Positions 1-64,000 of a DNA stretch of 64,000 bases are shown here, piece after piece. Below the pieces are notes generated by a model. The model ran no database searches. It worked only from the letters and a program-made list of their open reading frames with translations, and was not told the origin of the DNA. Where the stretch lies: contig NZ_CP108036.1 in assembly GCF_036170895.1 (NCBI RefSeq), forward strand, positions 4,777,501 through 4,841,500. Reading direction: 5' to 3'. The position numbers and the translations under genes were made by a program. Source of the DNA: Streptomyces erythrochromogenes. GTDB taxonomy: Bacteria > Actinomycetota > Actinomycetes > Streptomycetales > Streptomycetaceae. Position 1 is the first letter of the stretch; every line of letters starts with the position of its first letter.

Positions 1-1
1 G

Positions 2-37
2 CTCATCGTGCTGCTCAAGGTCGGGCTCCAGCACTGA
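2..37 (+). CDS. Possible 3' end of an upstream gene
   Basis: Frame 2 is open from the window edge to a TGA at 35-37, giving a hydrophobic tail that ends in Gln-His. It would overlap the convergent aminotransferase by about 20 bases. Only 11 codons are visible, so neither function nor reality can be judged. Confidence 0.25.
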   Translation, partial: LIVLLKVGLQH

Positions 38-1298
38 GGCCCCGCGGCGTCGCGCCGTACTCCGCCAGGGCCGCCCCGAGGCGGCCGACCCCCTCGGCGA
101 TCTCCCGCGGGGTGTGCGTCGTGAAGGACAGGCGCAGCGTGCGCGGGTCCGGGGCGCCCGTGTGGAAGGGGGCTCCCGGGACGAAGGCGACGCCGTGCGC
201 CACGGCCGTCCTCAGCAGGGCCGTCGCGTCGTGGTCCTCCGGGAGCCGGGCCCACACGAACATCCCGCCCTCGGGCCGGTTCCAGGCGCAGCCCGGCGGA
301 AGGGTCCGGCCCAGGGCGCCCAGCAGGGCGTCGCGCCGCTCGCGGTACGCGGCGCGCACGGTGCCTATGTGCGCGTCCAGGTCCACCGTCGCCAGGTAGT
401 GCGCCGCGGCCAGCTGGTCCACCGTGGAGGTGTGCAGGTCCGCCGCCTGCTTCGCGACCGCCGCGGCCCGCAGGAGCGCCGCCGGTGCGCGGAGCCAGCC
501 CAGGCGCAGCCCGGGAGCCATGGTCTTCGAGAAGCTGCCGAGCAGGGCCGTACGGTCCTCCGCGCCCGGGTGGGCGGCGAGCCACGGGACGTCCCGGCCC
601 TCGTAGCGCAGGTCCCCGTACGGGTCGTCCTCCACCAGCCACAGGCCGAGCCGGGCCGCGATCTCCGCGACCGCGGCCCGGCGGGATGCCGGCAGGGTGC
701 GGCCCGTCGGGTTCTGGAAGGTCGGGATCGTGTAGAGCAGCTTCGGCCGCTCCCGCGCGACGAGTTCCGCGAGCGCGTCCGGCAGGATGCCCTCCTCGTC
801 GCAGGGCACGGGCACCACCCGCGCCCCCGCCAGCCCGAAGCACTGGAGTGCGGCGAGGTAGGTGGGGTTCTCGGCCAGCACCACGTCGCCCGGCTCGATC
901 AGGGCGGCGGTGACGAGGGTGAGGGCCTGCTGGGAGCCGGAGGTGACGACCACGTCGTCCGCGCCGGTCGCAAGCCCGCGCGCCGTCGCCCGCGCCGCTA
1001 CGGCCGCGCGGAGCTCCGGCGCGCCCTCGGTGGTCGAGTACTGGAGCGCGCGGCGCGCCGAGAGCGCGAAGGCGGCGTCGTACGCGGCGCGCAGGCCCTC
1101 GGTGTCGAAGAGTTCGGGCGCGGGGAGGCCGCCGGCGAAGGAGACGATCCCGGGCCGCTGGGTGAGCGCGAGGATCTCGCGTACGGGAGAGCCTTCGACC
1201 GAGGTGGCACGGGCGGCGAACGCGGGCGGTGCGACGGCGGCGGCTACGGCAGTGGTGGTGGCGGCGGCGGTGGCGGTGGCGGCAGCGACAGCGGGCAC
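15..1298 (-). CDS. PLP-dependent aminotransferase (class I/II, LysN/MocR-like)
   Basis: A 427-residue fold-type I aminotransferase. After an Ala/Thr-rich N-terminus of about 35 residues comes the SFAGGLPAPELF segment typical of 2-aminoadipate/aromatic aminotransferases. Further along are the conserved NPTG motif in the substrate-binding region, a D-PYG segment that contacts the cofactor ring, and GSFSKTMAPGLRLGW containing the Schiff-base lysine. It has no GntR DNA-binding domain, so it is a free enzyme rather than a full MocR regulator. The amino-acid substrate cannot be read from sequence. The Ala-rich leader is unusual and the true start may lie further in, near ATSVEGSPVREIL. It is transcribed divergently from the gene at 1450. 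Confidence 0.9.
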   Translation of the reverse strand: MPAVAAATATAAATTTAVAAAVAPPAFAARATSVEGSPVREILALTQRPGIVSFAGGLPAPELFDTEGLRAAYDAAFALSARRALQYSTTEGAPELRAAVAARATARGLATGADDVVVTSGSQQALTLVTAALIEPGDVVLAENPTYLAALQCFGLAGARVVPVPCDEEGILPDALAELVARERPKLLYTIPTFQNPTGRTLPASRRAAVAEIAARLGLWLVEDDPYGDLRYEGRDVPWLAAHPGAEDRTALLGSFSKTMAPGLRLGWLRAPAALLRAAAVAKQAADLHTSTVDQLAAAHYLATVDLDAHIGTVRAAYRERRDALLGALGRTLPPGCAWNRPEGGMFVWARLPEDHDATALLRTAVAHGVAFVPGAPFHTGAPDPRTLRLSFTTHTPREIAEGVGRLGAALAEYGATPRGLSAGARP

Positions 1299-1449
1299 GG
1301 GAGCTCCTCGGGGAGACGGGTGCGCGCATCGTAGCGACAGAAACTTGTAGACGGCATGTATGTATCAGGAGGTGGACGCCGGACGCTCGGCCGCCCTCGA
1401 CCCCGCCCGCCCCCTCCCGATCTGACGCCACATCAGCTAGACCGTTCCC

Positions 1450-2307
1450 ATGACGACAGGAGAGCAGGACCCGCAGCAGGACACCCGCGTCGACGACTAC
1501 GCCGCGCTGGCGGCGGTCGGCCCCTACGGCGTCCGCCCCGGCCATGCGCTGATCACCATGGTGGAGCCGCACCCGGGCCACGAGTACGCGTACAACCGCT
1601 GGTACGAGGACGACCACTACTACGCGGGCGCCATGGCCATGCCGTGGATGTACGCGGGCCGCCGCTGGGTGGCGACCCGCGAGCTCCAGGAGCTGCGCTA
1701 CCCCGAGAAGTCGGCCGTCGCCCAGCCGGTCACCGCCGGCTGCTACATATCGACGTACTGGGTCACCGCGGGCCGCTACGACGAGCACATGAAGTGGACG
1801 GTCGGCATCAACAAGCGGCTGAACCGCGACGGTCGCGTCTACCAGGACCGGACCCACGTCTTCACGGCCTTCCAGGACCACGCGGCCACCGTCTACCGTG
1901 ACGGCGCCGCCGGCCCGCGGGACTACCACGCGCTCGACCACCCGTACGCGGGGCTGGTGGTGCAGGTGGTCGACGCCGACGGCCCGGAGCAGCGGGCCGA
2001 GTTGCTGGAGTGGCTGCGCTCGCGCGCCCTGCCGAGGCGGCTGCACGGCTCCCCGGCGGCGATGGTGACCGTCTTCCGGCCGACGCCGCTGCCCGGTGAC
2101 CGGATGACGTACGTCAAGCAGGTGGAGGGGGTCGACACGCGCCTCACGCTGCTGTGGTTCCTGGAGGAGGACCCCCGGACCTGCTGGGACCGCTTCCAGG
2201 GGCTGGACGCGGAGGTCTCGGAGGCGGGCCTGGGGCGGGTGGAGCTCGTGGCCCCGTTCATCCCGACGGTGCCGGGGACGGACCGGTACGTCGATCAGTT
2301 GCGCTGA
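1450..2307 (+). CDS. Conserved actinobacterial protein of unknown function
   Basis: A 285-residue soluble protein with no signal peptide or membrane segment. It is rich in Tyr and Trp and contains an N-RWYEDDHYYAG stretch reminiscent of dimeric alpha/beta-barrel (EthD-like) proteins. A second HPGHEYAYN-like region and a late FLEEDP-CWDRF segment suggest two related halves. I do not recognise a specific function. The ATG at 1450 is the only good early start. A short hairpin follows the stop codon, so it is probably monocistronic. Confidence 0.8.
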   Translation: MTTGEQDPQQDTRVDDYAALAAVGPYGVRPGHALITMVEPHPGHEYAYNRWYEDDHYYAGAMAMPWMYAGRRWVATRELQELRYPEKSAVAQPVTAGCYISTYWVTAGRYDEHMKWTVGINKRLNRDGRVYQDRTHVFTAFQDHAATVYRDGAAGPRDYHALDHPYAGLVVQVVDADGPEQRAELLEWLRSRALPRRLHGSPAAMVTVFRPTPLPGDRMTYVKQVEGVDTRLTLLWFLEEDPRTCWDRFQGLDAEVSEAGLGRVELVAPFIPTVPGTDRYVDQLR

Positions 2308-2315
2308 CGCGGGCA

Positions 2316-2335
2316 TGGCCGAGCCCCCTCGGCCA
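2316..2335 (+). terminator. Hairpin after the 1450-2307 gene
   Basis: Perfect 8-bp stem (2316-2323 with 2328-2335) and a four-C loop, starting 9 bases after the stop codon. There is no U tract. Streptomyces terminators commonly lack one. Confidence 0.5.
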
Positions 2336-2401
2336 AGACGGCGGACCGGTCGAGAGGGCTCCAGGCGCTGGTGACGGGATGGTCGGGACGCGTCGTGATC
2401 T

Positions 2402-2611
2402 TCAGACGAGGCGTCCCAGCCGGCCTTCGGTGACGTCGGTGACGAAGGAGGTCCACGAGCCGGGCGCGAAGGTGAGGGACGGGCCGTCCTGCACCTTCGA
2501 GTCGCGTACGGCGATCGCCTCCATGACGGGGGACTTGACCTCGACGCAGGCGCCGTTGGCGGAGTAGGAGGACTTGACCCAGTTGTCGGTGGCGCCCTGG
2601 CGAATAGCCAT
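2402..2611 (-). CDS. DUF397 small protein (WhiJ-associated)
   Basis: A 69-residue protein containing the DUF397 hallmarks W-KSSYSA-GACVEV and VRDSK, followed by a W-F segment near the C-terminus. The ATG at 2611 is chosen because a GGAGAG ribosome-binding site lies just upstream; the longer reading frame to 2728 has no such signal. It sits downstream of an XRE/DUF5753 regulator on the same strand. That arrangement is repeated many times in Streptomyces genomes (the WhiJ-like families), where the small protein is thought to modulate the paired DNA-binding protein. The specific target of this pair is unknown. Confidence 0.85.
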   Translation of the reverse strand: MAIRQGATDNWVKSSYSANGACVEVKSPVMEAIAVRDSKVQDGPSLTFAPGSWTSFVTDVTEGRLGRLV

Positions 2612-2809
2612 GTTTCTCTCCGGTGAGCGAGTAGTTCGGGTGTCTTGTCGGCCATTTCCGGCTGACCTGATCGACGCTACCGGCAGCTCCTGACGGGTGA
2701 AGGAAGCATTCACCCGACCGAGTGGCATATTCCATTCAAGCCTTCTGTGGCCGGGGAGTGACGGTGTACGGTGCCGCCCCCTCGCCCGCCAACCCCCTGA
2801 GTCACAGGA

Positions 2810-3694
2810 CTATTCACCCTTGTCGGCATATTCGTTGATGATCTGCGAGATGAACTCCCGTGTCTTGTCGACCCCGAGGGCCTGGGCGCGCAGGTGCTCG
2901 TACATCACGCTGTACTTCTGGACGTCGTTGGCCTTCTCCAGGTACAGGTCGCTGGTGACGCCCTCGATGTAGACGACCGTCGAGTCGGACGCGTCCGGGA
3001 ACTCCAGGATCGCGTACTGGCCGTTCACGCCGGGGTGCGCGCCCAGCTCGAAGGGCATCACCTGCACGGTGACGTGCGGCTGTTCCGACTGCTCTATCAA
3101 GTACTCGAGCTGCCGGATCATCAGTCGGTTGTCGCCCACGTGCCGGCGCAGCGCCGCCTCGTCGATGACCGCCCACAGGCGCAGCGGGCCGAGGTCAGGG
3201 TTGTTGTTCTCCGTCTCGGAGAGCCGCTTCTGGCGGTGCATGCGGACCTGGACGCGCTTGTCCACGTCGGCAGGGGCGGTCTCCGGCCACGCGCCGCGGA
3301 CGAGGGCCTGCGCGTACTCGGTGGTCTGGAGCAGGCCCGGGATCACCAGGGGTTCGTACGTGCGCAGGCTGGCGGCGTCGGTCTCCAGCCCGATGTACAC
3401 GCTGTACGGGATGTCGCCGAAGGCGTGCCACCAGCCCTGCTGGCGGGAGTCCTTCGCCATCTGCATGAGGGAGTCGATGAGCCGGCGGTCCTCGACCTCG
3501 TACACGTCGCACAGGTCGCGGACGTCGCGCTGGCTGATGGAACGGCGGCCGTTCTCCAGCCGGCTGATCTTCGACTGGGAGACGAGGAGGCGTTCGGCGA
3601 CCTGTTCGGCCGTCATGCCCTTGTCCTCGCGGAGCTTGCGCAGCTCCATTCCAAGTCGGCGGCGTCGGACGGTGGGATTGACATTGGACGCCAC
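2810..3694 (-). CDS. XRE-family regulator with DUF5753 domain (WhiJ-like)
   Basis: A 294-residue regulator. Residues about 10-70 form a helix-turn-helix of the lambda-repressor type (ELRKLREDKGMTAEQVAERL, SQSKISRLENGRR). The rest is the DUF5753 ligand/partner domain, with YEPLVIPGLLQT-EYA, RMHRQKRL and VTVQVMPFELGAHPG motifs. Such proteins act as transcription factors in development and antibiotic control and usually work with a neighbouring DUF397 protein, found here 198 bases downstream at 2402-2611. It lies downstream of a strong terminator and is therefore expressed separately from the GPP34 gene. Confidence 0.92.
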   Translation of the reverse strand: MASNVNPTVRRRRLGMELRKLREDKGMTAEQVAERLLVSQSKISRLENGRRSISQRDVRDLCDVYEVEDRRLIDSLMQMAKDSRQQGWWHAFGDIPYSVYIGLETDAASLRTYEPLVIPGLLQTTEYAQALVRGAWPETAPADVDKRVQVRMHRQKRLSETENNNPDLGPLRLWAVIDEAALRRHVGDNRLMIRQLEYLIEQSEQPHVTVQVMPFELGAHPGVNGQYAILEFPDASDSTVVYIEGVTSDLYLEKANDVQKYSVMYEHLRAQALGVDKTREFISQIINEYADKGE

Positions 3695-3810
3695 GTGAAC
3701 GGCACCTCCGCCTTCTTCTGTCGTGCAGCTGTCTCTCTGCGTGTCTGATGTTCAGCAGACTGCCACCGAAGCGGGCGGCGCCGCTGGGGAACGGCAGGGA
3801 AAACACAGAC

Positions 3811-3854
3811 GCGCGGGGTGGCGGAGCCGGCGGACCGGCCCCGCCACCCCGCGC
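3811..3854 (-). terminator. Strong terminator of the GPP34 gene
   Basis: A perfect 14-bp stem (3811-3824 with 3841-3854) encloses a further 5-bp stem (3826-3830 with 3835-3839), separated by one A/C mismatch. Reading leftwards on the minus strand, the hairpin is followed by a T-rich run. It separates the GPP34 gene from the XRE gene. The rest of 3695-4001 holds no convincing gene; it does contain a 16-base direct repeat (GCGGTGGTGGAGCTGT) around 3917-3957. Confidence 0.7.
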
Positions 3855-4001
3855 GCTGGCGGCTTCCGGGCCGGATCCTCGCGGATGCCGGTCCCGGTGG
3901 TGGCGTCGCTCTGCGGTGCGGTGGTGGAGCTGTGCAGCGATGCGGTGGTGGAGCTGTCGAACTGGGGACCCGGGAACTGTCCGGGCCTCACCGGGGGTGG
4001 A

Positions 4002-4736
4002 TCAGTGCGCGGGCACGCGTGCCATCGCACCCGTGCGGCGCGGCTGCATCGGGACGCCGCCCGCCGTGGGCCGGGCCTGCGGTGCCGGCGCGCGGTCCCG
4101 GCGTGGCTGTGCGGCCACACCGTTCTGGACGTCCATCACGGCGTGCGCCACGAGTCCGCCCATCGGGTCGTGCCTGATCAGGTCCCGCAGTCGGGACCTG
4201 GACGAGCGCCCCTCGTTGCCGGGGTACAGGTGCTTGCCGAGTCCGACCGCGTGGGCCAGCGCGGCGAGCGCCGCGGTCCGCGGGTCCGGCGGTACGCCGG
4301 TGCGGATCGCACTGTCGAGCCGGGCTCGGATCTCCCGGCTGATCTCCGTGTCCGTCGCCTGGTAGCGAGTCGTCGGCAACACTCCGCACATCTGTCCCGC
4401 GACGGCGTGAACCATGCCGCAGCGCTCCAGGTGCGCGAGGTAAATCTGACGAAGCCCCAGCCGGGGTCCGCCGATCCAGTGGACGGCCCGTACCGGGCTG
4501 CCGCGCCTGCGCAGCAGTTCCAGTGCGGAGTCCAGAGTCGGATCTCCTGTCGGCCGTGGCATCACCACGGCGATACGATCCCCATCAGGGGCTATCCGTC
4601 CTGCCAGAGCCAGCTCCACTAGCTGTGCCCCGGCCAGGCCGAGGTCGAGCGACTGCGGCTGCGCCGTGGTACCCGTGGCCGGGTCCAAGGCGAGCAGCAG
4701 AAGCTCCTCCGGAATTGTTCTGCGGCTCCTGCCCAT
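4002..4736 (-). CDS. GPP34-family phosphoprotein (GOLPH3/Vps74-like)
   Basis: A 244-residue soluble protein beginning with the family signature TIPEELLLLALDP, followed by a helical core with LGLAGAQLVELALAGRI and D-TLDSALELL. The fold in eukaryotes binds phosphatidylinositol 4-phosphate. Streptomyces genomes encode several paralogues whose role is not established. The C-terminal 45 residues are Pro/Arg-rich and poorly conserved. It is divergent from the D,D-carboxypeptidase gene; both would be driven from the 185-base space 4737-4921. Confidence 0.88.
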   Translation of the reverse strand: MGRSRRTIPEELLLLALDPATGTTAQPQSLDLGLAGAQLVELALAGRIAPDGDRIAVVMPRPTGDPTLDSALELLRRRGSPVRAVHWIGGPRLGLRQIYLAHLERCGMVHAVAGQMCGVLPTTRYQATDTEISREIRARLDSAIRTGVPPDPRTAALAALAHAVGLGKHLYPGNEGRSSRSRLRDLIRHDPMGGLVAHAVMDVQNGVAAQPRRDRAPAPQARPTAGGVPMQPRRTGAMARVPAH

Positions 4737-4921
4737 CCATGCCTCCCCGCGTGGATGAGTGACAGGGTGACGCCTCTCACATTCATCTGTCGAGAGCGCG
4801 TGGCCGCTTTGTGGGGGAACCCGCAGCTATGTCGTTCTCGTCTGGCACGGGGGCGATGCTCCCGAGACGGGACACTGTTAGACATTCGGACAGCCGAACG
4901 TGGCGGCGATGAGGAGGAGCG

Positions 4922-7624
4922 GTGGCGGGCGAGTCCCCCGACAAGTCGGTAGATGAAGAAACGCCGGGGGCGGCGGAGTCGTCCGCGGAGCGCGACCCGA
5001 GGCTGTCGGTGTTCCGGCCGAGGGAATCCGAGGACGGTGCCGGCGTCGCCCGTGCGGGCGAAAGCGGTGCCGAGGCCGAGGCGGGTGCCGATGCGGGTGC
5101 CGGGTCCGGCGGGCGGGATGCGCTGCGCGAGGCCGTGGCGGCCTGGGTCGCCACGACGGCGGAGGAGTCGGGTGCTGCCGATGCCGCGGCGCGCGAAGCC
5201 GACGAGGACTCGGCCCCCGAGGCCGATTCCGATTCCGCTTCCGCTTCGGCCTCCGGTTCGGCTCCGGCCGAGGAGGCGAAGCCTGCCGCTGCCGTTGCCG
5301 CCGACCCGAAGCCCGAGCCGGCGGACAGCGGCCGCACGGCTGTGTTCCGTGCCGTGAAGCCGGGCTCCGCCGGGGCTGCCGGTGGGGACAAGGCTTCCGT
5401 GGATGCCGAGGGGGGTCCGGCCGCGTCCGGTTCCGCTTCCGGCGAGCAGAAGCCTGCCGTGGCGAAGCCGTCGAAGCCGTCGGCTCCGGTGGACGAGTCG
5501 GGGGACAGTGGCCGTACGGCCGTGTTCCGTGCCGTGAAGCCGGGCTCTGCCGGCGGGGCTGCGTCCGGTTCCGGTGCGGCGAAGCCGGGCTCTGCCGGGG
5601 CTGCCGGTGGGGACAAGGCGTCCGTGGATGCCGAGGGGGGTCCGGCCGCGTCCGGTTCCGCTTCCGGCGAGCAGAAGCCTGCCGTGGCGAAGCCGTCGAA
5701 GCCGTCGGCTCCGGTGGACGAGTCGGGGGACAGTGAGCGTACGGCTGTGTTCCGTGCTGTGAAGCCGGGCTCTGCCGGGGCCGCCGGTGGGGGCAAGCCG
5801 TCTGCGGCGAAGCCGGTGGCTGCGAAGCCGTCGGCTCCGGTCGACGAGCCCGCGGACAGCGAGCGCACGGCCGTGTTCCGTGCCGTGAAGCCCGGTGCTG
5901 CGAAGCCCGAGGCGGCGAAGCCGTCGGCTCCGGCCGGCGGGGCCGGGGACAGTGAGCGCACCGCCGTGTTCCGGGTGCCGAAGGTGGACGCGCTGAAGCC
6001 CGACGCCGGGCAGAAGTCGAAGCCCGGCGCCGTGAAGCCGGGCTCCGCTTCGCCTTCCGCTTCCGCCCAGGCGCCGGCCCCGGCCGAGGACGGCGAGCGC
6101 ACCGCCGTCTTCCGCGCCCCGAAGCCGGAGGCGCCTGCCCCCGAGGCCCCCGAGGCCCCCAAGGCCCCCAAGGCCAGCACCTTCGTGCCGCTGCGCACCG
6201 ACGGCGACGGCACGACGGAGGCGAAGCCGAAGCCCCCGGTCCCGCCGACCCCCTCGGTCTCGGCCGCCGCTTCGACCGCCACCGAGCGCCTGGACCGCAG
6301 CGACCGGAGCGAGCGGACCACCCAGCAGCCGCTGCCGCCCAAGCCGCCGCTCGACATGCTGGCGGACCTCACGAACAACCCGCCCCCGCCGCCGAGCCCG
6401 CTGCGCACCGCCGTCCGCCGGTTCAAGATCTACGCGCCGCTCGTCGTGCTCCTGGGGATCATCCTGGCCGTCGTGCAGCTGGTCCGCCCGCTGCCCGAGC
6501 CGAAGCTCGTGATGACCGCGAAGTCCTCGTACACCTTCGAGGGCGCGATGCCGCAGCTGCCCTGGCCCAGCGAGGGGCAGGCCTACATGGCGGCCGCCGG
6601 CCTCGGCACGCTCGGCCAGTCCGGCGAGCAGAAGCCGGTGCCGATCGCGAGCGTCACCAAGTCGATGACGGCCTACATCATCCTGCGCGACCACCCCATA
6701 AAGAAGGGTGAGCAGGGCGCGATGATCGACGTCGACAAGACGGCCGAGACCGAGGGCAAGAAGAACGACTCCGTCAACAACGAGTCCACCCTCGACACGG
6801 TGAAGGAGGGCGACAAGATCTCCGAGTACGACGCGATCGCCGCCCTCATGATCCCGTCGGCCAACAACATCGCGCGGCTGCTCGCGCGCTGGGACGCCGG
6901 TTCCCAGGAGGCGTTCGTCAAGAAGATGAACGACACCGCCAAGGAACTCGGCATGACCAACACCACGTACACCGACCCCTCGGGTCTGGACGCGACCACG
7001 GTCAGCACCGCCGAGGACCAGGTCAAGCTGGGCCTGAAGCTGGTCGAGATCGAGACCCTGCTCGACATCACCAAGAAGCCGAACTGGGTCGACCCGTCGG
7101 GCAAGAGCTGGCGCAACTGGAACGGCCTGACCGGACCCAGCGGCGCGCTCGGCATCAAGACCGGTACGACGACGAAGGCGGGCGGAAACCTCCTCTTCGC
7201 CGCGCAGAAGAAGATCGGCAACACCAACCAGCTGATCGTCGGAGCCGTCCTCGGCCAGCACAAGCCGTCCATCATCGACACCGTGCTCGCCGCGAGCAAG
7301 CAGCTGATGGTCGGCACCCAGAAGGCCCTCGACGGCGCGACCGTCGTGAAGAAGGGCGATGTCGTGGGCTACGTCGACGACGGACTGGGCGGCCGGACTC
7401 CGGTCGTCGCCACCGCCGACGTGCAGGCGATCGGGTGGGCGTCCCTGACCGTGACCGTGAAGCTCGCGGACGGCGGCGGCGCGATGCCGCAGACCGCGAC
7501 GGCCGGCACCGAGGTCGGCGTGCTGACCGTCGGCGAGGGCGCCAGCCAGGTCAAGGTGCCGGTGGCGCTGAAGAGCGACCTGGCCTCGCCGGGCATCGGC
7601 AGCAAGCTGACGCGCATCGGCTGA
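4922..7624 (+). CDS. D-alanyl-D-alanine carboxypeptidase (peptidase S11) with long repeat-bearing cytoplasmic tail
   Basis: A 900-residue membrane-anchored penicillin-binding protein that should trim the terminal D-Ala of peptidoglycan stem peptides outside the cell. Residues 1-499 are a low-complexity Ala/Pro/Glu-rich cytoplasmic segment with six RTAVFR repeats. A single membrane segment lies at about 501-522. The S11 domain follows, with SVTK (Ser577, Lys580), SAN (Ser646, Asn648) and KTG (Lys746). A C-terminal beta domain completes it. The GTG start is supported by AGGAGG just upstream. Ordinary S11 enzymes are about 400 residues, so the N-terminal half is the unusual part; it also contains a 225-bp-period tandem duplication. 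Confidence 0.93.
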   Translation: MAGESPDKSVDEETPGAAESSAERDPRLSVFRPRESEDGAGVARAGESGAEAEAGADAGAGSGGRDALREAVAAWVATTAEESGAADAAAREADEDSAPEADSDSASASASGSAPAEEAKPAAAVAADPKPEPADSGRTAVFRAVKPGSAGAAGGDKASVDAEGGPAASGSASGEQKPAVAKPSKPSAPVDESGDSGRTAVFRAVKPGSAGGAASGSGAAKPGSAGAAGGDKASVDAEGGPAASGSASGEQKPAVAKPSKPSAPVDESGDSERTAVFRAVKPGSAGAAGGGKPSAAKPVAAKPSAPVDEPADSERTAVFRAVKPGAAKPEAAKPSAPAGGAGDSERTAVFRVPKVDALKPDAGQKSKPGAVKPGSASPSASAQAPAPAEDGERTAVFRAPKPEAPAPEAPEAPKAPKASTFVPLRTDGDGTTEAKPKPPVPPTPSVSAAASTATERLDRSDRSERTTQQPLPPKPPLDMLADLTNNPPPPPSPLRTAVRRFKIYAPLVVLLGIILAVVQLVRPLPEPKLVMTAKSSYTFEGAMPQLPWPSEGQAYMAAAGLGTLGQSGEQKPVPIASVTKSMTAYIILRDHPIKKGEQGAMIDVDKTAETEGKKNDSVNNESTLDTVKEGDKISEYDAIAALMIPSANNIARLLARWDAGSQEAFVKKMNDTAKELGMTNTTYTDPSGLDATTVSTAEDQVKLGLKLVEIETLLDITKKPNWVDPSGKSWRNWNGLTGPSGALGIKTGTTTKAGGNLLFAAQKKIGNTNQLIVGAVLGQHKPSIIDTVLAASKQLMVGTQKALDGATVVKKGDVVGYVDDGLGGRTPVVATADVQAIGWASLTVTVKLADGGGAMPQTATAGTEVGVLTVGEGASQVKVPVALKSDLASPGIGSKLTRIG
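5355..5780 (+). repeat. Tandem 225-bp-period duplication inside the carboxypeptidase gene
   Basis: About 190 bases starting near 5361 recur almost identically starting near 5586. The period of 225 bases is in frame (75 codons). The duplicated unit encodes an Ala/Gly/Pro stretch plus one RTAVFR motif. The few differences are mostly silent, which points to a recent duplication. Confidence 0.85.
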
Positions 7625-7720
7625 CCGCCGTCCGCTGCCGTCCGCTGCCGTCCGCAGCCCTCTGAGGTCCTCTGAGGCCGTCTGAGGCCGTTCGCGGACG
7701 GGCGCGGCACGAGCGCTGAT

Positions 7721-7750
7721 CCGGCGCCCCGGGCAACCCCGGGGCGCCGG
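7721..7750. terminator. Perfect hairpin after the carboxypeptidase gene
   Basis: A 13-bp perfect stem (7721-7733 with 7738-7750) with a CAAC tetraloop. Just before it, 7630-7690 has short repeats of CCGTCCGCTG and CTCTGAGG type with no coding potential. Confidence 0.65.
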
Positions 7751-7854
7751 TGCGCGTCTAGCGAGTGTCCGCTCGGTCCCGCCGACCGGACGCGACCTAG
7801 GGACCCGGGACGCCAGATGTGTGCCGGTGGGGATCCATGTTGGGGAGTGCGGCA

Positions 7855-9738
7855 GTGACCACCGCTGAGCAGCAGGGCCGGCCCAGGGCAGCCATCCCGT
7901 CGGCAGACGGCGGCGGCCCGGGCCGTGGCGCCGTGCCGCCGCAGCAGGGGCCGCACGAGCAGCCCCGGCGGCGCACCCGCGCACTCGATCCGCTGCGCCG
8001 GCACCCCGTGGCCGTCGCCACCCTGCTCGCCGCCGTGCTGCACGTCGTCTGGTTCTTCAGCTTCGCCAACAGCGGCGGCGACCTCGCCGCGCAGGACGCC
8101 TGGGCCGAGTTCGTGGGCCGGCATCCCGACTCGGCGTACAACCTCGCCTGGTACGGCGGCATGCACCCCGTCTCGTACAGCGTGGTCTCGCCGTACCTCA
8201 TGCACATGCTCGGCGTACGCACCACGATGATGGTCGCGGGCACCGTCTCGGCCGGGCTGCTCGCCCTGATCCTGACCCGCTGCCGCGGGGCCGTGCGCGA
8301 GCCGCTGTGGCCCGCCCTGGCCGGGGCGTACGGGCTGTTCTGCAACGCGCTCTCGGGCCGGGTCACCTTCGGGCTGGGCGCGATGTTCGCCCTCGGCGCG
8401 GTCGCCGCGGTCTTCTGCTGGCCGCGCAAGTGGGCGCGGCGGCGCTGGGCCAAGGCCGCGGTGGCGGCCCCGCTGGCCGGGATCGCGACCGCCGCCAGCC
8501 CCGTCGCGGGCCTCTTCCTCGGGGTGATCGCGGCCGCGCTGTTCCTGAGCGGGCGGCGCCCGGGTGCGTACGCGCTCGGGCTGGCCCCGGTGGCCGTGGT
8601 CGGGCTGTCGGCCTGGCTCTTCCCGTTCTCCGGGACGCAGCCGATGAAGATCGGTTCGGCCGGGCTGCCGTTCCTGTTCGGGCTGCTGATCTTCTTCCTG
8701 GTGCCGCGGCGCTGGAAGACGGTCCGGATCGCCTCCGCCGTCTACGCCCTCGGGGTCTTCCTGACCTGGGTGATCGACTCCCAGGTCGGCTCGAACGTCA
8801 CCAGGATGGTGATGCTGTTCGGCGGCGCCGTGCTGCTCGCGGCCCTCCCGTACGAGGTCCCGCGCTCGCGGCGCTGGTACGGGGTGCTGCTCGCGTTCGT
8901 CGGGCTGAACGCCTGGATCACCACCAACAGCGTCACGGACATCGTCCGCACCACCCCGGTCGCCGCATGGAACCGGGAGCTGGCCCCGCTCGTGGACCAG
9001 CTCCAGAAGGCGGGCGCCGACCGCGGCCGGGTCGAGGTCGTCCCCGTCAGCAGCCACCGGGAGTCCTCCGCCTTCCCCTCGTACGTGAACCTCGCGCGCG
9101 GCTGGAACCGGCAGGCCGACCTGGAGCGCAACCCGCTCTTCTACGACGACACCCTCACCGCCGACAGCTACCGGGCCTGGCTGGAGCGCTGGGCGGTGCA
9201 CTACGTGGTGCTGCCGGCCGACAAACCCGATTCGGGCGGCGAGGACGAGGCGAAGCTGGTGCGCGCGGGGCTCCCGTACCTCCAGCAGGTGTGGGGCGAC
9301 GCGAACTGGCAGCTCTTCAAGGTCGACGCGCCGACGAACCTGGTGAGGGGGCCCGCGAGCGTGGTGCGGGCGGGCGCCGACCAGCTGGTCATCGACGCGA
9401 AGCAGGCAGGCCGGGTGCTGGTGCGGATCCCGCACTCGCCGTGGCTGGGGCTGGTGGACGCGGCGGGCAAGCCGGTGCCGCCGCCGCAGGAGACGGCGGA
9501 GTCGAAGGCGCGGGGGGCCGTGCCGAAGGAGTTCGCGAACACGGCCGGGTGCCTGTTCAAGGCGCTCCCGGACGGCGAGGGCGACGTGTGGACGGAGCTG
9601 CTGGTCCCGGCGCCGGGGGAGTACCGGGTGGCGGCGAAGTACCAGCTGCCGCGGGGCACGCCCTGCCCGGAGGAGGTCGTCCAGGCGACGCTGGGGACTC
9701 CGGAGCGTCCGGCTCCGGCGACCGGCTCGACTCCCTGA
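7855..9738 (+). CDS. Large polytopic membrane protein with C-terminal extracytoplasmic region
   Basis: A 627-residue protein. An Arg/Pro-rich cytoplasmic N-terminus of about 45 residues is followed by roughly ten or more hydrophobic segments up to residue 370 (for example HPVAVATLLAAVLHVVWFF and LLAALPYEVP). A soluble region of about 250 residues, presumably outside the membrane, completes it. The layout resembles GT-C glycosyltransferase-like or PTPS-related membrane proteins, but I see no decisive catalytic motif. The GTG at 7855 is preferred over upstream starts because GGGGAG lies seven bases before it. Confidence 0.75.
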   Translation: MTTAEQQGRPRAAIPSADGGGPGRGAVPPQQGPHEQPRRRTRALDPLRRHPVAVATLLAAVLHVVWFFSFANSGGDLAAQDAWAEFVGRHPDSAYNLAWYGGMHPVSYSVVSPYLMHMLGVRTTMMVAGTVSAGLLALILTRCRGAVREPLWPALAGAYGLFCNALSGRVTFGLGAMFALGAVAAVFCWPRKWARRRWAKAAVAAPLAGIATAASPVAGLFLGVIAAALFLSGRRPGAYALGLAPVAVVGLSAWLFPFSGTQPMKIGSAGLPFLFGLLIFFLVPRRWKTVRIASAVYALGVFLTWVIDSQVGSNVTRMVMLFGGAVLLAALPYEVPRSRRWYGVLLAFVGLNAWITTNSVTDIVRTTPVAAWNRELAPLVDQLQKAGADRGRVEVVPVSSHRESSAFPSYVNLARGWNRQADLERNPLFYDDTLTADSYRAWLERWAVHYVVLPADKPDSGGEDEAKLVRAGLPYLQQVWGDANWQLFKVDAPTNLVRGPASVVRAGADQLVIDAKQAGRVLVRIPHSPWLGLVDAAGKPVPPPQETAESKARGAVPKEFANTAGCLFKALPDGEGDVWTELLVPAPGEYRVAAKYQLPRGTPCPEEVVQATLGTPERPAPATGSTP

Positions 9739-9832
9739 TTTCTTTACGTTCCGGTCCGGGTGCGTTGCTCCGTATATATGCATACGATCCCAGTAGTCCG
9801 ATTGGGTGCTTCCTGAGGGAGTTGACGACGGG

Positions 9833-10036
9833 ATGAACAAAGAGCAGAAGCGGGACGTCCGGGCGGCCATCGCAAAGGCGCAGGAGGCTTCGCAGCCGCC
9901 GCGCCCCCCGGGCCACGGCTTCGACGGTCCTGTGCGGACGAAGGTCAAGGGCGGACTGCACACGAAGGCCGCCCTCAAGCGGGCCGGCACTCCGCAGGGC
10001 GACCGCATCGGCGAACGCAGCAGTGGCCTGAGCTGA
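9833..10036 (+). CDS. Small basic hypothetical protein
   Basis: A 67-residue soluble protein starting MNKEQKRDVRAAIAKAQ. It is rich in Lys, Arg, Gly and Pro with no Cys or membrane segment. A GAGGGAG sequence lies about 12 bases upstream of the ATG; an in-frame GTG at 9806 is an alternative. A terminator-like hairpin follows. It looks like a conserved actinobacterial small protein, but I do not know its function. Confidence 0.6.
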   Translation: MNKEQKRDVRAAIAKAQEASQPPRPPGHGFDGPVRTKVKGGLHTKAALKRAGTPQGDRIGERSSGLS

Positions 10037-10068
10037 CCCCTGAGGGGACGGCGCATCCGTGATGGCGC

Positions 10069-10096
10069 AGCCCTTCCGGCTCCGGCCGGGAGGGCT
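10069..10096 (+). terminator. Terminator-like hairpin
   Basis: An 11-bp stem (10069-10079 with 10086-10096) containing one non-Watson-Crick pair, with a six-base loop. It starts 33 bases after the stop of the small basic protein. Confidence 0.5.
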
Positions 10097-10192
10097 TCGA
10101 GCGCCCGGGGGTGCGATATGGCCGGATCTCGCGGGATCCGGCCGGATCCCGCCGCTCGCCCGCCCCGGCGGGCGCATTACCGTGACCAGACC

Positions 10193-11530
10193 ATGAACGA
10201 GATGCAGCGCAGAGCGCGGCTGCGGCCGAGCCTGCGGCTGCCCGCCTGGACCTCGACCCTGACCTGGAAGGCCACGGTCTTCATCACCCTGATGTGCTGC
10301 GGGCTCGCCGCGCTGCTCGGCTGCCTCGTGCACGGCGCGATGACCCGCCAGACCGTCGGCACGGCGCGCGAGAAGGCGCTCGTCAAGCTGGAGCGGACCG
10401 TCCAGGGGTACGAGACCGGCGCGCGCCTGCCCCGGGGCGAGGGCATCGACCCCGCGGACCTGCCCCCGGAGCTGCACGCCCTGGCGCTCGACGGCAAGCG
10501 CGGCACGGCGGTCGGCCGGTACCGCGGGCGCCCGGTGATGTGGGCGGCCGCGCCCGCCGAGGACGGCACCGCGATCGCCGTGTCCGTGGACTTCCGCGTG
10601 GCCGAGCGGACCATCGCCAACCTCGACCGTGCCATCCTCGGCTCCTCGGGTCTGGCCATCGGCGTCACCCTCCTCATCGGCGCGCTCGGCGTCACGCGGA
10701 TCACCCGGCGCCTGCACGTGACCGCGCAGGTGGCCCGCCGGATCAGCGCCGGCGACCTGGACGCCCGGGTCGGCGACAAGGCGCGCACCAAGGACGAGGT
10801 GGCGGCGGTCTCCCGGGCCCTGGACACCATGGCCTCGTCGCTCCAGCGCAAGCTGGAGGCGGAGCAGCGGTTCACGGCGGACGTCGCCCACGAGCTCCGC
10901 ACCCCGCTGACCGGCCTGAACGCGGCTGCCGAGCTCCTGCCGCCGGGCCGCCCGGCCGAGCTCGTACGGGACCGGGTGCAGGCGATGCGCTCGCTCACCG
11001 AGGACCTGCTGGAGATCTCCCGCCTGGACACCCGCAGCGAGCGCGTGGAGCTGGACTCGCACGACCTCGCCGACCTGGCGGCCCGCACGATCCGCGCGTC
11101 CGGCACCGACACGGCCCTGGCGGTGGTCGCCTCCCCGCGGGTGGAGACGGACCGGCGCCGCCTGGAGCGGATCCTGGGCAACCTCGTGGCCAACGCGCAC
11201 AGCCACGGCGCCGCCCCGGTCACGGTCACGGTGGACGGTCCGACCGTGACGGTGACCGATGCGGGGCCGGGCTATCCGGAGTACCTGATCACGACCGGCC
11301 CGCAGCGGTTCCGTACGGAGGGCACGAGCAAGGGCCACGGGCTGGGCCTGACCATCGCCGTCGGCCAGGCGCGGGTCCTCGGCGCCACGCTCGCCTTCCG
11401 CAACCGGGCGGAGGGCGGCGCCGAGGCCCGCGTCACCCTTCCAGAGCCCGCAGCACCGGCAGCAACTGCGCTTCTTCCCCGTCGAGATGGGACTCCAGCT
11501 CCCGGCTCATGCGCTCGACGCGGTCGCTGA
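10193..11530 (+). CDS. Sensor histidine kinase (orphan)
   Basis: A 445-residue sensor kinase. A membrane segment at about residues 22-45, an extracytoplasmic sensor loop to about 140 and a second membrane segment at about 148-168 precede a HAMP domain. The dimerisation domain has the phospho-acceptor in DVAHELRTPL (His233). The ATPase domain shows NLVANAHSHG (N box), VTDAGPGY (G1) and KGHGLGLTIA (G2). No response regulator gene is adjacent, so its partner is elsewhere. The ATG at 10193 is preferred to an earlier in-frame start at 10118. Its last 98 bases overlap the convergent flavin/hemerythrin gene, and the tail after the kinase fold is probably dispensable. Confidence 0.9.
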   Translation: MNEMQRRARLRPSLRLPAWTSTLTWKATVFITLMCCGLAALLGCLVHGAMTRQTVGTAREKALVKLERTVQGYETGARLPRGEGIDPADLPPELHALALDGKRGTAVGRYRGRPVMWAAAPAEDGTAIAVSVDFRVAERTIANLDRAILGSSGLAIGVTLLIGALGVTRITRRLHVTAQVARRISAGDLDARVGDKARTKDEVAAVSRALDTMASSLQRKLEAEQRFTADVAHELRTPLTGLNAAAELLPPGRPAELVRDRVQAMRSLTEDLLEISRLDTRSERVELDSHDLADLAARTIRASGTDTALAVVASPRVETDRRRLERILGNLVANAHSHGAAPVTVTVDGPTVTVTDAGPGYPEYLITTGPQRFRTEGTSKGHGLGLTIAVGQARVLGATLAFRNRAEGGAEARVTLPEPAAPAATALLPRRDGTPAPGSCARRGR

Positions 11531-12281
11531 ACCCTTCGCCGGCGCCGTCACCGGGCGCGTCCAGGGCCCGTACCAGCTCCTCCTGCAGCCGCGCGATGAC
11601 GGCGTGCTCGGCGCCGATGCGCCGGAAGAACTCCCGCATGTGCGGGTGCTGTTGCTCCAGGTACGGGAAGAGCCCCGCGTCCTCGCTGCGGTGGTGGAAC
11701 TCCAGGGTGTGGCAGAACGCCAGGCAGTGCTGGCGCAGTTGCAGCCCGAGCGAGGCCGCCCCGCCCTCCCGTACGCGATCTCCCGCGAGCTCCCGTACGA
11801 GGACCAGCTGCGCCCGCAGCCAGCCGTGCACGGAGAGCAGCTTCCCGGCGATCCCGCCCTCCTCGTCTGGGACCTCGTGCGTGCGCTGGAGGGCCACGAC
11901 GGGGATCACCCGCGCGGTGCGCCCCTGGTACTCCCCGTAGCCGGGCTCCGCGCGGACGACCTGCGCGAACAGCTCGTCGCGCCGCGCGCCCGCGGCGGGC
12001 ACGGCGACGGCCTCGTACTCCTCGGTCCCGGTCTCGACCTGTACGAGGGGGCGTGCGAGGAGGTTGTGGTACCAGGCCGGGTGCCGGTCGGCCCCGGCGG
12101 CGGAGGCGACGACGAGCGGCGTGCCGCCGTCGCGCAGGAACCCGAGGGGGACGGTGTGCGGCTTCCCCGACCGGGCGCCGGTGGTGGTGAGAAGGAGCAG
12201 CTGAGCCCCTTCGAAGGGGCCGCCGACCTTGCCGGCGTTGGCCCGGAATTCCTCGATGACGTTCTGGTTGAAAGATGACAC
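11433..12281 (-). CDS. Deazaflavin-dependent nitroreductase fused to a hemerythrin domain
   Basis: A 282-residue two-domain protein. Residues 1-130 match the F420-binding DDN/DUF385 family: LLLLTTTGARSGKPHTVPLGF, GA-RHPAWYHNLLA-P and a V-VQVETGTEEYEAVAV strand region. Residues about 150-282 are a four-helix hemerythrin-like domain with HGWLRAQL, HCLAFCHTLEFHHRSEDAGLFPYL, H-REFFRRIGAEHAVI and a final HLDGEEAQLLPVL, supplying the expected His/Glu iron ligands. Such fusions suggest an F420H2-dependent reduction coupled to oxygen, NO or redox sensing. The substrate is unknown. The ATG at 12281 is divergent from nothing; a tRNA lies upstream. Confidence 0.88.
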   Translation of the reverse strand: MSSFNQNVIEEFRANAGKVGGPFEGAQLLLLTTTGARSGKPHTVPLGFLRDGGTPLVVASAAGADRHPAWYHNLLARPLVQVETGTEEYEAVAVPAAGARRDELFAQVVRAEPGYGEYQGRTARVIPVVALQRTHEVPDEEGGIAGKLLSVHGWLRAQLVLVRELAGDRVREGGAASLGLQLRQHCLAFCHTLEFHHRSEDAGLFPYLEQQHPHMREFFRRIGAEHAVIARLQEELVRALDAPGDGAGEGFSDRVERMSRELESHLDGEEAQLLPVLRALEG

Positions 12282-12473
12282 GGAGTGTGGATCTCCTCAC
12301 GGTGTGTATGCGTGCGACGGCAGCGTTACAACCGGGGGAGATCACCCGTAGCCGGTGGCGTATGTGCCCATGGGCCCGGTCCTTCACAAGCGGGTGCCTG
12401 CCCAACCACCGCCCGGCCCACATCTCAGTAGGCGGCGTCACGCGACACGGGCGCAATACAACCACAACGCGAA

Positions 12474-12508
12474 GAGGACCCCCAGCCGTTTTGCGGCGGG
12501 GGGTCCTC
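12474..12508 (-). terminator. Terminator of the tRNA-Arg gene
   Basis: A 10-bp perfect stem (12474-12483 with 12499-12508) encloses a 4-bp stem and loop. It lies five bases beyond the tRNA 3' end, and a T-rich stretch follows on the minus strand. Confidence 0.8.
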
Positions 12509-12513
12509 GACTG

Positions 12514-12586
12514 TGCCCTCGGCAGGATTCGAACCTGCGACACCGGCTTTAGGAGAGCCGTGCTCTATCCCCTGAGCTACGAAGGC
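12514..12586 (-). tRNA. tRNA-Arg (anticodon CCT)
   Basis: A 73-nt cloverleaf on the minus strand. The 7-bp acceptor stem contains one G-U pair. The D-arm has AGCTCAGGGGATAGAGC. The anticodon loop reads CTCCTAA with CCT as anticodon. The T-arm has GGTTCGAATCC. The 3' CCA is not encoded. It decodes AGG, a rare codon in this genome type. Confidence 0.95.
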
Positions 12587-12589
12587 GGG
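12577..12589. repeat. tRNA 5'-end repeat, copy 1
   Basis: Thirteen bases covering the start of tRNA-Arg (CTACGAAGGCGGG on the plus strand). They recur exactly at 15684-15696 on the far side of the pseudogene patch. Confidence 0.6.
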
Positions 12590-12728
12590 GGCTTGTCGGA
12601 AACGTTGCCGGAAACCCCAGAGGGATCGCACGAGCTGCCTCGACAAACAAGCTGGTCAGATGACGTGCACACACTCGAGCGGAGATGCCCTCGCGGACAC
12701 TTTCCCGAGCACACGCCTGGGAGTCGTC

Positions 12729-12770
12729 TGACCGCTGACAGCCTAGCGGATCGTGCTGGGAGTGGTCGCA
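12729..12770 (-). promoter_or_regulatory. Putative tRNA-Arg promoter and repeat, copy 1
   Basis: On the minus strand, GCGACC and TAGGCT are separated by 18 bases. The second is a fair -10 element. The same 42-base block recurs at 15722-15763 with 33 of 42 positions identical. If this is the tRNA promoter, the leader is about 150 bases. The rest of 12587-12934 holds no convincing gene. Confidence 0.45.
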
Positions 12771-12934
12771 TGGATTGCCGTGGGAGTGGGCCTGAGGTGA
12801 AGGCGTCGTCGTGACCTGGGGTTTCTGAGCGTCTGGGGTGGTGGGTGGGGAGGCCGGGGGTGCTGCACGGGTGTGGGCAGGCTGCTGGAGCGTCCGTTCT
12901 GTTCCGCTTGCCATGGACGGGGCCTTAACGGAGC

Positions 12935-12966
12935 GACGGCCGCGCCCTGGGGTGGGCGCGGCCGTC
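12935..12966 (-). terminator. Terminator after the transposase-like fragment
   Basis: A perfect 13-bp stem (12935-12947 with 12954-12966) and six-base loop. It lies 16 bases beyond the stop codon at 12983. Confidence 0.65.
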
Positions 12967-12982
12967 GTGGGGTCGAGGGGTG

Positions 12983-13785
12983 TCAGGCGATGCGGAGGAC
13001 CTGTTGGGCGTTGCTGCGGGCTTGAAGGTGGATCTGGTGGCTGGTGGCGTTCTGGGAGAGGGCGAAGCCGAGGACGAAGATCTTCTGGCGATCCACGCCG
13101 TAGGCGATCATGCGGCGGTTCCAGAGGCTCTGGTCGAATTGGCTGTGTACGGAATCGGAGTCGGCGCGGTAGGGGTAGAGGAGTTGGTGGGTGAGGCTGG
13201 CCTCGGGGATCTGCTGGAGGTATTCGGCTCGGTGGAAGCCGCGTTCACTGTCGCTCTTGATGCGCTTGCCGGTGTCTGCGGAGCGCAGTGACCGGTCGGC
13301 GGGGGTGGTGGTGATGCCGACGGGGACGCGGTAGTCGTGGTCGCCGTGGCGGCAGGGGATCTTGAGGACGTGGTACCAGCGGCTCTTGGCGGCTCCGGCA
13401 CGGTGCTCGAGTTTGGTGATGGGGAGGGGTTCGAGGATGCGGGTGCCGTCGTCGATGCGGATGCTCTCGGCGATGCGGCCTTGGTCGCACCAGAGCTCGT
13501 GGCCGCTTCGGCAGGGGCTGATGCGTTCGTAGAAGACGGGGGCGACGGATCCGTGCTGCTTGTTGATGGCCAATAGGCCGGTCCGGGCGAGGGCGTCGCG
13601 GTGGACACCGCGGAAGGCTCCGTCGTAGACGACGCCCATGCAGTGGGGCAGTGCGTCCTTCAGCATGCGGAACTGGCGTACGGCGATGGCCGCTTCGTCT
13701 TCGTACTCGCCGCCGGCGACGTGGGCGAAGCTGAGGATGACACGGGTCCAGTAGCCGGTGTCGCGTCCGGAGGCGAAGAACCGAA
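12983..13785 (-). pseudogene. 5'-truncated transposase-like gene
   Basis: About 265 codons of believable protein end at 12983, beginning at about FFASGRDTGYWTRVILSF. Recognisable stretches include VVYDGAFRGVHRDAL, GLLAINKQHG, RWYHVLKIPCRHGDHDYRVPVGI, FDQSLWNRRMIAYGVDRQ and SHQIHLQARS. The charged Asp/Glu-rich layout and the company of broken genes suggest a transposase or recombinase relative, but I cannot name a family. The reading frame continues upstream to 14074 only as antisense of helD. Its own N-terminus is therefore missing, and the break lies near 13775-13785. Confidence 0.55.
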
Positions 13786-14890
13786 GCGGAGGCGCGGGCC
13801 GAGGCCTACGGGGGACTGGGCGACGAGGCGCTGGTCTTCTCCCGCGTCGACGCCCCGGAGGACCCGGGCGGAGAGCCCCGACCGTGGTACATCGGGCGCC
13901 GTGGGGTGAAGGACAGCGACAACGATCCGGTTGTCCTGCTGTGGACCAGCCCCCAGGCGAAGACCTGGATCGAGACCCGGCCCGAGAGCCCGGGCGAGGT
14001 GGTCCTGCGCCGGCAGCTCCGCTGCGTACAGCGGATCGTCGAGGGCTACTTCGACGAGATCTCCCCGCCGGCACCCGCTCCCGAGGCCGTACCCGTACCC
14101 GAGTCCGCCGACGTACCGGTGCCCCGCCGGGCCGCCGACGACAGCACGGCGGAGGATGCGGACGCGTCCCCCGCCCCGGAACGTACGTCGGCCCCCACGC
14201 CCGGCGATGTCGTACGACGGCAGCGGCGTAAGGCCCTCCAGCCGGACGACTTCCTGCTCCAGGAGCTCCAGCGATCGCGCGGCGGTCGGATGAGGGACAT
14301 CGTCGAGACCATCCGCCGTGACCAGATGGATCTGGTCACCGGCTCGCCCTCGGACATCCTCGTCGTGCAGGGCGGGCCTGGTACCGGCAAGTCGGCGGTC
14401 GGTCTCCACCGGGTGACCTGGCTCGTCAACAACGAGCACTTCAAAGCCCAGGACATCCTCGTCATCGGCCCCCACCAGCGGTTCCTCGACTACGTCGGCC
14501 AGGTCCTCCCCACCCTCGGCACCCGGGATGTCAACGCCGTCCAGCTGGACCGGCTGTGGGAGGGCGAGATCCTCGGTGTGGACTCGCCGAAGGCTCGTCT
14601 GGCGAAGGCATGGCGGCCGTACTGCGGCGCCGGGTCGAGAGCGACTACCGCCCCGAGGCCCTCGACGCCCTCACCGTCGCCCCCTCCTACGAGGGCGACG
14701 AGCCCGGGGTCGTCGTCACCGCCGGCAGTACGACCCTCCGCGTGCCGAAGTCCGAGGTCCTCGCCCTCCTCGACCAGGCTCACGCCGGCGACGGGCCCTT
14801 CCGGGAGCGGCGGGACCGCTTCCGCGGCCTGTTCGTCGACCGGCTTCTCCAAGAGCTCGCCGATGTCGCACCGCGCCGCGGACAGGCCGG
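13786..14890 (+). pseudogene. helD: helD fragment: truncated at both ends and frameshifted
   Basis: The fragment begins inside the protein (EALVFSRVDAPED, then WYIGRRGVKDSDNDPVVLLW, the HelD N-terminal domain). It continues through VVQGGPGTGKSAVGLHR, a complete Walker A. Near 14605-14608 the frame is lost. From there the family-like sequence GMAAVLRRRVESDYRPEALDAL continues in the next frame to about 14890, as if one G were missing from a GAAGGG run. The rest of the helicase, including Walker B and the C-terminal UvrD-like motifs, is gone. Intact HelD frees stalled RNA polymerase and is over 700 residues. The GTG at 13906 is not a real start. Confidence 0.75.
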
Positions 14891-15605
14891 CACGTTCGTG
14901 TTCGTATCCGCTGCTGCCGGATTCCACGGGGATGGCCACAGGCTTGCCGCCTGACTTCTCGAAGGCCTCCAGTGCCTGGCGCCGCCACTCGTCCTGCTCC
15001 GTGGCGCGGATCCGCGCCACCTGGTCCCGCAGGGCCGGGTCGTCGGCCAGCATGCGGTCGACGTCCAGGTCGAGCGTCCTGCCGGTGCCTTTGAGGTAGT
15101 GATCCATGTGCCGGGCCGCGTCGGTCTTGCCCATGGAGTCGCCCGAGTTCGAGATCCCGTTGGCCTGGATCTCCTTCCAGTAGTCCGATATCCCTGGCGA
15201 TTCGACGTCGTACCGTCCAGCGCCGTCGTCCGCGGCGACCTGCTTGACCTGAGGCCGGAGCAGGCCGGCCGCCAGGAGGTCGTCCCGGTGCTTGGTCCAC
15301 AGCTGGGCCCGGGCCTCTGGCCCGAGTGACTGCCAGAGCCGCTGCAGTTCCTTCCGCTGTTTGGTGTTGGCCTCCTCGCCGAGCCCGGGCAGTTTCAGTG
15401 CTCGCGGGAGCATCTCCTGGTCGAGGGAGGTGTACGTCGAATGGCCGGCGTTGTGCGGATCCGCGCCGTGGCTGACGCGCAAAGCGCGTACGGCAGCGGC
15501 GTCGACCTCGGCCGCATGGCTCACCACTCCGCTCAGGGTGTCGGCGTACCAGCGCATGAGGTCCTGCTCGATAGGCCTCTGAGCTGCAGTGATGTGCTGA
15601 GCCAT
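14890..15605 (-). pseudogene. 3'-truncated gene of unknown function
   Basis: About 240 codons starting near MAQHITAAQRPIEQDLMRWY and running to about PVAIPVESGSSGYEHE. After that the frame continues only as antisense of helD. It is hydrophilic and helical, with a late LDLDVDRMLADDPALRDQVARI segment. No signal peptide or known motif is seen. No ribosome-binding site precedes 15605; the frame stays open to a TTG at 15680, and an overlapping frame from 15663 encodes a plausible leader (PGQRITAEAVENALLP). A frameshift near the start is therefore likely. It may be part of a larger secreted or toxin-like protein, but this is a guess. Confidence 0.45.
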
Positions 15606-15683
15606 CCGAGGAGGGGAGCAGAGCGTTTTCGACGGCTTCCGCAGTGATCCTCTGACCTGGCACTTTGGGATTTCCGTCAAGCC

Positions 15684-15696
15684 CTACGAAGGCGGG
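15684..15696. repeat. tRNA 5'-end repeat, copy 2 (truncated tRNA relic)
   Basis: The first bases of tRNA-Arg recur here on the minus strand, followed by unrelated sequence instead of the D-arm. With the promoter-like copy at 15722-15763 just upstream, this looks like the stub of a broken tRNA-Arg gene. Confidence 0.5.
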
Positions 15697-15721
15697 CGGG
15701 GCCCCGGCGGAGACCGCCTGG

Positions 15722-15763
15722 TGACCGCTGGCAGCCTTGCGGATCAGGTTGGCCGAGGTCGCC
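15722..15763 (-). repeat. Promoter-like repeat, copy 2
   Basis: 33 of 42 bases match 12729-12770. The -10-like TAGGCT of copy 1 reads AAGGCT here, so it may be dead. Confidence 0.5.
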
Positions 15764-15790
15764 CCGATTCCCCTGTGGTTCGGCGTGGCC

Positions 15791-15823
15791 CCGCCCCGGT
15801 CCCCGTAGAGGGGGCCGGGGCGG
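15791..15823 (-). terminator. Terminator of the SARP gene
   Basis: A 14-base arm (15791-15804) pairs with a 13-base arm (15811-15823) with one bulged base and a six-base loop. It starts 16 bases beyond the SARP stop codon. Confidence 0.6.
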
Positions 15824-15838
15824 AGTTGTTCTCCGGTG

Positions 15839-16753
15839 TCAGCCGAAGGGGCCGCGGCGGGCCAGCGGGGGGATCGCCATCGGCGTGGCGATCTCGTCCT
15901 CCGCGGCGCCGCTGTCCTGGCGCAGCGCCGACATGACCATCAGCTGCGGGTCCTGGAGCAGCAGCCGCGCGTGCAGCGCGCGCAGGGCCGGGCCGGGTTC
16001 CACGCCGAGTTCCCCGACGACCCGGGCGCGCTGCACGGCGTACGTCGTCAGCGCCTCGTTGCCGCGGTCCGAGCGGTAGAGCGCGAGCATCAGCAGCCAC
16101 AGGAAGCGCTCGCGCAGCGGGTATTTGTGCACGGCGTAGTGCAGGTACGGGACGGCGTTGCGGTGCCGGCCCAGTTCCAGTTCCAGTTCCGCGCGCACCT
16201 CCATGTCCGCCAGGAAGCGCTCCTGGCGGTAGAGCCGCTCGCGGTCCAGCATGGGCCCCTCCAGGCCCTCCACGAGAGGGCCCGTGGACATCGTCCGGGC
16301 CTCCTCCAGCAGCTTGACCGCCTGCATGATCTCGCCCTTGCGGGCCGCCGCGATGCCGGCCGCAGCCAGCTGTTCGTACGTGTAGAGGTCCACCTCCGAG
16401 GCGCCGACGTCCATCCGGTAGCCGCCGCCCGACCATTCCAGCGTGACGCCGGGGCCGTCGCCGTCCAACGCGGTCAGCAGGCCGCGCAGGCCCGAGACGG
16501 ACTTCTGGATCAGGTTCTTCGCGTAGGCCGGATAGTCCTCCCCCCAGAGTGACTCGATCAGCTGGTCGACGCCCGTCTCCAGGCCAGGTCTCAGCAACAG
16601 CACGGCCAGCAGGGCCCGTTGTTTCGGCGGCCCCAACTCCAGTGTCTTCGCTCCCCTGTTGACCTGGAGCGGTCCCAGCAGTCGGAAACGCAAGTGTGAA
16701 GTACCCCTGTCGTCCCCGTAGAAGCCGCGCTCACGCAGCAGCACACCACTCAT
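15839..16753 (-). CDS. SARP-family transcriptional activator (AfsR/SARP)
   Basis: A 304-residue regulator. Residues about 20-105 are an OmpR-type winged helix (LRFRLLGPLQV, LGPPKQRALLAVLLLRPG, LIESLWGEDYPAYAKNLIQKSVSGLRGLL). Residues about 115-270 form the bacterial transcriptional activation (BTAD) domain with TPR-like helices (VDLYTYEQLAAAG, ELELELGRH, RERFLWLLMLALYRSDRGNEAL). There is no ATPase domain, so it is a small SARP. SARPs switch on antibiotic and signal clusters by binding heptamer direct repeats. It is divergent from the afsA-like operon, its likely target. GGGGGAAGA precedes the ATG. Confidence 0.93.
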   Translation of the reverse strand: MSGVLLRERGFYGDDRGTSHLRFRLLGPLQVNRGAKTLELGPPKQRALLAVLLLRPGLETGVDQLIESLWGEDYPAYAKNLIQKSVSGLRGLLTALDGDGPGVTLEWSGGGYRMDVGASEVDLYTYEQLAAAGIAAARKGEIMQAVKLLEEARTMSTGPLVEGLEGPMLDRERLYRQERFLADMEVRAELELELGRHRNAVPYLHYAVHKYPLRERFLWLLMLALYRSDRGNEALTTYAVQRARVVGELGVEPGPALRALHARLLLQDPQLMVMSALRQDSGAAEDEIATPMAIPPLARRGPFG

Positions 16754-16765
16754 TCTTCCCCCCGA

Positions 16766-16783
16766 GTAAGGCCACGGTAAGGC
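16766..16783. promoter_or_regulatory. Candidate SARP-binding direct repeat
   Basis: Two identical heptamers GTAAGGC at 16766-16772 and 16777-16783 have the 11-bp period expected for SARP sites. They are followed by an inverted repeat CGGTAA-N9-TTACCG (16775-16795). The site begins 13 bases upstream of the SARP ATG, in the shared region with the afsA-like operon. Confidence 0.5.
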
Positions 16784-16955
16784 TAGGTATTACCGACTGG
16801 TTCGCGCCATTTGGAGATCAAATGAGAGGGGGATCACACCCCCTGACATCTTGACGTTGTCCGCTGGTTGAGATCCGTGCGCCAGCCATGCACCTGGGAC
16901 GAGAATGCCGCCGCGGCCGGTCAGCGATCGTTCCAGCGGCTCGTCAAACCACGTA

Positions 16956-16993
16956 CTCCAAGGTGAGAGCGTCCCCGCTCTCGCTCTTTGGAG
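16956..16993 (+). promoter_or_regulatory. 5'-UTR hairpin covering the afsA ribosome-binding site
   Basis: CTCCAA (16956-16961) pairs with TTGGAG (16988-16993), whose GGAG is the ribosome-binding site. Inside, GAGAGCG (16965-16971) pairs with CGCTCTC (16976-16982) around a TCCC tetraloop. Translation may be limited until the structure is opened. Confidence 0.5.
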
Positions 16994-16999
16994 AAAACG

Positions 17000-17983
17000 A
17001 TGACAGGTCCAGCGCAGCAGGACGAGCTCCGTTCCGCTCTCAGATTCGACAGCACCGTCCCGCGGGCCATGGTCCACCGCGCCGCGATCGCCGAGGTCTT
17101 CCTGACCGATTCCCGCCGCGTACCGGATCGGGCCGACACCTACGAGGTCGCGGCCCAGCTGCCGCGCGCCCACATCATGGGCGAGCAGTCGGGCACCCAC
17201 GACTTCCTCCTGCTCATCGAGATGCTGCGTCAGGCGGGCGTGTTCCTCGCGCACGCCTACGAGGACGTCGCGCTGGACGAGTCCTTCATCTTCCGCCACC
17301 TGCAGACCGAGGTGCGGGACCGCTCCGCCCTGCGCACCGGCGACCGGCCGGCCCGCGCCGTCGCCACGCTCACGGTCCTGCCGCAGCGCAAGCGCAACGG
17401 CCGGGTGCAGGCCATCGACTTCTCCGGCACGCTCGCCATCGACGGCAAGGAAGCCCTCCGCTGCAGCGGCGGCCTGGCCTTCTTCACCCGCGGCGTCTAC
17501 CACGCGCTGCGCGACCGCCGCCGCAGCACGCTCGCGGACACCCTCGGCGCCCTCCCCACCCACGTGGCCGCCGCCCCCGCCTCGGTCGGCCGCCGCGACC
17601 CGTACAACGTGGTGATCACCCAGCCCCTCGCCGCCGGGGAGAGCGCGTTCGCCGCCACCGTGCTCTCCGACACCACCCACCCCCACCTCTTCGACCACCA
17701 GCTCGACCACGTGCCCGGCAACCTCCTGCTGGAGGCCGCCCGCCAGCTGGCCGCCGCCTCCGTGTCCTCGCTGCACGCCATCTCGGCGACCGGACTGCAG
17801 GTGACCGCGATGGACGCGCAGTTCCACGAGTTCGCCGAACTCGACCTGCAGACCCGCGCCGTGGCCCGCGTCGAGCAGTTCCGCCTCAAGGACTCGCTGC
17901 GCACCCTGGTCGTCCCGGTCGTCGTGGACGTCCTCCAGCAGGGCCGGGTCGTCGCCGCGTTCCGCCTCGAGGTGGCCCAGTGA
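17000..17983 (+). CDS. AfsA-family butyrolactone synthase-like protein
   Basis: A 327-residue protein with two AfsA hotdog repeats. The first (about residues 15-160) has VHRAAIAEVFLTDSRR, PRAHIMGEQSG-HDFLLLIEMLRQAG and ALDESFIF. The second (about 190-320) has DTTHPHLFDHQLDHVPGNLLLEAARQ, the family's most conserved block. AfsA enzymes condense a beta-ketoacyl-ACP with dihydroxyacetone phosphate, the first committed step to gamma-butyrolactone signals. The length matches characterised members. The ATG at 17000 has GGAG six bases upstream. It overlaps the next gene by four bases (GTGA), so translation is coupled. No ArpA-type receptor gene lies nearby. Confidence 0.92.
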   Translation: MTGPAQQDELRSALRFDSTVPRAMVHRAAIAEVFLTDSRRVPDRADTYEVAAQLPRAHIMGEQSGTHDFLLLIEMLRQAGVFLAHAYEDVALDESFIFRHLQTEVRDRSALRTGDRPARAVATLTVLPQRKRNGRVQAIDFSGTLAIDGKEALRCSGGLAFFTRGVYHALRDRRRSTLADTLGALPTHVAAAPASVGRRDPYNVVITQPLAAGESAFAATVLSDTTHPHLFDHQLDHVPGNLLLEAARQLAAASVSSLHAISATGLQVTAMDAQFHEFAELDLQTRAVARVEQFRLKDSLRTLVVPVVVDVLQQGRVVAAFRLEVAQ

Positions 17984-18657
17984 CGTTCCGCCCCATCACC
18001 ACCGTGGTCGTCGACTACGGCGGTGTCCTGACCAACCCGCTGATCGAGACCTTCGCGGCCTTCGCCCGCGCTGTGGACGTTGCGCTGCCCGAGCTCCAGG
18101 AGGCCTTCGCCCGCGCGGCGCGGCGCCACGGCAGCAGCCCCATGGCCGACCTGGAGACCGCCCGCTGCACCGAGACCGAGATGGTCGAGCGGGTGCTCGC
18201 CGAACTGCCCGGCGGCCGGACGTACGCCGACCTGCTCGGCGACGAGCCGTTCGGCGAGGTGTGGTTCCGCGCCCGGACCGTCAACGAGCGGCTGGTCCGC
18301 TTCCTGCGCGAACTGCGCCAGAGCGGCTACCGGACCGCCCTGCTGACCAACAACGTCAAGGAGTGGGGGCCGCGCTGGCGCGCCCAACTTCCCGTGGACG
18401 AACTGTTCGACGCCGTCGTCGACTCCTCGGAGGAGGGGGTGCGCAAGCCCGATCCGCTGATCTACCGGCGGCTGCTGGAGCGGCTGCCCGCGACGGCGCA
18501 CGAGTGCCTCTTCCTCGACGACCTGGACGAGAACTGCCAGGCCGCCTCGGACCTCGGCATGCTCGCCGTCCACTTCACCACCACCGACGAGGCGGTCGAC
18601 CAGATCGTGGCCCTGCTCCGGTCCCGGGGCGGCGCCTACGGCAGGAGCCTCGTATGA
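17980..18657 (+). CDS. HAD-superfamily phosphatase
   Basis: A 225-residue haloacid dehalogenase-like protein. Motif I is VVDYGGVLTN, with Gly in place of the second Asp as in epoxide-hydrolase-N/variant-3 HADs. Motif II is LLTNN, motif III is VRKPDP, and motif IV is LFLDDLDEN. A helical cap domain spans about residues 20-95. The GTG start overlaps the AfsA stop, and its own stop overlaps the next ATG. The AfsA product carries a phosphate that must be removed on the way to a mature butyrolactone, so this enzyme is a reasonable candidate for that step. This is inference from context. Confidence 0.88.
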   Translation: MTFRPITTVVVDYGGVLTNPLIETFAAFARAVDVALPELQEAFARAARRHGSSPMADLETARCTETEMVERVLAELPGGRTYADLLGDEPFGEVWFRARTVNERLVRFLRELRQSGYRTALLTNNVKEWGPRWRAQLPVDELFDAVVDSSEEGVRKPDPLIYRRLLERLPATAHECLFLDDLDENCQAASDLGMLAVHFTTTDEAVDQIVALLRSRGGAYGRSLV

Positions 18658-20354
18658 CGCAGACCGACACCGTGCTGATCGTGGGCGCCGGCCCCACCGG
18701 CCTCACCACGGCCTGCACCCTGCTCCAGCACGGGGTGGACGCCCGCGTGATCGACCGCAGGAACGGGCCGGCCAGCGAACCCAAGGCGCTGATCCTGTGG
18801 AGCGGCGCCCTCGAAGTGCTGCGCCGCATCGACGTCGCGGACTCCCTGGAGAAACGCTCGCTGCCGCTGTCCGGCGCCTCCTACTGGTCCGGCGGCAGGC
18901 GCACCGGCGGCGTCCGCTTCGGCGCGCTCGCCGACACGGCCTTCCCGCGCCCGCTGTGCGTACCGCAGTCGGTGACCGAGGGCGTGCTCTACGACCGGCT
19001 GCTCAAGCTCGGCGGGAACGTCGAATGGAACACCGAGCTCGCCGCGGCCCGCGTCACCGGCTCCACCCCCTCCAACGTCTCGGTCACCCTCTCCGTCCCC
19101 GGTACGGGCTCCCCGGCGCCCTTCTCGCCGCGCTGGCTGGTCGGCGCCGACGGCACCCACAGCACGGTGCGCGCGGCCGCCGGCATCGCCTTCGAGGGCA
19201 GCACCTACGCACGCGACTTCCTGCTGGGCGACGGCGTGTTCACCGGCGGCCTGCCCGAGGACGAGGCGCAGTACCACCTCACCCCGGAGGGCGTGCTGGT
19301 CGTCGTACCGCTGCCCGGCGGCGGGCACCGCGTCTTCTTCGACCGCGACGCCACCGGCGAGGTGCGGCCGCTGTCCGACGAGGAACTCCAGGAACTGCTG
19401 ACGGCCCGCGGCCCGAAGGGCTGGACGCTCCAATCCACCTGGTGGCGCAGCACCTTCCGGGTGCACACCAAGGTCGCCGGGAAGTTCCGCGAGGGCTCGG
19501 TCCTCCTCGCCGGCGACGCCGCCCACTGCCACAGCCCCGCGGGCGGACAGGGCCTCAACACCGGTGTGCAGGACGGCTTCAACCTCGGCTGGAAGCTGGC
19601 CGCGGTGATCAACGGCGCGGACCCGGCACTGCTCGACAGCTACGAGGCCGAGCGGCGGCCCGCCGCCCTGCGCGCCCTGCGCAACTCCGACCGCCAGACC
19701 CGGCTGTGGATGCTGCGCCAGGGGCCCAAGCGGGTCCTGCGCGACACCCTGCTGAAGGTGGCCACCGCCACCGGCGCGCTGGACCGCCGGATCGTCCCGG
19801 AGCTGGCCCAGCTCGATCCCGGTCTGGAGTCGAGCCCCGCGGTGCCCGGCGAGCTCCCGAGGACCGGCTCCCGCGGCGGCCGCACCACCAAGGGGCCGGG
19901 GCTGCTCCGCCCCGGGGTCCGGCTGCCCGACACCCCCTGGCAGCCGCTGCACGGCACCGCGGCCGCCTCGCTGCACGAGTTCCTCGCGACCGGCCGGCAC
20001 ACCCTGCTGGTGCTCCAGGGCGCGGGCGGTGCCGATGCGGGCGGCGCCGGCGCCGGCGCGGGCGAGCGCACCGCCGCGGAGGCCGCCGAGCTCGCGGCCC
20101 ACTCGACCGTACGGTCCCAGACCGACGTCCTGCTGCTCACCGACCACCGGCCCCGGGGCGGGAGCGACGCCTCGGCGCCGTACGCCCGGGCCGTCGACAT
20201 CGGCCGGAAGCTGACCGCGATCGCCGAGGCGGGCCCGCTGGTCGTCTACGTGCGCCCCGACGGGGCGGTCGGCGCCTGGTCCTCCCACCGGGACCTGATG
20301 CGGCTCGCGGCCGGGGTGTCCGTGCTCGGCGCGGCCGTGGAAAGCGTGGCGTGA
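18654..20354 (+). CDS. FAD-dependent aromatic/PHBH-type monooxygenase
   Basis: A 566-residue flavoprotein hydroxylase. The N-terminal dinucleotide fold is VLIVGAGPTGLTTACTLLQHG. The conserved WLVGADGTHSTVR motif lies near residue 160. The second flavin motif is VLLAGDAAHCHSPAGGQGLNTGVQDGFNLGWKLA near residue 285. The C-terminal 150 residues form the thioredoxin-like dimerisation domain of phenol hydroxylase-type enzymes and carry a Gly/Ala-rich insert. Such enzymes hydroxylate, epoxidise or ring-expand polyketide-like substrates using NAD(P)H and oxygen. It is translationally coupled to both neighbours in the afsA-like operon. Confidence 0.9.
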   Translation: MTQTDTVLIVGAGPTGLTTACTLLQHGVDARVIDRRNGPASEPKALILWSGALEVLRRIDVADSLEKRSLPLSGASYWSGGRRTGGVRFGALADTAFPRPLCVPQSVTEGVLYDRLLKLGGNVEWNTELAAARVTGSTPSNVSVTLSVPGTGSPAPFSPRWLVGADGTHSTVRAAAGIAFEGSTYARDFLLGDGVFTGGLPEDEAQYHLTPEGVLVVVPLPGGGHRVFFDRDATGEVRPLSDEELQELLTARGPKGWTLQSTWWRSTFRVHTKVAGKFREGSVLLAGDAAHCHSPAGGQGLNTGVQDGFNLGWKLAAVINGADPALLDSYEAERRPAALRALRNSDRQTRLWMLRQGPKRVLRDTLLKVATATGALDRRIVPELAQLDPGLESSPAVPGELPRTGSRGGRTTKGPGLLRPGVRLPDTPWQPLHGTAAASLHEFLATGRHTLLVLQGAGGADAGGAGAGAGERTAAEAAELAAHSTVRSQTDVLLLTDHRPRGGSDASAPYARAVDIGRKLTAIAEAGPLVVYVRPDGAVGAWSSHRDLMRLAAGVSVLGAAVESVA

Positions 20355-22636
20355 TGCTGAGGCTCCTCGGCGCGCACGTGGTGCGCCGGCCGTGGCTGTT
20401 CCTGGTCGCGGCCCTGGTCCTGGTCCTGGACGCGCTCCTGCTCGGGGCGGACCTGCCCGACCGGCTCGGCAACGGCGGTACGACGGACCCGGCCTCCGAA
20501 TCGGCGCGCGTGCAGCGCGTGCTGGAGGCGCACTACCCCGAGCAGCAGCCCAACCTGGTCCTGCTGGTCTCCGTACCGCAGGGCGGGCAGGTCGACGACC
20601 GCGCGCTCGCCGCGCAGGGCGCCGGCCTCGCGGAACGCCTCGCCTTCGAGAAGCCGGTCGTCGGCGTGGTCTCCTACTGGCAGACCGGCCTCGCCGAGCT
20701 GCGCTCGCACGACGGCCGGCAGGCCGTGATCGCCGCCCGCATCGTGGGTGACGAGGACCGGGCCCGGGCCGCGCTGGAGGAGCTGGCGCCCCGGTACCGG
20801 GGCGGGCAGGGCGAACTGACGGTCCGGATCACCGGACCGCTCGCCGTGCGGGACGAGATCCAGTCCACGGTGGCCGAGGACCTGGCCCGCTCCGAGCTGA
20901 TCGCGCTGCCGCTCACTCTGATCGTCCTGGTCTGGGTCTTCGGCGGGGTGCTGGCCGCGGCGCTGCCGGTCCTGGTCGGGCTCGTCACCGTCCTCGCGAC
21001 GGGGGCCGTCCTGCGGATCATCACCGGATTCACCGAGGTGTCGGTCTTCGCGCAGAACCTCACCACGGCGCTGGGGCTCGGCCTCGCCATCGACTACGCG
21101 CTGCTGATCGTGCGCCGTTTCCGCGAGGAACTGGACGCCGGCGCGGCACCCGGGGACGCGGTGGCCCGCACCGTGCGCACCGCCGGGCGGACCGTCCTCT
21201 TCTCGGCGCTGACCGTCGCGGTGGCCCTGGCCGCCATGCTGGTCTTCCCGCTGTACTTCCTGCGCTCCCTCGCCTACGCGGGGATCACCGTGGTGCTCGT
21301 CTCGGCGCTCGCCGCGCTGACGGTACTGCCCGCCGCGCTCGCCCTGCTGGGGCGCCGGGTGGACGCGCTGACCGTACGGCGACGGCGGCGGCTACGGCGC
21401 GGGCCCGCGGAGGGAGCCGTGCCCGGAGCACGGGTGACGCGGCTGGTGATGCGCCGCGCGCCACTGGTCACCGCCGCGGTGACCGGGGTGCTGCTGGTGC
21501 TGGGCCTGCCCTTCCTGGACGCGCGGTTCGGCACGGCCGACCACCGTCAGCTGCCCGCGTCGAGCCAGTCGCGGGCCGCCCAGGAGTCCCTGCGGACCGA
21601 CTTCGACGACCTGCCCGAGGGCTCGGTCCCGGTCCTGCTGCGCGACGGCGGGGCCGCCCCGGCCGAGGCGCAGGAGCGGACCGGCCGGATCGCCGGGAAG
21701 CTGTCCGCGCTCGCGGGGGTGACCCGCGTCGAGTCCTCGGCCGGCACCTACCGGGACGGCCGGCTCACCGAGGTCCCCTCGCCCGCCGACTCCGGACGCC
21801 GGACGGCCGGGTACGACCTGCTCACGGTGGTGGCCGAGGACGACACGGCCGCGACCTCGGCCGCCCACCAGGACCTCGTACGGGCCCTGCGCACGGCGGC
21901 GGGGCCCGACGGAGCCTCCGTGGGCGGTCCCGCGGCGGAGGTGGTCGACAGCAAGGCCGCCATCGGACGGGGCCTGATCCCCGCCCTCGCCCTGATCCTC
22001 CTCGGCACGCTGGTCCTGGTCTTCCTGCTCACCGGAAGCGCGGTGCTGCCGCTGCTGACGGTCCTCCTCAACGGGCTCAGCCTGACCGCCATGTTCGGCG
22101 CCGTGGTCTGGGTATTCCAGGAGGGCGCGCTGTCCGGGCCGCTCGGCTTCACCGCGACCGGCGACATCGAGGCGACCCTTCCCGTCCTCATGTTCTGCGT
22201 GGCGTTCGGCCTGTCCATGGACTACGGCGTGTTCCTCGTCGCCCGGATCAAGGAGCACCACGACCGCGGCGGCGACCACCGCGCGGCCGTCCTGGCCGGG
22301 ATGCGCAGCACCGGCGGGCTGATCACCGCCGCCGCGGTGGTCCTCAGCGTCGTGTTCGTCTCCATCGGCCTGTCCCGGATCACGAACACCAAGATGCTCG
22401 GCCTCGGCGTCGCCCTGGCCGTCCTGGTCGACGCCCTCGTCGTCCGCACGCTGCTGGTCCCCGCGGTGTTGGCGCTGCTGGGCCCCCGTACCTGGTGGGC
22501 CCCCGCCCCGCTGCGCCGCGTGCACCGCCGCCTCGGGCTGCGCGAGGGGACCGATCCCGAGCCGCAGCCCTCCGCCCCGGACTCCCCGGCCGGCCCCGAA
22601 AGGACCTCGCATGACCGAGAACCCGCCGCCCTCTGA
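20354..22636 (+). CDS. MMPL-family RND exporter (first copy)
   Basis: A 760-residue polytopic transporter. One membrane segment at about residues 10-30 is followed by an extracytoplasmic loop. Then come five clustered membrane segments (from about residue 180) including GLGLAIDYALLIVRRFREEL. A second loop and a second cluster follow, with CVAFGLSMDYGVFLVARIKE, the duplicated proton-relay motif. This is the two-fold MMPL architecture that exports lipids, glycolipids or hydrophobic metabolites. The ATG overlaps the monooxygenase stop (a GTG at 20351 is also possible). The next gene starts 26 bases before its end. Confidence 0.92.
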   Translation: MLRLLGAHVVRRPWLFLVAALVLVLDALLLGADLPDRLGNGGTTDPASESARVQRVLEAHYPEQQPNLVLLVSVPQGGQVDDRALAAQGAGLAERLAFEKPVVGVVSYWQTGLAELRSHDGRQAVIAARIVGDEDRARAALEELAPRYRGGQGELTVRITGPLAVRDEIQSTVAEDLARSELIALPLTLIVLVWVFGGVLAAALPVLVGLVTVLATGAVLRIITGFTEVSVFAQNLTTALGLGLAIDYALLIVRRFREELDAGAAPGDAVARTVRTAGRTVLFSALTVAVALAAMLVFPLYFLRSLAYAGITVVLVSALAALTVLPAALALLGRRVDALTVRRRRRLRRGPAEGAVPGARVTRLVMRRAPLVTAAVTGVLLVLGLPFLDARFGTADHRQLPASSQSRAAQESLRTDFDDLPEGSVPVLLRDGGAAPAEAQERTGRIAGKLSALAGVTRVESSAGTYRDGRLTEVPSPADSGRRTAGYDLLTVVAEDDTAATSAAHQDLVRALRTAAGPDGASVGGPAAEVVDSKAAIGRGLIPALALILLGTLVLVFLLTGSAVLPLLTVLLNGLSLTAMFGAVVWVFQEGALSGPLGFTATGDIEATLPVLMFCVAFGLSMDYGVFLVARIKEHHDRGGDHRAAVLAGMRSTGGLITAAAVVLSVVFVSIGLSRITNTKMLGLGVALAVLVDALVVRTLLVPAVLALLGPRTWWAPAPLRRVHRRLGLREGTDPEPQPSAPDSPAGPERTSHDREPAAL

Positions 22637-23714
22637 GCCGGCTCCGCGCCCACCGGGGCCCGGCGCCGTCATGGTCACCGGAGCCACCGGGCTCCTCGGG
22701 CACGCCGTCGTCGCCCGGCTGCTCGCCGCCGGGTCCGAGGTGACGGCCGTGGTCCGCGACGTCGAGCGCGCCCGCACGCTGCTGCCGAACTGCCCGCAAC
22801 TGCGGCTGGTCGCCGGGGAGGTGAACGACATCGACAGCTACGCCGGCGCCCTGCGCGGGATGGACGCGGTGATCCACACGGCCGCCTACTTCCGCGAGTA
22901 CTACCAGCCCGGACCCGACCTGGAGCTGCTGTACCGCACCAACGTGGACGCGGTGGAGGAACTGCTCAAGGCCGCGGTGGACGCCGAGGTGCCCACCGTG
23001 GTGCAGACGAGTTCCATCGCCGTGCTCGGCGGCGGGGACCGGCGCTCGCCCGCCGACGAGGACACGCCCAACGGGGACCCCTCCCGGGGCAACCACTACC
23101 GGGCCAGCAAGATCCGCGCGGAGCGGGTGACCCGCCGCTTCGGCGAGCGCTACGGGCTGCGGGTGCCGCTCGTCCTGCCCGCCTGGATGTGGGGGCCCGG
23201 CGACGCCGGGCCCACCTCCGCGGGCCGGCTCTTCCTGGCCGTGGCGCGCGGCGGGATCAAGGCGCTGCCGACGGCGGGCAACCACCTGGTGGACGCCCGC
23301 GACGTGGCCGCCGTCTGTGTCGCGGCGGCCGCGCCGGAAGCCGGCGCCGGGCGCTGGATCGCGGGCGGCAGCTGGTACCCGCTGCACGAGATCTGCGCGG
23401 CCGTCGTACGCGCCACCGGGTCCGGGACGGTGCCGCGCAGGCTGCCCGTGCCGGCGGCCATGACGATCGCGTCGGTCCTGCAATGGCGGGCGAGGGCCTG
23501 CGGGGCGGCGCCGGTCGCCACCCGGACCGGGATGCGCACGCTCCTCGAAGGACACCACCGGAGGGTTTCCTCCGCCCGGGCCGTGCGCGAACTCGGCGTG
23601 AGTTTCCGCCCGTTGGAACAGACCGTCGCGGACCAGGCCGCCTGGCACCGGGCGCAGGGACAGCTTCCGGCCCCCGCCTCGGCGGCGCTGACACGAAAGG
23701 TGAGGAGTGCATGA
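22611..23714 (+). CDS. NAD(P)-dependent extended SDR (epimerase/dihydroflavonol reductase-like)
   Basis: A 367-residue extended short-chain dehydrogenase. MVTGATGLLGHAVVARLL supplies the cofactor motif, VIHTAAYF the second conserved strand, and QTSSIAVLG plus HYRASKIRAERV the Ser and Tyr-x-x-x-Lys catalytic residues. A 20-residue Pro-rich leader precedes the fold. It probably reduces a ketone or acts on a hydroxylated intermediate of the operon's product, by analogy with reductases of butyrolactone pathways. It overlaps the MMPL gene by 26 bases and the hydrolase gene by four. Confidence 0.9.
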   Translation: MTENPPPSEPAPRPPGPGAVMVTGATGLLGHAVVARLLAAGSEVTAVVRDVERARTLLPNCPQLRLVAGEVNDIDSYAGALRGMDAVIHTAAYFREYYQPGPDLELLYRTNVDAVEELLKAAVDAEVPTVVQTSSIAVLGGGDRRSPADEDTPNGDPSRGNHYRASKIRAERVTRRFGERYGLRVPLVLPAWMWGPGDAGPTSAGRLFLAVARGGIKALPTAGNHLVDARDVAAVCVAAAAPEAGAGRWIAGGSWYPLHEICAAVVRATGSGTVPRRLPVPAAMTIASVLQWRARACGAAPVATRTGMRTLLEGHHRRVSSARAVRELGVSFRPLEQTVADQAAWHRAQGQLPAPASAALTRKVRSA

Positions 23715-24907
23715 GCATCATCAAGCGGGTCGCCGTACTGGGCGCGGCCGTGGCGCTGCTGGCGAGTCCGGTGGCGGCGGCCATGACCGCCGCGGCCGAC
23801 ACCCCGGCGGCCGGAGCAGCGGCGTCCGGCGGCGCGGCGGCGGGCACGGCGGCGGTGTCCGTGCCGCCGTCCCCGGCCGAGGCCGCGGCGGCCGCGAAGG
23901 AGACCGCCGCGCGGCTCGCCGCCCGGCACATCGTGGACGTGCCGGTCAGCTTCACCGTGCGCAACACCAATGGGAGCAAGGCAGGTTGCCGCACCAGCGG
24001 TGCGACCCAGCGGATCAGCGGCCACCTGACCGCACCCGCCTCCGTGTGGGCGGGCGGGAAGCGGGCCGTCACCCTCTACCAGCACGGGATCGCCTCCGGA
24101 GAGTGGTACTGGCGCCTCGACGTGCCCGGCTACCACTACGCCGAGGAGCTCGCCGTCCGCGGCCACGCCTCCGTCACGATCGACCGGCTCGGCTACGGAG
24201 CCAGCGACCGCCCCGACGGCTTCGACACCTGCATCGGGGCCGAGGCCGACATCGCGCACCAGATCGTGCAGCAGCTGCGGGCCGGGACGTACAGCCTCGA
24301 CGGCACGCCCGCCGAGGGCCCGGCCACGGCCCAGGGTTTCGACACGGTCACCCTGGCCGGACAGTCCAACGGCGGCCAGGTCGCCCAGATCGCGGCGTAC
24401 TCCTTCGGCGCCGTCGACGGCCTGATGATCATGGACTGGACCGACCGGGGCCTGACCCCCGAGGCCAACACCCGCTTCTTCACCGCCCTCCAGGGCTGCA
24501 TGGCGGGCGGCCGGCCGAGCCGCGATCCCTCGGACCCGAGCGGCTACGTCTACTACGACCTCGGCCCGGACCAGTTCCGCCGGGGCAACTTCCACGACAC
24601 CGAGCAGCGCGTCATGGACGCCGCCGCCCCGCACCAGAACCGGCACCCGTGCGGCGACATGAGCTCACAGCTCGACTCCGTCTTCACCGACCTGGAGCAC
24701 CTGGGCTCGATCAGGGTCCCGGTCCTGCTGGTCTACGGGGACGAGGACGCCCGCGTCACCGGAGGCGCGGCCCACCAGCGGCTGTTCACCGGTGCCCCGA
24801 CCGAGCTCGTCACCGTTCCGGGCGCCGGCCACTACGCCACGATGGCCCGTTCCGCGGCCTCCACATTCGACCGGATCGACGCCTGGCTCGACGCCCGCGG
24901 CCTGTGA
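23711..24907 (+). CDS. Secreted alpha/beta hydrolase
   Basis: A 398-residue protein with a cleavable signal peptide (about residues 1-30, hydrophobic core VAVLGAAVALLASPVAAAMT). An Ala-rich linker leads to an alpha/beta-hydrolase fold with VTLYQHGIASG (oxyanion region) and VTLAGQSNGGQVAQIAA (nucleophile elbow G-x-S-x-G). VLLVYGDEDARV presents the acid and GAGHYATM the catalytic His. Four cysteines could form disulfides outside the cell. In this operon it may hydrolyse or esterify the exported product, including lactone opening; that is inference. A GAGG-type ribosome-binding site precedes the ATG, which overlaps the SDR stop. Confidence 0.88.
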   Translation: MSIIKRVAVLGAAVALLASPVAAAMTAAADTPAAGAAASGGAAAGTAAVSVPPSPAEAAAAAKETAARLAARHIVDVPVSFTVRNTNGSKAGCRTSGATQRISGHLTAPASVWAGGKRAVTLYQHGIASGEWYWRLDVPGYHYAEELAVRGHASVTIDRLGYGASDRPDGFDTCIGAEADIAHQIVQQLRAGTYSLDGTPAEGPATAQGFDTVTLAGQSNGGQVAQIAAYSFGAVDGLMIMDWTDRGLTPEANTRFFTALQGCMAGGRPSRDPSDPSGYVYYDLGPDQFRRGNFHDTEQRVMDAAAPHQNRHPCGDMSSQLDSVFTDLEHLGSIRVPVLLVYGDEDARVTGGAAHQRLFTGAPTELVTVPGAGHYATMARSAASTFDRIDAWLDARGL

Positions 24908-25019
24908 ACCGCGCGCCCGTGAACCGCGGCCCGCGAACCGCCGACGACGGCCCGTGAGCCGCCGGCGACCCCCGTCCCCCGCCCCCACACACACCTCCCC
25001 TTCGTCCAGAGAGCAGACC

Positions 25020-27317
25020 ATGCCCCGTACACACACGTCCGACCGCCCCGACCCCCACGACCGTCCGCCGGCCCTCCAGCGCTGGGGACGGGTGACCGCC
25101 GCCCGGTCCCGGCTCGTCGTCTGGGCCGGCGTGGTCCTCGCCGTCCTCGGCCTGGTCCTGGCCGCCGGCACCATGAACCGCCTGGTCCTGAGCCGCTTCG
25201 AGACCCCCGGCTCCGAATCCGTGACCACCCGGGCGTTCCTGGAGAAGGAGTTCGAGGCCGGCACGCCCAGCGTGCTGCTGATGGTCACCGCCAAGCAGGG
25301 CACCGTGGACGGCGACGCGGTCGCCGGCGAGGGCCGCGCCCTGGAGCGGGAACTGGCCGGCCAGGACGGCGTGGCCGAGGTCTTCTCGTACTGGTCGCGC
25401 GGCAACTCGCCCGTCATGCGCGGCAACGACGGCAAGCAGGCCCTGATCATCGCCCGCATGGCCGGCACGGTGACCGAGGCACGGACCCGGCTCGCCGACA
25501 TCTCCCCGGCCTTCACCCGCGACGGCGCCCAGGTCAAGGTCCAGGTCGGCGGCGGTGACGAGATCTTCCGGCAGGCCGCCGAGCAGTCCCGCAAGGACTT
25601 CCTGCGGGCGGAGATGATCGTCTTCCCGCTCGTCCTGCTCCTGCTCTTCGCGATCTACCGCCGCTTCTCCGCCGCCTTCCTCACCCTCGGCATGGGCCTC
25701 TTCTCGGTGATCACCACGCTGGCGCTGATGCGCGGCGTCACCTACCTCACCGACGTCTCCACCTTCGCCGCCAACCTGGCCCTGGTGATGGGCATCGGCC
25801 TCGGCGTCGACTACAGCCTCTTCGTCATCAACCGCTTCCGCGAGGAGCTGCGGGCCGGGCGGACCGTCCCCGACGCCGTCGAGCAGTCCGTCGCCCACGC
25901 CGGCCGCACCGTCGCCTTCAGCGGTCTCACCGTGGTCCTGTCGCTGGCCGCCCTGCTGCTCTTCCCGTTCCCCTTCCTGCGCTCCTTCGCCTACGCCGGC
26001 GTCGCCACCGTCCTGACCTCGGTCTTCGCCGCGCTCGTGATCCTGCCCGCGGCCCTGGCCCGGCTCGGCCGGAAGGTCCTGCGCAAGAACGACGGCACCC
26101 GCCCCGAGCAGGGCTGGTGGCACCGCACCGCGCTGCGCATGATGGGCCGCCCGCTGCTCTACGGGATCCCCGCGCTGGTGGTGCTGCTCGGGCTGGCCTC
26201 GCCCACGCTCGGCCTGACCTTCGGCGTGCCGGGTGCGCAGGTGCTGCCCCGGGACGTGTCCAGCCGCGTCGTCCAGCAGCAGATCCTCGACAACTTCGCC
26301 GCCGAGGAGATGAGCGCGATCAAGGTCCTGCGCACCGGCCAGGCCGGGACCGACGCCAACCGCTCCTCGATCGACGCCACCGCCGCCGAGCTGTCCCGGA
26401 TCGCCGGGATCCACCAGGTCGACGCCCTCACCGGCTCGTACGCCGAGGGGCAGAGGATCGCCGAACCGGGCGAGGCCTCCCGCCGGTTCGCGAGCGAGCG
26501 CGACACCTGGTACTCGGTCGTCGCCACCCACCGCACCGTCGCCCAGGACATCGACCGGGCCCACTCCGAGATCCGCTCCGTCGCCGCCAAGGGTGCCGAG
26601 CCCGGCGCCGTGAAGATCGGCGGCTACCCGGCCGAGCTGAGCGAGTTCCGTGCCGAGCTGGTCGACCGGCTGCCGCTGGTCTTCGGGCTGATCCTGGTGA
26701 CCACCTTCCTGGTGCTGTTCCTGATGACCGGCAGCGTGCTGCTCCCGGCCAAGGCCATGTTCCTGAACACCCTGAGCATGGGCGTGATGTTCGGCGTCCT
26801 CGTGTGGATCTTCCAGGAGGGCAACCTGGCCGACCTGTTCGGCTTCACGCCGAGCGGCTCCATCGAGCCCAGCATCCCGATCCTGATGTTCTGCGTGGCC
26901 TTCGGCCTCTCCATGGACTACGAGGTCTTCATGCTGTCCCGGATCAAGGAGGAGTACGACCTCACCGGTGACAACGCGGGCGCCGTGGCCGCCGGCCTGG
27001 AGCGCAGCGGGCCGCTGATCACCTCGGCGGCGGTGATCCTCGCCGCGTCGTTCGCCACGTACGCCTCCTCCGAGATCGTCTTCCTGAAGATGCTGGGCAT
27101 CGGCATGGTCGTCGTGATCCTCCTCGACGCGACCCTGATCCGCGCGGTCCTCGTACCGGTTTCGATGCGGCTCGCGGGCAAGGCCAACTGGTGGGCGCCG
27201 GCGCCGCTGCGCGCCTTCCACGACCGCTTCGGCATCTCCGAGTCGTCCCCGGCCGCGCAGCCCGCGGCCGCCGCCCCCGACACGGCAGGGGCCGGCGTCC
27301 GCGCCGGCCGCTCCTGA
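25020..27317 (+). CDS. MMPL-family RND exporter (second copy)
   Basis: A 765-residue MMPL transporter with the same two-fold plan as the copy at 20354. The first loop follows a segment at about 35-55. The first membrane cluster has VMGIGLGVDYSLFVINRFREEL and the second has FCVAFGLSMDYEVFMLSRIKEEYD. It differs from the first copy in many positions, so it is an old paralogue rather than a recent duplication. Its 112-base gap from the hydrolase gene contains AGAGAGCAG before the ATG. Two exporters in one operon suggest two substrates, or a heteromeric pump. Confidence 0.92.
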   Translation: MPRTHTSDRPDPHDRPPALQRWGRVTAARSRLVVWAGVVLAVLGLVLAAGTMNRLVLSRFETPGSESVTTRAFLEKEFEAGTPSVLLMVTAKQGTVDGDAVAGEGRALERELAGQDGVAEVFSYWSRGNSPVMRGNDGKQALIIARMAGTVTEARTRLADISPAFTRDGAQVKVQVGGGDEIFRQAAEQSRKDFLRAEMIVFPLVLLLLFAIYRRFSAAFLTLGMGLFSVITTLALMRGVTYLTDVSTFAANLALVMGIGLGVDYSLFVINRFREELRAGRTVPDAVEQSVAHAGRTVAFSGLTVVLSLAALLLFPFPFLRSFAYAGVATVLTSVFAALVILPAALARLGRKVLRKNDGTRPEQGWWHRTALRMMGRPLLYGIPALVVLLGLASPTLGLTFGVPGAQVLPRDVSSRVVQQQILDNFAAEEMSAIKVLRTGQAGTDANRSSIDATAAELSRIAGIHQVDALTGSYAEGQRIAEPGEASRRFASERDTWYSVVATHRTVAQDIDRAHSEIRSVAAKGAEPGAVKIGGYPAELSEFRAELVDRLPLVFGLILVTTFLVLFLMTGSVLLPAKAMFLNTLSMGVMFGVLVWIFQEGNLADLFGFTPSGSIEPSIPILMFCVAFGLSMDYEVFMLSRIKEEYDLTGDNAGAVAAGLERSGPLITSAAVILAASFATYASSEIVFLKMLGIGMVVVILLDATLIRAVLVPVSMRLAGKANWWAPAPLRAFHDRFGISESSPAAQPAAAAPDTAGAGVRAGRS

Positions 27318-27344
27318 TCCACCAGGTCCGAGGGAGAGGGACAC

Positions 27345-28634
27345 ATGCTGGGAATCGGATTGTGGGCGCTCATGCTGGCGGGCTCCGGCGCCGTCCACTA
27401 CTACCTGTGGATCCGGCTCGTCCGTGACACGACGAAGCCCCGGACGACGGGCCGGCGGCTGGCGACCTGGGGGGTGGTGCTCTCGGCGCTGCTCGCTCCC
27501 GGGACGCGGATGCTCACCCCGCTGTTCGACCCCTCGGACGGGGGAGGCGGCCGGTTCCTGGCATGGCCCGGCTACACCCTGATCGGCGTACTGCTCTACC
27601 TGCTGATGGTGCTCGCGGTACTGGAGCTGCCGCGGGCGCTGCTCCTGCGCAGGTGGCGGCGGAACGCCGGGCAGCAGGACGAACCGGCTCCGGTACGGGT
27701 CCCCGTGGCGGCCGCCGCTCCCGATGCCGCGGCCGTGCCGGCTGCGGCCGAAGCGGCTCCCGCTGCGCCGGGGGAGGAAGACCAACGGCTGCTCGGCCGC
27801 CGCCTGTTCCTCGGCCGGGCCGTGGGCACCGTGGCCGGGGCCACCGCCCTCGGCACGGTCGGCTACGGCATGTCCTCCGCGCTCGGCGACCCGCTGGTCA
27901 AGCGCGTGCCGGTCACCCTCGCCAAGGTGAACCCGCGCCTGGCCGGCCTGCGGATCGCCGTCGTCAGCGACATCCACCTGGGCCCCCTGCTGGGGCGCGC
28001 CCACACCGAGCGGATCGTCCGTATGGTCAACGGGCTCCAGGCCGACCTGGTGACGATCGTCGGCGACCTCGCCGACGGCACCGCCTCCCAGCTGGGACCG
28101 GCGGCCCGCCCGTTGAGGGCGCTGGAGTCCCGGTACGGGAACTTCTTCGTCACCGGGAACCACGAGTACCTCTACGACGGGGTCGAGGACTGGCTGGACG
28201 AGATGCGCAACGTGGGGGTCCGCCCGCTGGTGAACGAGCGCGTGGAGATCCGGCACAACGGGGCCTGGCTCGACCTGGCCGGCGTCGAGGACCTGGCGGG
28301 GGAGGAGTTCGGCCGCGGACCCGACCTGGGCAAGGCCCTGGGCGGGCGCGACCTCTCGCGTCCGGTCGTCCTCCTCGCCCACCAGCCGGTCTTCGCCGAC
28401 GAGGCGGCCCGGCACGGGGTGGACCTCCAGCTGTCCGGACACACCCACGGCGGACAGATGTTCCCGCTGACCGCGGTCACTTCGCTGGTCAACCCCGTCA
28501 ACTCGGGGCTCGGCAGGGTGGAGGACACGCAGCTGTACGTGACGAACGGCGCCGGCTTCTTCGGCCCGCCGGTCCGCGTCGGCGCCCCGGCGGAGATCAC
28601 CCTGCTGGAGCTGCGCTCGCCGCTGCCCGCGTAA
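27345..28634 (+). CDS. Membrane-anchored metallophosphoesterase
   Basis: A 429-residue protein. Membrane segments at about residues 4-20, 42-60 and 73-100 are followed by an Ala/Pro-rich linker and another hydrophobic stretch near RRLFLGRAVGTVAGATALGTVGYG. From about residue 195 there is a calcineurin-like phosphoesterase domain with VVSDIHLGPL, VGDLADG, VTGNHEYLYDG, LLAHQPVF and LSGHTHGGQM, all the expected metal ligands. The substrate is unknown; related proteins hydrolyse lipid or nucleotide phosphates at the membrane. It starts 27 bases after the second MMPL gene with a GAGGGAGAGGG site, so it is probably the last gene of the operon. Confidence 0.9.
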   Translation: MLGIGLWALMLAGSGAVHYYLWIRLVRDTTKPRTTGRRLATWGVVLSALLAPGTRMLTPLFDPSDGGGGRFLAWPGYTLIGVLLYLLMVLAVLELPRALLLRRWRRNAGQQDEPAPVRVPVAAAAPDAAAVPAAAEAAPAAPGEEDQRLLGRRLFLGRAVGTVAGATALGTVGYGMSSALGDPLVKRVPVTLAKVNPRLAGLRIAVVSDIHLGPLLGRAHTERIVRMVNGLQADLVTIVGDLADGTASQLGPAARPLRALESRYGNFFVTGNHEYLYDGVEDWLDEMRNVGVRPLVNERVEIRHNGAWLDLAGVEDLAGEEFGRGPDLGKALGGRDLSRPVVLLAHQPVFADEAARHGVDLQLSGHTHGGQMFPLTAVTSLVNPVNSGLGRVEDTQLYVTNGAGFFGPPVRVGAPAEITLLELRSPLPA

Positions 28635-28638
28635 CGGG

Positions 28639-28681
28639 CCGTGCCCCGGGAACAGCCTGTGCGGCTGCTCCCGGGGCACGG
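28639..28681. terminator. Bidirectional terminator between convergent genes
   Basis: A 19-bp stem with one mismatch (28639-28657 with 28663-28681) and a five-base loop. It sits between the phosphoesterase stop (28634) and the stop of the convergent repeat protein (28710). Confidence 0.8.
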
Positions 28682-28709
28682 TCGTGAGGGCTCGGTCCGC
28701 CCGGTTGGA

Positions 28710-30350
28710 TCAGTTCTGCTGGTAGACGCCGAACATGTCGACCACGAGGTCCGCGGGCTCCCAGCCCCGGTTCCAGAAGTCGATGACGCCGGTCTTGCCG
28801 GTGCTCGCCTGGACCAGGTTCGGGACGGTCGCGCCCCTCGTCCAGTTCAGGTTCGAGGAGTTCGGCGGGGTCGGCGGCTTCCACGTGTCGTTCTCGTACT
28901 GCGCCCAGGTGTTCGGGTCCGGGGCGACCGAGAGGTGACCGCTGCCGCGGGTGTTGGTGACCGTCGTGTTCAGGACGTACGCCGTGTTGTTCGGCTTGCC
29001 GTCCGCCAGCGGCAGCCAGCGGTAGTCCTGGCCCTCCACCGGCCAGTCCCACTCGCGGGAGTCGTGCAGCCGCGTCGGCAGCACGGGCAGGTAGGCGGCC
29101 CCGCCGTTGGGCGTGTAGTAGCCGACGACGTCCACGACCACGTCGGCCGGGTCCCAGGCGCCGTTGCGGACGTTGATCTGGCCGTCCGGGCCGACCGGGA
29201 CGATCACCGAGTTCGCGATCGTCTGGGTGGCGCTGAAGTTCACGTTCGACGTGCCGGGCGCCTGCTGCCCGCTCGGGAAGACCGTCAGGTGGCCGGCGCC
29301 GCGAGGGCCGGTGACGGTGACGTTGAGGGCGACGGCCGTGACGTTGGAGGACGGGATCGCCCCGCGGCCGGCGACCTGGACGGGGAACTGGCTCTGACCG
29401 GCGACCTGACCCCAGGTGCCGAGGCCCGAGCGGCTGTCGACGATGCGGGTCGGTTCCAGCGCGGTGTAGCCGCCGGCGGAGGCGGAGGCGCTGAAGTAGC
29501 CGGTGACGTCCGCGAGCAGGTCCACGTCGCCGTAGCTGCGGTTGACGAGCTCGACGTAGCCGTCCGCGCCCACCGGCACGATCGTCATGTTCGGCACGGT
29601 CTGGCCCGCGGTGAAGTTGACGTTGGAGGTGGTCGGCTGCTCCGTGCCCGACGGGTAGGCCGTGATGTGGCCGCCGGAACGGGGGCTGACGACGGTGACG
29701 TTGAGCGCCACGGCGGTCGCGCCGTCCGGGATGCCGCTGTTGCCGCCGACCTTCACGCGGGCCACGCCGTACGGGGTGACCGGGCGGTTGCTGCCGCCGA
29801 TGCCGCTGCGGGTGTCGAGCAGCCGGGTCGGGGCGTGGGGGGTGAACTTGGAGCCCAGGGCCTGGACCTCCACGCTGTTGGTGGCGGTCACGTTGTTGTT
29901 CTGGTCGGTCAGGGTGACCGTGACCTTGTGCTTCCCGACCTGGGCGAAGGTGTGCTTCGAGGTCAGGAGCTTGGCCTTGGTGACCTGCTCGGTGTCGGTC
30001 TTGCCGTCGCCCCAGTCGATGTCGACCCGGACCGAGGACCCGGCGCCGGTGTTGATCTGCGACTCCAGGCTTATGCCGTGCGCGCTGGTGCCCGACGCCT
30101 CCAGGCCGACCGAGAGGCTCTGGTTGTCCTTCGCGGCGGCGGCCGAGGCGCCCGCGGACTTGCGGACCGTGCGCTCGGCCGGGCTGCGGAAGACAGCGGA
30201 CTTCGCCGCCGCGGCCGTAGCCGAGTCGATCTTGGCGGAGACGCTCCCCGTGCGCTCCGCGGGCTGGTCTGCGGCCTGGGCCGCGGTCGGTACGAAGCCG
30301 ATGGCCGCCGCTACGACGGCAGCCGAAATCATGACGCGGTGACGCTGCAC
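28710..30350 (-). CDS. Secreted protein with PKD-like domain and three repeated surface domains
   Basis: A 546-residue exported protein. A signal peptide ends near AAQAADQP. A PKD-like beta domain follows (VRVDIDWGDGKTDTEQV, HTFAQVGKHKVTVTLTD). Then come three copies of a domain of about 115 residues, each starting (A/E/L)PTR-x2-D(T/S)R and ending with a D-x-VGYF/Y strand. Between these, each copy has an ALNVTVT segment and a TSNVNF segment; copy 3 is the most divergent. The likely role is adhesion or a carbohydrate-binding surface function. The GTG at 30350 is chosen because GGGGGGA lies just upstream. It is divergent from the KAS III gene over an AT-rich space. Confidence 0.85.
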   Translation of the reverse strand: MQRHRVMISAAVVAAAIGFVPTAAQAADQPAERTGSVSAKIDSATAAAAKSAVFRSPAERTVRKSAGASAAAAKDNQSLSVGLEASGTSAHGISLESQINTGAGSSVRVDIDWGDGKTDTEQVTKAKLLTSKHTFAQVGKHKVTVTLTDQNNNVTATNSVEVQALGSKFTPHAPTRLLDTRSGIGGSNRPVTPYGVARVKVGGNSGIPDGATAVALNVTVVSPRSGGHITAYPSGTEQPTTSNVNFTAGQTVPNMTIVPVGADGYVELVNRSYGDVDLLADVTGYFSASASAGGYTALEPTRIVDSRSGLGTWGQVAGQSQFPVQVAGRGAIPSSNVTAVALNVTVTGPRGAGHLTVFPSGQQAPGTSNVNFSATQTIANSVIVPVGPDGQINVRNGAWDPADVVVDVVGYYTPNGGAAYLPVLPTRLHDSREWDWPVEGQDYRWLPLADGKPNNTAYVLNTTVTNTRGSGHLSVAPDPNTWAQYENDTWKPPTPPNSSNLNWTRGATVPNLVQASTGKTGVIDFWNRGWEPADLVVDMFGVYQQN

Positions 30351-30616
30351 CGGTCCCCCCTTTTTATTGAACCAGTTCAGAAAGTGATGCGCGTTCAGGT
30401 TACACATATCAGTCGGTCAAAAGGAACATATTTCCTAAACGCGTGAACGTACTGTCGATGGGGACGACGGGGCGTGCGTGGCGGTTGCACCGGATGTGAT
30501 CGAGTTCCGCGGACGGCGATCCTCGAAAGTCATATGAGCTCGGTCGGCCCGTGCATAGGCTGACCACCGGTCAACCCGGATCCGGGGCAGGGTCCATGGA
30601 GCGAGGAGAGTCACTG

Positions 30617-31555
30617 ATGGTCGGGTCCCGCGTCCTTGCCTTCGGGCACTATCAGCCGGCGAAGGTTCTGACCAACGCCGATCTGGAGCAGATGGTCGAC
30701 ACCAGCGACGAGTGGATCCAGAGCCGGGTCGGGATCAAGACCCGCCGGGTGGCCGCCGAGGACGAGTCGGTTTCGGACATGGCGGCGAAGGCCGCCGCGA
30801 ACGCCCTCGCCAACGCGGGGCTGACCGGCGAGGACATAGATTTCGTCATCGTGGCCACCTGCACGGCGCAGGACCGCTCTCCCAACATGGCGGCTCGCGT
30901 CGCGGCGGCCGTCGGCGCCAAGGCTCCGGCCGCGATCGACGTGAACACGGCCTGTTCCGGATTCCCGCACGCGATGGCCCTGGCGGACCAGAGCATCCGG
31001 ACCGGCTCCGCCACGAAGGCCCTGGTCATCGGCGTGGAGAAGCTGACGGACTTCGCCGACTGGACCGACCGCACCACCTGCGTGCTCATCGGTGACGGGG
31101 CCGGAGCGGCCGTCGTGGCCGCCTCCGAGGAATCCCGGATCAGCCCGGTGGTGTGGGGATCCGTACCCGAGATGGGGCACGCCGTACGCATCGAGGCGCC
31201 GTCCCACACCTTCTCCCAGGAGGGGCAGTCGGTGTACCGCTGGGCCACCACCGCCCTGCCGAAGGTCGCGCTCGAGGTGTGCGAGCGGGCCGGGGTCAAG
31301 CCCGAGGACCTGGGCGGCGTCGTCCTGCACCAGGCCAACCTGCGGATCATCGAGCCGCTGGCCCGCAAGATCGGCGCGGTCAACGCCGTCGTCGCCAAGG
31401 ACGTCGTGGACTCCGGCAACACCTCGGCCGCCAGCATCCCGCTCGCGCTCTCCAAGCTCATCGAGCGCGGCGAGATCGAGAAGGGGGCGCCCGTGCTGCT
31501 CTTCGCCTTCGGCGGCGGCCTGTCCTACGCCGGCCAGATCATCCACTGCCCGTGA
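30617..31555 (+). CDS. 3-oxoacyl-ACP synthase III (FabH-like)
   Basis: A 312-residue KAS III thiolase-fold enzyme. It has the full Cys-His-Asn triad: Cys113 in DVNTACSGF, His238 in VLHQANLRI and Asn268 in SGNTSAAS. The C-terminal glycine-rich FGGGLSYAG motif is intact. It should start or extend an acyl chain by condensing an acyl-CoA with malonyl-ACP. The ATG at 30617 follows GCGAGGAGAG; the upstream in-frame start at 30551 lacks a site. The next gene is a type II thioesterase, so the pair looks like a small accessory unit of fatty-acid or polyketide metabolism. No ACP or extender-loading gene is beside it. Confidence 0.93.
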   Translation: MVGSRVLAFGHYQPAKVLTNADLEQMVDTSDEWIQSRVGIKTRRVAAEDESVSDMAAKAAANALANAGLTGEDIDFVIVATCTAQDRSPNMAARVAAAVGAKAPAAIDVNTACSGFPHAMALADQSIRTGSATKALVIGVEKLTDFADWTDRTTCVLIGDGAGAAVVAASEESRISPVVWGSVPEMGHAVRIEAPSHTFSQEGQSVYRWATTALPKVALEVCERAGVKPEDLGGVVLHQANLRIIEPLARKIGAVNAVVAKDVVDSGNTSAASIPLALSKLIERGEIEKGAPVLLFAFGGGLSYAGQIIHCP

Positions 31556-31569
31556 CCGGGACGGACGCC

Positions 31570-32325
31570 GTGACCGAGATGAAGTCCTCTTCCCCCGCCC
31601 CCTGGTGGCCGGAGCTGCGGCTCCAGCCGGCCGCCGCGCCCAGGCTGCGCCTGCTGGTGTTCCCGCACTCCGGCGCCGGACCCAACACCCTCTTCCCCCT
31701 CGTCGAACCACTGCCCGACGACGTCGAGGTGCTCGGGCTCTCGCTGCCCGGCAGGGAGCGCCGCTTCGGCGAGGCCCCCGGCTGCCGCCTCGACGAGGTC
31801 CTGCACTCCGTCACCGACGAGGTGCTCGGCCGGGACCCGCTGCCCACCGTGGTCTTCGGCCACAGCCTCGGGGCGCTCCTCGCCGCCCGCACCGCGCACC
31901 TGCTCGGCCCGCACTGCCGGGCCGCCGTCGTCAGCGGCCAGGTACCCGGCCGGACCCGGCGCCGCGCCCACGCCACCAGCAGTGAGGAGGACGCCGTCCG
32001 GCTGCTGCGGGACGGCGGCGGCACCCCGGAATGGGTCATGCAGGATCCGGAGATGCTCGCCCACGTCACGCGCGTGCTGCGCGCCGACATCGACCTCAGC
32101 CGGGAGGCCGCCGTCGGCTTCGAGGACGTACGGCTCGACGTGCCCCTCCATGTCATCGGGGGTACGGCCGATCCGCTGGTCCCGCACGAGCCGCTGGACG
32201 GCTGGGCCGACCACACGACGGGGCCCTGCCGGGTCCGCCGCTTCGACGGCGACCACTTCTTCCTCCTCGCCGACGCACACCGCGGCGCGGTCGTGGACGT
32301 CCTGCGCGAGGCCCTCGCGCACTGA
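31570..32325 (+). CDS. Type II thioesterase (GrsT/RifR family)
   Basis: A 251-residue alpha/beta hydrolase: LLVFPHSGAGPNTLFPLVEPL at the N-terminus, VFGHSLGALLAARTA with nucleophile Ser99, a late VIGGTADPLVP presenting the acid and FDGDHFFL the catalytic His. These enzymes release wrong or stalled acyl groups from carrier proteins. The start is uncertain: a GTG at 31552 overlaps the KAS III stop (GTGA), a GTG at 31570 has GGGACGG five bases upstream, and an ATG is at 31579. It should be co-transcribed with the KAS III gene. Confidence 0.88.
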   Translation: MTEMKSSSPAPWWPELRLQPAAAPRLRLLVFPHSGAGPNTLFPLVEPLPDDVEVLGLSLPGRERRFGEAPGCRLDEVLHSVTDEVLGRDPLPTVVFGHSLGALLAARTAHLLGPHCRAAVVSGQVPGRTRRRAHATSSEEDAVRLLRDGGGTPEWVMQDPEMLAHVTRVLRADIDLSREAAVGFEDVRLDVPLHVIGGTADPLVPHEPLDGWADHTTGPCRVRRFDGDHFFLLADAHRGAVVDVLREALAH

Positions 32326-32367
32326 CCTGCGCCCGTGCTGTGCCTGCCCCGGCTACGGAGCGACGGG

Positions 32368-33645
32368 CTATGGGCGGATGATGCGGACCTGGTAGCTGCC
32401 GTCGCGCAGTTCGCCCACCACCGAGATGCTGATGCCGGCCTTCTCGTCGGTGAAGGTCTCACCCGGCCGGAACGGCGCGTCCGACAGTTCGGCGTGCACG
32501 TTGGGCCGGCGGGTGCAGCCGCCGCTCGCGTTCGAGCTGTCCGACACGGTCACGGGGCCGTGCCCGGTGTCCACGTCGGAGTCCACCTTGTAGACGAGGA
32601 CGCCCGGCCTGCAGACGGCCTCGTCGTTGCCGGCCCGCGTCCGCACCTCCACGGCGTAGCCGACGCTCTCCGACAGCGGGACGAAGGCCAGCTTCATACC
32701 GCCCTCCGACGCCAGCGGGGTCAGTACGTGGTCGCTGGTGCCGGACTTCGACGCGCAGGAGATCTGCGTGCTGTCCAGCCAGCCCAGCTTCCACTTGTGC
32801 CAGCCCATCAGGTCGTTGTTGGCACCCCAGTCCTCGCTCATGATGTCCCAGTGCCCGACCGTGTTCCCGCCGTCGGAGGTGTAGAGGTCGGGCAGTCCGA
32901 AGACGTGCCCGTTCTCGTGCGGGAGCACCCGGTAGCCGGTCTCCCGGTAGGTTCCGGAGCCGTCGTCCTGCCGGCTGTAGACGAAGGACGTGTTGGACAG
33001 CGGCACCCCGTCGGCCATCGGTGCCTCGCCGTTGCCCGAGAAGGTCACCGACAGGACGGTGTCCAGAGCGGACGGCCCGGCGTTCGGCGTGACCAGGATG
33101 TTGATCAGGTCGTACCGGCTGAAGTCCACCTCGGAGTCGGCGGCCTTGGCGATGTGCTCGACGAGCTGCCGGTAGCCCGGCTCGTACGAGGACCCGCGCT
33201 CGATCCCGTACGCCGCGAAGGGCATCGGCATCCGCAGCCAGGTCCGTATCGGGGCTTCGGCCCGGTAGGCCAGCCGGCCGTAGGAACTCGTACGGAACCA
33301 GTCGGAGGTCTGGGGGAAGAACTCCGCCATCCGGTCCAGGGCCGTGCCCTCGCCCTTGGCGTCGGGGAAGTCGATCATCAGGTTCAGCGCCCGGACGTCT
33401 CCCGTCGAGCGCGAGTACCCGGGCGGGGTCGGCATGCCCTCGGACATCTGCACGCCCATCGTCCCGGCGATCCGGCACGGCGCGAGCGCCGATTCGACGG
33501 TCGTGGCCACCGGCCCGGCAGCGGACTGGCCGCGGCCGGATATTCCCGTGCTCGCCGTCGCCGTGACGCCGATCGCCAGCGCGGCCAGTCCGATGTACGC
33601 GCCGGTGAGGCGTGGTCTGCGTATCCGGCGGCGGGTCTGCGTCAT
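32368..33645 (-). CDS. Secreted M6-like zinc metalloprotease
   Basis: A 425-residue exported protein with a hydrophobic N-terminal segment (LTGAYIGLAALAIGVTATAS). The zinc site is LPHENGHVFGLPDLY, a HExxH motif (His243, Glu244, His247) followed by a GLPDL stretch as in immune inhibitor A-type M6 peptidases. NTVGHWDIMSEDWG supplies the downstream Met-turn-like segment. The C-terminal 100 residues form a beta-rich domain. It probably degrades extracellular protein. It converges with the thioesterase gene, with 42 bases between the stop codons. Confidence 0.85.
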   Translation of the reverse strand: MTQTRRRIRRPRLTGAYIGLAALAIGVTATASTGISGRGQSAAGPVATTVESALAPCRIAGTMGVQMSEGMPTPPGYSRSTGDVRALNLMIDFPDAKGEGTALDRMAEFFPQTSDWFRTSSYGRLAYRAEAPIRTWLRMPMPFAAYGIERGSSYEPGYRQLVEHIAKAADSEVDFSRYDLINILVTPNAGPSALDTVLSVTFSGNGEAPMADGVPLSNTSFVYSRQDDGSGTYRETGYRVLPHENGHVFGLPDLYTSDGGNTVGHWDIMSEDWGANNDLMGWHKWKLGWLDSTQISCASKSGTSDHVLTPLASEGGMKLAFVPLSESVGYAVEVRTRAGNDEAVCRPGVLVYKVDSDVDTGHGPVTVSDSSNASGGCTRRPNVHAELSDAPFRPGETFTDEKAGISISVVGELRDGSYQVRIIRP

Positions 33646-33805
33646 GGAGATCGCCTTCGGGTCCGCGGCAGCCGGCCCTGTCCGGTCTGCGCCCTGTGCG
33701 ATTCACCCTCCGCCGGGCGCGCCGCGCCCGCGCGTCGGGAGAGGCCAAACGGTGACGGGCCACCCTCGACAGCGTGACCCGGTTCACACGCAGGAGTGAA
33801 ATAAC

Positions 33806-33864
33806 CGGGGAGCGGTTCCCCGTTTGTACGTGAGTCCCGCCAAGCGGGGAGCGGTTCCCCGTTT
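33806..33864 (+). promoter_or_regulatory. Twin TetR-type operators
   Basis: Two identical 20-base copies (33806-33825 and 33845-33864) of a GGGGA-N5-TCCCC inverted repeat flanked by C and GTTT. They are spaced 39 bases start to start. They lie between the divergent metalloprotease (starting 33645) and the TetR gene (starting 33922), with the second copy 57 bases before the TetR ATG. Autoregulation by the adjacent TetR is the simplest reading. Confidence 0.75.
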
Positions 33865-33921
33865 CGGCGAGCCGGCCCCTACGTCCCGAACCGCTCGTCA
33901 CCGCCCCAGGGAGGCACCGGA

Positions 33922-34653
33922 ATGAAGCGCCCCACCACGACCGCCGCGGCGGCCCCGTCCGCCCCGGCGGGAGCCGTGGACCTGGCGGCCCCGAAGGCCG
34001 GCCGGGCCGGCGTTTCCGGCGGGGCCGGCCCCGTACCGCGCCCGCGCGCCGACGCCGTCCGCAACCGCGAGCGGATCCTGGCGGCGGCCCGCGAGGCCTT
34101 CGTCGAATTCGGCTCGGCGGCCCCCTTCGATGAGGTGGCCCGCCGGGCGGGCATCGGCAACGCCACCCTCTACCGGCACTTCCCCGACCGCGACACCCTC
34201 GTCCACCACGTCGTGCTCTTCACCACGGAGCGGGTCACGGCCTCGGCCGAGGCCTCGCTGGCCGAGGAGCCCGACGCCTTCGCCGCGCTGTGCCGGTTCA
34301 CGCACGCCGCCGCCGACGAGCGGATCGGCGCCCTGTGCCCGATGCTCGCCGACGGCTTCGACCGTGACCACCCCGAACTCCTCGCGGCGCGCACCGCCTT
34401 GGCGGAGGCCGTCGAGACCCTGCTGGCCGCCGGCCAGGAGGCCGGACTGGTCCGCGCGGACATCGGCGTCGGCGACCTTATGGTCGCCCTCTCCCAGCTC
34501 AGCCGCCCCCTCCCGGGTACGGCCTGCTTCGACACCGACCGCTTCGCCCACCGTCATCTCCAGCTCTTCCTCGACGGGCTGAGGGCTCCGGCCGGCTCCG
34601 AACTGCCCGGTTCGGCGGCCACTTTGGAAGACCTGACGCTGAAAACCGTGTGA
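33922..34653 (+). CDS. TetR-family regulator
   Basis: A 243-residue regulator. A 45-residue Ala/Pro-rich extension precedes the helix-turn-helix (RERILAAAREAFVEFG, FDEVARRAGIGNATLYRHFPDRDTLV). The ligand domain ends with LSRPLPGT-CFDTDRFAHRHLQLFLDGLR, as in regulators of MFS drug exporters. The downstream gene is such an exporter. Twin operator-like repeats lie directly upstream. GGGAGG precedes the ATG. Confidence 0.93.
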   Translation: MKRPTTTAAAAPSAPAGAVDLAAPKAGRAGVSGGAGPVPRPRADAVRNRERILAAAREAFVEFGSAAPFDEVARRAGIGNATLYRHFPDRDTLVHHVVLFTTERVTASAEASLAEEPDAFAALCRFTHAAADERIGALCPMLADGFDRDHPELLAARTALAEAVETLLAAGQEAGLVRADIGVGDLMVALSQLSRPLPGTACFDTDRFAHRHLQLFLDGLRAPAGSELPGSAATLEDLTLKTV

Positions 34654-34715
34654 CACCGCCAAAGCTTACGAACTAGCCTTTTTCAGTCATTCCGCACAGT
34701 GAAGTGGGTACCCCC

Positions 34716-36260
34716 ATGCCGAAAACAGCCGCGACACTCCCGTCGGCTGCCGATCCCAGTCGCTGGAAGGCGCTCGTCTTCATAGCCCTGGCCCAGCTGA
34801 TGGTCGTCCTCGACGCGACCATCGTGAACATCGCCCTCCCCTCCGCCCAGACCGACCTCGGCATCTCCGACGGCAACCGCCAGTGGGTCATCACCGCGTA
34901 CGCGCTGGCCTTCGGTGGACTGCTCCTCTTCGGCGGCCGCATCGCCGACAAGTGGGGCCGCAAGAACGCCTTCGTCGTCGGTCTCATCGGCTTCGCCCTG
35001 GCCTCCGCGCTCGGCGGCGCCGCGAACGGCGAGGCCATGATGCTCGGCGCCCGCGCCCTCCAGGGTGCCTTCGGCGCACTGCTCGCACCGGCGGCCCTCT
35101 CCCTGCTCGCGGTGATGTTCACCGACGCCAAGGAGCGCGCCAAGGCCTTCGGCATCTACGGCGCGATCGCGGGCGGCGGCGGCGCCGTCGGCCTGATCCT
35201 GGGCGGCTTCCTCACCGAGTACCTCAACTGGCGCTGGACCTTCTTCGTCAACATCCCCTTCGCGATCGTCGCGGCCGTGGGTGCCTGGATGGTCATCCGC
35301 GAGCCCGCCGGCTCCCGCAACCGCGCCCCGCTGGACATCCCCGGCGTGGTCCTGTCCACCACCGGTCTCGTGGCCCTGGTGTACGGCTTCACCCGCGCCG
35401 AGTCGGCCGGCTGGTCGGACGCGGTCACCGTGGCCATGTTCATCGCCTCGGCGGCCCTGCTGGCGGCGTTCGTCTTCGTCGAGTCCAAGGTGAAGTCCCC
35501 GCTGCTGCCGCTGCGCGTCCTGCTGGAGCGCAACCGCGGCGGTGTCTACCTCTCGCTCGGCCTGGCCGTCATCGCGATGTTCGGCCTGTTCCTCTTCCTC
35601 ACCTACTACCTCCAGGTCGTGAAGGGCTTCTCGCCCGTCAAGACCGGCTTCGCCTTCCTGCCGATGATCGCGGGCATGATCCTGGGCTCCACCCAGATCG
35701 GCGCCCGCCTGATGACCCGCGTCGCACCGCGCCTGCTGATGGGCCCGGGCTTCCTGGTCGCCGCCGCCGGCATGCTGCTGCTGACCCAGCTGGAGGTCGG
35801 ATCCTCGTACCCCGCGCTGATCCTGCCGGCGCAGCTGCTGCTCGGCCTCGGCATGGGTACGGCGTTCATGCCGGCCATGTCCCTGTCCACGCACGGGGTG
35901 GACCCGGCCGACGCCGGTGTCGCCTCCGCCATGGTCAACACCTCGCAGCAGGTCGGCGGTGCCATCGGCACGGCGCTGCTGAACACCATCGCCGCCTCGG
36001 CGACCACCGCGTACCTGACCGACCACGCGGCCGAGGCCGCCGCCGGCGGGGCCGCGGCCCAGCTGGTGCAGGCGCAGGCCATGGTCGAGGGCTACGCCTC
36101 CGCCATCTGGTGGGCGGTGGGCATCCTGGCCGCCAGCGCGGCCATCGCCCTGACGCTGATCAACACCGGCCGTCCGGGTGCGGGCGACCCGGTGGCCTCG
36201 GGCTCCGGCTCCGGCTCCGCCGAGGACGCCGGGATCAAGGTCCCGGTGATCGCCCACTGA
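34716..36260 (+). CDS. MFS drug exporter, DHA2 (14-TM, EmrB/QacA-like)
   Basis: A 514-residue transporter with 14 predicted membrane segments. The N-terminal part has LMVVLDATIVNIALPSAQ and GGRIADKWGRKNAF, the DHA2 signature and the loop 2-3 motif. Motif C-like GGGGAVGLILGG follows. It should export hydrophobic drugs or metabolites using the proton gradient. It lies 62 bases after the TetR gene that probably represses it. A GTG at 34704 is an alternative start. Confidence 0.93.
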   Translation: MPKTAATLPSAADPSRWKALVFIALAQLMVVLDATIVNIALPSAQTDLGISDGNRQWVITAYALAFGGLLLFGGRIADKWGRKNAFVVGLIGFALASALGGAANGEAMMLGARALQGAFGALLAPAALSLLAVMFTDAKERAKAFGIYGAIAGGGGAVGLILGGFLTEYLNWRWTFFVNIPFAIVAAVGAWMVIREPAGSRNRAPLDIPGVVLSTTGLVALVYGFTRAESAGWSDAVTVAMFIASAALLAAFVFVESKVKSPLLPLRVLLERNRGGVYLSLGLAVIAMFGLFLFLTYYLQVVKGFSPVKTGFAFLPMIAGMILGSTQIGARLMTRVAPRLLMGPGFLVAAAGMLLLTQLEVGSSYPALILPAQLLLGLGMGTAFMPAMSLSTHGVDPADAGVASAMVNTSQQVGGAIGTALLNTIAASATTAYLTDHAAEAAAGGAAAQLVQAQAMVEGYASAIWWAVGILAASAAIALTLINTGRPGAGDPVASGSGSGSAEDAGIKVPVIAH

Positions 36261-36293
36261 CCCGGGCCGCGGGCCCGCGGGAATGACTGGACA

Positions 36294-36325
36294 CCCCGCT
36301 TGGTTCAAATTTGAACCAAGCGGGG
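36294..36325. promoter_or_regulatory. Perfect 32-bp palindrome before the dioxygenase gene
   Basis: Each base of 36294-36309 pairs with 36310-36325; the core is GGTTCAAATTTGAACC. It lies 33 bases after the MFS stop and 47 before the dioxygenase ATG. A -10-like TAGTCT follows at 36327-36332. It may be a MarR-type operator. Since TTAGTCTTTTC follows, it could also end MFS transcripts. Confidence 0.65.
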
Positions 36326-36372
36326 TTAGTCTTTTCGAGGCAGCCCTGTACGACGACGGAGGAGCGCCCCCC

Positions 36373-37197
36373 ATGACCCCGGCCCCCGCACCCCAGGCCC
36401 CGACGGGCGCGACCCCGCAGGCGGCGCGCATGCCGGCGCTTTACCTCAGCCACGGGGCGCCGCCGCTCGCCGACGACCCGGTCTGGCCGGGCGAACTGGC
36501 CGCCTGGTCGGCGGACCTGCCCCGCCCCACGGCGATACTCATGGTCTCCGCCCACTGGGAGGAGGCCCCCCTGGCCCTCGGCGCCACCGAGCGGGCCCCG
36601 CTCGTCTACGACTTCTGGGGCTTCCCCGAGCACTACTACCGGGTCCGCTACGACGCCCCCGGCGCCCCCGCGCTCGCCGCATCGGTCCGGGCGCTGCTCC
36701 GCGCCCCGGGCACCCCGGTCCAGGACATCCCGGACCGCGGCCTGGACCACGGTGCGTACGTCCCGCTGGTGGAGATGTTCCCGGAGGCCGACATACCGGT
36801 CCTCCAGATGTCCCTGCCGACGCTGGACCCGCGCCGCCTGATGGACATCGGCCGCAAGCTCGCACCCCTGCGCGACGAGGGCGTCCTCATCGTCGGCAGC
36901 GGCTTCTTCACCCACAACCTGGCCGCGCTGCGCCACACCGGCCCGGGCGTCCCCGGCTGGTCCGCGGAGTTCGACGCGTGGGGCCGCGAGGCGCTGGCCG
37001 CCGGCGACGTCGACTCCCTGCTCGACTTCGAGGCCAGGTCCCCGTCCGGCCGCCTGGCCCACCCCCGTACGGAACACTTCGCCCCGCTCTTCGTCACCCT
37101 CGGCGCGGCCGACGCCACCGGCGACCTCACGGCCCGCCGCGACCCGGTGTCCGGCTTCTGGATGGGCCTCTCGAAGCGCTCCCTCCAGTTCGGCTGA
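36373..37197 (+). CDS. 4,5-DOPA-type extradiol dioxygenase (YgiD/LigB family)
   Basis: A 274-residue class III extradiol ring-cleavage enzyme. Metal and active-site motifs are YLSHGAPP, VSAHWEE, LDHGAYVPL, GSGFFTHNL and RTEHFAPLFV. Class III members cleave catechol-type rings; the natural substrate here is unknown. A GGAGGAG site precedes the ATG at 36373. The gene stands alone between the palindrome and a non-coding stretch. The MarR-type regulator that often accompanies it elsewhere is not in this window. Confidence 0.9.
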   Translation: MTPAPAPQAPTGATPQAARMPALYLSHGAPPLADDPVWPGELAAWSADLPRPTAILMVSAHWEEAPLALGATERAPLVYDFWGFPEHYYRVRYDAPGAPALAASVRALLRAPGTPVQDIPDRGLDHGAYVPLVEMFPEADIPVLQMSLPTLDPRRLMDIGRKLAPLRDEGVLIVGSGFFTHNLAALRHTGPGVPGWSAEFDAWGREALAAGDVDSLLDFEARSPSGRLAHPRTEHFAPLFVTLGAADATGDLTARRDPVSGFWMGLSKRSLQFG

Positions 37198-37214
37198 GAG
37201 GTTCCCCTCAAGGC

Positions 37215-37334
37215 CCCGGTGATCGACTCGTCGATGGTGAACCCCTTGGCGGGTCCCTCGGGCACGGCCACTGCGGTGCCGTACGGCACCGTGGTCTCCT
37301 CATCGGTGTGGGCGTCGCCGACCGGGCGCCACAA
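37215..37334 (-). pseudogene. Possible remnant of a gene C-terminus (Uma2-like tail)
   Basis: About 40 codons with strong third-position GC bias encode DEETTVPYGTAVAVPEGPAKGF and similar residues, which recalls the tail of Uma2-family proteins. An in-frame TAG lies 18 bases before the first possible start, a TTG. There is no ribosome-binding site, and the frame runs on as antisense of the dioxygenase. The rest of 37335-37785 contains the sigma-R-like promoter and no further gene that I can support. Confidence 0.3.
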
Positions 37335-37650
37335 GCGACGCCCTCGACGCTACGGAGGCCGCGTCCCATGCCGACGAAATGCGCCCAGGCCTCACCCGAA
37401 CGGGTGTCCAGGCAACCAGAAGCCCGTGGGGGCCGTCTGCAGGGGTGGGAGTGCAGCCGGGGCGGCGCCGCTCCGAGTGAACGAGCTGGCGCCGAGCGTG
37501 ACGGCCGTCTCACGGACACGAGTCCACGGGCGACGTCGGGCCGGGCACCATTCGGGGCCTGACCTGCACCTCTTCGCGATCGTGCGACATTCGTCCCCCT
37601 CTCGTGGCGGGGCAGGATACTGCAAGATCTCGAAAAAGAGGGACCAGCGT

Positions 37651-37677
37651 GGGAATTCTGTCCCGATTCCAGTCGTT
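37651..37677 (+). promoter_or_regulatory. Sigma-R-type promoter of hrdD
   Basis: GGGAAT at 37651-37656, exactly 18 bases, then GTT at 37675-37677: an exact match to the thiol-stress sigma factor consensus. It lies 109 bases before the hrdD ATG. Sigma-R control of hrdD is known in S. coelicolor. Confidence 0.8.
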
Positions 37678-37785
37678 GTTTCCTTCGGATGCGGGCACTC
37701 GGGAGAGTGTCCGAGGGCGCACCACCGCACCACGGTGGCCGTCCGGCAGCCGCACCGCGACCGAACTCATCGCAAGGGAGCACGC

Positions 37786-38763
37786 ATGGCAACCCGCGCC
37801 GTCGCCCGCCGTCAGTCCACGAGCAGTGCACGCGCTGTGGGCGGGGAGATCGCAGACCGCGACCTGGTCGGCATGTACCTGGACGAGATCGCGCGCACCC
37901 CGCTCCTCGACGCCGCCAAGGAAGTGGAGCTCTCCCAGATCATCGAGGCCGGTGTCTACGCCCAGCAGATCCTCGACGGCGCGACAGAGCGTGACGGGGA
38001 CAAGCCCACCCGCGAGGAGCTGGAGGCGCTGGCCGCCGAAGGGGAGCGGGCCAAGGAAGTCTTCATCCGCTCCAACCTCCGCCTCGTCGTCGCCGTCGCC
38101 CGGCGCTATCCGCGCAGCGGCCTGCCCCTCCTCGACCTGATCCAGGAGGGCAACGCCGGTCTGGTCCGCGCCGTGGAGAAGTTCGACTACACCAAGGGCT
38201 TCAAGTTCTCCACGTACGCCACGTGGTGGATCCGCCAGGCCATCACCCGCTCCATCGCCGACCAGTCCCGCACCATCCGCCTCCCCGTCCACCTGGTCGA
38301 GGAGCTCGGCCGGATCCGCCGGATCCAGCGCGAGTTCAACCGTGAGAACGGCCGCGACCCGGAGCACGCCGAGATCGCCGCCGAGCTGGACTCGACGGAG
38401 AAGCGCGTCGGCGACGTACTGGACTGGGCGCGCGACCCGGTCAGCCTGAACATGTCGGTGGACGACGAGGGCGACACGCAGTTCGGTGACCTCCTGGAGG
38501 ACACCTCGGCGATCTCCCCCGAGCAGTCCGTGCTCTCGCTGCTGCGCAGCGAGGAGCTGGAGGACCTGCTCGGCAAGCTCGACCAGCGCACCGCGTCGAT
38601 CATCAAGATGCGGTACGGGATCGAGGACGGCCGCGAGCGGACCCTGACGGAGGTCGGCAAGCAGCACGGCCTGACCCGCGAGCGGATCCGCCAGATCGAG
38701 AAGCACGCCCTGCTGGAGCTGAAGCGGATGGCGCGCGACACCGGCTTCGACGCCGTGGCCTAG
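37786..38763 (+). CDS. hrdD: RNA polymerase group 2 sigma factor, HrdD-like
   Basis: A 325-residue sigma-70 factor. Region 1.2 reads RDLVGMYLDEIARTPLLDAAKEVELS. Region 2 reads EGNAGLVRAVEKFDYTKGFKFSTYATWWIRQAI. Regions 3 and 4 end with KQHGLTRERIRQIEKHALLELKRMARD. It lacks the long N-terminal domain of HrdB, as HrdD does. The opening MATRAVARRQS and the downstream order (WYL regulator, MFS, DeoR, FruK) match my memory of the S. coelicolor hrdD region. The ATG at 37786 has AAGGGAG upstream; the longer open frame is not coding. The SCO3201-like TetR gene expected next to hrdD is absent. Confidence 0.9.
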   Translation: MATRAVARRQSTSSARAVGGEIADRDLVGMYLDEIARTPLLDAAKEVELSQIIEAGVYAQQILDGATERDGDKPTREELEALAAEGERAKEVFIRSNLRLVVAVARRYPRSGLPLLDLIQEGNAGLVRAVEKFDYTKGFKFSTYATWWIRQAITRSIADQSRTIRLPVHLVEELGRIRRIQREFNRENGRDPEHAEIAAELDSTEKRVGDVLDWARDPVSLNMSVDDEGDTQFGDLLEDTSAISPEQSVLSLLRSEELEDLLGKLDQRTASIIKMRYGIEDGRERTLTEVGKQHGLTRERIRQIEKHALLELKRMARDTGFDAVA

Positions 38764-38788
38764 CCGCCCGCCGCCGAGCCCCCTGAAC

Positions 38789-38825
38789 GAGCCCCGGTGC
38801 CTATCCCCCCCAGGCGCCGGGGCTC
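38789..38825. terminator. Terminator between hrdD and the WYL regulator
   Basis: A 14-bp stem including one G-T pair (38789-38802 with 38812-38825) and a nine-base C-rich loop. It lies between two convergent genes. Confidence 0.7.
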
Positions 38826-38847
38826 CCCCGTGTCCGGGCGCCGCCAC

Positions 38848-39804
38848 CTATCCGGGCGCCACCGCCGACGTGAGCCGCGCGGCCAGCGTGCCGGCCGCCG
38901 CCCGCAGCGCCGCAGGTTCTCGCACCGTGAACGCCAGCCCCGTCAGCGCCAGCCGGGCCGCCAGCCACTCCGGCGCGTCCCGGCTCTCGAAGCGGACCAG
39001 GGCCGGCGTCGCCCCGCCCGGCACGACGGCCGCCCGCAGCCATTCCGGCAGCTCGGCCGCTCCCGCCTCGAAGGCGATCTCCACCGCGTACGTCTGCGAG
39101 CCGTGCGCGCCGAGCCCCCGCCGCACGAACTCCTCCGCGTCCATCGGCAGCTCCCGCGGCGCGAACCGGGCCCCCGTGGCGAAGGCCTCGGCCACCCGGT
39201 CCACCCGGAAGGTCCGCCAGTCCTCCCGCTCCATGTCGTAGGCCACCAGGTACCACCGGCTGCCCGTGCTGACCAGCCGGTAGGGCTCCACCAGCCGCCG
39301 TGACTCGGCTCCGTCCCGCGCCCGGTAGGCGAACCGGAGCCGCTCCGGCCCGGCCACCGCCGACGCCATCGTCGTCAGCGTCCGCGGGTCCACCCTGGCG
39401 CCGTCGCCCCGCGTCAGCGCGATCGTGGCCGACTGCAGCGTGCCCACCCGGTGCCGCAGCCGCGACGGCAGGACCTGCTCCAGCTTCGCCAGGGCGCGTA
39501 CGGAGGCCTCCTCGACCCCCTCGATCGCGTGCCCGGCCCCCGCCCGCAGCCCCACCGCGATCGCCACGGCCTCCTCGTCGTCGAGCAGCAGCGGCGGCAT
39601 CGCCGCGCCCGCGACCAGCCGGTAGCCGCCCTCGGCCCCGAGCGTGGCCTCCACCGGGTAGCCGAGTTCCCGCAGCCGCTCGATGTCGCGCCGGATGGTC
39701 CGCGCGCTCACCCGCAGCCGTTCCGCCAGCTCGCTCCCGGGCCATTCGCGCGGGGTCTGGAGGAGGGACAGCAGGGAGAGCAGCCGTGCCGGTGTGTCGG
39801 TCAT
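38848..39804 (-). CDS. WYL-domain regulator (YafY/DeoR-type HTH)
   Basis: A 318-residue regulator: an N-terminal helix-turn-helix (LLSLLQTPREWPGSELAERL, SARTIRRDIERLRELGYPV), a helical middle part and a WYL domain with RLRFAYRARDG, RLVEPYRLV and WYLVAYD. A C-terminal WCX-like extension follows. It is divergent from the MFS gene at 39867, with 62 bases shared between them, so it probably controls that transporter and itself. Confidence 0.92.
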   Translation of the reverse strand: MTDTPARLLSLLSLLQTPREWPGSELAERLRVSARTIRRDIERLRELGYPVEATLGAEGGYRLVAGAAMPPLLLDDEEAVAIAVGLRAGAGHAIEGVEEASVRALAKLEQVLPSRLRHRVGTLQSATIALTRGDGARVDPRTLTTMASAVAGPERLRFAYRARDGAESRRLVEPYRLVSTGSRWYLVAYDMEREDWRTFRVDRVAEAFATGARFAPRELPMDAEEFVRRGLGAHGSQTYAVEIAFEAGAAELPEWLRAAVVPGGATPALVRFESRDAPEWLAARLALTGLAFTVREPAALRAAAGTLAARLTSAVAPG

Positions 39805-39866
39805 GGATCCAGGTTGCCAGCGAAATAGGACACTAACTGACCTACATCCCGTCTAAGTTTCTCCTC

Positions 39867-41450
39867 ATGACCACCGAGACGTCCAAGACATCGCCCGAAA
39901 GAGAGAACGGGCCCGTACGAGAAGAGCGGAACGACGTAGCCCACGACGCACCCAGCTCACCCCCCGACCGCCGCCGCTGGCTGGCGCTCGCCATCGTGAT
40001 GACCGCGGCCTTCATGGACCTGGTCGACGTCACGATCGTCAACATCGCGATACCCACCATGCGCCAGAACTTCGGCGCGTCCACCAGCGCGATCCAGTGG
40101 ATCACCGCAGGTTACGCGCTCGCGTTCGCCGCAGGGCTCATCACCGGCGGCCGTCTCGGTGACATCTACGGACGCAAGCGCCTCTTCCTCGTCGGCATAG
40201 CCGGCTTCACCGTCGCCTCGCTGCTGTGCGGCATCGCGGCCGACCCGGGCATGCTCGTCGCCTCCCGCATCCTCCAGGGCGGCATGGCCGCCATGATGGT
40301 GCCGCAGGTGCTGGCCATCATCCACGTCACCTTCCCGCCGCAGGAGCGCGGCAAGGTCTTCGGGATGTTCGGCGCGATCGTGGGCCTCGGCGCGGTCTCC
40401 GGCCCCATGCTCGGCGCGCTGCTCACCGAGTGGAACCTCTTCGGCCTCGAATGGCGCCCGATCTTCCTGATCAACCTGCCCGTCGGCATCGCGGGCGTGA
40501 TCCTGGGCCGCAAGTTCATCAGTGAGTCCAAGGCCCCGCAGGCCCTGCGGCTGGACCTGGTCGGCGTCGTCCTCGCGACCCTCGCCCTCGTCATGCTGAT
40601 CTTCCCGCTCACCCAGGGCCGCGAGAACGGCTGGCCGCTGTGGGGCTTCGTCTGCATGATCGCGTCGCCGTTCGTCTTCGCCGCGTTCATCGCGTACGAG
40701 AAGTACAAGATCAAGAAGGACGGCTCCCCGCTCGTCGAGCTCTCCCTCTTCAAGGTCAAGAGCTTCGCCGGCGGCATCGCGGTCCAGCTGACCTTCGGCA
40801 TCGCGACCGGCATCTTCTTCCTGGTCTGGACGCTCTACATGCAGATGGGCCTCGGCTGGAGCGCCCTGCGGGCCGGCACCACCGGCATCCCCTTCTCCAT
40901 CGCCGTCTCCGTGGCCGCCGGCCTCTCCGTCGAGAAGCTCGTGCCGCGCTTCGGGCGCAAGGTGCTCCAGGCGGGCGCCCTGGTCATGGCCGCGGGCCTG
41001 GTCCTCTACATCTGGGAGTCCGAGCACTACGGCATGGAGATCGCCTCCTGGCAGATGGCCGCCCCGCTGGTCCTCATGGGCATCGGCATGGGCCTGATCG
41101 TCGCCCCGCTCAACGACACCACGCTGTCCGAGGTGCCGCGCCGGGACGCGGGCTCGGCCTCCGGGCTGATCAACACCACCGGCCAGATGGGCAACGCGCT
41201 GGGCCTCGCCCTGACCTCCGTGGTCTTCTTCGGGCTGATCGAGGACGACATGGCCTTCGGCCCGCCCTACGTCGAGGCCTTCCGCGGCGCGCTCTGGTGG
41301 GTCGTGGGCGTGCTGGTCGTGATCTCCGCGGTGATGTTCATGCTGCCGCGCAAGGCGATCCCGATGGAGGAGCGCGAAGGCGCCGCCGAGCACGCGGCGA
41401 ACACCCCCGAGCACGCGGCGGACGCCCCCGAGAAGGTGCCCGCTCTCTAG
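39867..41450 (+). CDS. MFS drug exporter, DHA2 (14-TM)
   Basis: A 527-residue transporter with 14 predicted membrane segments. Family motifs are FMDLVDVTIVNIAIP, GGRLGDIYGRKRLFL and FGMFGAIVGLGAVSGPMLG. A hydrophilic N-terminus of about 36 residues and an acidic C-terminal tail flank the core. It belongs to the same class as the exporter at 34716 but is only distantly similar. The divergent WYL regulator is its likely controller. Confidence 0.93.
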   Translation: MTTETSKTSPERENGPVREERNDVAHDAPSSPPDRRRWLALAIVMTAAFMDLVDVTIVNIAIPTMRQNFGASTSAIQWITAGYALAFAAGLITGGRLGDIYGRKRLFLVGIAGFTVASLLCGIAADPGMLVASRILQGGMAAMMVPQVLAIIHVTFPPQERGKVFGMFGAIVGLGAVSGPMLGALLTEWNLFGLEWRPIFLINLPVGIAGVILGRKFISESKAPQALRLDLVGVVLATLALVMLIFPLTQGRENGWPLWGFVCMIASPFVFAAFIAYEKYKIKKDGSPLVELSLFKVKSFAGGIAVQLTFGIATGIFFLVWTLYMQMGLGWSALRAGTTGIPFSIAVSVAAGLSVEKLVPRFGRKVLQAGALVMAAGLVLYIWESEHYGMEIASWQMAAPLVLMGIGMGLIVAPLNDTTLSEVPRRDAGSASGLINTTGQMGNALGLALTSVVFFGLIEDDMAFGPPYVEAFRGALWWVVGVLVVISAVMFMLPRKAIPMEEREGAAEHAANTPEHAADAPEKVPAL

Positions 41451-41472
41451 GCCCCGACCTCGGTCTTCGCTA

Positions 41473-41520
41473 CGGACACGCCCGCCCGTCCTGGGTGGGT
41501 GTGTCCGTTTTCCTTTGTTT
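41473..41520 (+). terminator. Strong intrinsic terminator with U tract
   Basis: A 15-bp stem with two G-T pairs (41473-41487 with 41493-41507) and a five-base loop, followed directly by a T-rich run to 41520. It ends MFS transcripts before the fru operon. Confidence 0.88.
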
Positions 41521-41587
41521 CTGTCCGTAAATATGCGTACGGTGGGGGAAAGTCACAGTCCCGGGCATCGAACGGACGCAGAACCAC

Positions 41588-42349
41588 ATGTACGCACAGG
41601 AGCGCCGCCAGGAGATCCTCCGCCTCGCCCGCGAGGCGGGCAGCGTGGACGTGCTCTCCCTCGCCGACCGCTTCCAGGTCACCGCCGAGACCGTGCGCCG
41701 CGACCTCACCGCCCTGGACCGGGCCGGCCTGGTCCGCCGGGTGCACGGCGGGGGCATCCCCGTCGGCCGCCTCGACTTCGAACCGGACCTCACCGAGCGC
41801 GAGGCGACCGCCGCCGCGGAGAAGGACCGCATCGCCGCCGCCGCACTGGCGCGGCTCCCCGACGGCGGCAGCGTCGTCCTGGACGCCGGCAGTACGGTGG
41901 CCCGCCTGGCGACCGCGATCCCCGTCGACCTCGCCCTCACCGTCGTCACCCACGCGCTGCCCGTCGCCGCCCGGCTCGCCGACCACACCGGCATCGACCT
42001 GCACCTCGTCGGCGGCCGCGTCCGCCACCGCACCCGCGCCGCCGTCGACGCCTGGGCGCTGCGCGCGTACGCCGAGATCCGCGCAGACGTCGCCTTCCTC
42101 GCCACGAACGGCTTCTCGGCCCAGGGCGGCCTGACCACCCCCGACCTCGCCGAGGCCGCCGTCAAGCGCGCCGCGATCGCCGCCGCCCGCCGCGTCGTCC
42201 TCCTCGCCGACTCCACGAAGGCCGGCCAGGAGCACTTCGCGCGCTTCGGCTCCTTCGCGGACGTGGACCTCCTCCTCACGGACACGGGGCTCGCCCCCGC
42301 TCACAAGGCGGCCATCGAGGCCGCCGGTACGGAAGTCGTGCTCGTATGA
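41588..42349 (+). CDS. DeoR-family regulator of the fructose operon
   Basis: A 253-residue DeoR-type regulator. The helix-turn-helix (YAQERRQEILRLAREAG, VTAETVRRDLTALDRAGLVRRVHGG) is followed by a sugar-phosphate sensing domain with VVLDAGSTV, VVTHALPVA and VVLLADSTK motifs. It shares four bases with fruK (ATGA), so the two are co-translated. The region 41521-41587 just upstream is the probable promoter. It probably responds to fructose 1-phosphate. Confidence 0.93.
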   Translation: MYAQERRQEILRLAREAGSVDVLSLADRFQVTAETVRRDLTALDRAGLVRRVHGGGIPVGRLDFEPDLTEREATAAAEKDRIAAAALARLPDGGSVVLDAGSTVARLATAIPVDLALTVVTHALPVAARLADHTGIDLHLVGGRVRHRTRAAVDAWALRAYAEIRADVAFLATNGFSAQGGLTTPDLAEAAVKRAAIAAARRVVLLADSTKAGQEHFARFGSFADVDLLLTDTGLAPAHKAAIEAAGTEVVLV

Positions 42350-43299
42350 TCCTCACCGTCACCCCCAATCCCTCCCTCGACCGGACCTACGAGCTTCCCT
42401 CCCTGGACCGGGGCCGGGTGCTGCGCGCCGCGGGGGACCGGATCGACCCCGGGGGCAAGGGCGTCAACGTCTCCCGCGCGGCCGCCGCCGCGGGCGTCCC
42501 CACGACGGCGGTCCTCCCGCTCGGCGGAGCCCCCGGTGTGCTCCTCGCCGAACTCCTCGGCGGGCAGGGCGTGAACGTCACGGCCGTCTCCATTGTCGGC
42601 CGGACGCGTTCGAACATCTCGCTCGCCGAACCGGACGGCACCCTCACCAAGATCAACGCCACCGGACCGAAGCTGTCGCCGCAGGAATCCGACCTCCTCC
42701 TGGACACCGTCCGCACCTCCCGCGCCGACGCCTCCTGGATAGCCGGCTGCGGCAGCCTCCCGGGCGGCCTCGCACCCGACTGGTACGCCGACCTGGTGGC
42801 CGCGGCCCGCACGGCCGGCGTCCGTGTCGCCCTGGACGCCTCGGGCCCCGCCCTGCGCGCGGCGCTGCCGGCCGGCCCCGACGTGATCAAGCCGGACGCG
42901 TCCGGGCTCGCGGCGTCCGTGGGACGCCCGGTGTCCACCCTGGGTGAGGCGGTCAGGGCGGCGCAGGAACTCCACGCCCTGGGCGCCGGAGCGGTCCTGG
43001 CCTCCCTCGGCCGCGACGGCCTGCTCCTGGTGGGCGACCAAGGCGTCTGCCACGGCACCACCGAGCCCGCCGGGGCGGCCCGCGGCACCGCGGGCGCGGG
43101 CGACGCCGCCCTGGCCGGCTTCCTCATCGCCGGCGGCGACGGCCCCGGCGCGCTCCGCTCGGCCCTGGCCCACGGCGCGGCCGCCGGCCGGCTCCCGGGC
43201 TCCGTCATGCCGGCCCCCTCGGACCTGCGGCCGGACCAGGTCCGCCTTACGCGAGACCTGCTCCTGGACCTCCCGCTCACCGACCCCGGGACACCCTGA
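42346..43299 (+). CDS. fruK: 1-phosphofructokinase
   Basis: A 317-residue PfkB-family kinase that phosphorylates fructose 1-phosphate to fructose 1,6-bisphosphate. Motifs: TVTPNPSLDRTYEL at the N-terminus, DPGGKGVNVSRAAAAAG in the substrate site and RGTAGAGDAALAGFL with the catalytic Asp near the C-terminus. It follows the DeoR regulator with a four-base overlap. The PTS transporter gene fruA, which normally comes next, is replaced by a convergent gene 45 bases away. Confidence 0.95.
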   Translation: MILTVTPNPSLDRTYELPSLDRGRVLRAAGDRIDPGGKGVNVSRAAAAAGVPTTAVLPLGGAPGVLLAELLGGQGVNVTAVSIVGRTRSNISLAEPDGTLTKINATGPKLSPQESDLLLDTVRTSRADASWIAGCGSLPGGLAPDWYADLVAAARTAGVRVALDASGPALRAALPAGPDVIKPDASGLAASVGRPVSTLGEAVRAAQELHALGAGAVLASLGRDGLLLVGDQGVCHGTTEPAGAARGTAGAGDAALAGFLIAGGDGPGALRSALAHGAAAGRLPGSVMPAPSDLRPDQVRLTRDLLLDLPLTDPGTP

Positions 43300-43344
43300 C
43301 GCGGCCGGGACGTGAAGCAACGGGACGGGAGAGGGGGGTGGGGA

Positions 43345-44115
43345 TCAGCCGACCCGGGCGCGGAGCTCCATCGCCCCGCGCGCGACGGCCTCGCTCTCGT
43401 ACACCTCGCACATGTGCCGCCCGTCGGGCGTCGCCGTGTGCTCGACCTCCCACAGGCTCAGCTCGGTCCCGTCCAGCAGCACGAAGGCGTGCTCGTACAG
43501 GTTGAAGCCCGCGTCCCGCCCGTTCGGCAGGGCCTGCCGCGTCCCGAACGCCTGGGTGATCTGGTGGCCGTACGCCGCGCGCAGCAGCGCCGCCACCCGC
43601 TCGCCGGGCCGGTCCGGATTCTCCGCGCGGCGCAGCACCCGGCGGGCGTGGTCGGCGGAATCCTCCACCACGTACTCCCGGTGCCGGGGCACCGGCGCCG
43701 CGGAGGCGAACAGCGCACCGAGCGCCGACGCGTCGTCGTACGGATCCTCCTCGCCCGCGAGCGGCACCGGATCCGGGACCGCCCCCGCGGCGGACTCCCC
43801 GAAGAGCCGGGCCACCGCCAGACAGGTCTCCGCCTTGCTCGGGAAGACCTCGTGCCGCACGGCGCGGTCGCCCTCCGGTCGGTACGACAGCTCCCACAGC
43901 GAGACGGAACCGCCGTCGGCCAGCAGGTAGGTGTGCCGGTGCGTCTCCCGCCAGACGCCCGCTGCCGGATTGTGGTGGGTGGTGTAGAGCGAAGAGCTGT
44001 GGGCGAGCGCCGTACCGAGGCGCTCGACCAGCCTGTCCGGCAGGTCGAAGGAGTTGAGGGCGCGGCCGAGGAGTCGGTCGAGGTGCGCCTCGGTTGTCTC
44101 GTACGGATCGCTCAA
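43345..44115 (-). CDS. Streptomyces conserved protein (DUF6227-like)
   Basis: A 256-residue soluble protein starting MSDPYETTEAHLDRLLGRALNSFDLPD. It seems to have two related halves, each ending in a W-E(L/V)-type strand segment (SVSLWELSYRP and ELSLWEVEHTA). No signal, membrane or catalytic motif is visible. From memory it matches a Streptomyces-specific family (DUF6227) of unknown role; the family number is not certain. It is convergent with fruK. Confidence 0.8.
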   Translation of the reverse strand: MSDPYETTEAHLDRLLGRALNSFDLPDRLVERLGTALAHSSSLYTTHHNPAAGVWRETHRHTYLLADGGSVSLWELSYRPEGDRAVRHEVFPSKAETCLAVARLFGESAAGAVPDPVPLAGEEDPYDDASALGALFASAAPVPRHREYVVEDSADHARRVLRRAENPDRPGERVAALLRAAYGHQITQAFGTRQALPNGRDAGFNLYEHAFVLLDGTELSLWEVEHTATPDGRHMCEVYESEAVARGAMELRARVG

Positions 44116-44298
44116 GGTGGGTCTCCAGGCCGTCGCAGCTTGTCACTTCGCGGAAGCTCAACGTAACCCCTGGCTCTGACATCACGTCCGGGGTTCGGTA
44201 AAACGTCCGGGAAGCATCGGAGGTTCCCGCCACACCTTCAGGTCAACTTGCGTACGAATGGGCATGGTTGGGCCCGCTCTGGGTGGGGACGGGGGAAT

Positions 44299-44949
44299 AT
44301 GGGCCGCATGGCAACGAATACAGTGGGCCTCCCGCGCCAGCAGGGACGGCCCGGCAGTGCAGACGCAGACGAACGGGACGCCGCACCAAGGGGCTTGGCC
44401 TGGCTGCTGGCCGTCACCGGCGCGGCCGGGCTGCTGGCCTCCTGGGTGATCACCCTCGACAAGTTCCTCCTGCTGGAGGACCCGAACTTCAAGCCCGCCT
44501 GCAGCCTCAACCCGGTGGTCTCCTGCGGCAGCGTGATGCAGAGCGAGCAGGCCCAGGCCTTCGGCTTCCCCAACCCCATGCTGGGACTGGTCGGCTACGC
44601 CGCCGTGGTCTGCGTCGGCGCCGGCCTCCTGGCGGGCGCCCGATACGGTGGCTGGTTCTGGCTCGGACTGAACGCCGGCACGCTCTTCGGCGTCGGCTTC
44701 TGCAGCTGGCTCATGGTCCAGTCGCTCTACGAGATCAACGCGCTCTGCCTGTGGTGCTGCCTGGCCTGGGTGGCGACGCTGCTGATGTTCTGGGCGGTCA
44801 CCGCGCACAACGTCCGTACACGGGTGCTCCCCGCCCCCGGCCCGCTGCGGGTCTTCTTCACCGAGTTCGGCTGGGCCCCGCCCGCCCTGCACATCGGGGT
44901 GATCGGGATGCTGGTCCTCACCCGGTGGTGGGACTTCTGGACCGGCTGA
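44299..44949 (+). CDS. Vitamin K epoxide reductase (VKOR) family protein
   Basis: A 216-residue membrane protein with about four to five membrane segments. The loop cysteines CSLNPVVSC and the quinone-site pair in NALCLWCCLAW (CxxC) are all present, with a conserved Ser/Asn-rich region between. VKOR re-oxidises periplasmic-type disulfide catalysts using menaquinone. Two starts are possible, 44299 and 44308. It is convergent with the first rodlin gene. Many secreted proteins nearby (rodlins, chaplins) carry paired cysteines. Confidence 0.92.
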   Translation: MGRMATNTVGLPRQQGRPGSADADERDAAPRGLAWLLAVTGAAGLLASWVITLDKFLLLEDPNFKPACSLNPVVSCGSVMQSEQAQAFGFPNPMLGLVGYAAVVCVGAGLLAGARYGGWFWLGLNAGTLFGVGFCSWLMVQSLYEINALCLWCCLAWVATLLMFWAVTAHNVRTRVLPAPGPLRVFFTEFGWAPPALHIGVIGMLVLTRWWDFWTG

Positions 44950-44972
44950 CCGCCGCGTGCGCGGCACGTGCG

Positions 44973-45005
44973 AGGGCCCCGGCAGCTGGAGGCTGCCGGG
45001 GCCCT
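44973..45005. terminator. Terminator between VKOR and rodlin genes
   Basis: A 14-bp perfect stem (arms 44973-44986 and 44992-45005) and a five-base loop in the gap between the convergent genes. Confidence 0.8.
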
Positions 45006-45065
45006 GTCACGCACTGCCGCGGGCTCGTCGGCCCGGACCCCCGCGCGGGGCGGGGGGAGCGGAAA

Positions 45066-45476
45066 TCAGCTGCCGACGGAGGCGTTGCCGGAGAGGATCG
45101 GGATGTTGTCCAGGATGTGGGAGAGCGGCTCGTCGCCCTTGGCCTGGGTGGAGTTCTCGGTGCACTGCTGGTTCTGCGGGTTGGACAGGACGTTGATGTC
45201 CTGGACGCCGATGTTGAGCGCGGCGATCAGCGACTGGGCGTTGATCTTCGCCGGCAGGCCGATGCACGGCTTGTTCAGGGAGCCCTGGACCAGGCTGAGC
45301 TGCGGGCTCTGGTCGCCGTGGGTCTTCTGGTTGCCGTAGATCTGCTGGGAACCATTGCCGTTGACGGTGTTGACCCCGTTGTCGTTGCCGATGGCCATGG
45401 CCGGGGCCGCGGCAGCAGCGCCCGCGCCGACGGCAACGGCGGAAACCGCGGCGGCGGTCATGAACTTCTTGAACAT
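45066..45476 (-). CDS. rdl: Rodlin
   Basis: A 136-residue secreted rodlin. A signal peptide (about residues 1-28) precedes a mature part with GNDNGVNTVNGNGSQQIYGN, the conserved NKPCIGLPAK and the NPQNQQCTENSTQAKGDEPLS block with its second cysteine. Rodlins build the paired rodlet pattern on aerial hyphae and spores together with chaplins. It is about as long as RdlA and RdlB; I cannot say which it matches. A BldN-like promoter is seen upstream. Confidence 0.95.
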   Translation of the reverse strand: MFKKFMTAAAVSAVAVGAGAAAAAPAMAIGNDNGVNTVNGNGSQQIYGNQKTHGDQSPQLSLVQGSLNKPCIGLPAKINAQSLIAALNIGVQDINVLSNPQNQQCTENSTQAKGDEPLSHILDNIPILSGNASVGS

Positions 45477-45521
45477 CTTGATCCTTTTGTCGCACGAGTG
45501 CCCGCTGATGGAGCGCCCTGG

Positions 45522-45550
45522 TCAACTGCCCGGTCAGGGGGTTGGTTCCG
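45522..45550 (-). promoter_or_regulatory. BldN-like promoter of the first rodlin
   Basis: On the minus strand CGGAAC (45545-45550), 17 bases, then AGTTGA (45522-45527). Each hexamer matches the remembered CGTAAC/CGTTGA consensus at 5 of 6 positions. It lies 46 bases before the rodlin start. Confidence 0.5.
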
Positions 45551-45751
45551 CTGCTTCACTCAAACGGCCCGCGCGTCCCGATGTTTTCCCCAGCCCGGGT
45601 GAGCCGCCTGCGGACACGTGCGCGAAGCCCGTACGCGGCCCCAGTCGGCCGGGGTCCTGTTGCGCTCCGTAAGAGGTGTTCCCACGGTGAGTAAGGAGCG
45701 GTCCGATCCCGGCCGCTCCCATGTCCCGTGTCCCCACGCGAAGGAACCCCC

Positions 45752-46213
45752 ATGCACCGCACGAAGCCGGCCCGCGCCCGTCTCCTCGTCCCCTCGGCGC
45801 TCGCCGTCGTCATATTGACCGGCGCGGCGGCACCCGCGAGCGCTCTCGACTCCGGGTCCGGTGCGGCATCCACCAAGGCCGCTCCGGCCGGCCCGATCGA
45901 CGACCTCGTCAACGGGCTCCTCGAGCAGATCAAGGCCCTGCTGCCGGCGGGCGTCACCCTGCCGGACATCAAGATCCCGGAGATCAAGCTTCCCGAGATC
46001 ACGCTGCCGGACATCAAGCTGCCGGAGATCAACCTGCCGAGCATCCCGGGGGTGCAGCTCCCCGAGATCCCCGGGGTCGAGCTCCCGCAGGTGCCGCTCA
46101 CCCCGCCGGCGCTGCCCGATCCGGCGGCCCCGGTCGAACTCGTGCCGGAGGTCCCGGACGTGGAGGTCCCCGACGTACAACTCCCGGAGGTCCAGCTCCC
46201 CGCCCTCCCGTAA
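45752..46213 (+). CDS. Secreted Leu-Pro repeat protein
   Basis: A 153-residue exported protein. A signal peptide spans about residues 1-31, with a core of LLVPSALAVVILTGAAAPASA. After a short amphipathic part (DDLVNGLLEQIKALLPAG), about 75 residues repeat a 5-6 residue unit of the type LPDIKxPEIxLP, later changing to LPEVP-like units. There are no cysteines. An AAGGAA site precedes the ATG. It lies between a rodlin and a chaplin and may be a fibrous surface protein; I know no function for it. Confidence 0.7.
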   Translation: MHRTKPARARLLVPSALAVVILTGAAAPASALDSGSGAASTKAAPAGPIDDLVNGLLEQIKALLPAGVTLPDIKIPEIKLPEITLPDIKLPEINLPSIPGVQLPEIPGVELPQVPLTPPALPDPAAPVELVPEVPDVEVPDVQLPEVQLPALP

Positions 46214-46358
46214 CGGGCCCGGAGCGGCAACACGGTGACGCCGATTGAGCCGAACAGGTCTGATCGTGCGCGAACCCGTGTCGTCTGGGAGCGTGGAACG
46301 TTTCGCTCGGTGTGAGCCCCGGAGCGGGGCGGAACGTCGAACAGAAGGTGCACTTCCC

Positions 46359-46598
46359 ATGAACTCTGCCAAGAAGGCCGCCCTGGTCCTGGCCACCGCT
46401 GGTCTCGCCGCGGCCGGTGCCGCCGGCTCCGCCGTCGCCGACTCGTCGGCCGAGGGCGCGGCCGTGGGTTCCCCCGGCGTCCTCTCCGGCAACCTGCTCC
46501 AGGTCCCGGTCCACGTCCCGGTCAACGTCTGCGGCAACACCGTGAACGTGATCGCCCTGCTGAACCCGGCGTTCGGCAACGTCTGCGTCAACGACTGA
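46359..46598 (+). CDS. chp: Short chaplin
   Basis: A 79-residue secreted chaplin: a signal peptide of about 28 residues, then a single chaplin domain SPGVLSGNLLQVPVHVPVNVCGNTVNVIALLNPAFGNVCVND with its two cysteines. Short chaplins form amyloid fibres that lower water surface tension and coat aerial hyphae. The ATG at 46359 is preferred over the longer frame because AGAAGG lies upstream. Confidence 0.95.
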   Translation: MNSAKKAALVLATAGLAAAGAAGSAVADSSAEGAAVGSPGVLSGNLLQVPVHVPVNVCGNTVNVIALLNPAFGNVCVND

Positions 46599-46615
46599 CG
46601 TCGGTCGTACGACTG

Positions 46616-46653
46616 ACTGTGGGCGCCCCGGCCTTGCCGGTGGCGCCCACAGT
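46616..46653. terminator. Terminator between convergent chaplin and small secreted protein genes
   Basis: A 12-bp stem (46616-46627 with 46642-46653) topped by a 4-bp stem with a five-base loop. Confidence 0.75.
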
Positions 46654-46709
46654 CTTGTCGGCGGGTCGCGGGACGGCGGCCTCGCCGGGCCCTAGCTGCC
46701 CGGGGTGGT

Positions 46710-47057
46710 TCAGCCCTTGCCGCCGTTGAGCTGCACGCCGCCCAGCATCGGCGAGGCCTGGGTGGCGCCGTTCGCGAGGCCGAGGACGGTGCCGGGAACG
46801 TCGTTGCGGGCCTTGTTGACCTTCTGGGCCGTGCCCACGACCTTGTTGACGGTGTCCCCCTGCTCGGCCAGGCCGTTGCCCACCGTCTGCGGAAGGTTCT
46901 CGGTGACGGGGGCGACGGCGTCCAGCGTCTGGGTCACCCCGCCGGTCAGGCTCATGGGGGGCATCGCGGCCGCCGGCTCGGCGGCGAACGCGGTACCGGA
47001 GGCGCCGAGGGCGGCGACGGAGCCGACGACGACAGCGGCGACCTTCGTGAGCTTCAT
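46710..47057 (-). CDS. Small secreted protein of the chaplin island
   Basis: A 115-residue protein with a signal peptide (MKLTKVAAVVVGSVAALGASGTAFA). The mature part is hydrophilic and has PMSLTGGVTQTLDAVAPVTENLPQTV and LGLANGATQASPMLGGVQL stretches, without cysteines. AAGAGGA lies eight bases before the ATG. The low sequence complexity and surface setting suggest a structural role, but I do not recognise a family. Confidence 0.7.
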   Translation of the reverse strand: MKLTKVAAVVVGSVAALGASGTAFAAEPAAAMPPMSLTGGVTQTLDAVAPVTENLPQTVGNGLAEQGDTVNKVVGTAQKVNKARNDVPGTVLGLANGATQASPMLGGVQLNGGKG

Positions 47058-47173
47058 TATCGAAATCCTCTTCTTTCGTGGACAGAGGCACGGGCGGCGA
47101 CCGGCGCGCCGCTTTCGCCATGCGTAACGATTCCCGGGCGCCCTGGAAACGCGAACGCACCGGTACATGACAG

Positions 47174-47207
47174 CGGCCGGAGAATCCGACGAGGGATTCT
47201 CCGGCCG
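47174..47207 (-). terminator. Terminator of the long chaplin
   Basis: A perfect 14-bp stem (47174-47187 with 47194-47207) and six-base loop, 30 bases beyond the long chaplin's stop codon. Confidence 0.75.
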
Positions 47208-47236
47208 ACATTTCTTCCGATTACCGGTATTGCCGG

Positions 47237-48406
47237 TCAGGCGATGCGCGAGCGCCGGTACAGAATGGCGCCGCCCAGGATCAGCGCCGAGGCGAGGGCC
47301 GCCGCGGCCGCGGGCTGACCCGCGCCGGTCTCGGCCAGCCGGGGCGCATCCGCCTGGGCGGGGGCCGGAGCCGGAGCCGGTGCGGGGGCCGGTGCGGGCG
47401 CGTCCGCGGGGGCGGGTGCCGGAACCGGTGCGGGTGCCGGCGGTACGTGGACCGGCGTGTCGCCCGAGGGGGCGGCCGGCGGCTGGTCCGCCGGCGGCGC
47501 GGCCTCGGGGACGGGTGCCGGAGCCGGGCGTTCCACCGGGTGGCTGCCGTGCGGCGGCGCGGGCGGCGCCTCCTCCTCGGCCACCGGCGCCGGGGCGGGC
47601 AGCGTGTGCGGGGCCTCCTCGACCGGCGGCTGCGGGGCGGGCAGCGGCTTCGGAGCCTCCTCGGCCGGGGGCTGCGGGGCGGGCGCCGGGGCCGGGAGCG
47701 GTACGGGCTGCTCCGCGGGCGGGGCCGGAGCCTCCTGGACCGGCTCCGGGACCGGCAGCGGGGCCGGGTGGTCCTCCACCGGCTCCGGCTTCGGGTGCGG
47801 GTGCTCGGGTGCGGGCGGGGCGTGGTGCGCCGGCGGGGCGGGTGCGGGGTGGTCGTCGCACTCCTCCTCCCGGTCCTGCTGCTCGCCCGGACCGCCGTAG
47901 CCGCCCTCGTGGCGCGGCTCCTCGTGGCGCGGCTTGGCGTGGCGGGGTCCCTCCTTCCGGGGGGTCTCCGGCCGCGCCTGCTCCGGCCGTGCCACCTGCT
48001 GCCGCGGTACCTCGTACGGCCGTGACTCCTGGCGCTGCTCCGGGACCGCGTGGCGGCCGGCGCGCTCGTCGAGGTAGTGCTCGAAGGCCTCGGCCTGCTG
48101 GGGGCTCAGGTAGCGCTCGTAGTCGTGGCCCGCGCCGGTGTGCGATCCGCCGCCGGTGACGCAGGTGTTCCCCATCGCGGGGTTGAGGGCCGCGCCGCCG
48201 TCCACGCTGTTGCCGCACACGTTCGGGGAGAACGTGATGGGTACCGAGACGCTGTTTCCGGCCAGCACCCCCGGCGAATGCGAGGCCTCGGCCGTGGCAC
48301 CGGTGTGCGCGTAGGCCGCCCCGGTCGCGATCGACAACAGGCTCGACGCGGCTGCCGCCGTGAGCATGCCCTTGCCCAGTACCTGTCGGCTCAGTACCTG
48401 TCGCAT
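47237..48406 (-). CDS. chp: Long chaplin with one chaplin domain and sortase signal
   Basis: A 389-residue surface protein. After the signal peptide (about 1-33) there is a single, atypical chaplin domain (SPGVLAGNSVSVPITFSPNVCGNSVDGGAALNPAMGNTCV). A short helical part (YERYLSPQQAEAFEHYLDERAG) and about 240 residues rich in Pro, Ala and Glu follow. The C-terminus carries LAETG, a hydrophobic segment and RRSRIA, the sorting signal for class E sortases. The known long chaplins have two chaplin domains; this one has one. AAGGA precedes the ATG. Confidence 0.9.
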   Translation of the reverse strand: MRQVLSRQVLGKGMLTAAAASSLLSIATGAAYAHTGATAEASHSPGVLAGNSVSVPITFSPNVCGNSVDGGAALNPAMGNTCVTGGGSHTGAGHDYERYLSPQQAEAFEHYLDERAGRHAVPEQRQESRPYEVPRQQVARPEQARPETPRKEGPRHAKPRHEEPRHEGGYGGPGEQQDREEECDDHPAPAPPAHHAPPAPEHPHPKPEPVEDHPAPLPVPEPVQEAPAPPAEQPVPLPAPAPAPQPPAEEAPKPLPAPQPPVEEAPHTLPAPAPVAEEEAPPAPPHGSHPVERPAPAPVPEAAPPADQPPAAPSGDTPVHVPPAPAPVPAPAPADAPAPAPAPAPAPAPAQADAPRLAETGAGQPAAAAALASALILGGAILYRRSRIA

Positions 48407-48445
48407 GGGTCCTTCCCTGTCTACCGGCAGGCGCCGGTGGTGAAT

Positions 48446-48493
48446 CGCAGGTGGCCCCGGAGTGCACCGCCGTGCACTCCGAGGCCACCTGCG
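48446..48493 (-). terminator. Long hairpin after the second short chaplin
   Basis: An 11-bp stem (48446-48456 with 48483-48493), one mismatch, then a 10-bp stem (48458-48467 with 48472-48481) and a four-base loop. It separates the short chaplin from the long chaplin downstream. No separate promoter for the long chaplin is obvious in the 39 bases between this hairpin and its ATG. Confidence 0.85.
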
Positions 48494-48526
48494 AGGAGGT
48501 CTGCCCTTGCGGGCGCACGCACTGCG

Positions 48527-48760
48527 TCAGGCGTTGACGCAGGTGTTGCCGAAGGCGGGGTTCAGCAGCCCGACGATGTTGACGCTGTTGCCGCAGATGT
48601 TGACCGGGATGTTGACCGGGATCTGGGCGACATTGCCGGAGGCGACGCCCGGGGAGCCCGCGGCCTTGCCGTCGGCCGCCGCGTCGGCCATGGCGGGGGA
48701 GGCGGCACCGGCGGCCATCAGAGCGCCGGCGGCCAGCACCACTGCCTTCTTGTACGTCAT
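48527..48760 (-). CDS. chp: Short chaplin
   Basis: A 77-residue secreted chaplin with a signal peptide (MTYKKAVVLAAGALMAAGAASPAMA) and a standard chaplin domain (SPGVASGNVAQIPVNIPVNICGNSVNIVGLLNPAFGNTCVNA). Both cysteines are present. It has the same length as the copy at 46359 but is isoleucine-richer. It is transcribed towards the long chaplin, with a strong hairpin between them. Confidence 0.95.
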   Translation of the reverse strand: MTYKKAVVLAAGALMAAGAASPAMADAAADGKAAGSPGVASGNVAQIPVNIPVNICGNSVNIVGLLNPAFGNTCVNA

Positions 48761-48950
48761 TTTCTTTTCGATCCTTCCCGCAGAGGCGTATCCACTGCAG
48801 AATTAACAACGAGCAGTCGGGGGAAAAGAAACCGCGCCTTTTCGGCGACCGTCCGGAAATTCACCCCGATGCCCCGGGATAATTCGGGCGGCCGGTCGGG
48901 CGGTGATTTGCACCGCAAATTCCGGGGTGCGGATCCGCCCGACAATGCGG

Positions 48951-48985
48951 CGAGGCCGCCGCGACCCGAAGGTGCGACGGCCTCG
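48951..48985 (-). terminator. Terminator of the second rodlin
   Basis: An 8-bp stem (48951-48958 with 48978-48985), one mismatch and a 3-bp stem, starting 17 bases beyond the rodlin stop codon. Confidence 0.6.
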
Positions 48986-49001
48986 CGGGCGCGGGGTGCG
49001 G

Positions 49002-49412
49002 TCAGCTGCCGGCCGAGGCGTTGCCGGAGAGGACCGGGATGTTGCTGAGGATGTGCGAGAGGGCTTCGTCGCCCTTGGCCTGGGTGGAGTTCTCGGTGCA
49101 CTGCTGGTTCTGCGGGCTGGACAGGACCGGGATGTCCTGGACGCCGACGTTGATCAGGGCCAGCACGGACTGGACGTTGGCCTTCGCGGGGAGCGCGATG
49201 CAGGGCTTGTTGAAGGAGCCCTGGATGAGCGCCATCTGCGGGCTCATGTTGCCGTAGGTGGCCTGGTTGCCGTAGATCTGCGCGGAGTTGTTGCCGTTGA
49301 CGGTGTTGATGCCGTTGTCGTTGCCGACCGCCATCGCCTGCGGGGCCATCGCGGCACCCATGCCCACGACCGAGGCGGCAACCGCGGCCGAGGCCATCAT
49401 CTTCTTGATCAT
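49002..49412 (-). CDS. rdl: Rodlin
   Basis: A 136-residue secreted rodlin of exactly the same length as the one at 45066. The conserved blocks GNDNGINTVNGNNSAQIYGN, NKPCIALPAK and NPQNQQ (here SPQNQQ) CTENSTQAKGDEALS are shared; the signal peptides differ clearly. The two are old duplicates. They are separated here by chaplins and other secreted proteins rather than lying side by side. Confidence 0.95.
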   Translation of the reverse strand: MIKKMMASAAVAASVVGMGAAMAPQAMAVGNDNGINTVNGNNSAQIYGNQATYGNMSPQMALIQGSFNKPCIALPAKANVQSVLALINVGVQDIPVLSSPQNQQCTENSTQAKGDEALSHILSNIPVLSGNASAGS

Positions 49413-49457
49413 TGTCGTCCCTTTTTTGCAGGATTGCCCGGTAGTGGAGCACCTGGA

Positions 49458-49486
49458 TCAACGGGCGCGACCCGGCGCGGGTTGCG
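49458..49486 (-). promoter_or_regulatory. BldN-like promoter of the second rodlin
   Basis: On the minus strand CGCAAC (49481-49486), 17 bases, then CGTTGA (49458-49463). The -10 hexamer is an exact match to the remembered consensus and the -35 matches at 5 of 6 positions. It lies 46 bases before the start, the same distance as at the first rodlin. Confidence 0.6.
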
Positions 49487-49530
49487 CGGCTTCACCCGGA
49501 TGCAGCCGTTTCGGGCGGCGCGATTGACGT

Positions 49531-49785
49531 TCAGGCGTTCACGCAGGTGTTGCCGAACGCGGGGTTCAGCGCGCCGACCAGGTTCGCGGTCAGGCCGCAG
49601 ACGTTCACGGGTACGTGGACCGGGATCTGGCCCAGGTTGCCGCTCGCCACACCGGGGGAGCCGGCGGCGATGCCCTCGGCCGTCGCACCGCCCCCGCCGT
49701 GTGCGGAGGCGAGGCCCGCGCCGCCCATCAGCACGGCGACACCCGCGGCGGCGATGGTGGTGCCGCGCAGCAGCCTCTTCTTCAT
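49531..49785 (-). CDS. chp: Short chaplin
   Basis: An 84-residue secreted chaplin. The ATG at 49785 has AAAGGAAA upstream, better than the longer frame to 49812. The signal peptide is followed by a Gly-rich HGGGGATAEG and a chaplin domain with SPGVASGNLGQIPVHVPVNVCGLTANLVGALNPAFGNTCVNA. It has the usual pair of cysteines, but the stretch between them is less polar than in the other copies. Confidence 0.94.
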   Translation of the reverse strand: MKKRLLRGTTIAAAGVAVLMGGAGLASAHGGGGATAEGIAAGSPGVASGNLGQIPVHVPVNVCGLTANLVGALNPAFGNTCVNA

Positions 49786-49959
49786 CTGCGTATTTCCTTT
49801 CGGTTCGAACAATGGTGCACCTCATAACGACCCGCCCGTTGCGAGGGTGCGTGCTATCGCCCAAAAGGCCGTACGAGCGAGTCCGACGTGATTTCCAGCC
49901 CGATTTCTGACAAAGTTCACTCCTGTTTTGTCCCCTTGATCGAAAATGGAGACAGGGTC

Positions 49960-51051
49960 ATGGGTTCCTCCGGCAGAATCCTCGGCGCACTCGGCCTGCT
50001 GTCCTGCCTCGCGCTTTCCGTGAACGTTCCCGCGGCGGCCGCAGCGGCGCCCGCGCCCAAGGAGCTGCCCCGAGTCCCGTTCACCCAGCGTTACCAAGCC
50101 GTGCAGCACGGCGGGCTGGTCCGCGCCTCCAACTCGGGCATCAGCTGCCGCAAGGAGGAGTCCCCGCAGGCGGAGCCGTGCGCCGAGGTCAAGCGGGGCG
50201 CGGCGGGGGTGAACAGCGAGTTCGAGATGTTCTACAGCGAGGTGGACAAGGACCCGGACACCTACAACTCCACTCGGGCCGAGCTCAAGGTCCCCCAGGG
50301 CGCGAAGGTCTCGTACGCCCGGCTCTACTGGGGCGGCAACCTGCGGGTGGGCGAGCAGAAGCCCCCGCAGGACAACGGCCGGGTGCTGGTCGCCGAGCCG
50401 GGCGGGGCGTACAAGGAGGTCCTCGCCGACACGGTGATGGGCCACCGCACGGACGCGGGCAGCGACGCCTACCAGGCCTCCGCGGACGTGACCCCGCTGG
50501 TGCGCAAGGGCGGCGCCGGGATGTGGACGGTCTCCCAGCTGAACATCGCCATGGGCCACTCCGAGGTCGGGGCCTGGGGCGGCTGGACGCTCGTCGTCGC
50601 CTACGAGCACCCGCAGGAGCCGCTGCGCCGGATCTCGCTGTGGGACGGCTTCGAGTCGCTCGCCGCCCGGGCAGGCGACGGAACGGTCGAGATCGAGGGC
50701 GTGGACGCGCCGGCGGGATCGGCGGGGCGGGCCGGCGTGGTCGCGTACGACGGGGACCGGGGCACCCTCGGGGACTCACTCACCGTGACGGCCGCCAGTG
50801 GTCGCCGGGTGAGCCTCAGCGACGGCGAAAACCCTTTCAACGACGTCATGAATTCCACTATCACGGAATTCGGCGGCCAATCTTTCGTGCGACAGCCAGA
50901 TCATATGAATAATCTCGGATATGACGCGGACGTGTTCGACCTGAGTCCCGCTCTGTCCGGTGGTGCCCGCAGCCTGAGGTTCAGGTTCACGGGCGAAAGT
51001 CAGGGTCATTTCCTCGGTGTGCTCTTCGTTCAGACAGACGCGCGCCGCTGA
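49960..51051 (+). CDS. Secreted DUF3344-like protein
   Basis: A 363-residue exported protein with a signal peptide (ILGALGLLSCLALSVNVPAAAAAAPAP). The mature part has YARLYWGGNL, ADVTPLVRKGGAGMWTVSQLNIAMG and GAWGGWTLVVAYEHP motifs, typical of a beta-rich extracellular domain (DUF3344 by memory). It ends 20 bases before the first glycosyltransferase gene on the same strand and may be the first gene of the polysaccharide operon. The ATG at 49960 has GGAG nine bases upstream. Confidence 0.75.
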   Translation: MGSSGRILGALGLLSCLALSVNVPAAAAAAPAPKELPRVPFTQRYQAVQHGGLVRASNSGISCRKEESPQAEPCAEVKRGAAGVNSEFEMFYSEVDKDPDTYNSTRAELKVPQGAKVSYARLYWGGNLRVGEQKPPQDNGRVLVAEPGGAYKEVLADTVMGHRTDAGSDAYQASADVTPLVRKGGAGMWTVSQLNIAMGHSEVGAWGGWTLVVAYEHPQEPLRRISLWDGFESLAARAGDGTVEIEGVDAPAGSAGRAGVVAYDGDRGTLGDSLTVTAASGRRVSLSDGENPFNDVMNSTITEFGGQSFVRQPDHMNNLGYDADVFDLSPALSGGARSLRFRFTGESQGHFLGVLFVQTDARR

Positions 51052-51070
51052 ACGTAGGAGACCACTCCAC

Positions 51071-52267
51071 GTGCCCACGCACTCCCGGGCGGCACAGCCC
51101 ACGACCGTCCTCCACCTCGTACAACCCGTCGACGGCGGTGTGGCCAGGGTCGTCACCGACCTCGTCCGCGCCCAGACCGCGGAGGGCATCCGCGCCGTCG
51201 TCGGCTGCCCGCCCGGCGGCACGCTCGGCGACGCGGCCCGGTCCGCCGGGGCCGAGGTGTTCACCTGGCGGGCCGGCCGGGTCCCCGGCCCGGCGCTGCC
51301 GGCCGAACTGGCCGGCGCCCGCGGGCTGCTGCGCCGCGTCCGGCCCGACCTGCTGCACGCCCACAGCGCCAAGGCCGGACTGGCCGGACGGCTCGCCGCA
51401 CGCGGGACGCTGCCCACCGTCTTCCAACCCCACGCCTGGTCCTTCGACGCCGTCGGCGGAGCCACCGCCGCGCTCGCCCTGCGCTGGGAGAGGTACGGCG
51501 CCCGCTGGGCCGACCGGGTGCTCTGCGTCAGCGAGGCCGAACGCCGCGCGGGCGAGAGCGAGGGCATCAGCGCCCACTGGACGGTGATCCGCAACGGCGT
51601 GGACCTCGACCACTTCCGGCCCGGCGCACCGGACCCCGGCCAGGACCGGGCCGAGTCCCGCGCCGCACTTCCGCTGCCGCCCTCCTTCCCGGCCGACGGG
51701 CCGCTCGCCGTCTGCGTCGGCCGGATCTGCGCCCAGAAGGGCCAGGACATCCTGCTGGAGGCCTGGCCCGAGGTGCTCGCGACCGTCCCCACGGCCCGCC
51801 TCGCCCTCGTCGGCGACGGACCCGACACCGAACGGCTGCGGCGCACCGCGGCGCTGTCCGGCACCGGCGTGCACTTCGCGGGCGCCGCCGCCGACATCCG
51901 ACCGTGGCTTCGGGCCGCCGACCTCGTTGTACTGCCGTCGCGGTGGGAAGGCATGGCGCTCGCCCCGCTCGAAGCCATGGCCTGTGGCCGGCCGGTCCTG
52001 GTCTCCGACGTCAGCGGTGCCCGGGAGAGCCTGCCGCCCGGCCAGGGAGGCCTGTGCCTGGTGCCGCCGGAGGACCCGACAGCACTGGCCAAAGCCCTGG
52101 GGCGGCTGCTCGCCGAGCCGCGGCTCCTCGCCGAACTCGGGGAGCAGGCCCGGCAGCACGCCCGGACCGACTTCGACGTGCGGCGGACCACGGACGCGGT
52201 CAGCGGCCTGTACCACGAACTGCTGGGCAGGCCCCGACCCTTGAACCAGGAGCGCATCAGCCGATGA
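51071..52267 (+). CDS. Glycosyltransferase family 4-type (GT-B)
   Basis: A 398-residue retaining GT-B enzyme. The N-terminal domain has VLHLVQPVDGGVARVVTDLV and DLLHAHSAKAGLAGRLAA. The C-terminal domain has LAVCVGRICAQKGQDILLEA, LVGDGPDTERL and PSRWEGMALAPLEAMACGRPV, including the conserved Glu of the nucleotide-sugar site. It probably adds a sugar to the lipid-linked repeat unit on the inner face of the membrane. The GTG start follows TAGGAG. It overlaps the next gene by four bases. Confidence 0.9.
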   Translation: MPTHSRAAQPTTVLHLVQPVDGGVARVVTDLVRAQTAEGIRAVVGCPPGGTLGDAARSAGAEVFTWRAGRVPGPALPAELAGARGLLRRVRPDLLHAHSAKAGLAGRLAARGTLPTVFQPHAWSFDAVGGATAALALRWERYGARWADRVLCVSEAERRAGESEGISAHWTVIRNGVDLDHFRPGAPDPGQDRAESRAALPLPPSFPADGPLAVCVGRICAQKGQDILLEAWPEVLATVPTARLALVGDGPDTERLRRTAALSGTGVHFAGAAADIRPWLRAADLVVLPSRWEGMALAPLEAMACGRPVLVSDVSGARESLPPGQGGLCLVPPEDPTALAKALGRLLAEPRLLAELGEQARQHARTDFDVRRTTDAVSGLYHELLGRPRPLNQERISR

Positions 52268-53799
52268 CGATGGACAGCGCACCCGCCCGGCACACCGGGC
52301 AGGGCGGCACAGGGCCCGGCGGCAGCGCCTTCGCGCCCGCGCCCCACGCAGCAGCCCGCCGTTCCGCAACCGCCATCCATCCGCCGCGCGGGCCCCGGGT
52401 CGACCAGGCCCGGTCCGCCGTACGCCCGCACCGCGTCCGCCGCCGCAGCCGGGTGCTCCCCCTGCTCACCGCCGACGCGCTGGCCGCCGTACTCACCGCG
52501 GCCACCCTGCCCGGACCGGCGCTGCCCGTCCTGGCGGCCGCGCCGGCCGTCGCCGCGCTGCCCGCCCTGCTCGTCGCCCTGCACGCGCAGGCGGGCCTGT
52601 ACCGGCCGCGCCTCGCCCCCTCCGCCCTCCTCGAACTGCCCGCACTGGTGGGGCGCTCCGCCGTCCTGTGGTGCGCGGCCGCCGCCGTCGCGGCCGCCTT
52701 CGACCCCGCGCGCGCCATGGGCTGGAGCGCGCTGCTCACCGCCGTGTGCCTGCAGGCCGTACTGGTCTGCGCGGGCCGCGGCGTCGTCAACCAGCTGCAC
52801 CGCCGCGCCGCCGTACGCCGGCCCGCCTCCGCCCTCGTGGTCGGACCCGGCGCCGGGGCGAGCGCGGTGGCCGCCGCCCTGCACGGCCGCCCCGAGTTCG
52901 GCCTGCGCCCGGTCGGGCTCGCCGACACCGCGGCCCCCGCCGAGGGGGACACCGGGCCCCTCCCGCTCCTGTCCACCCACGAGGACATCCGGCGCGCGGT
53001 CATCCAGAACACCGTCCGGCACGCGGTGTTCACCCGCCCGCCCGAGGCCGACGAGCGCACCGCATCCCTGGTCCGGCTCTTCCACGACCACGGCTGCCGG
53101 CTGTGGCTCGCGGACCCGGCCGGCACCGCCAAGGTCACCGGCATGCGGCTGGCCCACCCCGCCGACCAGCTGTGGGGATACGCCGTGCAGCCGCTGCTGC
53201 CGCGCCCGGCCCGGCCGCTGGAGCGCTGGGCCAAGCGGGTCATCGACTCCGCGCTCGCCCTGGTCGCCCTGGTGGGCGCCGCGCCCGTGATGCTGCTCTG
53301 CGCGGCGGCCGTACGCCTCTGGGACGGACCCGGGGTGATCTTCCGTCAGGAGCGGGTCGGCCTCTACGGGCGCCCCTTCACCCTGCTGAAGTTCCGCACT
53401 CTGCGCGCCGACGCGCACGAGGCCGCCACCCGCTGGACGGTCGCGGGCGACCGCGGCATGAGCCCGGTCGGCTCCTTCCTGCGCAAGTCCTCCCTCGACG
53501 AACTGCCCCAGCTGTGGAACGTCGTACGGGGCGACATGAGCCTGGTCGGCCCCCGCCCCGAACGGCCCTTCTTCGTGGCGAAGTTCTCCACCGTGCACCC
53601 CGGCTACGAGGCCCGCCACCGGATGCCCGTCGGCATCACCGGCCTCGCCCAGATCAACGGCCTGCGCGGGGACACCTCCATCGAGGACCGGGCCCGCTTC
53701 GACAACCACTACATCGACACCTGGTCGCTGTGGCAGGACCTGTGGATCCTCGCCCGCACCGCGGCCTCCTTCTTCCGCTTCCGGCTGGGGGGCAGCTGA
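52264..53799 (+). CDS. Polyprenyl phosphoglycosyltransferase (WbaP/bacterial sugar transferase)
   Basis: A 511-residue enzyme that should start repeat-unit synthesis by placing a sugar phosphate on undecaprenyl phosphate. A Pro-rich cytoplasmic leader of about 60 residues is followed by four or so membrane segments (to about 175) and a CoA-binding-like middle domain. The catalytic domain starts near residue 315: RPLERWAKRVIDSALALVALVGAAPVMLL membrane hairpin, IFRQERVGLYGRPFTLLKFRTL, LRKSSLDELPQLWNVVRGDMSLVGPRPE. All hallmark residues are present. The next ATG overlaps its stop codon. Confidence 0.93.
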   Translation: MTMDSAPARHTGQGGTGPGGSAFAPAPHAAARRSATAIHPPRGPRVDQARSAVRPHRVRRRSRVLPLLTADALAAVLTAATLPGPALPVLAAAPAVAALPALLVALHAQAGLYRPRLAPSALLELPALVGRSAVLWCAAAAVAAAFDPARAMGWSALLTAVCLQAVLVCAGRGVVNQLHRRAAVRRPASALVVGPGAGASAVAAALHGRPEFGLRPVGLADTAAPAEGDTGPLPLLSTHEDIRRAVIQNTVRHAVFTRPPEADERTASLVRLFHDHGCRLWLADPAGTAKVTGMRLAHPADQLWGYAVQPLLPRPARPLERWAKRVIDSALALVALVGAAPVMLLCAAAVRLWDGPGVIFRQERVGLYGRPFTLLKFRTLRADAHEAATRWTVAGDRGMSPVGSFLRKSSLDELPQLWNVVRGDMSLVGPRPERPFFVAKFSTVHPGYEARHRMPVGITGLAQINGLRGDTSIEDRARFDNHYIDTWSLWQDLWILARTAASFFRFRLGGS

Positions 53800-55286
53800 T
53801 GAGCCTCGCCGCCCCCGGGCACTGGGTCCGGCCGGACGTGCCGGGCATGCTGCGCCGGCACTGGCCGCTGCTGCCGCTCGCCGCGACCGTGCTGTTCCTG
53901 CTCGCCCCGCTCCCGGCCGGGGACGCTACCGCCTCCGGCAAGGTCGGCCCGGCCGACGCCGCCTCGCTGCTGCTGGTCCTCGTCTGCGCCGTGCAGGCGC
54001 TGCGCGGCCGGGTGCGGGCGCTGACCCCGCTCGGCGTCCTTCTCCTCGGCGCGCCCGCCGTCGGCCTCGCGGTCGCGACGGTGACCGCGGGGGACCCGTA
54101 CGCCGCCCTGCCGGGCTTCGTCCGCTACCTCCAGGTCTTCGTGCTGGTCCCGGCGGCCGTGGTGCTGTTGGTGCGCGACGCGCGGGAGTTCCGGCTCGCG
54201 GCCGGCTGCTTCGTGGTCCTGGCGCTGGTGCAGGGCGCGGTGGGGGTCGTGCAGTACGCGACCCACACCGGCGCCTCCTACCAGGGCGAGGACATCCGGG
54301 CGGTGGGCACCTTCGGCCCCGGCGACGTGATGGGCATGGCCACGGTCGTCGCCTACGGGCTGATCGTCGCGACCGCGGCCGCGCTCGCCCCCGGACTGCC
54401 GCCGCGCCTGCGCCGGATCGCCGCGGGCTGCGCCCTGGTGCTGGTCCTGCCGCTCGTCCTCTCCTTCAGCCGCGGCGCCTGGATCGCCACCCTCGGCGCG
54501 GCCCTGCTGGTGATGGCGCTGGCCGGGATCCGGCGGGCGCTCACGGTGCTCGCCGCGCTGGCCGCGGCCGGGGTGGTCCTGGTGGGCGGGCTCGGCGTCG
54601 GCTCCGAGATGGTCGCCGAGCGGCTCACCTCCATCACCCAGGTCTCCAGCGCCCCCGACCAGTCGGTGACCGACCGCTACACGATGTGGGCCGCCGCCGA
54701 GTCGATGTGGCGCGAGCGGCCGGCGGCGGGCGTGGGCCTCAAGGGCTTCCCCGCCCACCGCGACGGACACGCCTCGCTCGGGCTCTCCTCCGGCAGCGAC
54801 ACCGCCGGCGCGGGCCAGGCGTACATCCGCCAGCCGCTGCTCTCCCCGCACAACATGTACCTGCTGATCCTGAGCGAGCAGGGACTGATCGGACTGGTCG
54901 CGCTGGCGGGCGGCTGGGCGGCCCTGCTGGTCGTGGGACTGCGGCGGCTCACCTCCGGCGCGGGGGCGCGGGTGCGGGACTGCGGGCTGATCGCGACCGG
55001 GCTGTTCGTGTGGCAGCTGACCGACTTCCTCTACGCGGACATCGGCGGCCCGTCCACCGTCCTGACCGGCGTGATCATCGGCCTGGCGGCCTGGTGGGCG
55101 CTTCCCTCCCCCGGCGGTGCGGATCCGCTGCGCGCCGCCGGTCCGCTGCGCGGTGCGGTCGCCGCTCCCGGGGCCATCCCCGGGCCGGCGGACGCCCGGG
55201 GGCGGGCGCCCGGAAGCACCGGCGGCCCCATCGGCGCGGGCACCGGGGCACGGGGCCCGGTTCCCGAGAGTTCGAGCGGCCGGTGA
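53799..55286 (+). CDS. O-antigen ligase/polymerase-like membrane protein
   Basis: A 495-residue protein with about eleven to twelve membrane segments and a long outer loop in the C-terminal half. This loop contains DRYTMWAAAESMWRERPAAGVGLKGF and SPHNMYLLILSEQGLIG, with the H-N-x-YL pattern of the Wzy_C/WaaL superfamily. It should polymerise or attach the polysaccharide outside the membrane. A Pro/Gly-rich tail of about 60 residues follows. It overlaps the flippase gene by four bases (GTGA). Confidence 0.88.
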   Translation: MSLAAPGHWVRPDVPGMLRRHWPLLPLAATVLFLLAPLPAGDATASGKVGPADAASLLLVLVCAVQALRGRVRALTPLGVLLLGAPAVGLAVATVTAGDPYAALPGFVRYLQVFVLVPAAVVLLVRDAREFRLAAGCFVVLALVQGAVGVVQYATHTGASYQGEDIRAVGTFGPGDVMGMATVVAYGLIVATAAALAPGLPPRLRRIAAGCALVLVLPLVLSFSRGAWIATLGAALLVMALAGIRRALTVLAALAAAGVVLVGGLGVGSEMVAERLTSITQVSSAPDQSVTDRYTMWAAAESMWRERPAAGVGLKGFPAHRDGHASLGLSSGSDTAGAGQAYIRQPLLSPHNMYLLILSEQGLIGLVALAGGWAALLVVGLRRLTSGAGARVRDCGLIATGLFVWQLTDFLYADIGGPSTVLTGVIIGLAAWWALPSPGGADPLRAAGPLRGAVAAPGAIPGPADARGRAPGSTGGPIGAGTGARGPVPESSSGR

Positions 55287-57316
55287 CGGACACCACGCCC
55301 TGGCGGCCCGCCTCCGGCCCTCCGGCCGGGGTGGGCCACACCCGCGTCCCGCCGACCCCGCCCGTCGAACCGGGCCCCTTCGGCCCCGCCGGGTATCCCG
55401 GCGGGGCCCCGGCGGGGCTCGGTGCGCGGGTGGCGGCGCGCACCACGAGCGCATCCGCCGACGCCCCCGCAGCCCGGGCCTCGGCCGCCGGGCACGGCGA
55501 CGTCCGCCGCGAGGACGGGTCCACCGGGCCGGGCGGGGGGCAGCCCTCTGCCCGGCCCGGCCGTGGCGCGGCCTCCGTACGCTCCACCCCCGGTGTCCGC
55601 CGCGAAAGTGATCCGGCCGGGGCCGCCGTTCCCGCGGCCTGCGGCGTGAACCGGTTCGGACGCGGCCGGCGCCGGCGCGAGGCCGAGGTGTCCGCCGAGC
55701 CCGCCGCAGGCGCTCCGCTCGGGCGGTTCCTGGCCAAGGCCGCCGCCGTGACCGCCGGGCTCACTGCTGCCGGGGCCCTGTTCGGGCTGGTGCGCGACCA
55801 GACCATCGCGCACCTCTTCGGCGCCGGGCACGACAGCGACGCCTTCCTCATCGCCTGGACCGTCCCGGAGATGGCCTCGACGCTGCTGATCGAGGACGCC
55901 ATGGCGCTGCTGATGGTCCCCGCCTTCAGCCACGCACTGGCCCGGCGGGCCGCCGCCCGGGCCGGGCTCACCCGCAGGGAGGCCCGCGCGCAGGATCCCG
56001 TACGGCTGCTGGTCGGGGCGACCCTGCCGCGGCTCGTCGTGTTCCTGGCCGCCGTGGCCTCCGTGCTCGTCGTCGCCGCGCCGGCCGTCGTCGCCGTGCT
56101 CGCGCCCGGCCTGCCCGATCCCGCACTGGCCGTCGAGTGCACCCGCCTGACCGCGCTGACCGTGCTCTCCTTCGGCATCGCCGGCTACTTCAGCGCCGCG
56201 CTGCGCGCGCACCGCTCCTTCCTGCCACCCGCCGCGATCTACGTCTCGTACAACATCGGCATCATCGCCACGATGGTCACCCTCCACACCCTGTGGGGCG
56301 TGCGGGCCGCCGCCGCGGGCGTCGCCGTCGGCGGACTGCTGATGGCGCTCGTCCAACTCCCCGCCTTCATCCGGAACGTGGGCTTCGGCCCGCCCCGGGC
56401 CAAACGGGCCGCCGCCCCGCGCAGCCAGCGCGACCGCGACCGCCCCACCCTCATCGCCTTCGGGGTCATCGCCCCCGTCATCCTCTTCGCCGTCTTCCGC
56501 CAGTCACAGGTGCTCGTCGAGCGGTTCCTGGCCGCCTCGCTCCCGTCCGGGGCGATCTCCCACCTCAACTACGCGCAGAAGGTCGCGCAGATGCCGATGG
56601 TGCTGTCGCTGATGATCTGCACCGTCACCTTCCCCGTCGTCGCCCAGGCCATGGCCGGCGGCGAGCGGGAGAAGGCCCGCCGGCGCGTGGAGCGGGACCT
56701 GGCACTGGCCTCGCTCGCCGTCCTGATGGGCACCGCGCTCGTCATCGGCTACGCCCCCCAGATCATCCAGGTCCTCTTCGAACGGGGCGCCTTCACCCAC
56801 GAGGACACCCTCGCCACCGCCTCCGTCATGCGGGTCTACGGACTCGGACTGCTCGGCCACTGCCTCGTCGGGGCACTGTCCCGGCCCTTCTTCTCGACCG
56901 CCCGGCCCACCTGGTTCCCGGCGTTCGCGATGGGTGCCGGACTGCTCGTCAACATCGTGGCCGGAGCCTTCGCCGTCCGCTGGTGGGGCACCTACGGGAT
57001 CGCCGCCGCCAACGCCGCCGGCATCTCCACCGCCGCCGCCCTGCTGCTCACCGGCCTCGGCCCGCGGATCATCGCCATCCACGTCCGCCGGGTCTCCGTC
57101 AGCATCGGACGGCTCGCGGTGGCCGCCGTCACCGCCTGCGCCACCGGCTGGATCGCCGGGCCGATGATCCCCGATCCGCTGCTCAGCGCCGGACTCGGCT
57201 GCCTGCTCGTCCCGGCCATGTTCGGCGCCACCGGCATGGCCATACGCGCCCTCGAAGTCACCGCCCTGCCCGGTCAGATCTCCCAGTTCACGCAGAGGTT
57301 CCGCAATGCCCGCTGA
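55283..57316 (+). CDS. MurJ/Wzx-like lipid-linked oligosaccharide flippase
   Basis: A 677-residue membrane protein. A poorly conserved Pro/Gly/Arg-rich leader of about 145 residues precedes 14 predicted membrane segments. These include GALFGLVRDQTIAHLFGAGHDSDAFLIAWTVPEM, a typical MurJ/MVF opening. In this cluster it is more likely to move the polysaccharide repeat unit than to be the essential peptidoglycan MurJ, which usually lies elsewhere; that is inference. The GTG start overlaps the upstream stop, and the next gene starts 11 bases before its end. Confidence 0.88.
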   Translation: MTDTTPWRPASGPPAGVGHTRVPPTPPVEPGPFGPAGYPGGAPAGLGARVAARTTSASADAPAARASAAGHGDVRREDGSTGPGGGQPSARPGRGAASVRSTPGVRRESDPAGAAVPAACGVNRFGRGRRRREAEVSAEPAAGAPLGRFLAKAAAVTAGLTAAGALFGLVRDQTIAHLFGAGHDSDAFLIAWTVPEMASTLLIEDAMALLMVPAFSHALARRAAARAGLTRREARAQDPVRLLVGATLPRLVVFLAAVASVLVVAAPAVVAVLAPGLPDPALAVECTRLTALTVLSFGIAGYFSAALRAHRSFLPPAAIYVSYNIGIIATMVTLHTLWGVRAAAAGVAVGGLLMALVQLPAFIRNVGFGPPRAKRAAAPRSQRDRDRPTLIAFGVIAPVILFAVFRQSQVLVERFLAASLPSGAISHLNYAQKVAQMPMVLSLMICTVTFPVVAQAMAGGEREKARRRVERDLALASLAVLMGTALVIGYAPQIIQVLFERGAFTHEDTLATASVMRVYGLGLLGHCLVGALSRPFFSTARPTWFPAFAMGAGLLVNIVAGAFAVRWWGTYGIAAANAAGISTAAALLLTGLGPRIIAIHVRRVSVSIGRLAVAAVTACATGWIAGPMIPDPLLSAGLGCLLVPAMFGATGMAIRALEVTALPGQISQFTQRFRNAR

Positions 57317-58082
57317 CACCGACACGGCCCCCGCCGCCGTGGTGGTCCCCGCCCGCCGGACCGCATCGCCGTGGGTCCTGATGTACCACTCGGTCGCCGA
57401 GTTCACCGACCCCGCCGAGGACCCGTACGGCATCACCGTCACCCCCCTCGCCCTGGAGGCACAGCTGCTGTGGCTGCGCTCCCGGGGCCTGCGCGGGGTG
57501 TCGGTCGGTGAACTGCTGCGGGCCCGGGCGGCCGGGCGCGGAGCCGGGCTCGTCGGACTGACCTTCGACGACGGCTACACCGACTTCCTGACCCACGCGC
57601 TGCCGCTGCTCCAGCGCCACGACTGCACCGCCACCCTCTTCGTGCTGCCCGGACGGCTCGGCGTGGACAACGTGTGGGACCCGCTGGGACCGCGCAAGTC
57701 CCTGCTCACCGCCGAGGGGATCCGCGAAGTCGCCGCCGCCGGGCAGGAGATCGGCTCGCACGGCCTGCTCCACCAGGACCTCACCGCCACCCCCGACGAC
57801 GTGCTCCAGCAGGAACTGCGCGGCAGCCGCGACCTGTTGCGCGAGCTGACCGGCACCCTGCCCGAGGGCTTCTGCTACCCGTACGGGCACCTCGACGCCC
57901 GGGTCGTCGACGCGACGCGGGCGGCCGGCTACGGCTACGCCTGCGCCATCGACCCCGGGCGGCTCGCCGGCCCGCACGCCCTGCCGCGCACGCACGTCAG
58001 CCAGGCCGACGGCGGCACCCGGCTGCGCGTCAAGCAGGTGCGCCACCAGGTCGGGGAGCTGCGGCGGGCGGTGTACCGGTGA
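57306..58082 (+). CDS. Polysaccharide deacetylase (CE4 family)
   Basis: A 258-residue NodB-homology protein. GLTFDDGYTDFLTHALPLL holds the catalytic Asp and metal-binding Asp, and IGSHGLLHQDLT the two metal-binding His. FCYPYGHLDARVVDATRAAGYGYA completes the fold. It has no signal peptide, so it may act inside the cell or be exported by another route. It should remove acetyl groups from sugars of the polysaccharide. It overlaps both neighbours. Confidence 0.9.
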   Translation: MPADTDTAPAAVVVPARRTASPWVLMYHSVAEFTDPAEDPYGITVTPLALEAQLLWLRSRGLRGVSVGELLRARAAGRGAGLVGLTFDDGYTDFLTHALPLLQRHDCTATLFVLPGRLGVDNVWDPLGPRKSLLTAEGIREVAAAGQEIGSHGLLHQDLTATPDDVLQQELRGSRDLLRELTGTLPEGFCYPYGHLDARVVDATRAAGYGYACAIDPGRLAGPHALPRTHVSQADGGTRLRVKQVRHQVGELRRAVYR

Positions 58083-59362
58083 AGCCGATCGAGGCCGTCA
58101 AGGCCCTGCACGTCATCACCGGCCTCGGCGTCGGCGGCGCCGAGCAGCAACTGCGGCTGCTGCTGCGGCACATGCCGATGCGGTGCGACGTGCTCACGCT
58201 GACCAATCCCGGGCCGGTCGCCGAGGGGCTGCGCGCCGACGGCGTACGGGTCGTGCACCTGGGAATGCGCGGCAACCGGGACCTGGGGGCGCTGCCCCGG
58301 CTCGTGCGGTTCATCCGGCGCGGCCAGTACGACCTCGTCCACACGCACCTGTACCGGGCCTGCGTGTACGGGCGCCTCGCGGCCCGGCTCGCGGGCACCG
58401 GGGCGACCGTCGCCACCGAGCACTCCCTCGGCGAGGGGGAGATCGAGGGCCGGCCGCTCTCGGGCGGGGTGCGCGCGCTGTACCTGGCCAGCGAGCGGCT
58501 GGGCGCGGCGACGGTGGCCGTGTCGGACACCGTCGCCGCCCGGCTGGAGGGGTGGGGGGTGCCGGCCGCGCGGGTCCACGTCGTACCCAACGGCATCGAG
58601 GCCGTCCGCTTCCGTTTCGACGAGGGCGTCCGCCGGGCGACCCGGGCCCGCACCGGGCTGCCCGAGCGGGCCTTCGTGGTCGGCGGGGTCGGCCGGCTGG
58701 TCCCGGGCAAGCGGTTCGACGTGCTGGTGCGGGCCGTGGCCGCGCTGCCGGGTGCGCACCTGATGCTGGCAGGGGACGGCCCGGAGCGGGCGGGGCTGCG
58801 CCGGCTGGCCGCCGAGCTCGGCGCGCAGAGCCGCATCCACCTGCTGGGGGAGCGGGACCCGCTGGGCGACAGCGCGGACGGCCGCACCCCGGGCATCCCG
58901 GCCCTGCTGGCCGCCATGGACGTCTTCGTCTCGCCGTCGCGGGAGGAGGCCTTCGGGCTCGCGGTCGTCGAGGCCCTGGCCGCCGGACTTCCGGTCCTGC
59001 ACGTGACCTGCCCGGCCATCGACGACCTGCCCGCCGCCGAGGCCCCGGGGGCGCGCCGCATCGGCACCGGCACGGAGGAACTCGTCGCGGCGCTGCGCGG
59101 CCACATGGAGGCGGGCGCGCGCCGGCTGCCCCCGCCGCCGGTCGTGCGCCGCTACGACATCGCCCGCAGCGCGCGCCGGCTGCTGGACGTGTACGACCTC
59201 GCCCTCTCGGCCGCGCCGGAACCGCGGGTACCGGGCCCCGTCACGGATCCCGCACCGGACCCGGCCGGCGCTGCGGCCCCGGACCCCGCGGCGCGACCGG
59301 AGGCGGGGCTGACGGTGCCCGGGCCCGGCTCCCCCCGGCGGACGCCGGGCGCCCATGGCTGA
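58079..59362 (+). CDS. Glycosyltransferase family 4-type (GT-B)
   Basis: A 427-residue GT-B enzyme: ALHVITGLGVGGAEQQLRLLLRHM near the N-terminus, DLVHTHLYRACVYGRLAARLAG and EHSLGEGE in the acceptor domain. The C-terminal domain has VGGVGRLVPGKRFDVLVRAVAAL, LMLAGDGPERAGL and SPSREEAFGLAVVEALAAGLPV. It is a second sugar-adding enzyme of the cluster and differs clearly from the one at 51071. A Pro/Ala-rich tail of about 45 residues ends it. The GTG start overlaps the deacetylase stop. Confidence 0.9.
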   Translation: MKPIEAVKALHVITGLGVGGAEQQLRLLLRHMPMRCDVLTLTNPGPVAEGLRADGVRVVHLGMRGNRDLGALPRLVRFIRRGQYDLVHTHLYRACVYGRLAARLAGTGATVATEHSLGEGEIEGRPLSGGVRALYLASERLGAATVAVSDTVAARLEGWGVPAARVHVVPNGIEAVRFRFDEGVRRATRARTGLPERAFVVGGVGRLVPGKRFDVLVRAVAALPGAHLMLAGDGPERAGLRRLAAELGAQSRIHLLGERDPLGDSADGRTPGIPALLAAMDVFVSPSREEAFGLAVVEALAAGLPVLHVTCPAIDDLPAAEAPGARRIGTGTEELVAALRGHMEAGARRLPPPPVVRRYDIARSARRLLDVYDLALSAAPEPRVPGPVTDPAPDPAGAAAPDPAARPEAGLTVPGPGSPRRTPGAHG

Positions 59363-59432
59363 TCCCCACCCCCGAAGGGGTCCCGGCCGGGACCCGAAGG
59401 AACCCACCTCCCTCCAGGAAGCGAGCACGACC

Positions 59433-60209
59433 ATGGCCGACACCGCCGCGAAGAAGTCAGAGAAGCCGAAGAACCCCGAGAAGAAGCCGGAGCGGAAGGC
59501 CGACCACCGCTCCGGGAAGAGGCCCAGGCGGCGGCTCGGCCGGCCCCCCGTGTGGTGGCCGCTGCCCGCCTGCGCCGTGCTGGGGCTGGCCGCCGGCGGC
59601 GCGTACGGGGTGCTCAAGGCCCCCGAGTACGCCGCGACCAGCTATGTCGTCGCCGTTCCCGACGACACCACCGAACCCGCCACCGCCCTCGGCTTCGCGC
59701 AGGCGTACGCCCGTATCGCCACCAGCAGTTCCACCCTCGCCTACGCGCAGCCCCGCGCGGGCATCACCGCGCGGGAGCTGCGGACCCATGTACGGGCCGA
59801 GACCTCGCCCGAGTCCCCGATGATCGCCATCACCGGCACCTCCAAGAGCCCCGCCGAGGCCGCCGACATCGCGAACGCCGTCGCCGACGCCCTGTCGCTG
59901 AGCAGCAACCAGGCCGCCAAGAACACCGGCGTCCAGCTCCTCCTCTTCAACCAGGCCGTGGCCCCCACCGACCCCGCCTCCCCGTCCGCCGCCATCAGCG
60001 GTGCCGTGGGGCTGTGCGCCGGCGGGCTGCTGGGCGGTCTGTGGCTGCTCGCCCGGCCCGGCCGGGCCCGACGCCCCGAGGAGGTCGCGGCCGCGCCCGC
60101 GGCCGGTCCGGTGGCCGAGCCGGTCGCGGAGCACGTCGCCGAGGAGTACGCCACCCTCCCCGCCCAGGGTGAGCCGGCCTCGGCCAAGGAGAAGGAGTCC
60201 GTGCGATGA
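59433..60209 (+). CDS. Wzz-like chain-length/polysaccharide co-polymerase protein
   Basis: A 258-residue inner-membrane protein. A basic cytoplasmic head (about 45 residues, Lys/Arg-rich) precedes a membrane segment (WWPLPACAVLGLAAGGAYGVL). An outer domain of about 120 residues and a second membrane segment (ISGAVGLCAGGLLGGLWLLA) follow, ending in a Pro/Ala/Glu-rich tail. This two-TM layout fits Wzz/CapA-type regulators of chain length, without the tyrosine kinase domain. An ATG at 59355, overlapping the glycosyltransferase, is an alternative start. It overlaps the next gene by four bases. Confidence 0.75.
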   Translation: MADTAAKKSEKPKNPEKKPERKADHRSGKRPRRRLGRPPVWWPLPACAVLGLAAGGAYGVLKAPEYAATSYVVAVPDDTTEPATALGFAQAYARIATSSSTLAYAQPRAGITARELRTHVRAETSPESPMIAITGTSKSPAEAADIANAVADALSLSSNQAAKNTGVQLLLFNQAVAPTDPASPSAAISGAVGLCAGGLLGGLWLLARPGRARRPEEVAAAPAAGPVAEPVAEHVAEEYATLPAQGEPASAKEKESVR

Positions 60210-61348
60210 GTTCGGGCTCCGCCGGGGCCCTGTCGGTGACGCTGTGCCGCGACCCCCGGCAGTTCGCCGCGCTGGAGGAGCCGTGGAACCGGCTCGTCCG
60301 CGCCTGTCCCACCGCCACCCCCTTCCAGAGCCACGCCTGGCTGCACTCCTGGTGGCTGTCGTACGGGAAGGACGGCCGGCTCCGGATCGTCCTCGTCCGG
60401 CGCGGCGGCGAACTGGTCGGCGCGGCCGCCCTGATGCTCGTGCACCGGCCGATTCCGCTGCTGGTGCCCCTCGGCGGCCCGATCACCGACTACTTCGACG
60501 TGCTCGTGGCCGCGGAGCACGCCGCCCAGGTCGTCCCGGCGCTGGCCCACGGGCTGCACCGGGCGGCCCGCGGTGCGGTGGTCGACCTGCGGGAGGTCCG
60601 TCCCGGGGCCGCCGCCGAGGAGCTGTACCGGCAGTGGCCCGGGATCGGCAGCAGGCTGGCCGACTCCACGTGCATGGAGCTGCCGACCCTGCCGTTCGAC
60701 GAACTGGTCAAGCGGATGCCGGCCTCCGGCGCCCAGCGGGTGCGGGCGAAGCTGCGCAAGACCGACGCGGCCGGGATCGAGGAGCACGAGGCCACCGAGC
60801 AGGAAGTGCCGCGCGCGGTACGGAACCTGCTGCGGCTGCACGAGAAGCAGTGGCGCGGCCGCGGCGTGACCCCGGAGCACCTGCGCCCCCGCTTCGCCGA
60901 GCACCTCACCCGGGCCACCCGCCGGATGGTGCGGGCGGGGGAGGGCCGGCTGACGGAGTTCCGGCTGGACGGGAAGGTGGTGGCGGCCAACGTCACGCTG
61001 CTGTCGGCGGGACTCAGCGGCGGCTACCTCTACGGCGCGGACCCGGACCTGCGGGCGCGCAAGGTGGACGTGGCGACTCTGCTGCTGCGCCACGAGGCGC
61101 GGCGGGCACTGGCGGAGGGCCGGCCGGTGGTCAGCTTCCTGCGGGGCAACGAGCCCTACAAGAACCACTGGCGGCCCCAGGCGGTCGTCAACCAGCGCTT
61201 CCTGATGGCCACGAGCGCGCTCGCGCCCCTGCTGCGGCTGCACGAGTCGCAGGTGACGGGGCGCGAGCGGGCGGTGGACGCGCTGCGCGAGGCGCTGCCG
61301 GCCGCCAGGGACTGGCGGGCGCGGCTCAACGAACTGCGGGTGCGATGA
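60206..61348 (+). CDS. CelD/BcsL-type GNAT acyltransferase
   Basis: A 380-residue protein of the CelD/BcsL (FemAB-like, double-GNAT) family. The N-terminal half has FAALEEPWNRLVRACPTATPFQSHAWLHSWW. The C-terminal half contains RLHEKQWRGRG, FRLDGKVVAANVTLLSAGLSGGYLYGADPDLRARKVDVATLLLR and SFLRGNEPYKNHW, the usual acetyl-CoA-binding region. Family members attach acyl groups to extracellular polysaccharides or amino sugars. It is the last gene of the coupled series. Only five bases separate its stop from that of the convergent GH26-like gene. Confidence 0.88.
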   Translation: MSSGSAGALSVTLCRDPRQFAALEEPWNRLVRACPTATPFQSHAWLHSWWLSYGKDGRLRIVLVRRGGELVGAAALMLVHRPIPLLVPLGGPITDYFDVLVAAEHAAQVVPALAHGLHRAARGAVVDLREVRPGAAAEELYRQWPGIGSRLADSTCMELPTLPFDELVKRMPASGAQRVRAKLRKTDAAGIEEHEATEQEVPRAVRNLLRLHEKQWRGRGVTPEHLRPRFAEHLTRATRRMVRAGEGRLTEFRLDGKVVAANVTLLSAGLSGGYLYGADPDLRARKVDVATLLLRHEARRALAEGRPVVSFLRGNEPYKNHWRPQAVVNQRFLMATSALAPLLRLHESQVTGRERAVDALREALPAARDWRARLNELRVR

Positions 61349-61353
61349 CCCCT

Positions 61354-62985
61354 CTAGAAGGGCCAGAAGCCGAAGTCGTCGCCCAGGTCGATCTTGATGC
61401 AGACCGACTGCTTGCCGACGAGCTCGGACAGCCACCCGCCGAAGTTGATCGGTACGCACCACTGCCTGCTGTTGAGGGGCGGCTGCTGCGGCTGCGGCAG
61501 GGGCTCGGCCGGAGTGGGCGTGGGCTTCGGCACGACCGGGCCCGGCGTGACGGGCGCCGTTGCCACGGGCGAGGGCGTCACGGGCGAGGGCTTCGGCACT
61601 TCGGGGCTGGGGGTGCCGGGCTCGGGGACCTCGGGGCTCGGGTCGACGGGGGTCGGCACGAGCGGGCTCGGGGTCACCGGAGTCGGCACCTCGGGGCTCG
61701 GCACCACCGGGCTGGGCACGACCGGACTCGGTTCCACCGGCGCGGGCTCGGTGACCTGCGGCGTGGGGACCGCGGGCGTCGGGACCTGAGGCGTCGGGAC
61801 CTGAGGCGTGGGGACCTGGGGCGTCGGGACTTCCGGGGTCGGGACCTGCGGGGTCGGGACTTCCGGGGTCGGGACCTGGGGTGTCGGGACCTGCGGCGTG
61901 GGCACGGCCGGAGTGGGTACGACCGGAGTCGGCACCGCGGGGGTCGGCACCACGGGGGTCGGCACCACGGGCGTGGGCACGACCGGCGTCGGCACCACCG
62001 GGCCGGGCACCTCGGGCGTGAGCGCGTCCCGGAACACCTTCGTGGACTCGGGGTTCTGCTTGCACTGCCACACGCCGTGCGGGCAGTAGTCGGTGATGGT
62101 GTGGTAGAGCGGCTTGTGCTGCGCGATCCACTGCAGCATGCGCCGCACGTACTCCGGGTTGTCGCCGCGCCGGAACAGGCCCCACTCCGGGTACGAGATC
62201 GCTTTGCGGTGTGCCCGCGCGAAGTCGACGTGCTTCTGGAGCCCGTACGGCTGGGAGATCTGGTCGTCGAAGTCCTGCCCGGGACCCTGGTCGTACGAAT
62301 CCATCCCGATGATGTCGACGTAGTCGTCACCCGGGTAGCACTTCGTCCAGCCGATCGCGTCCGTACCCCTGTTCGGGGCGAAGTCGAACTTGAACTTCTG
62401 GCCCGGCACGGCGCGCATCACGGTGACGATGCGCCGCCAGTACAGCTTCCAGTTCGCCGGATCGGGGCGGCAGCGGTGGGTGTAGGTGACGCCGTTCATC
62501 TCCCAGCCGAGCACGATTACGGTGTCCGGCACGCCCAGCGACACCAGCCGCTCGGCGAGCCTGCGGAAGTGCTCGTCGTACTTGCCCTGCGCGCCCGCCC
62601 GGATCAGCCGGACCACCTGCTGGTCGGGCACCCGGGCCTCGTTGCGCGCCTGCATGGGCACGTTGAGGACGAACATCCGGTCGTCGTCCGCCCGGCGCCA
62701 CCGCGCCCAGTCCTCCAGGAAGGAGACCCGGCCCTCGATGCCCGCCCACTGGTCGCCGGGGAGATAGGTGTGGCCGACCCGGATCTCCCTCCCGCCGAGC
62801 CAGCGCGAGAGGTACGGGATGCGGGCCACCCCGTCCGGCCCGTAGTGGAGATAGGCGCCCACGGCGGGGCCGGAGTCCACGGTCCGGTTCTCGTCCGGCG
62901 CCGCGAGGGCGGCCCCGGTGGCGAGCAGTCCGGCCGTGACCGTACCGACGCAGGTGCTCGCCAGTCGGCGGCGTGGTGTGGGCAT
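61354..62985 (-). CDS. Secreted GH26-like glycoside hydrolase with a Val-Pro-Thr-Pro repeat tail
   Basis: A 543-residue exported protein. A signal peptide (about 1-28) precedes a TIM-barrel-like catalytic domain to about residue 320. It has VIVLGWEMNGVTYTH (probable acid/base Glu) and KAISYPEWGLFRRG (probable nucleophile Glu), as in GH26 mannanases and related endo-glycanases. From about residue 323 to 500 there are roughly 30 five-residue xVPTP-type repeats. The protein ends with a 40-residue cap that contains two cysteines (WCVPINFGGW and SVCIKIDLGDDFGFWPF). It may trim or cross-link the polysaccharide made by the cluster. The substrate is unproven. Confidence 0.85.
   Translation of the reverse strand: MPTPRRRLASTCVGTVTAGLLATGAALAAPDENRTVDSGPAVGAYLHYGPDGVARIPYLSRWLGGREIRVGHTYLPGDQWAGIEGRVSFLEDWARWRRADDDRMFVLNVPMQARNEARVPDQQVVRLIRAGAQGKYDEHFRRLAERLVSLGVPDTVIVLGWEMNGVTYTHRCRPDPANWKLYWRRIVTVMRAVPGQKFKFDFAPNRGTDAIGWTKCYPGDDYVDIIGMDSYDQGPGQDFDDQISQPYGLQKHVDFARAHRKAISYPEWGLFRRGDNPEYVRRMLQWIAQHKPLYHTITDYCPHGVWQCKQNPESTKVFRDALTPEVPGPVVPTPVVPTPVVPTPVVPTPAVPTPVVPTPAVPTPQVPTPQVPTPEVPTPQVPTPEVPTPQVPTPQVPTPQVPTPAVPTPQVTEPAPVEPSPVVPSPVVPSPEVPTPVTPSPLVPTPVDPSPEVPEPGTPSPEVPKPSPVTPSPVATAPVTPGPVVPKPTPTPAEPLPQPQQPPLNSRQWCVPINFGGWLSELVGKQSVCIKIDLGDDFGFWPF
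61475..62019 (-). repeat. Tandem VPTP-coding repeats
   Basis: Fifteen-base units encoding xVPTP, most regular at about 61770-62015, grading into VPSP/EPSP variants towards 61500. They lie entirely within the GH26-like gene. Confidence 0.85.
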
Positions 62986-63135
62986 GGCGTCTCCCGAGCT
63001 TTCCTGAATCGGTGTGCTTGCGAAAGACGTTAGGCATCACATCCGACGAATGGCCTGTTCGGTGACTGCCGCGTAGGCCATTAGCAGCTGCACATCACCC
63101 CCGCTTGGTCCGACTAGGTGAAAGACACCCTTGCC

Positions 63136-64000
63136 ATGCACGCGTTCGCCAACCATGTGCCCGCCGTTGTCCTCAGACTCGACCGCAATCCGTTCCACCA
63201 CGGAACCCTCGGCGCCGTCAGATCCCTTGGCCGCAAGGGCGTGGAGGTCCATGCCGTCGTCGAGGCCGGGGGAGGACCCATGGGGCGTTCGCGGTACCTG
63301 CGCGCAGTGCATCCGGGGCCCGTCGGCGGGCTGGACCCGGAGACGCCCGAGGCCCTGCTGGAGTGCCTGAACGGGGTGTCGGACCTGATCGGCCGTCCGG
63401 CCGTGCTCATCGCGATGGACGACCTGAGCGCCATCGCCGTGTCCCGGGTCGCCCCGATGCTCCGCGAGCGTTTCCGGATCCCCCATCAGCCCGACAACCT
63501 GCCCGCCCGGGTGGCCGACAAGGCCGAGCTGTCGCGGCTCTGCGCACGGTGGGACGTACCGCACCCGGAGACCGTGGTCCCGGCGAGCGGAGCCGAGGCG
63601 GCGGAGGCGGCCTGGCGGTTGGGCCTGCCGGTGGTGGCCAAGTGGAGCCGGCCCTGGCTGCTGCCCTCCGGGGCGGACGGGCTGCGCAGCACCACGCTGG
63701 TCCACACCACGGCCGAGGCGCGCCGGCTGTACGAGCGCTCCGCGCAGGCGGGGAGCCGGCTGCTGCTCCAGCGGTTCCTGCCGGCCGGGCCGGACACCGA
63801 CTGGTTCTTCCACGGCGCCTTCACCCGCGGCGGGCAGCCGCTGCTCGCCGGTTCGGGCCGCAAGGAGCTGTCCTGGCCGGTGCGCACGGGGCTGACGGCG
63901 GTGGGGCGGTGGCTGCCGGACCCGGCGGTGGAGGAGGCGGCGCTGCGGCTCGCCGAACGCCTCGGCTACCAGGGGATCCTGGACCTGGACTTCCGCCGTG
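63136..64000 (+). CDS. ATP-grasp carboxylate-amine ligase-like protein (partial, cut by window end)
   Basis: At least 288 codons are open from the ATG at 63136 to the window edge. The N-terminal domain has VVLRLDRNPFHHGTLGAVRSLGRKGVEVHAVVEAG and a segment RYLRAVHPGP. The ATP-grasp part starts near residue 120 with IPHQPDNLPARVADKAELSRLC and continues with GLPVVAKWSRPWLLPSGADG, LLLQRFLPAGPDTDWFFHGAF and LGYQGILDLDFRR. Such enzymes join a carboxylate to an amine, for example adding an amino acid to a polysaccharide or peptide. The ribosome-binding site is weak. It is divergent from the GH26-like gene and its 3' end is outside the window. Confidence 0.8.
   Translation, partial: MHAFANHVPAVVLRLDRNPFHHGTLGAVRSLGRKGVEVHAVVEAGGGPMGRSRYLRAVHPGPVGGLDPETPEALLECLNGVSDLIGRPAVLIAMDDLSAIAVSRVAPMLRERFRIPHQPDNLPARVADKAELSRLCARWDVPHPETVVPASGAEAAEAAWRLGLPVVAKWSRPWLLPSGADGLRSTTLVHTTAEARRLYERSAQAGSRLLLQRFLPAGPDTDWFFHGAFTRGGQPLLAGSGRKELSWPVRTGLTAVGRWLPDPAVEEAALRLAERLGYQGILDLDFRR

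Follow-up and report, generated by a model that had tools for sequence, protein, structure and literature searches.

In Streptomyces, a conserved AfsA operon is linked to a SARP and to MMPL pumps, without an adjacent receptor

What does an AfsA-type synthase make when its gene lies in one run with those of two membrane pumps rather than beside a receptor? An AfsA gene is, as a rule, annotated as coding for a hormone synthase. We analysed a window of 64,000 nucleotides (the whole stretch of DNA considered here) from the 8.6 Mb genome of Streptomyces erythrochromogenes, for which the initial annotation, made from the letters alone, had proposed a SARP-controlled operon for the synthesis, dephosphorylation, oxidation and export of a butyrolactone-like product. 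Every gene that it named is present at 15839-28634, in the order AfsA-HAD-FMO-MMPL1-SDR-hydrolase-MMPL2-phosphoesterase, with the SARP divergent from these eight genes. A cognate TetR-type receptor was not found beside the synthase gene at this locus. It is an operon of conserved gene order in which AfsA is linked to a SARP and to MMPL pumps, and a local receptor is missing.

The SARP (15839-16753, reverse strand) is small and has an OmpR-type DNA-binding domain and a BTAD (Trans_reg_C 27.2 bits and BTAD 116.7 bits, both above the cut-off). The eight other genes are on the forward strand. The AfsA / ScbA-BarX family synthase (17000-17983) has two hotdog domains (PF03756, 121.5 bits; NF041195, 213.1 bits for a cut-off of 200) and is 98% identical to that of the closely related S. 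virginiae NRRL ISP-5094. Its residues E74, R77, E245 and R248 are invariant in 31 aligned rows; in work on ScbA, the Glu/Arg pairs of both AfsA domains reportedly have a catalytic role. It is followed by a HAD-superfamily hydrolase, a predicted butenolide phosphatase (17980-18657; PF00702, 69.2 bits), with a motif I (DYGGVLTNP) that is invariant in 8 rows. In this DYGGV a Gly replaces the usual second Asp, and the DxD of HAD phosphatases is therefore absent; the HAD beside another AfsA (locus L067) has DFGGV in motif I. The window protein is a HAD-fold hydrolase, and a phosphatase function is suggested by its context.

The FAD-dependent monooxygenase (18654-20354; PF01494, 242.7 bits; FAD motifs present) is of the aromatic hydroxylase class, its nearest solved relatives being a polyketide oxygenase and rifampin monooxygenase. 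MMPL1 (20354-22636; PF03176, 278.4 bits) is an MmpL3-like RND transporter and MMPL2 (25020-27317; PF03176, 231.5 bits) a second MMPL transporter; both contain the MMPL domain twice, with an Asp-Tyr pair in each half. MMPL1 resembles the MmpL3 lipid exporters in its family, in its two Asp-Tyr pairs and in having MmpL3 as its nearest relative in the PDB, but the window MMPL falls short of the equivalog cut-off for MmpL3 (392 bits for 1400). Between the two pumps are an extended SDR / NAD epimerase-type reductase (22611-23714; PF01370, 98.3 bits; GATGLLG and YRASK present) and an alpha/beta hydrolase of esterase or lactonase type (23711-24907), predicted to be secreted, with a hydrophobic N terminus. 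The last gene encodes a membrane calcineurin-like phosphoesterase (27345-28634; PF00149, 57.6 bits), YaeI-like but below the cut-off of NF008460 (73 bits for 188), with metal motifs and a single TM-like segment. None of the nine genes showed a TTA codon, MMPL1 being read from its fifth codon. Downstream, the operon adjoins genes for a PKD-domain protein (28710-30407), a KASIII (30551-31555) and a peptidase M6-like protein (32368-33645); between 30551 and 50 kb, the gene of a WYL regulator is the only one of the window with a match in the compared relatives at the cut-offs used.

Do these genes work together? From afsA to the phosphoesterase, successive junctions overlap by 4, 4, 1, 26 and 4 bases and are then separated by gaps of 112 bases (before MMPL2) and 27 bases (before the phosphoesterase), so that the remark that most junctions overlap by 1-26 bases holds for five of the seven. 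The initial annotation had also proposed looking for the same gene order in other genomes. The operon is also present in other Streptomyces, whose AfsA is 48-98% identical to that of the window, and six genomes (G042, G257, G085, G254, G333 and G052) have the order of the window, which we call type A; in G333 the SDR and MMPL1 are swapped and the hydrolase is doubled. In S. avicenniae, a type A locus (L011) has no SARP beside it and its stretch ends before the phosphoesterase. A second locus of this species (L012), on another contig than the full set without SARP, has of the window gene set only the SARP, the repeats, AfsA and the hydrolase. Outside the genus, 2 of 394 genomes of the class, both of another family, have an AfsA above 250 bits. 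Most of the order is kept in both (SARP, then AfsA-HAD-FMO-MMPL1-hydrolase-hydrolase-MMPL2, without the SDR), with a further MMPL beyond the SARP; their stretches end at MMPL2.

Two other arrangements were found. Type B loci encode MMPL, HAD, FMO and AfsA; in four genomes a gluconolactonase-like protein is encoded upstream, and in some genomes these loci adjoin a YcaO/oxidase/decarboxylase-ACP/KASIII/P450 region. In two genomes, G094 (L057/L075/L076) and G296 (L059/L077/L078), the module lies beside YcaO, ThcOx/nitroreductase, decarboxylase-ACP, KASIII, P450 and a second MMPL (Pfam matches for G094 only). Type C loci encode a phosphotriesterase-like protein, HAD, FMO, AfsA and SDR. The pairwise distances of seven genes are correlated (r 0.66-0.95, Mantel p <= 0.005, 7-18 loci per pair), which fits joint inheritance, although descent of the species contributes and can also explain it. 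Since relatives share the order even at an AfsA identity of about 48%, it is not a matter of chance. A neighbourhood of genes without common function, for which only the two gaps before MMPL2 and the phosphoesterase speak, is contradicted by this synteny, by an order that persists in another family and across a protein divergence of about 50%, and by the five overlapping junctions; we consider it extremely improbable. The conserved order and the co-divergence of the genes thus bear out the proposal of one functional unit, which is supported at the level of sequence comparison.

We then asked what sets this AfsA apart from others. An AfsA match at 1e-20 is present in 267 of 392 Streptomyces genomes, but the score exceeds 270 bits in only 16 of them, the next being 176. 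These 16 carry the AfsA clade of the window, which has 33 rows in the tree (the 16 genomes, S. avicenniae and database relatives) and a support of 100/100. The tree was made after removal of 15 of 81 candidate rows (SARP or other non-AfsA matches, including L095), and it took in 23 proteins hand-picked from 120 of the database. A plasmid origin was considered and rejected: of the 65 plasmid records that match AfsA, none reaches 60% identity.

Fifteen clade loci were compared, the window genome's own being excluded. HAD and FMO are beside AfsA in 14 of them, and an MMPL gene is within the fetched stretch in 13; in a fourteenth (G212) it is about 11 kb away, beyond the reach of the control stretches, and the contig of the remaining locus starts at AfsA. 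The SDR is present in 8. MMPL2 is found in only 6 of these 15 other loci, and the hydrolase and phosphoesterase also in 6; these six are the loci in which two MMPL genes occur together with a divergent SARP. The constant part is thus AfsA-HAD-FMO with one MMPL. In contrast, 40 other AfsA loci (30 from the AfsA list of the 392 genomes and 10 from a further search, mostly with about 9.5 kb on each side) have no MMPL, FMO in 6, HAD in 2 and a receptor in 18. These control loci come from the top of the hit lists rather than from a random draw; AfsA was found again in 38 of the 40, and 4 stretches are short. Five further loci outside the clade (L066-L070) have no MMPL, HAD in 3, FMO in 4 and a receptor in 2. 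HAD and FMO near AfsA are therefore not unique to the clade. The data support the MMPL pump as a feature of the window AfsA clade and of none among the 40 other AfsA loci, in line with the initial suggestion that the pumps set this operon apart. Another AfsA group (L069, L120, L124, L132) adjoins KASIII, in some cases with FMO and an aldo-keto reductase, and is perhaps a further end-product pathway.

The receptors differ as well. The genome encodes three ScbR-type receptors above the family cut-off, the nearest about 0.78 Mb from the operon, which agrees with the earlier remark that no ArpA-type receptor is adjacent. A classical GBL locus with an adjacent receptor was sought and rejected, there being none at the window and, in the fetched stretches, a GBL receptor in none of the 15 clade loci. 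The window shares the AfsA family with the ScbA/ScbR and BarX GBL loci. The host's own locus at 6.94 Mb (L070) has this GBL layout; unlike the window, it has an adjoining receptor and no MMPL match in a 20 kb stretch. It also has an epimerase-type SDR, only 33% identical over 135 residues to that of the window, a low similarity for a putative GblE/JadW2-type role of the latter. Instead, the product could be a butyrolactone, butenolide or furan hormone whose receptor gene lies elsewhere in the genome, the pumps merely exporting the signal. The AfsA of the operon matches the ScbA/BarX model, no AfsA match adjoins two of the three ScbR-type receptors (those at 7.96 and 4.01 Mb), and the enzyme sets MmfL/MmfP/MmfH and SabA/SabP/SabD, as far as the consulted parts of their reports go, make signals with similar enzymes. 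Yet a receptor in none of the clade loci against 18 of the 40 others makes this explanation unlikely.

These known systems are the closest described parallels of the enzymes. The furan systems MmfL-MmfH-MmfP and AhfaL-AhfaP-AhfaH combine, as reported or proposed in the sections available of two papers, an AfsA-type synthase, a phosphatase and a flavin-dependent enzyme (PMC7037778, PMC13307308). By family and description they resemble the window operon in having these three in one cluster; they differ in their TetR receptors (AhfaR, AhfaS), where the window has a SARP and no receptor, and the window adds, relative to the clusters as described in these sections, the SDR, the hydrolase, two MMPL pumps and the phosphoesterase. 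The SAB butenolides involve an AfsA-like enzyme (SabA), a phosphatase (SabP) and a dehydrogenase (SabD), all three with a counterpart in the window; unlike there, pumps, an FAD monooxygenase and a hydrolase are not among the genes described in the excerpt consulted (PMC6930871). That butenolide chemistry can start an antibiotic rather than a hormone is exemplified by the synthase MmyD of methylenomycin, which, in the portion of the source consulted, is AvrD-like, with a proposed pentulose substrate and other enzymes than the window (PMC12593393). In the literature searched, which mostly excludes subscription papers and was covered in part, we found no AfsA operon joined with an MMPL pump, and one mention of an MMPL, CalT of calcimycin.

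The regulation was approached from the region between the SARP and afsA. The element TCAGCG-N5-TCCAGC-N5-GTCA (16921-16946, forward strand), a proposed SARP operator, is exact upstream of afsA in G000, G042, G257, G052, L011 and L012; before afsA it has 3 mismatches in G085 and G254, 4 in G333 and 6, a background level, in the two f89 loci. Among 1,500 pieces of 230 bases drawn at random from the window, 7 have zero mismatches (taken to overlap the element itself), none has 1-3 and 25 have 4, a score that makes the G333 site weak. The window genome has one exact copy only, between the SARP and afsA. There is no sign of a wider SARP regulon in this genome, where 15 places have up to 2 mismatches versus 24 for a reversed control. 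Across the 392 genomes, the 16-base pattern has 17 exact places in 14 genomes versus 2 for the reversed pattern. Five of these places are in four operon genomes, a single one is in G074, and the other 11 are spread over nine genomes that lack the AfsA clade. A second exact copy lies before MMPL2 only in G052 (6-7 mismatches in the other 9 of 10 loci); with the 112-base gap, it makes a second promoter possible.

The heptamers TCCAGCG/TTCAGCG, three times at an 11-12 bp period, score above random pieces in 12 of 12 SARP-side regions (p <= 0.02). This test left out G042, L011, G1073 and G1111, and the two f89 loci were not in it; the heptamers were derived from earlier loci, and the pump-only sequences had been inspected before scoring. 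A motif-free analysis of periodicity is not significant for the window sequence alone (p about 0.3 at 12 bp) and is clear for Streptomyces sp. V4I2, so the repeat claim is carried by conservation and the heptamer score. Upstream of afsA in V4I2 (L009), TTCGTCCA occurs in three perfect copies spaced at 12 bp, and a near copy follows. Published SARP sites are described, in the parts of the sources consulted, as heptamer direct repeats in the target promoter with spacers of 4-15 nt (PMC10972967), or as units of 11 or 22 bp placed 8 bp before the -10 (PMC10936776). The repeats of the window match these sites in kind, and the SARP is predicted to bind them. In relatives, the SARP is divergent beside the type A operon or beside MMPL2. 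The proposed SARP link gains from both: the repeat array is conserved between the SARP and afsA, and it also separates the SARP from MMPL2 in the five genomes that lack the enzymes. Elsewhere in the host genome, a third AfsA (C1:1912339-1913220; L005, L006) has a SARP directly behind it, 34% identical to that of the window, and G103 has a similar pair.

These pump-only genomes provide a view of the operon in another state. An MMPL2 with at least 67% identity is found in 10 of 392 genomes, four of which (G074, G287, G205 and G103) lack the AfsA clade. These four and G345 (54% MMPL2) have the arrangement SARP, repeat array, MMPL2, and the AfsA, HAD, FMO, MMPL1, SDR and hydrolase of the operon were found in none of the five. 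In G074 the phosphoesterase is present as well, its match falling into three pieces, and downstream in G103 lie another AfsA and another SARP. The context of MMPL2 was compared in 13 of the 36 genomes bearing it (seven operon genomes, these five and G165); in G271 and G353, outside the 13, the MMPL2 match is on another contig than AfsA. In the MMPL2 tree the enzyme-free state requires five changes, all forced by well-supported branches; the SARP tree, which is smaller, also requires five, three of them forced. Between G074 and G257, both flanks have 87-97% DNA identity and six genes are absent from the former. The simplest reading is that the synthesis genes were lost and the regulator and pump retained, with transfer or gain also possible. 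No receptor match was found in the stretches of the enzyme-free genomes, where pump and SARP adjoin, which also speaks against a hormone.

Alternatively, the SARP and MMPL2 could form a transport unit that is older and serves a lipid substrate of its own, in which the AfsA genes lodged between operator and pump, so that MMPL2 would not serve the AfsA product. The five enzyme-free genomes are what this would predict, as are G165, with an MMPL2 relative and no SARP or AfsA, and the type B and C loci, where AfsA-HAD-FMO occurs without the type A MMPL2 nearby. However, AfsA and MMPL2 distances are closely correlated (r 0.92, 10 loci), the enzyme-free rows are scattered among operon-bearing rows, and G074 keeps the flanks of G257 with the six genes missing. 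Because of these last two points, loss fits better than repeated gain, and we regard such lodging as quite unlikely. That five genomes retain MMPL2 although the synthesis genes are absent suggests a role of its own for this pump, in self-protection or with another substrate, a possibility that the initial annotation did not raise.

The reading that we favour, with a probability of about two in three, is a SARP-activated pathway in which the AfsA butenolide is dephosphorylated, oxidised and exported as a secreted metabolite, not a hormone for a local receptor. We infer the enzymatic steps, the binding of the SARP, the direction of transport and the product as follows. The SARP would bind the repeats before afsA and switch the unit on; AfsA would join a beta-ketoacyl thioester to dihydroxyacetone phosphate to give a phosphorylated butenolide, which the HAD would dephosphorylate; oxidation and reduction of the product would fall to the FAD monooxygenase and the SDR, and its passage across the membrane to MMPL1 and/or MMPL2; and the hydrolase may cut an ester or lactone outside the cell. 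A secreted end metabolite is more likely than a hormone read by an adjoining receptor.

A related module is present outside this clade. On plasmid pFiD188 of R. fascians D188 (52-62 kb; L089), genes for MMPL, hydrolase, AfsA, HAD, MFS, FMO and aldo-keto reductase form one run, with identities to the window of 47% (MMPL, to MMPL2), 55% (hydrolase), 35% (AfsA), 44% (HAD) and 44% (FMO). Pfam confirms the MMPL, AfsA, HAD, FMO and aldo-keto reductase, the MFS being taken from the annotation of the record; the hydrolase has no Pfam match at 1e-5, yet is 55% identical to that of the window. Compared with the window, MFS and aldo-keto reductase replace the SDR and the second MMPL, and a TetR replaces the SARP. 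The pFiD188 AfsA is outside the window clade, on a long branch. The module adjoins LysR, LysE and argininosuccinate lyase and synthase genes.

The finding has consequences for how these genes are read. An AfsA clade with an MMPL pump and without an adjoining receptor would be misread under the rule that annotates AfsA as a hormone synthase, and it marks an uncharacterised metabolite class in 16 of the 392 sampled Streptomyces genomes. Whether AfsA chemistry feeds end products, and by which route such a molecule leaves the cell, become testable, and the relatives that have the SARP and the pump without the enzymes are a natural experiment. We put forward, as a tentative and rather doubtful extension, that an AfsA-type synthase was recruited into the pathway of an exported bioactive (antibiotic- or lipid-like) molecule, with MMPL2 providing self-protection, and that losses of the enzymes, apparently five independent ones, produced relatives that retain the SARP-driven pump as immune non-producers of the molecule made by their neighbours. 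If true, this would be a system of producers and immune cheaters built on a family of hormone synthases.
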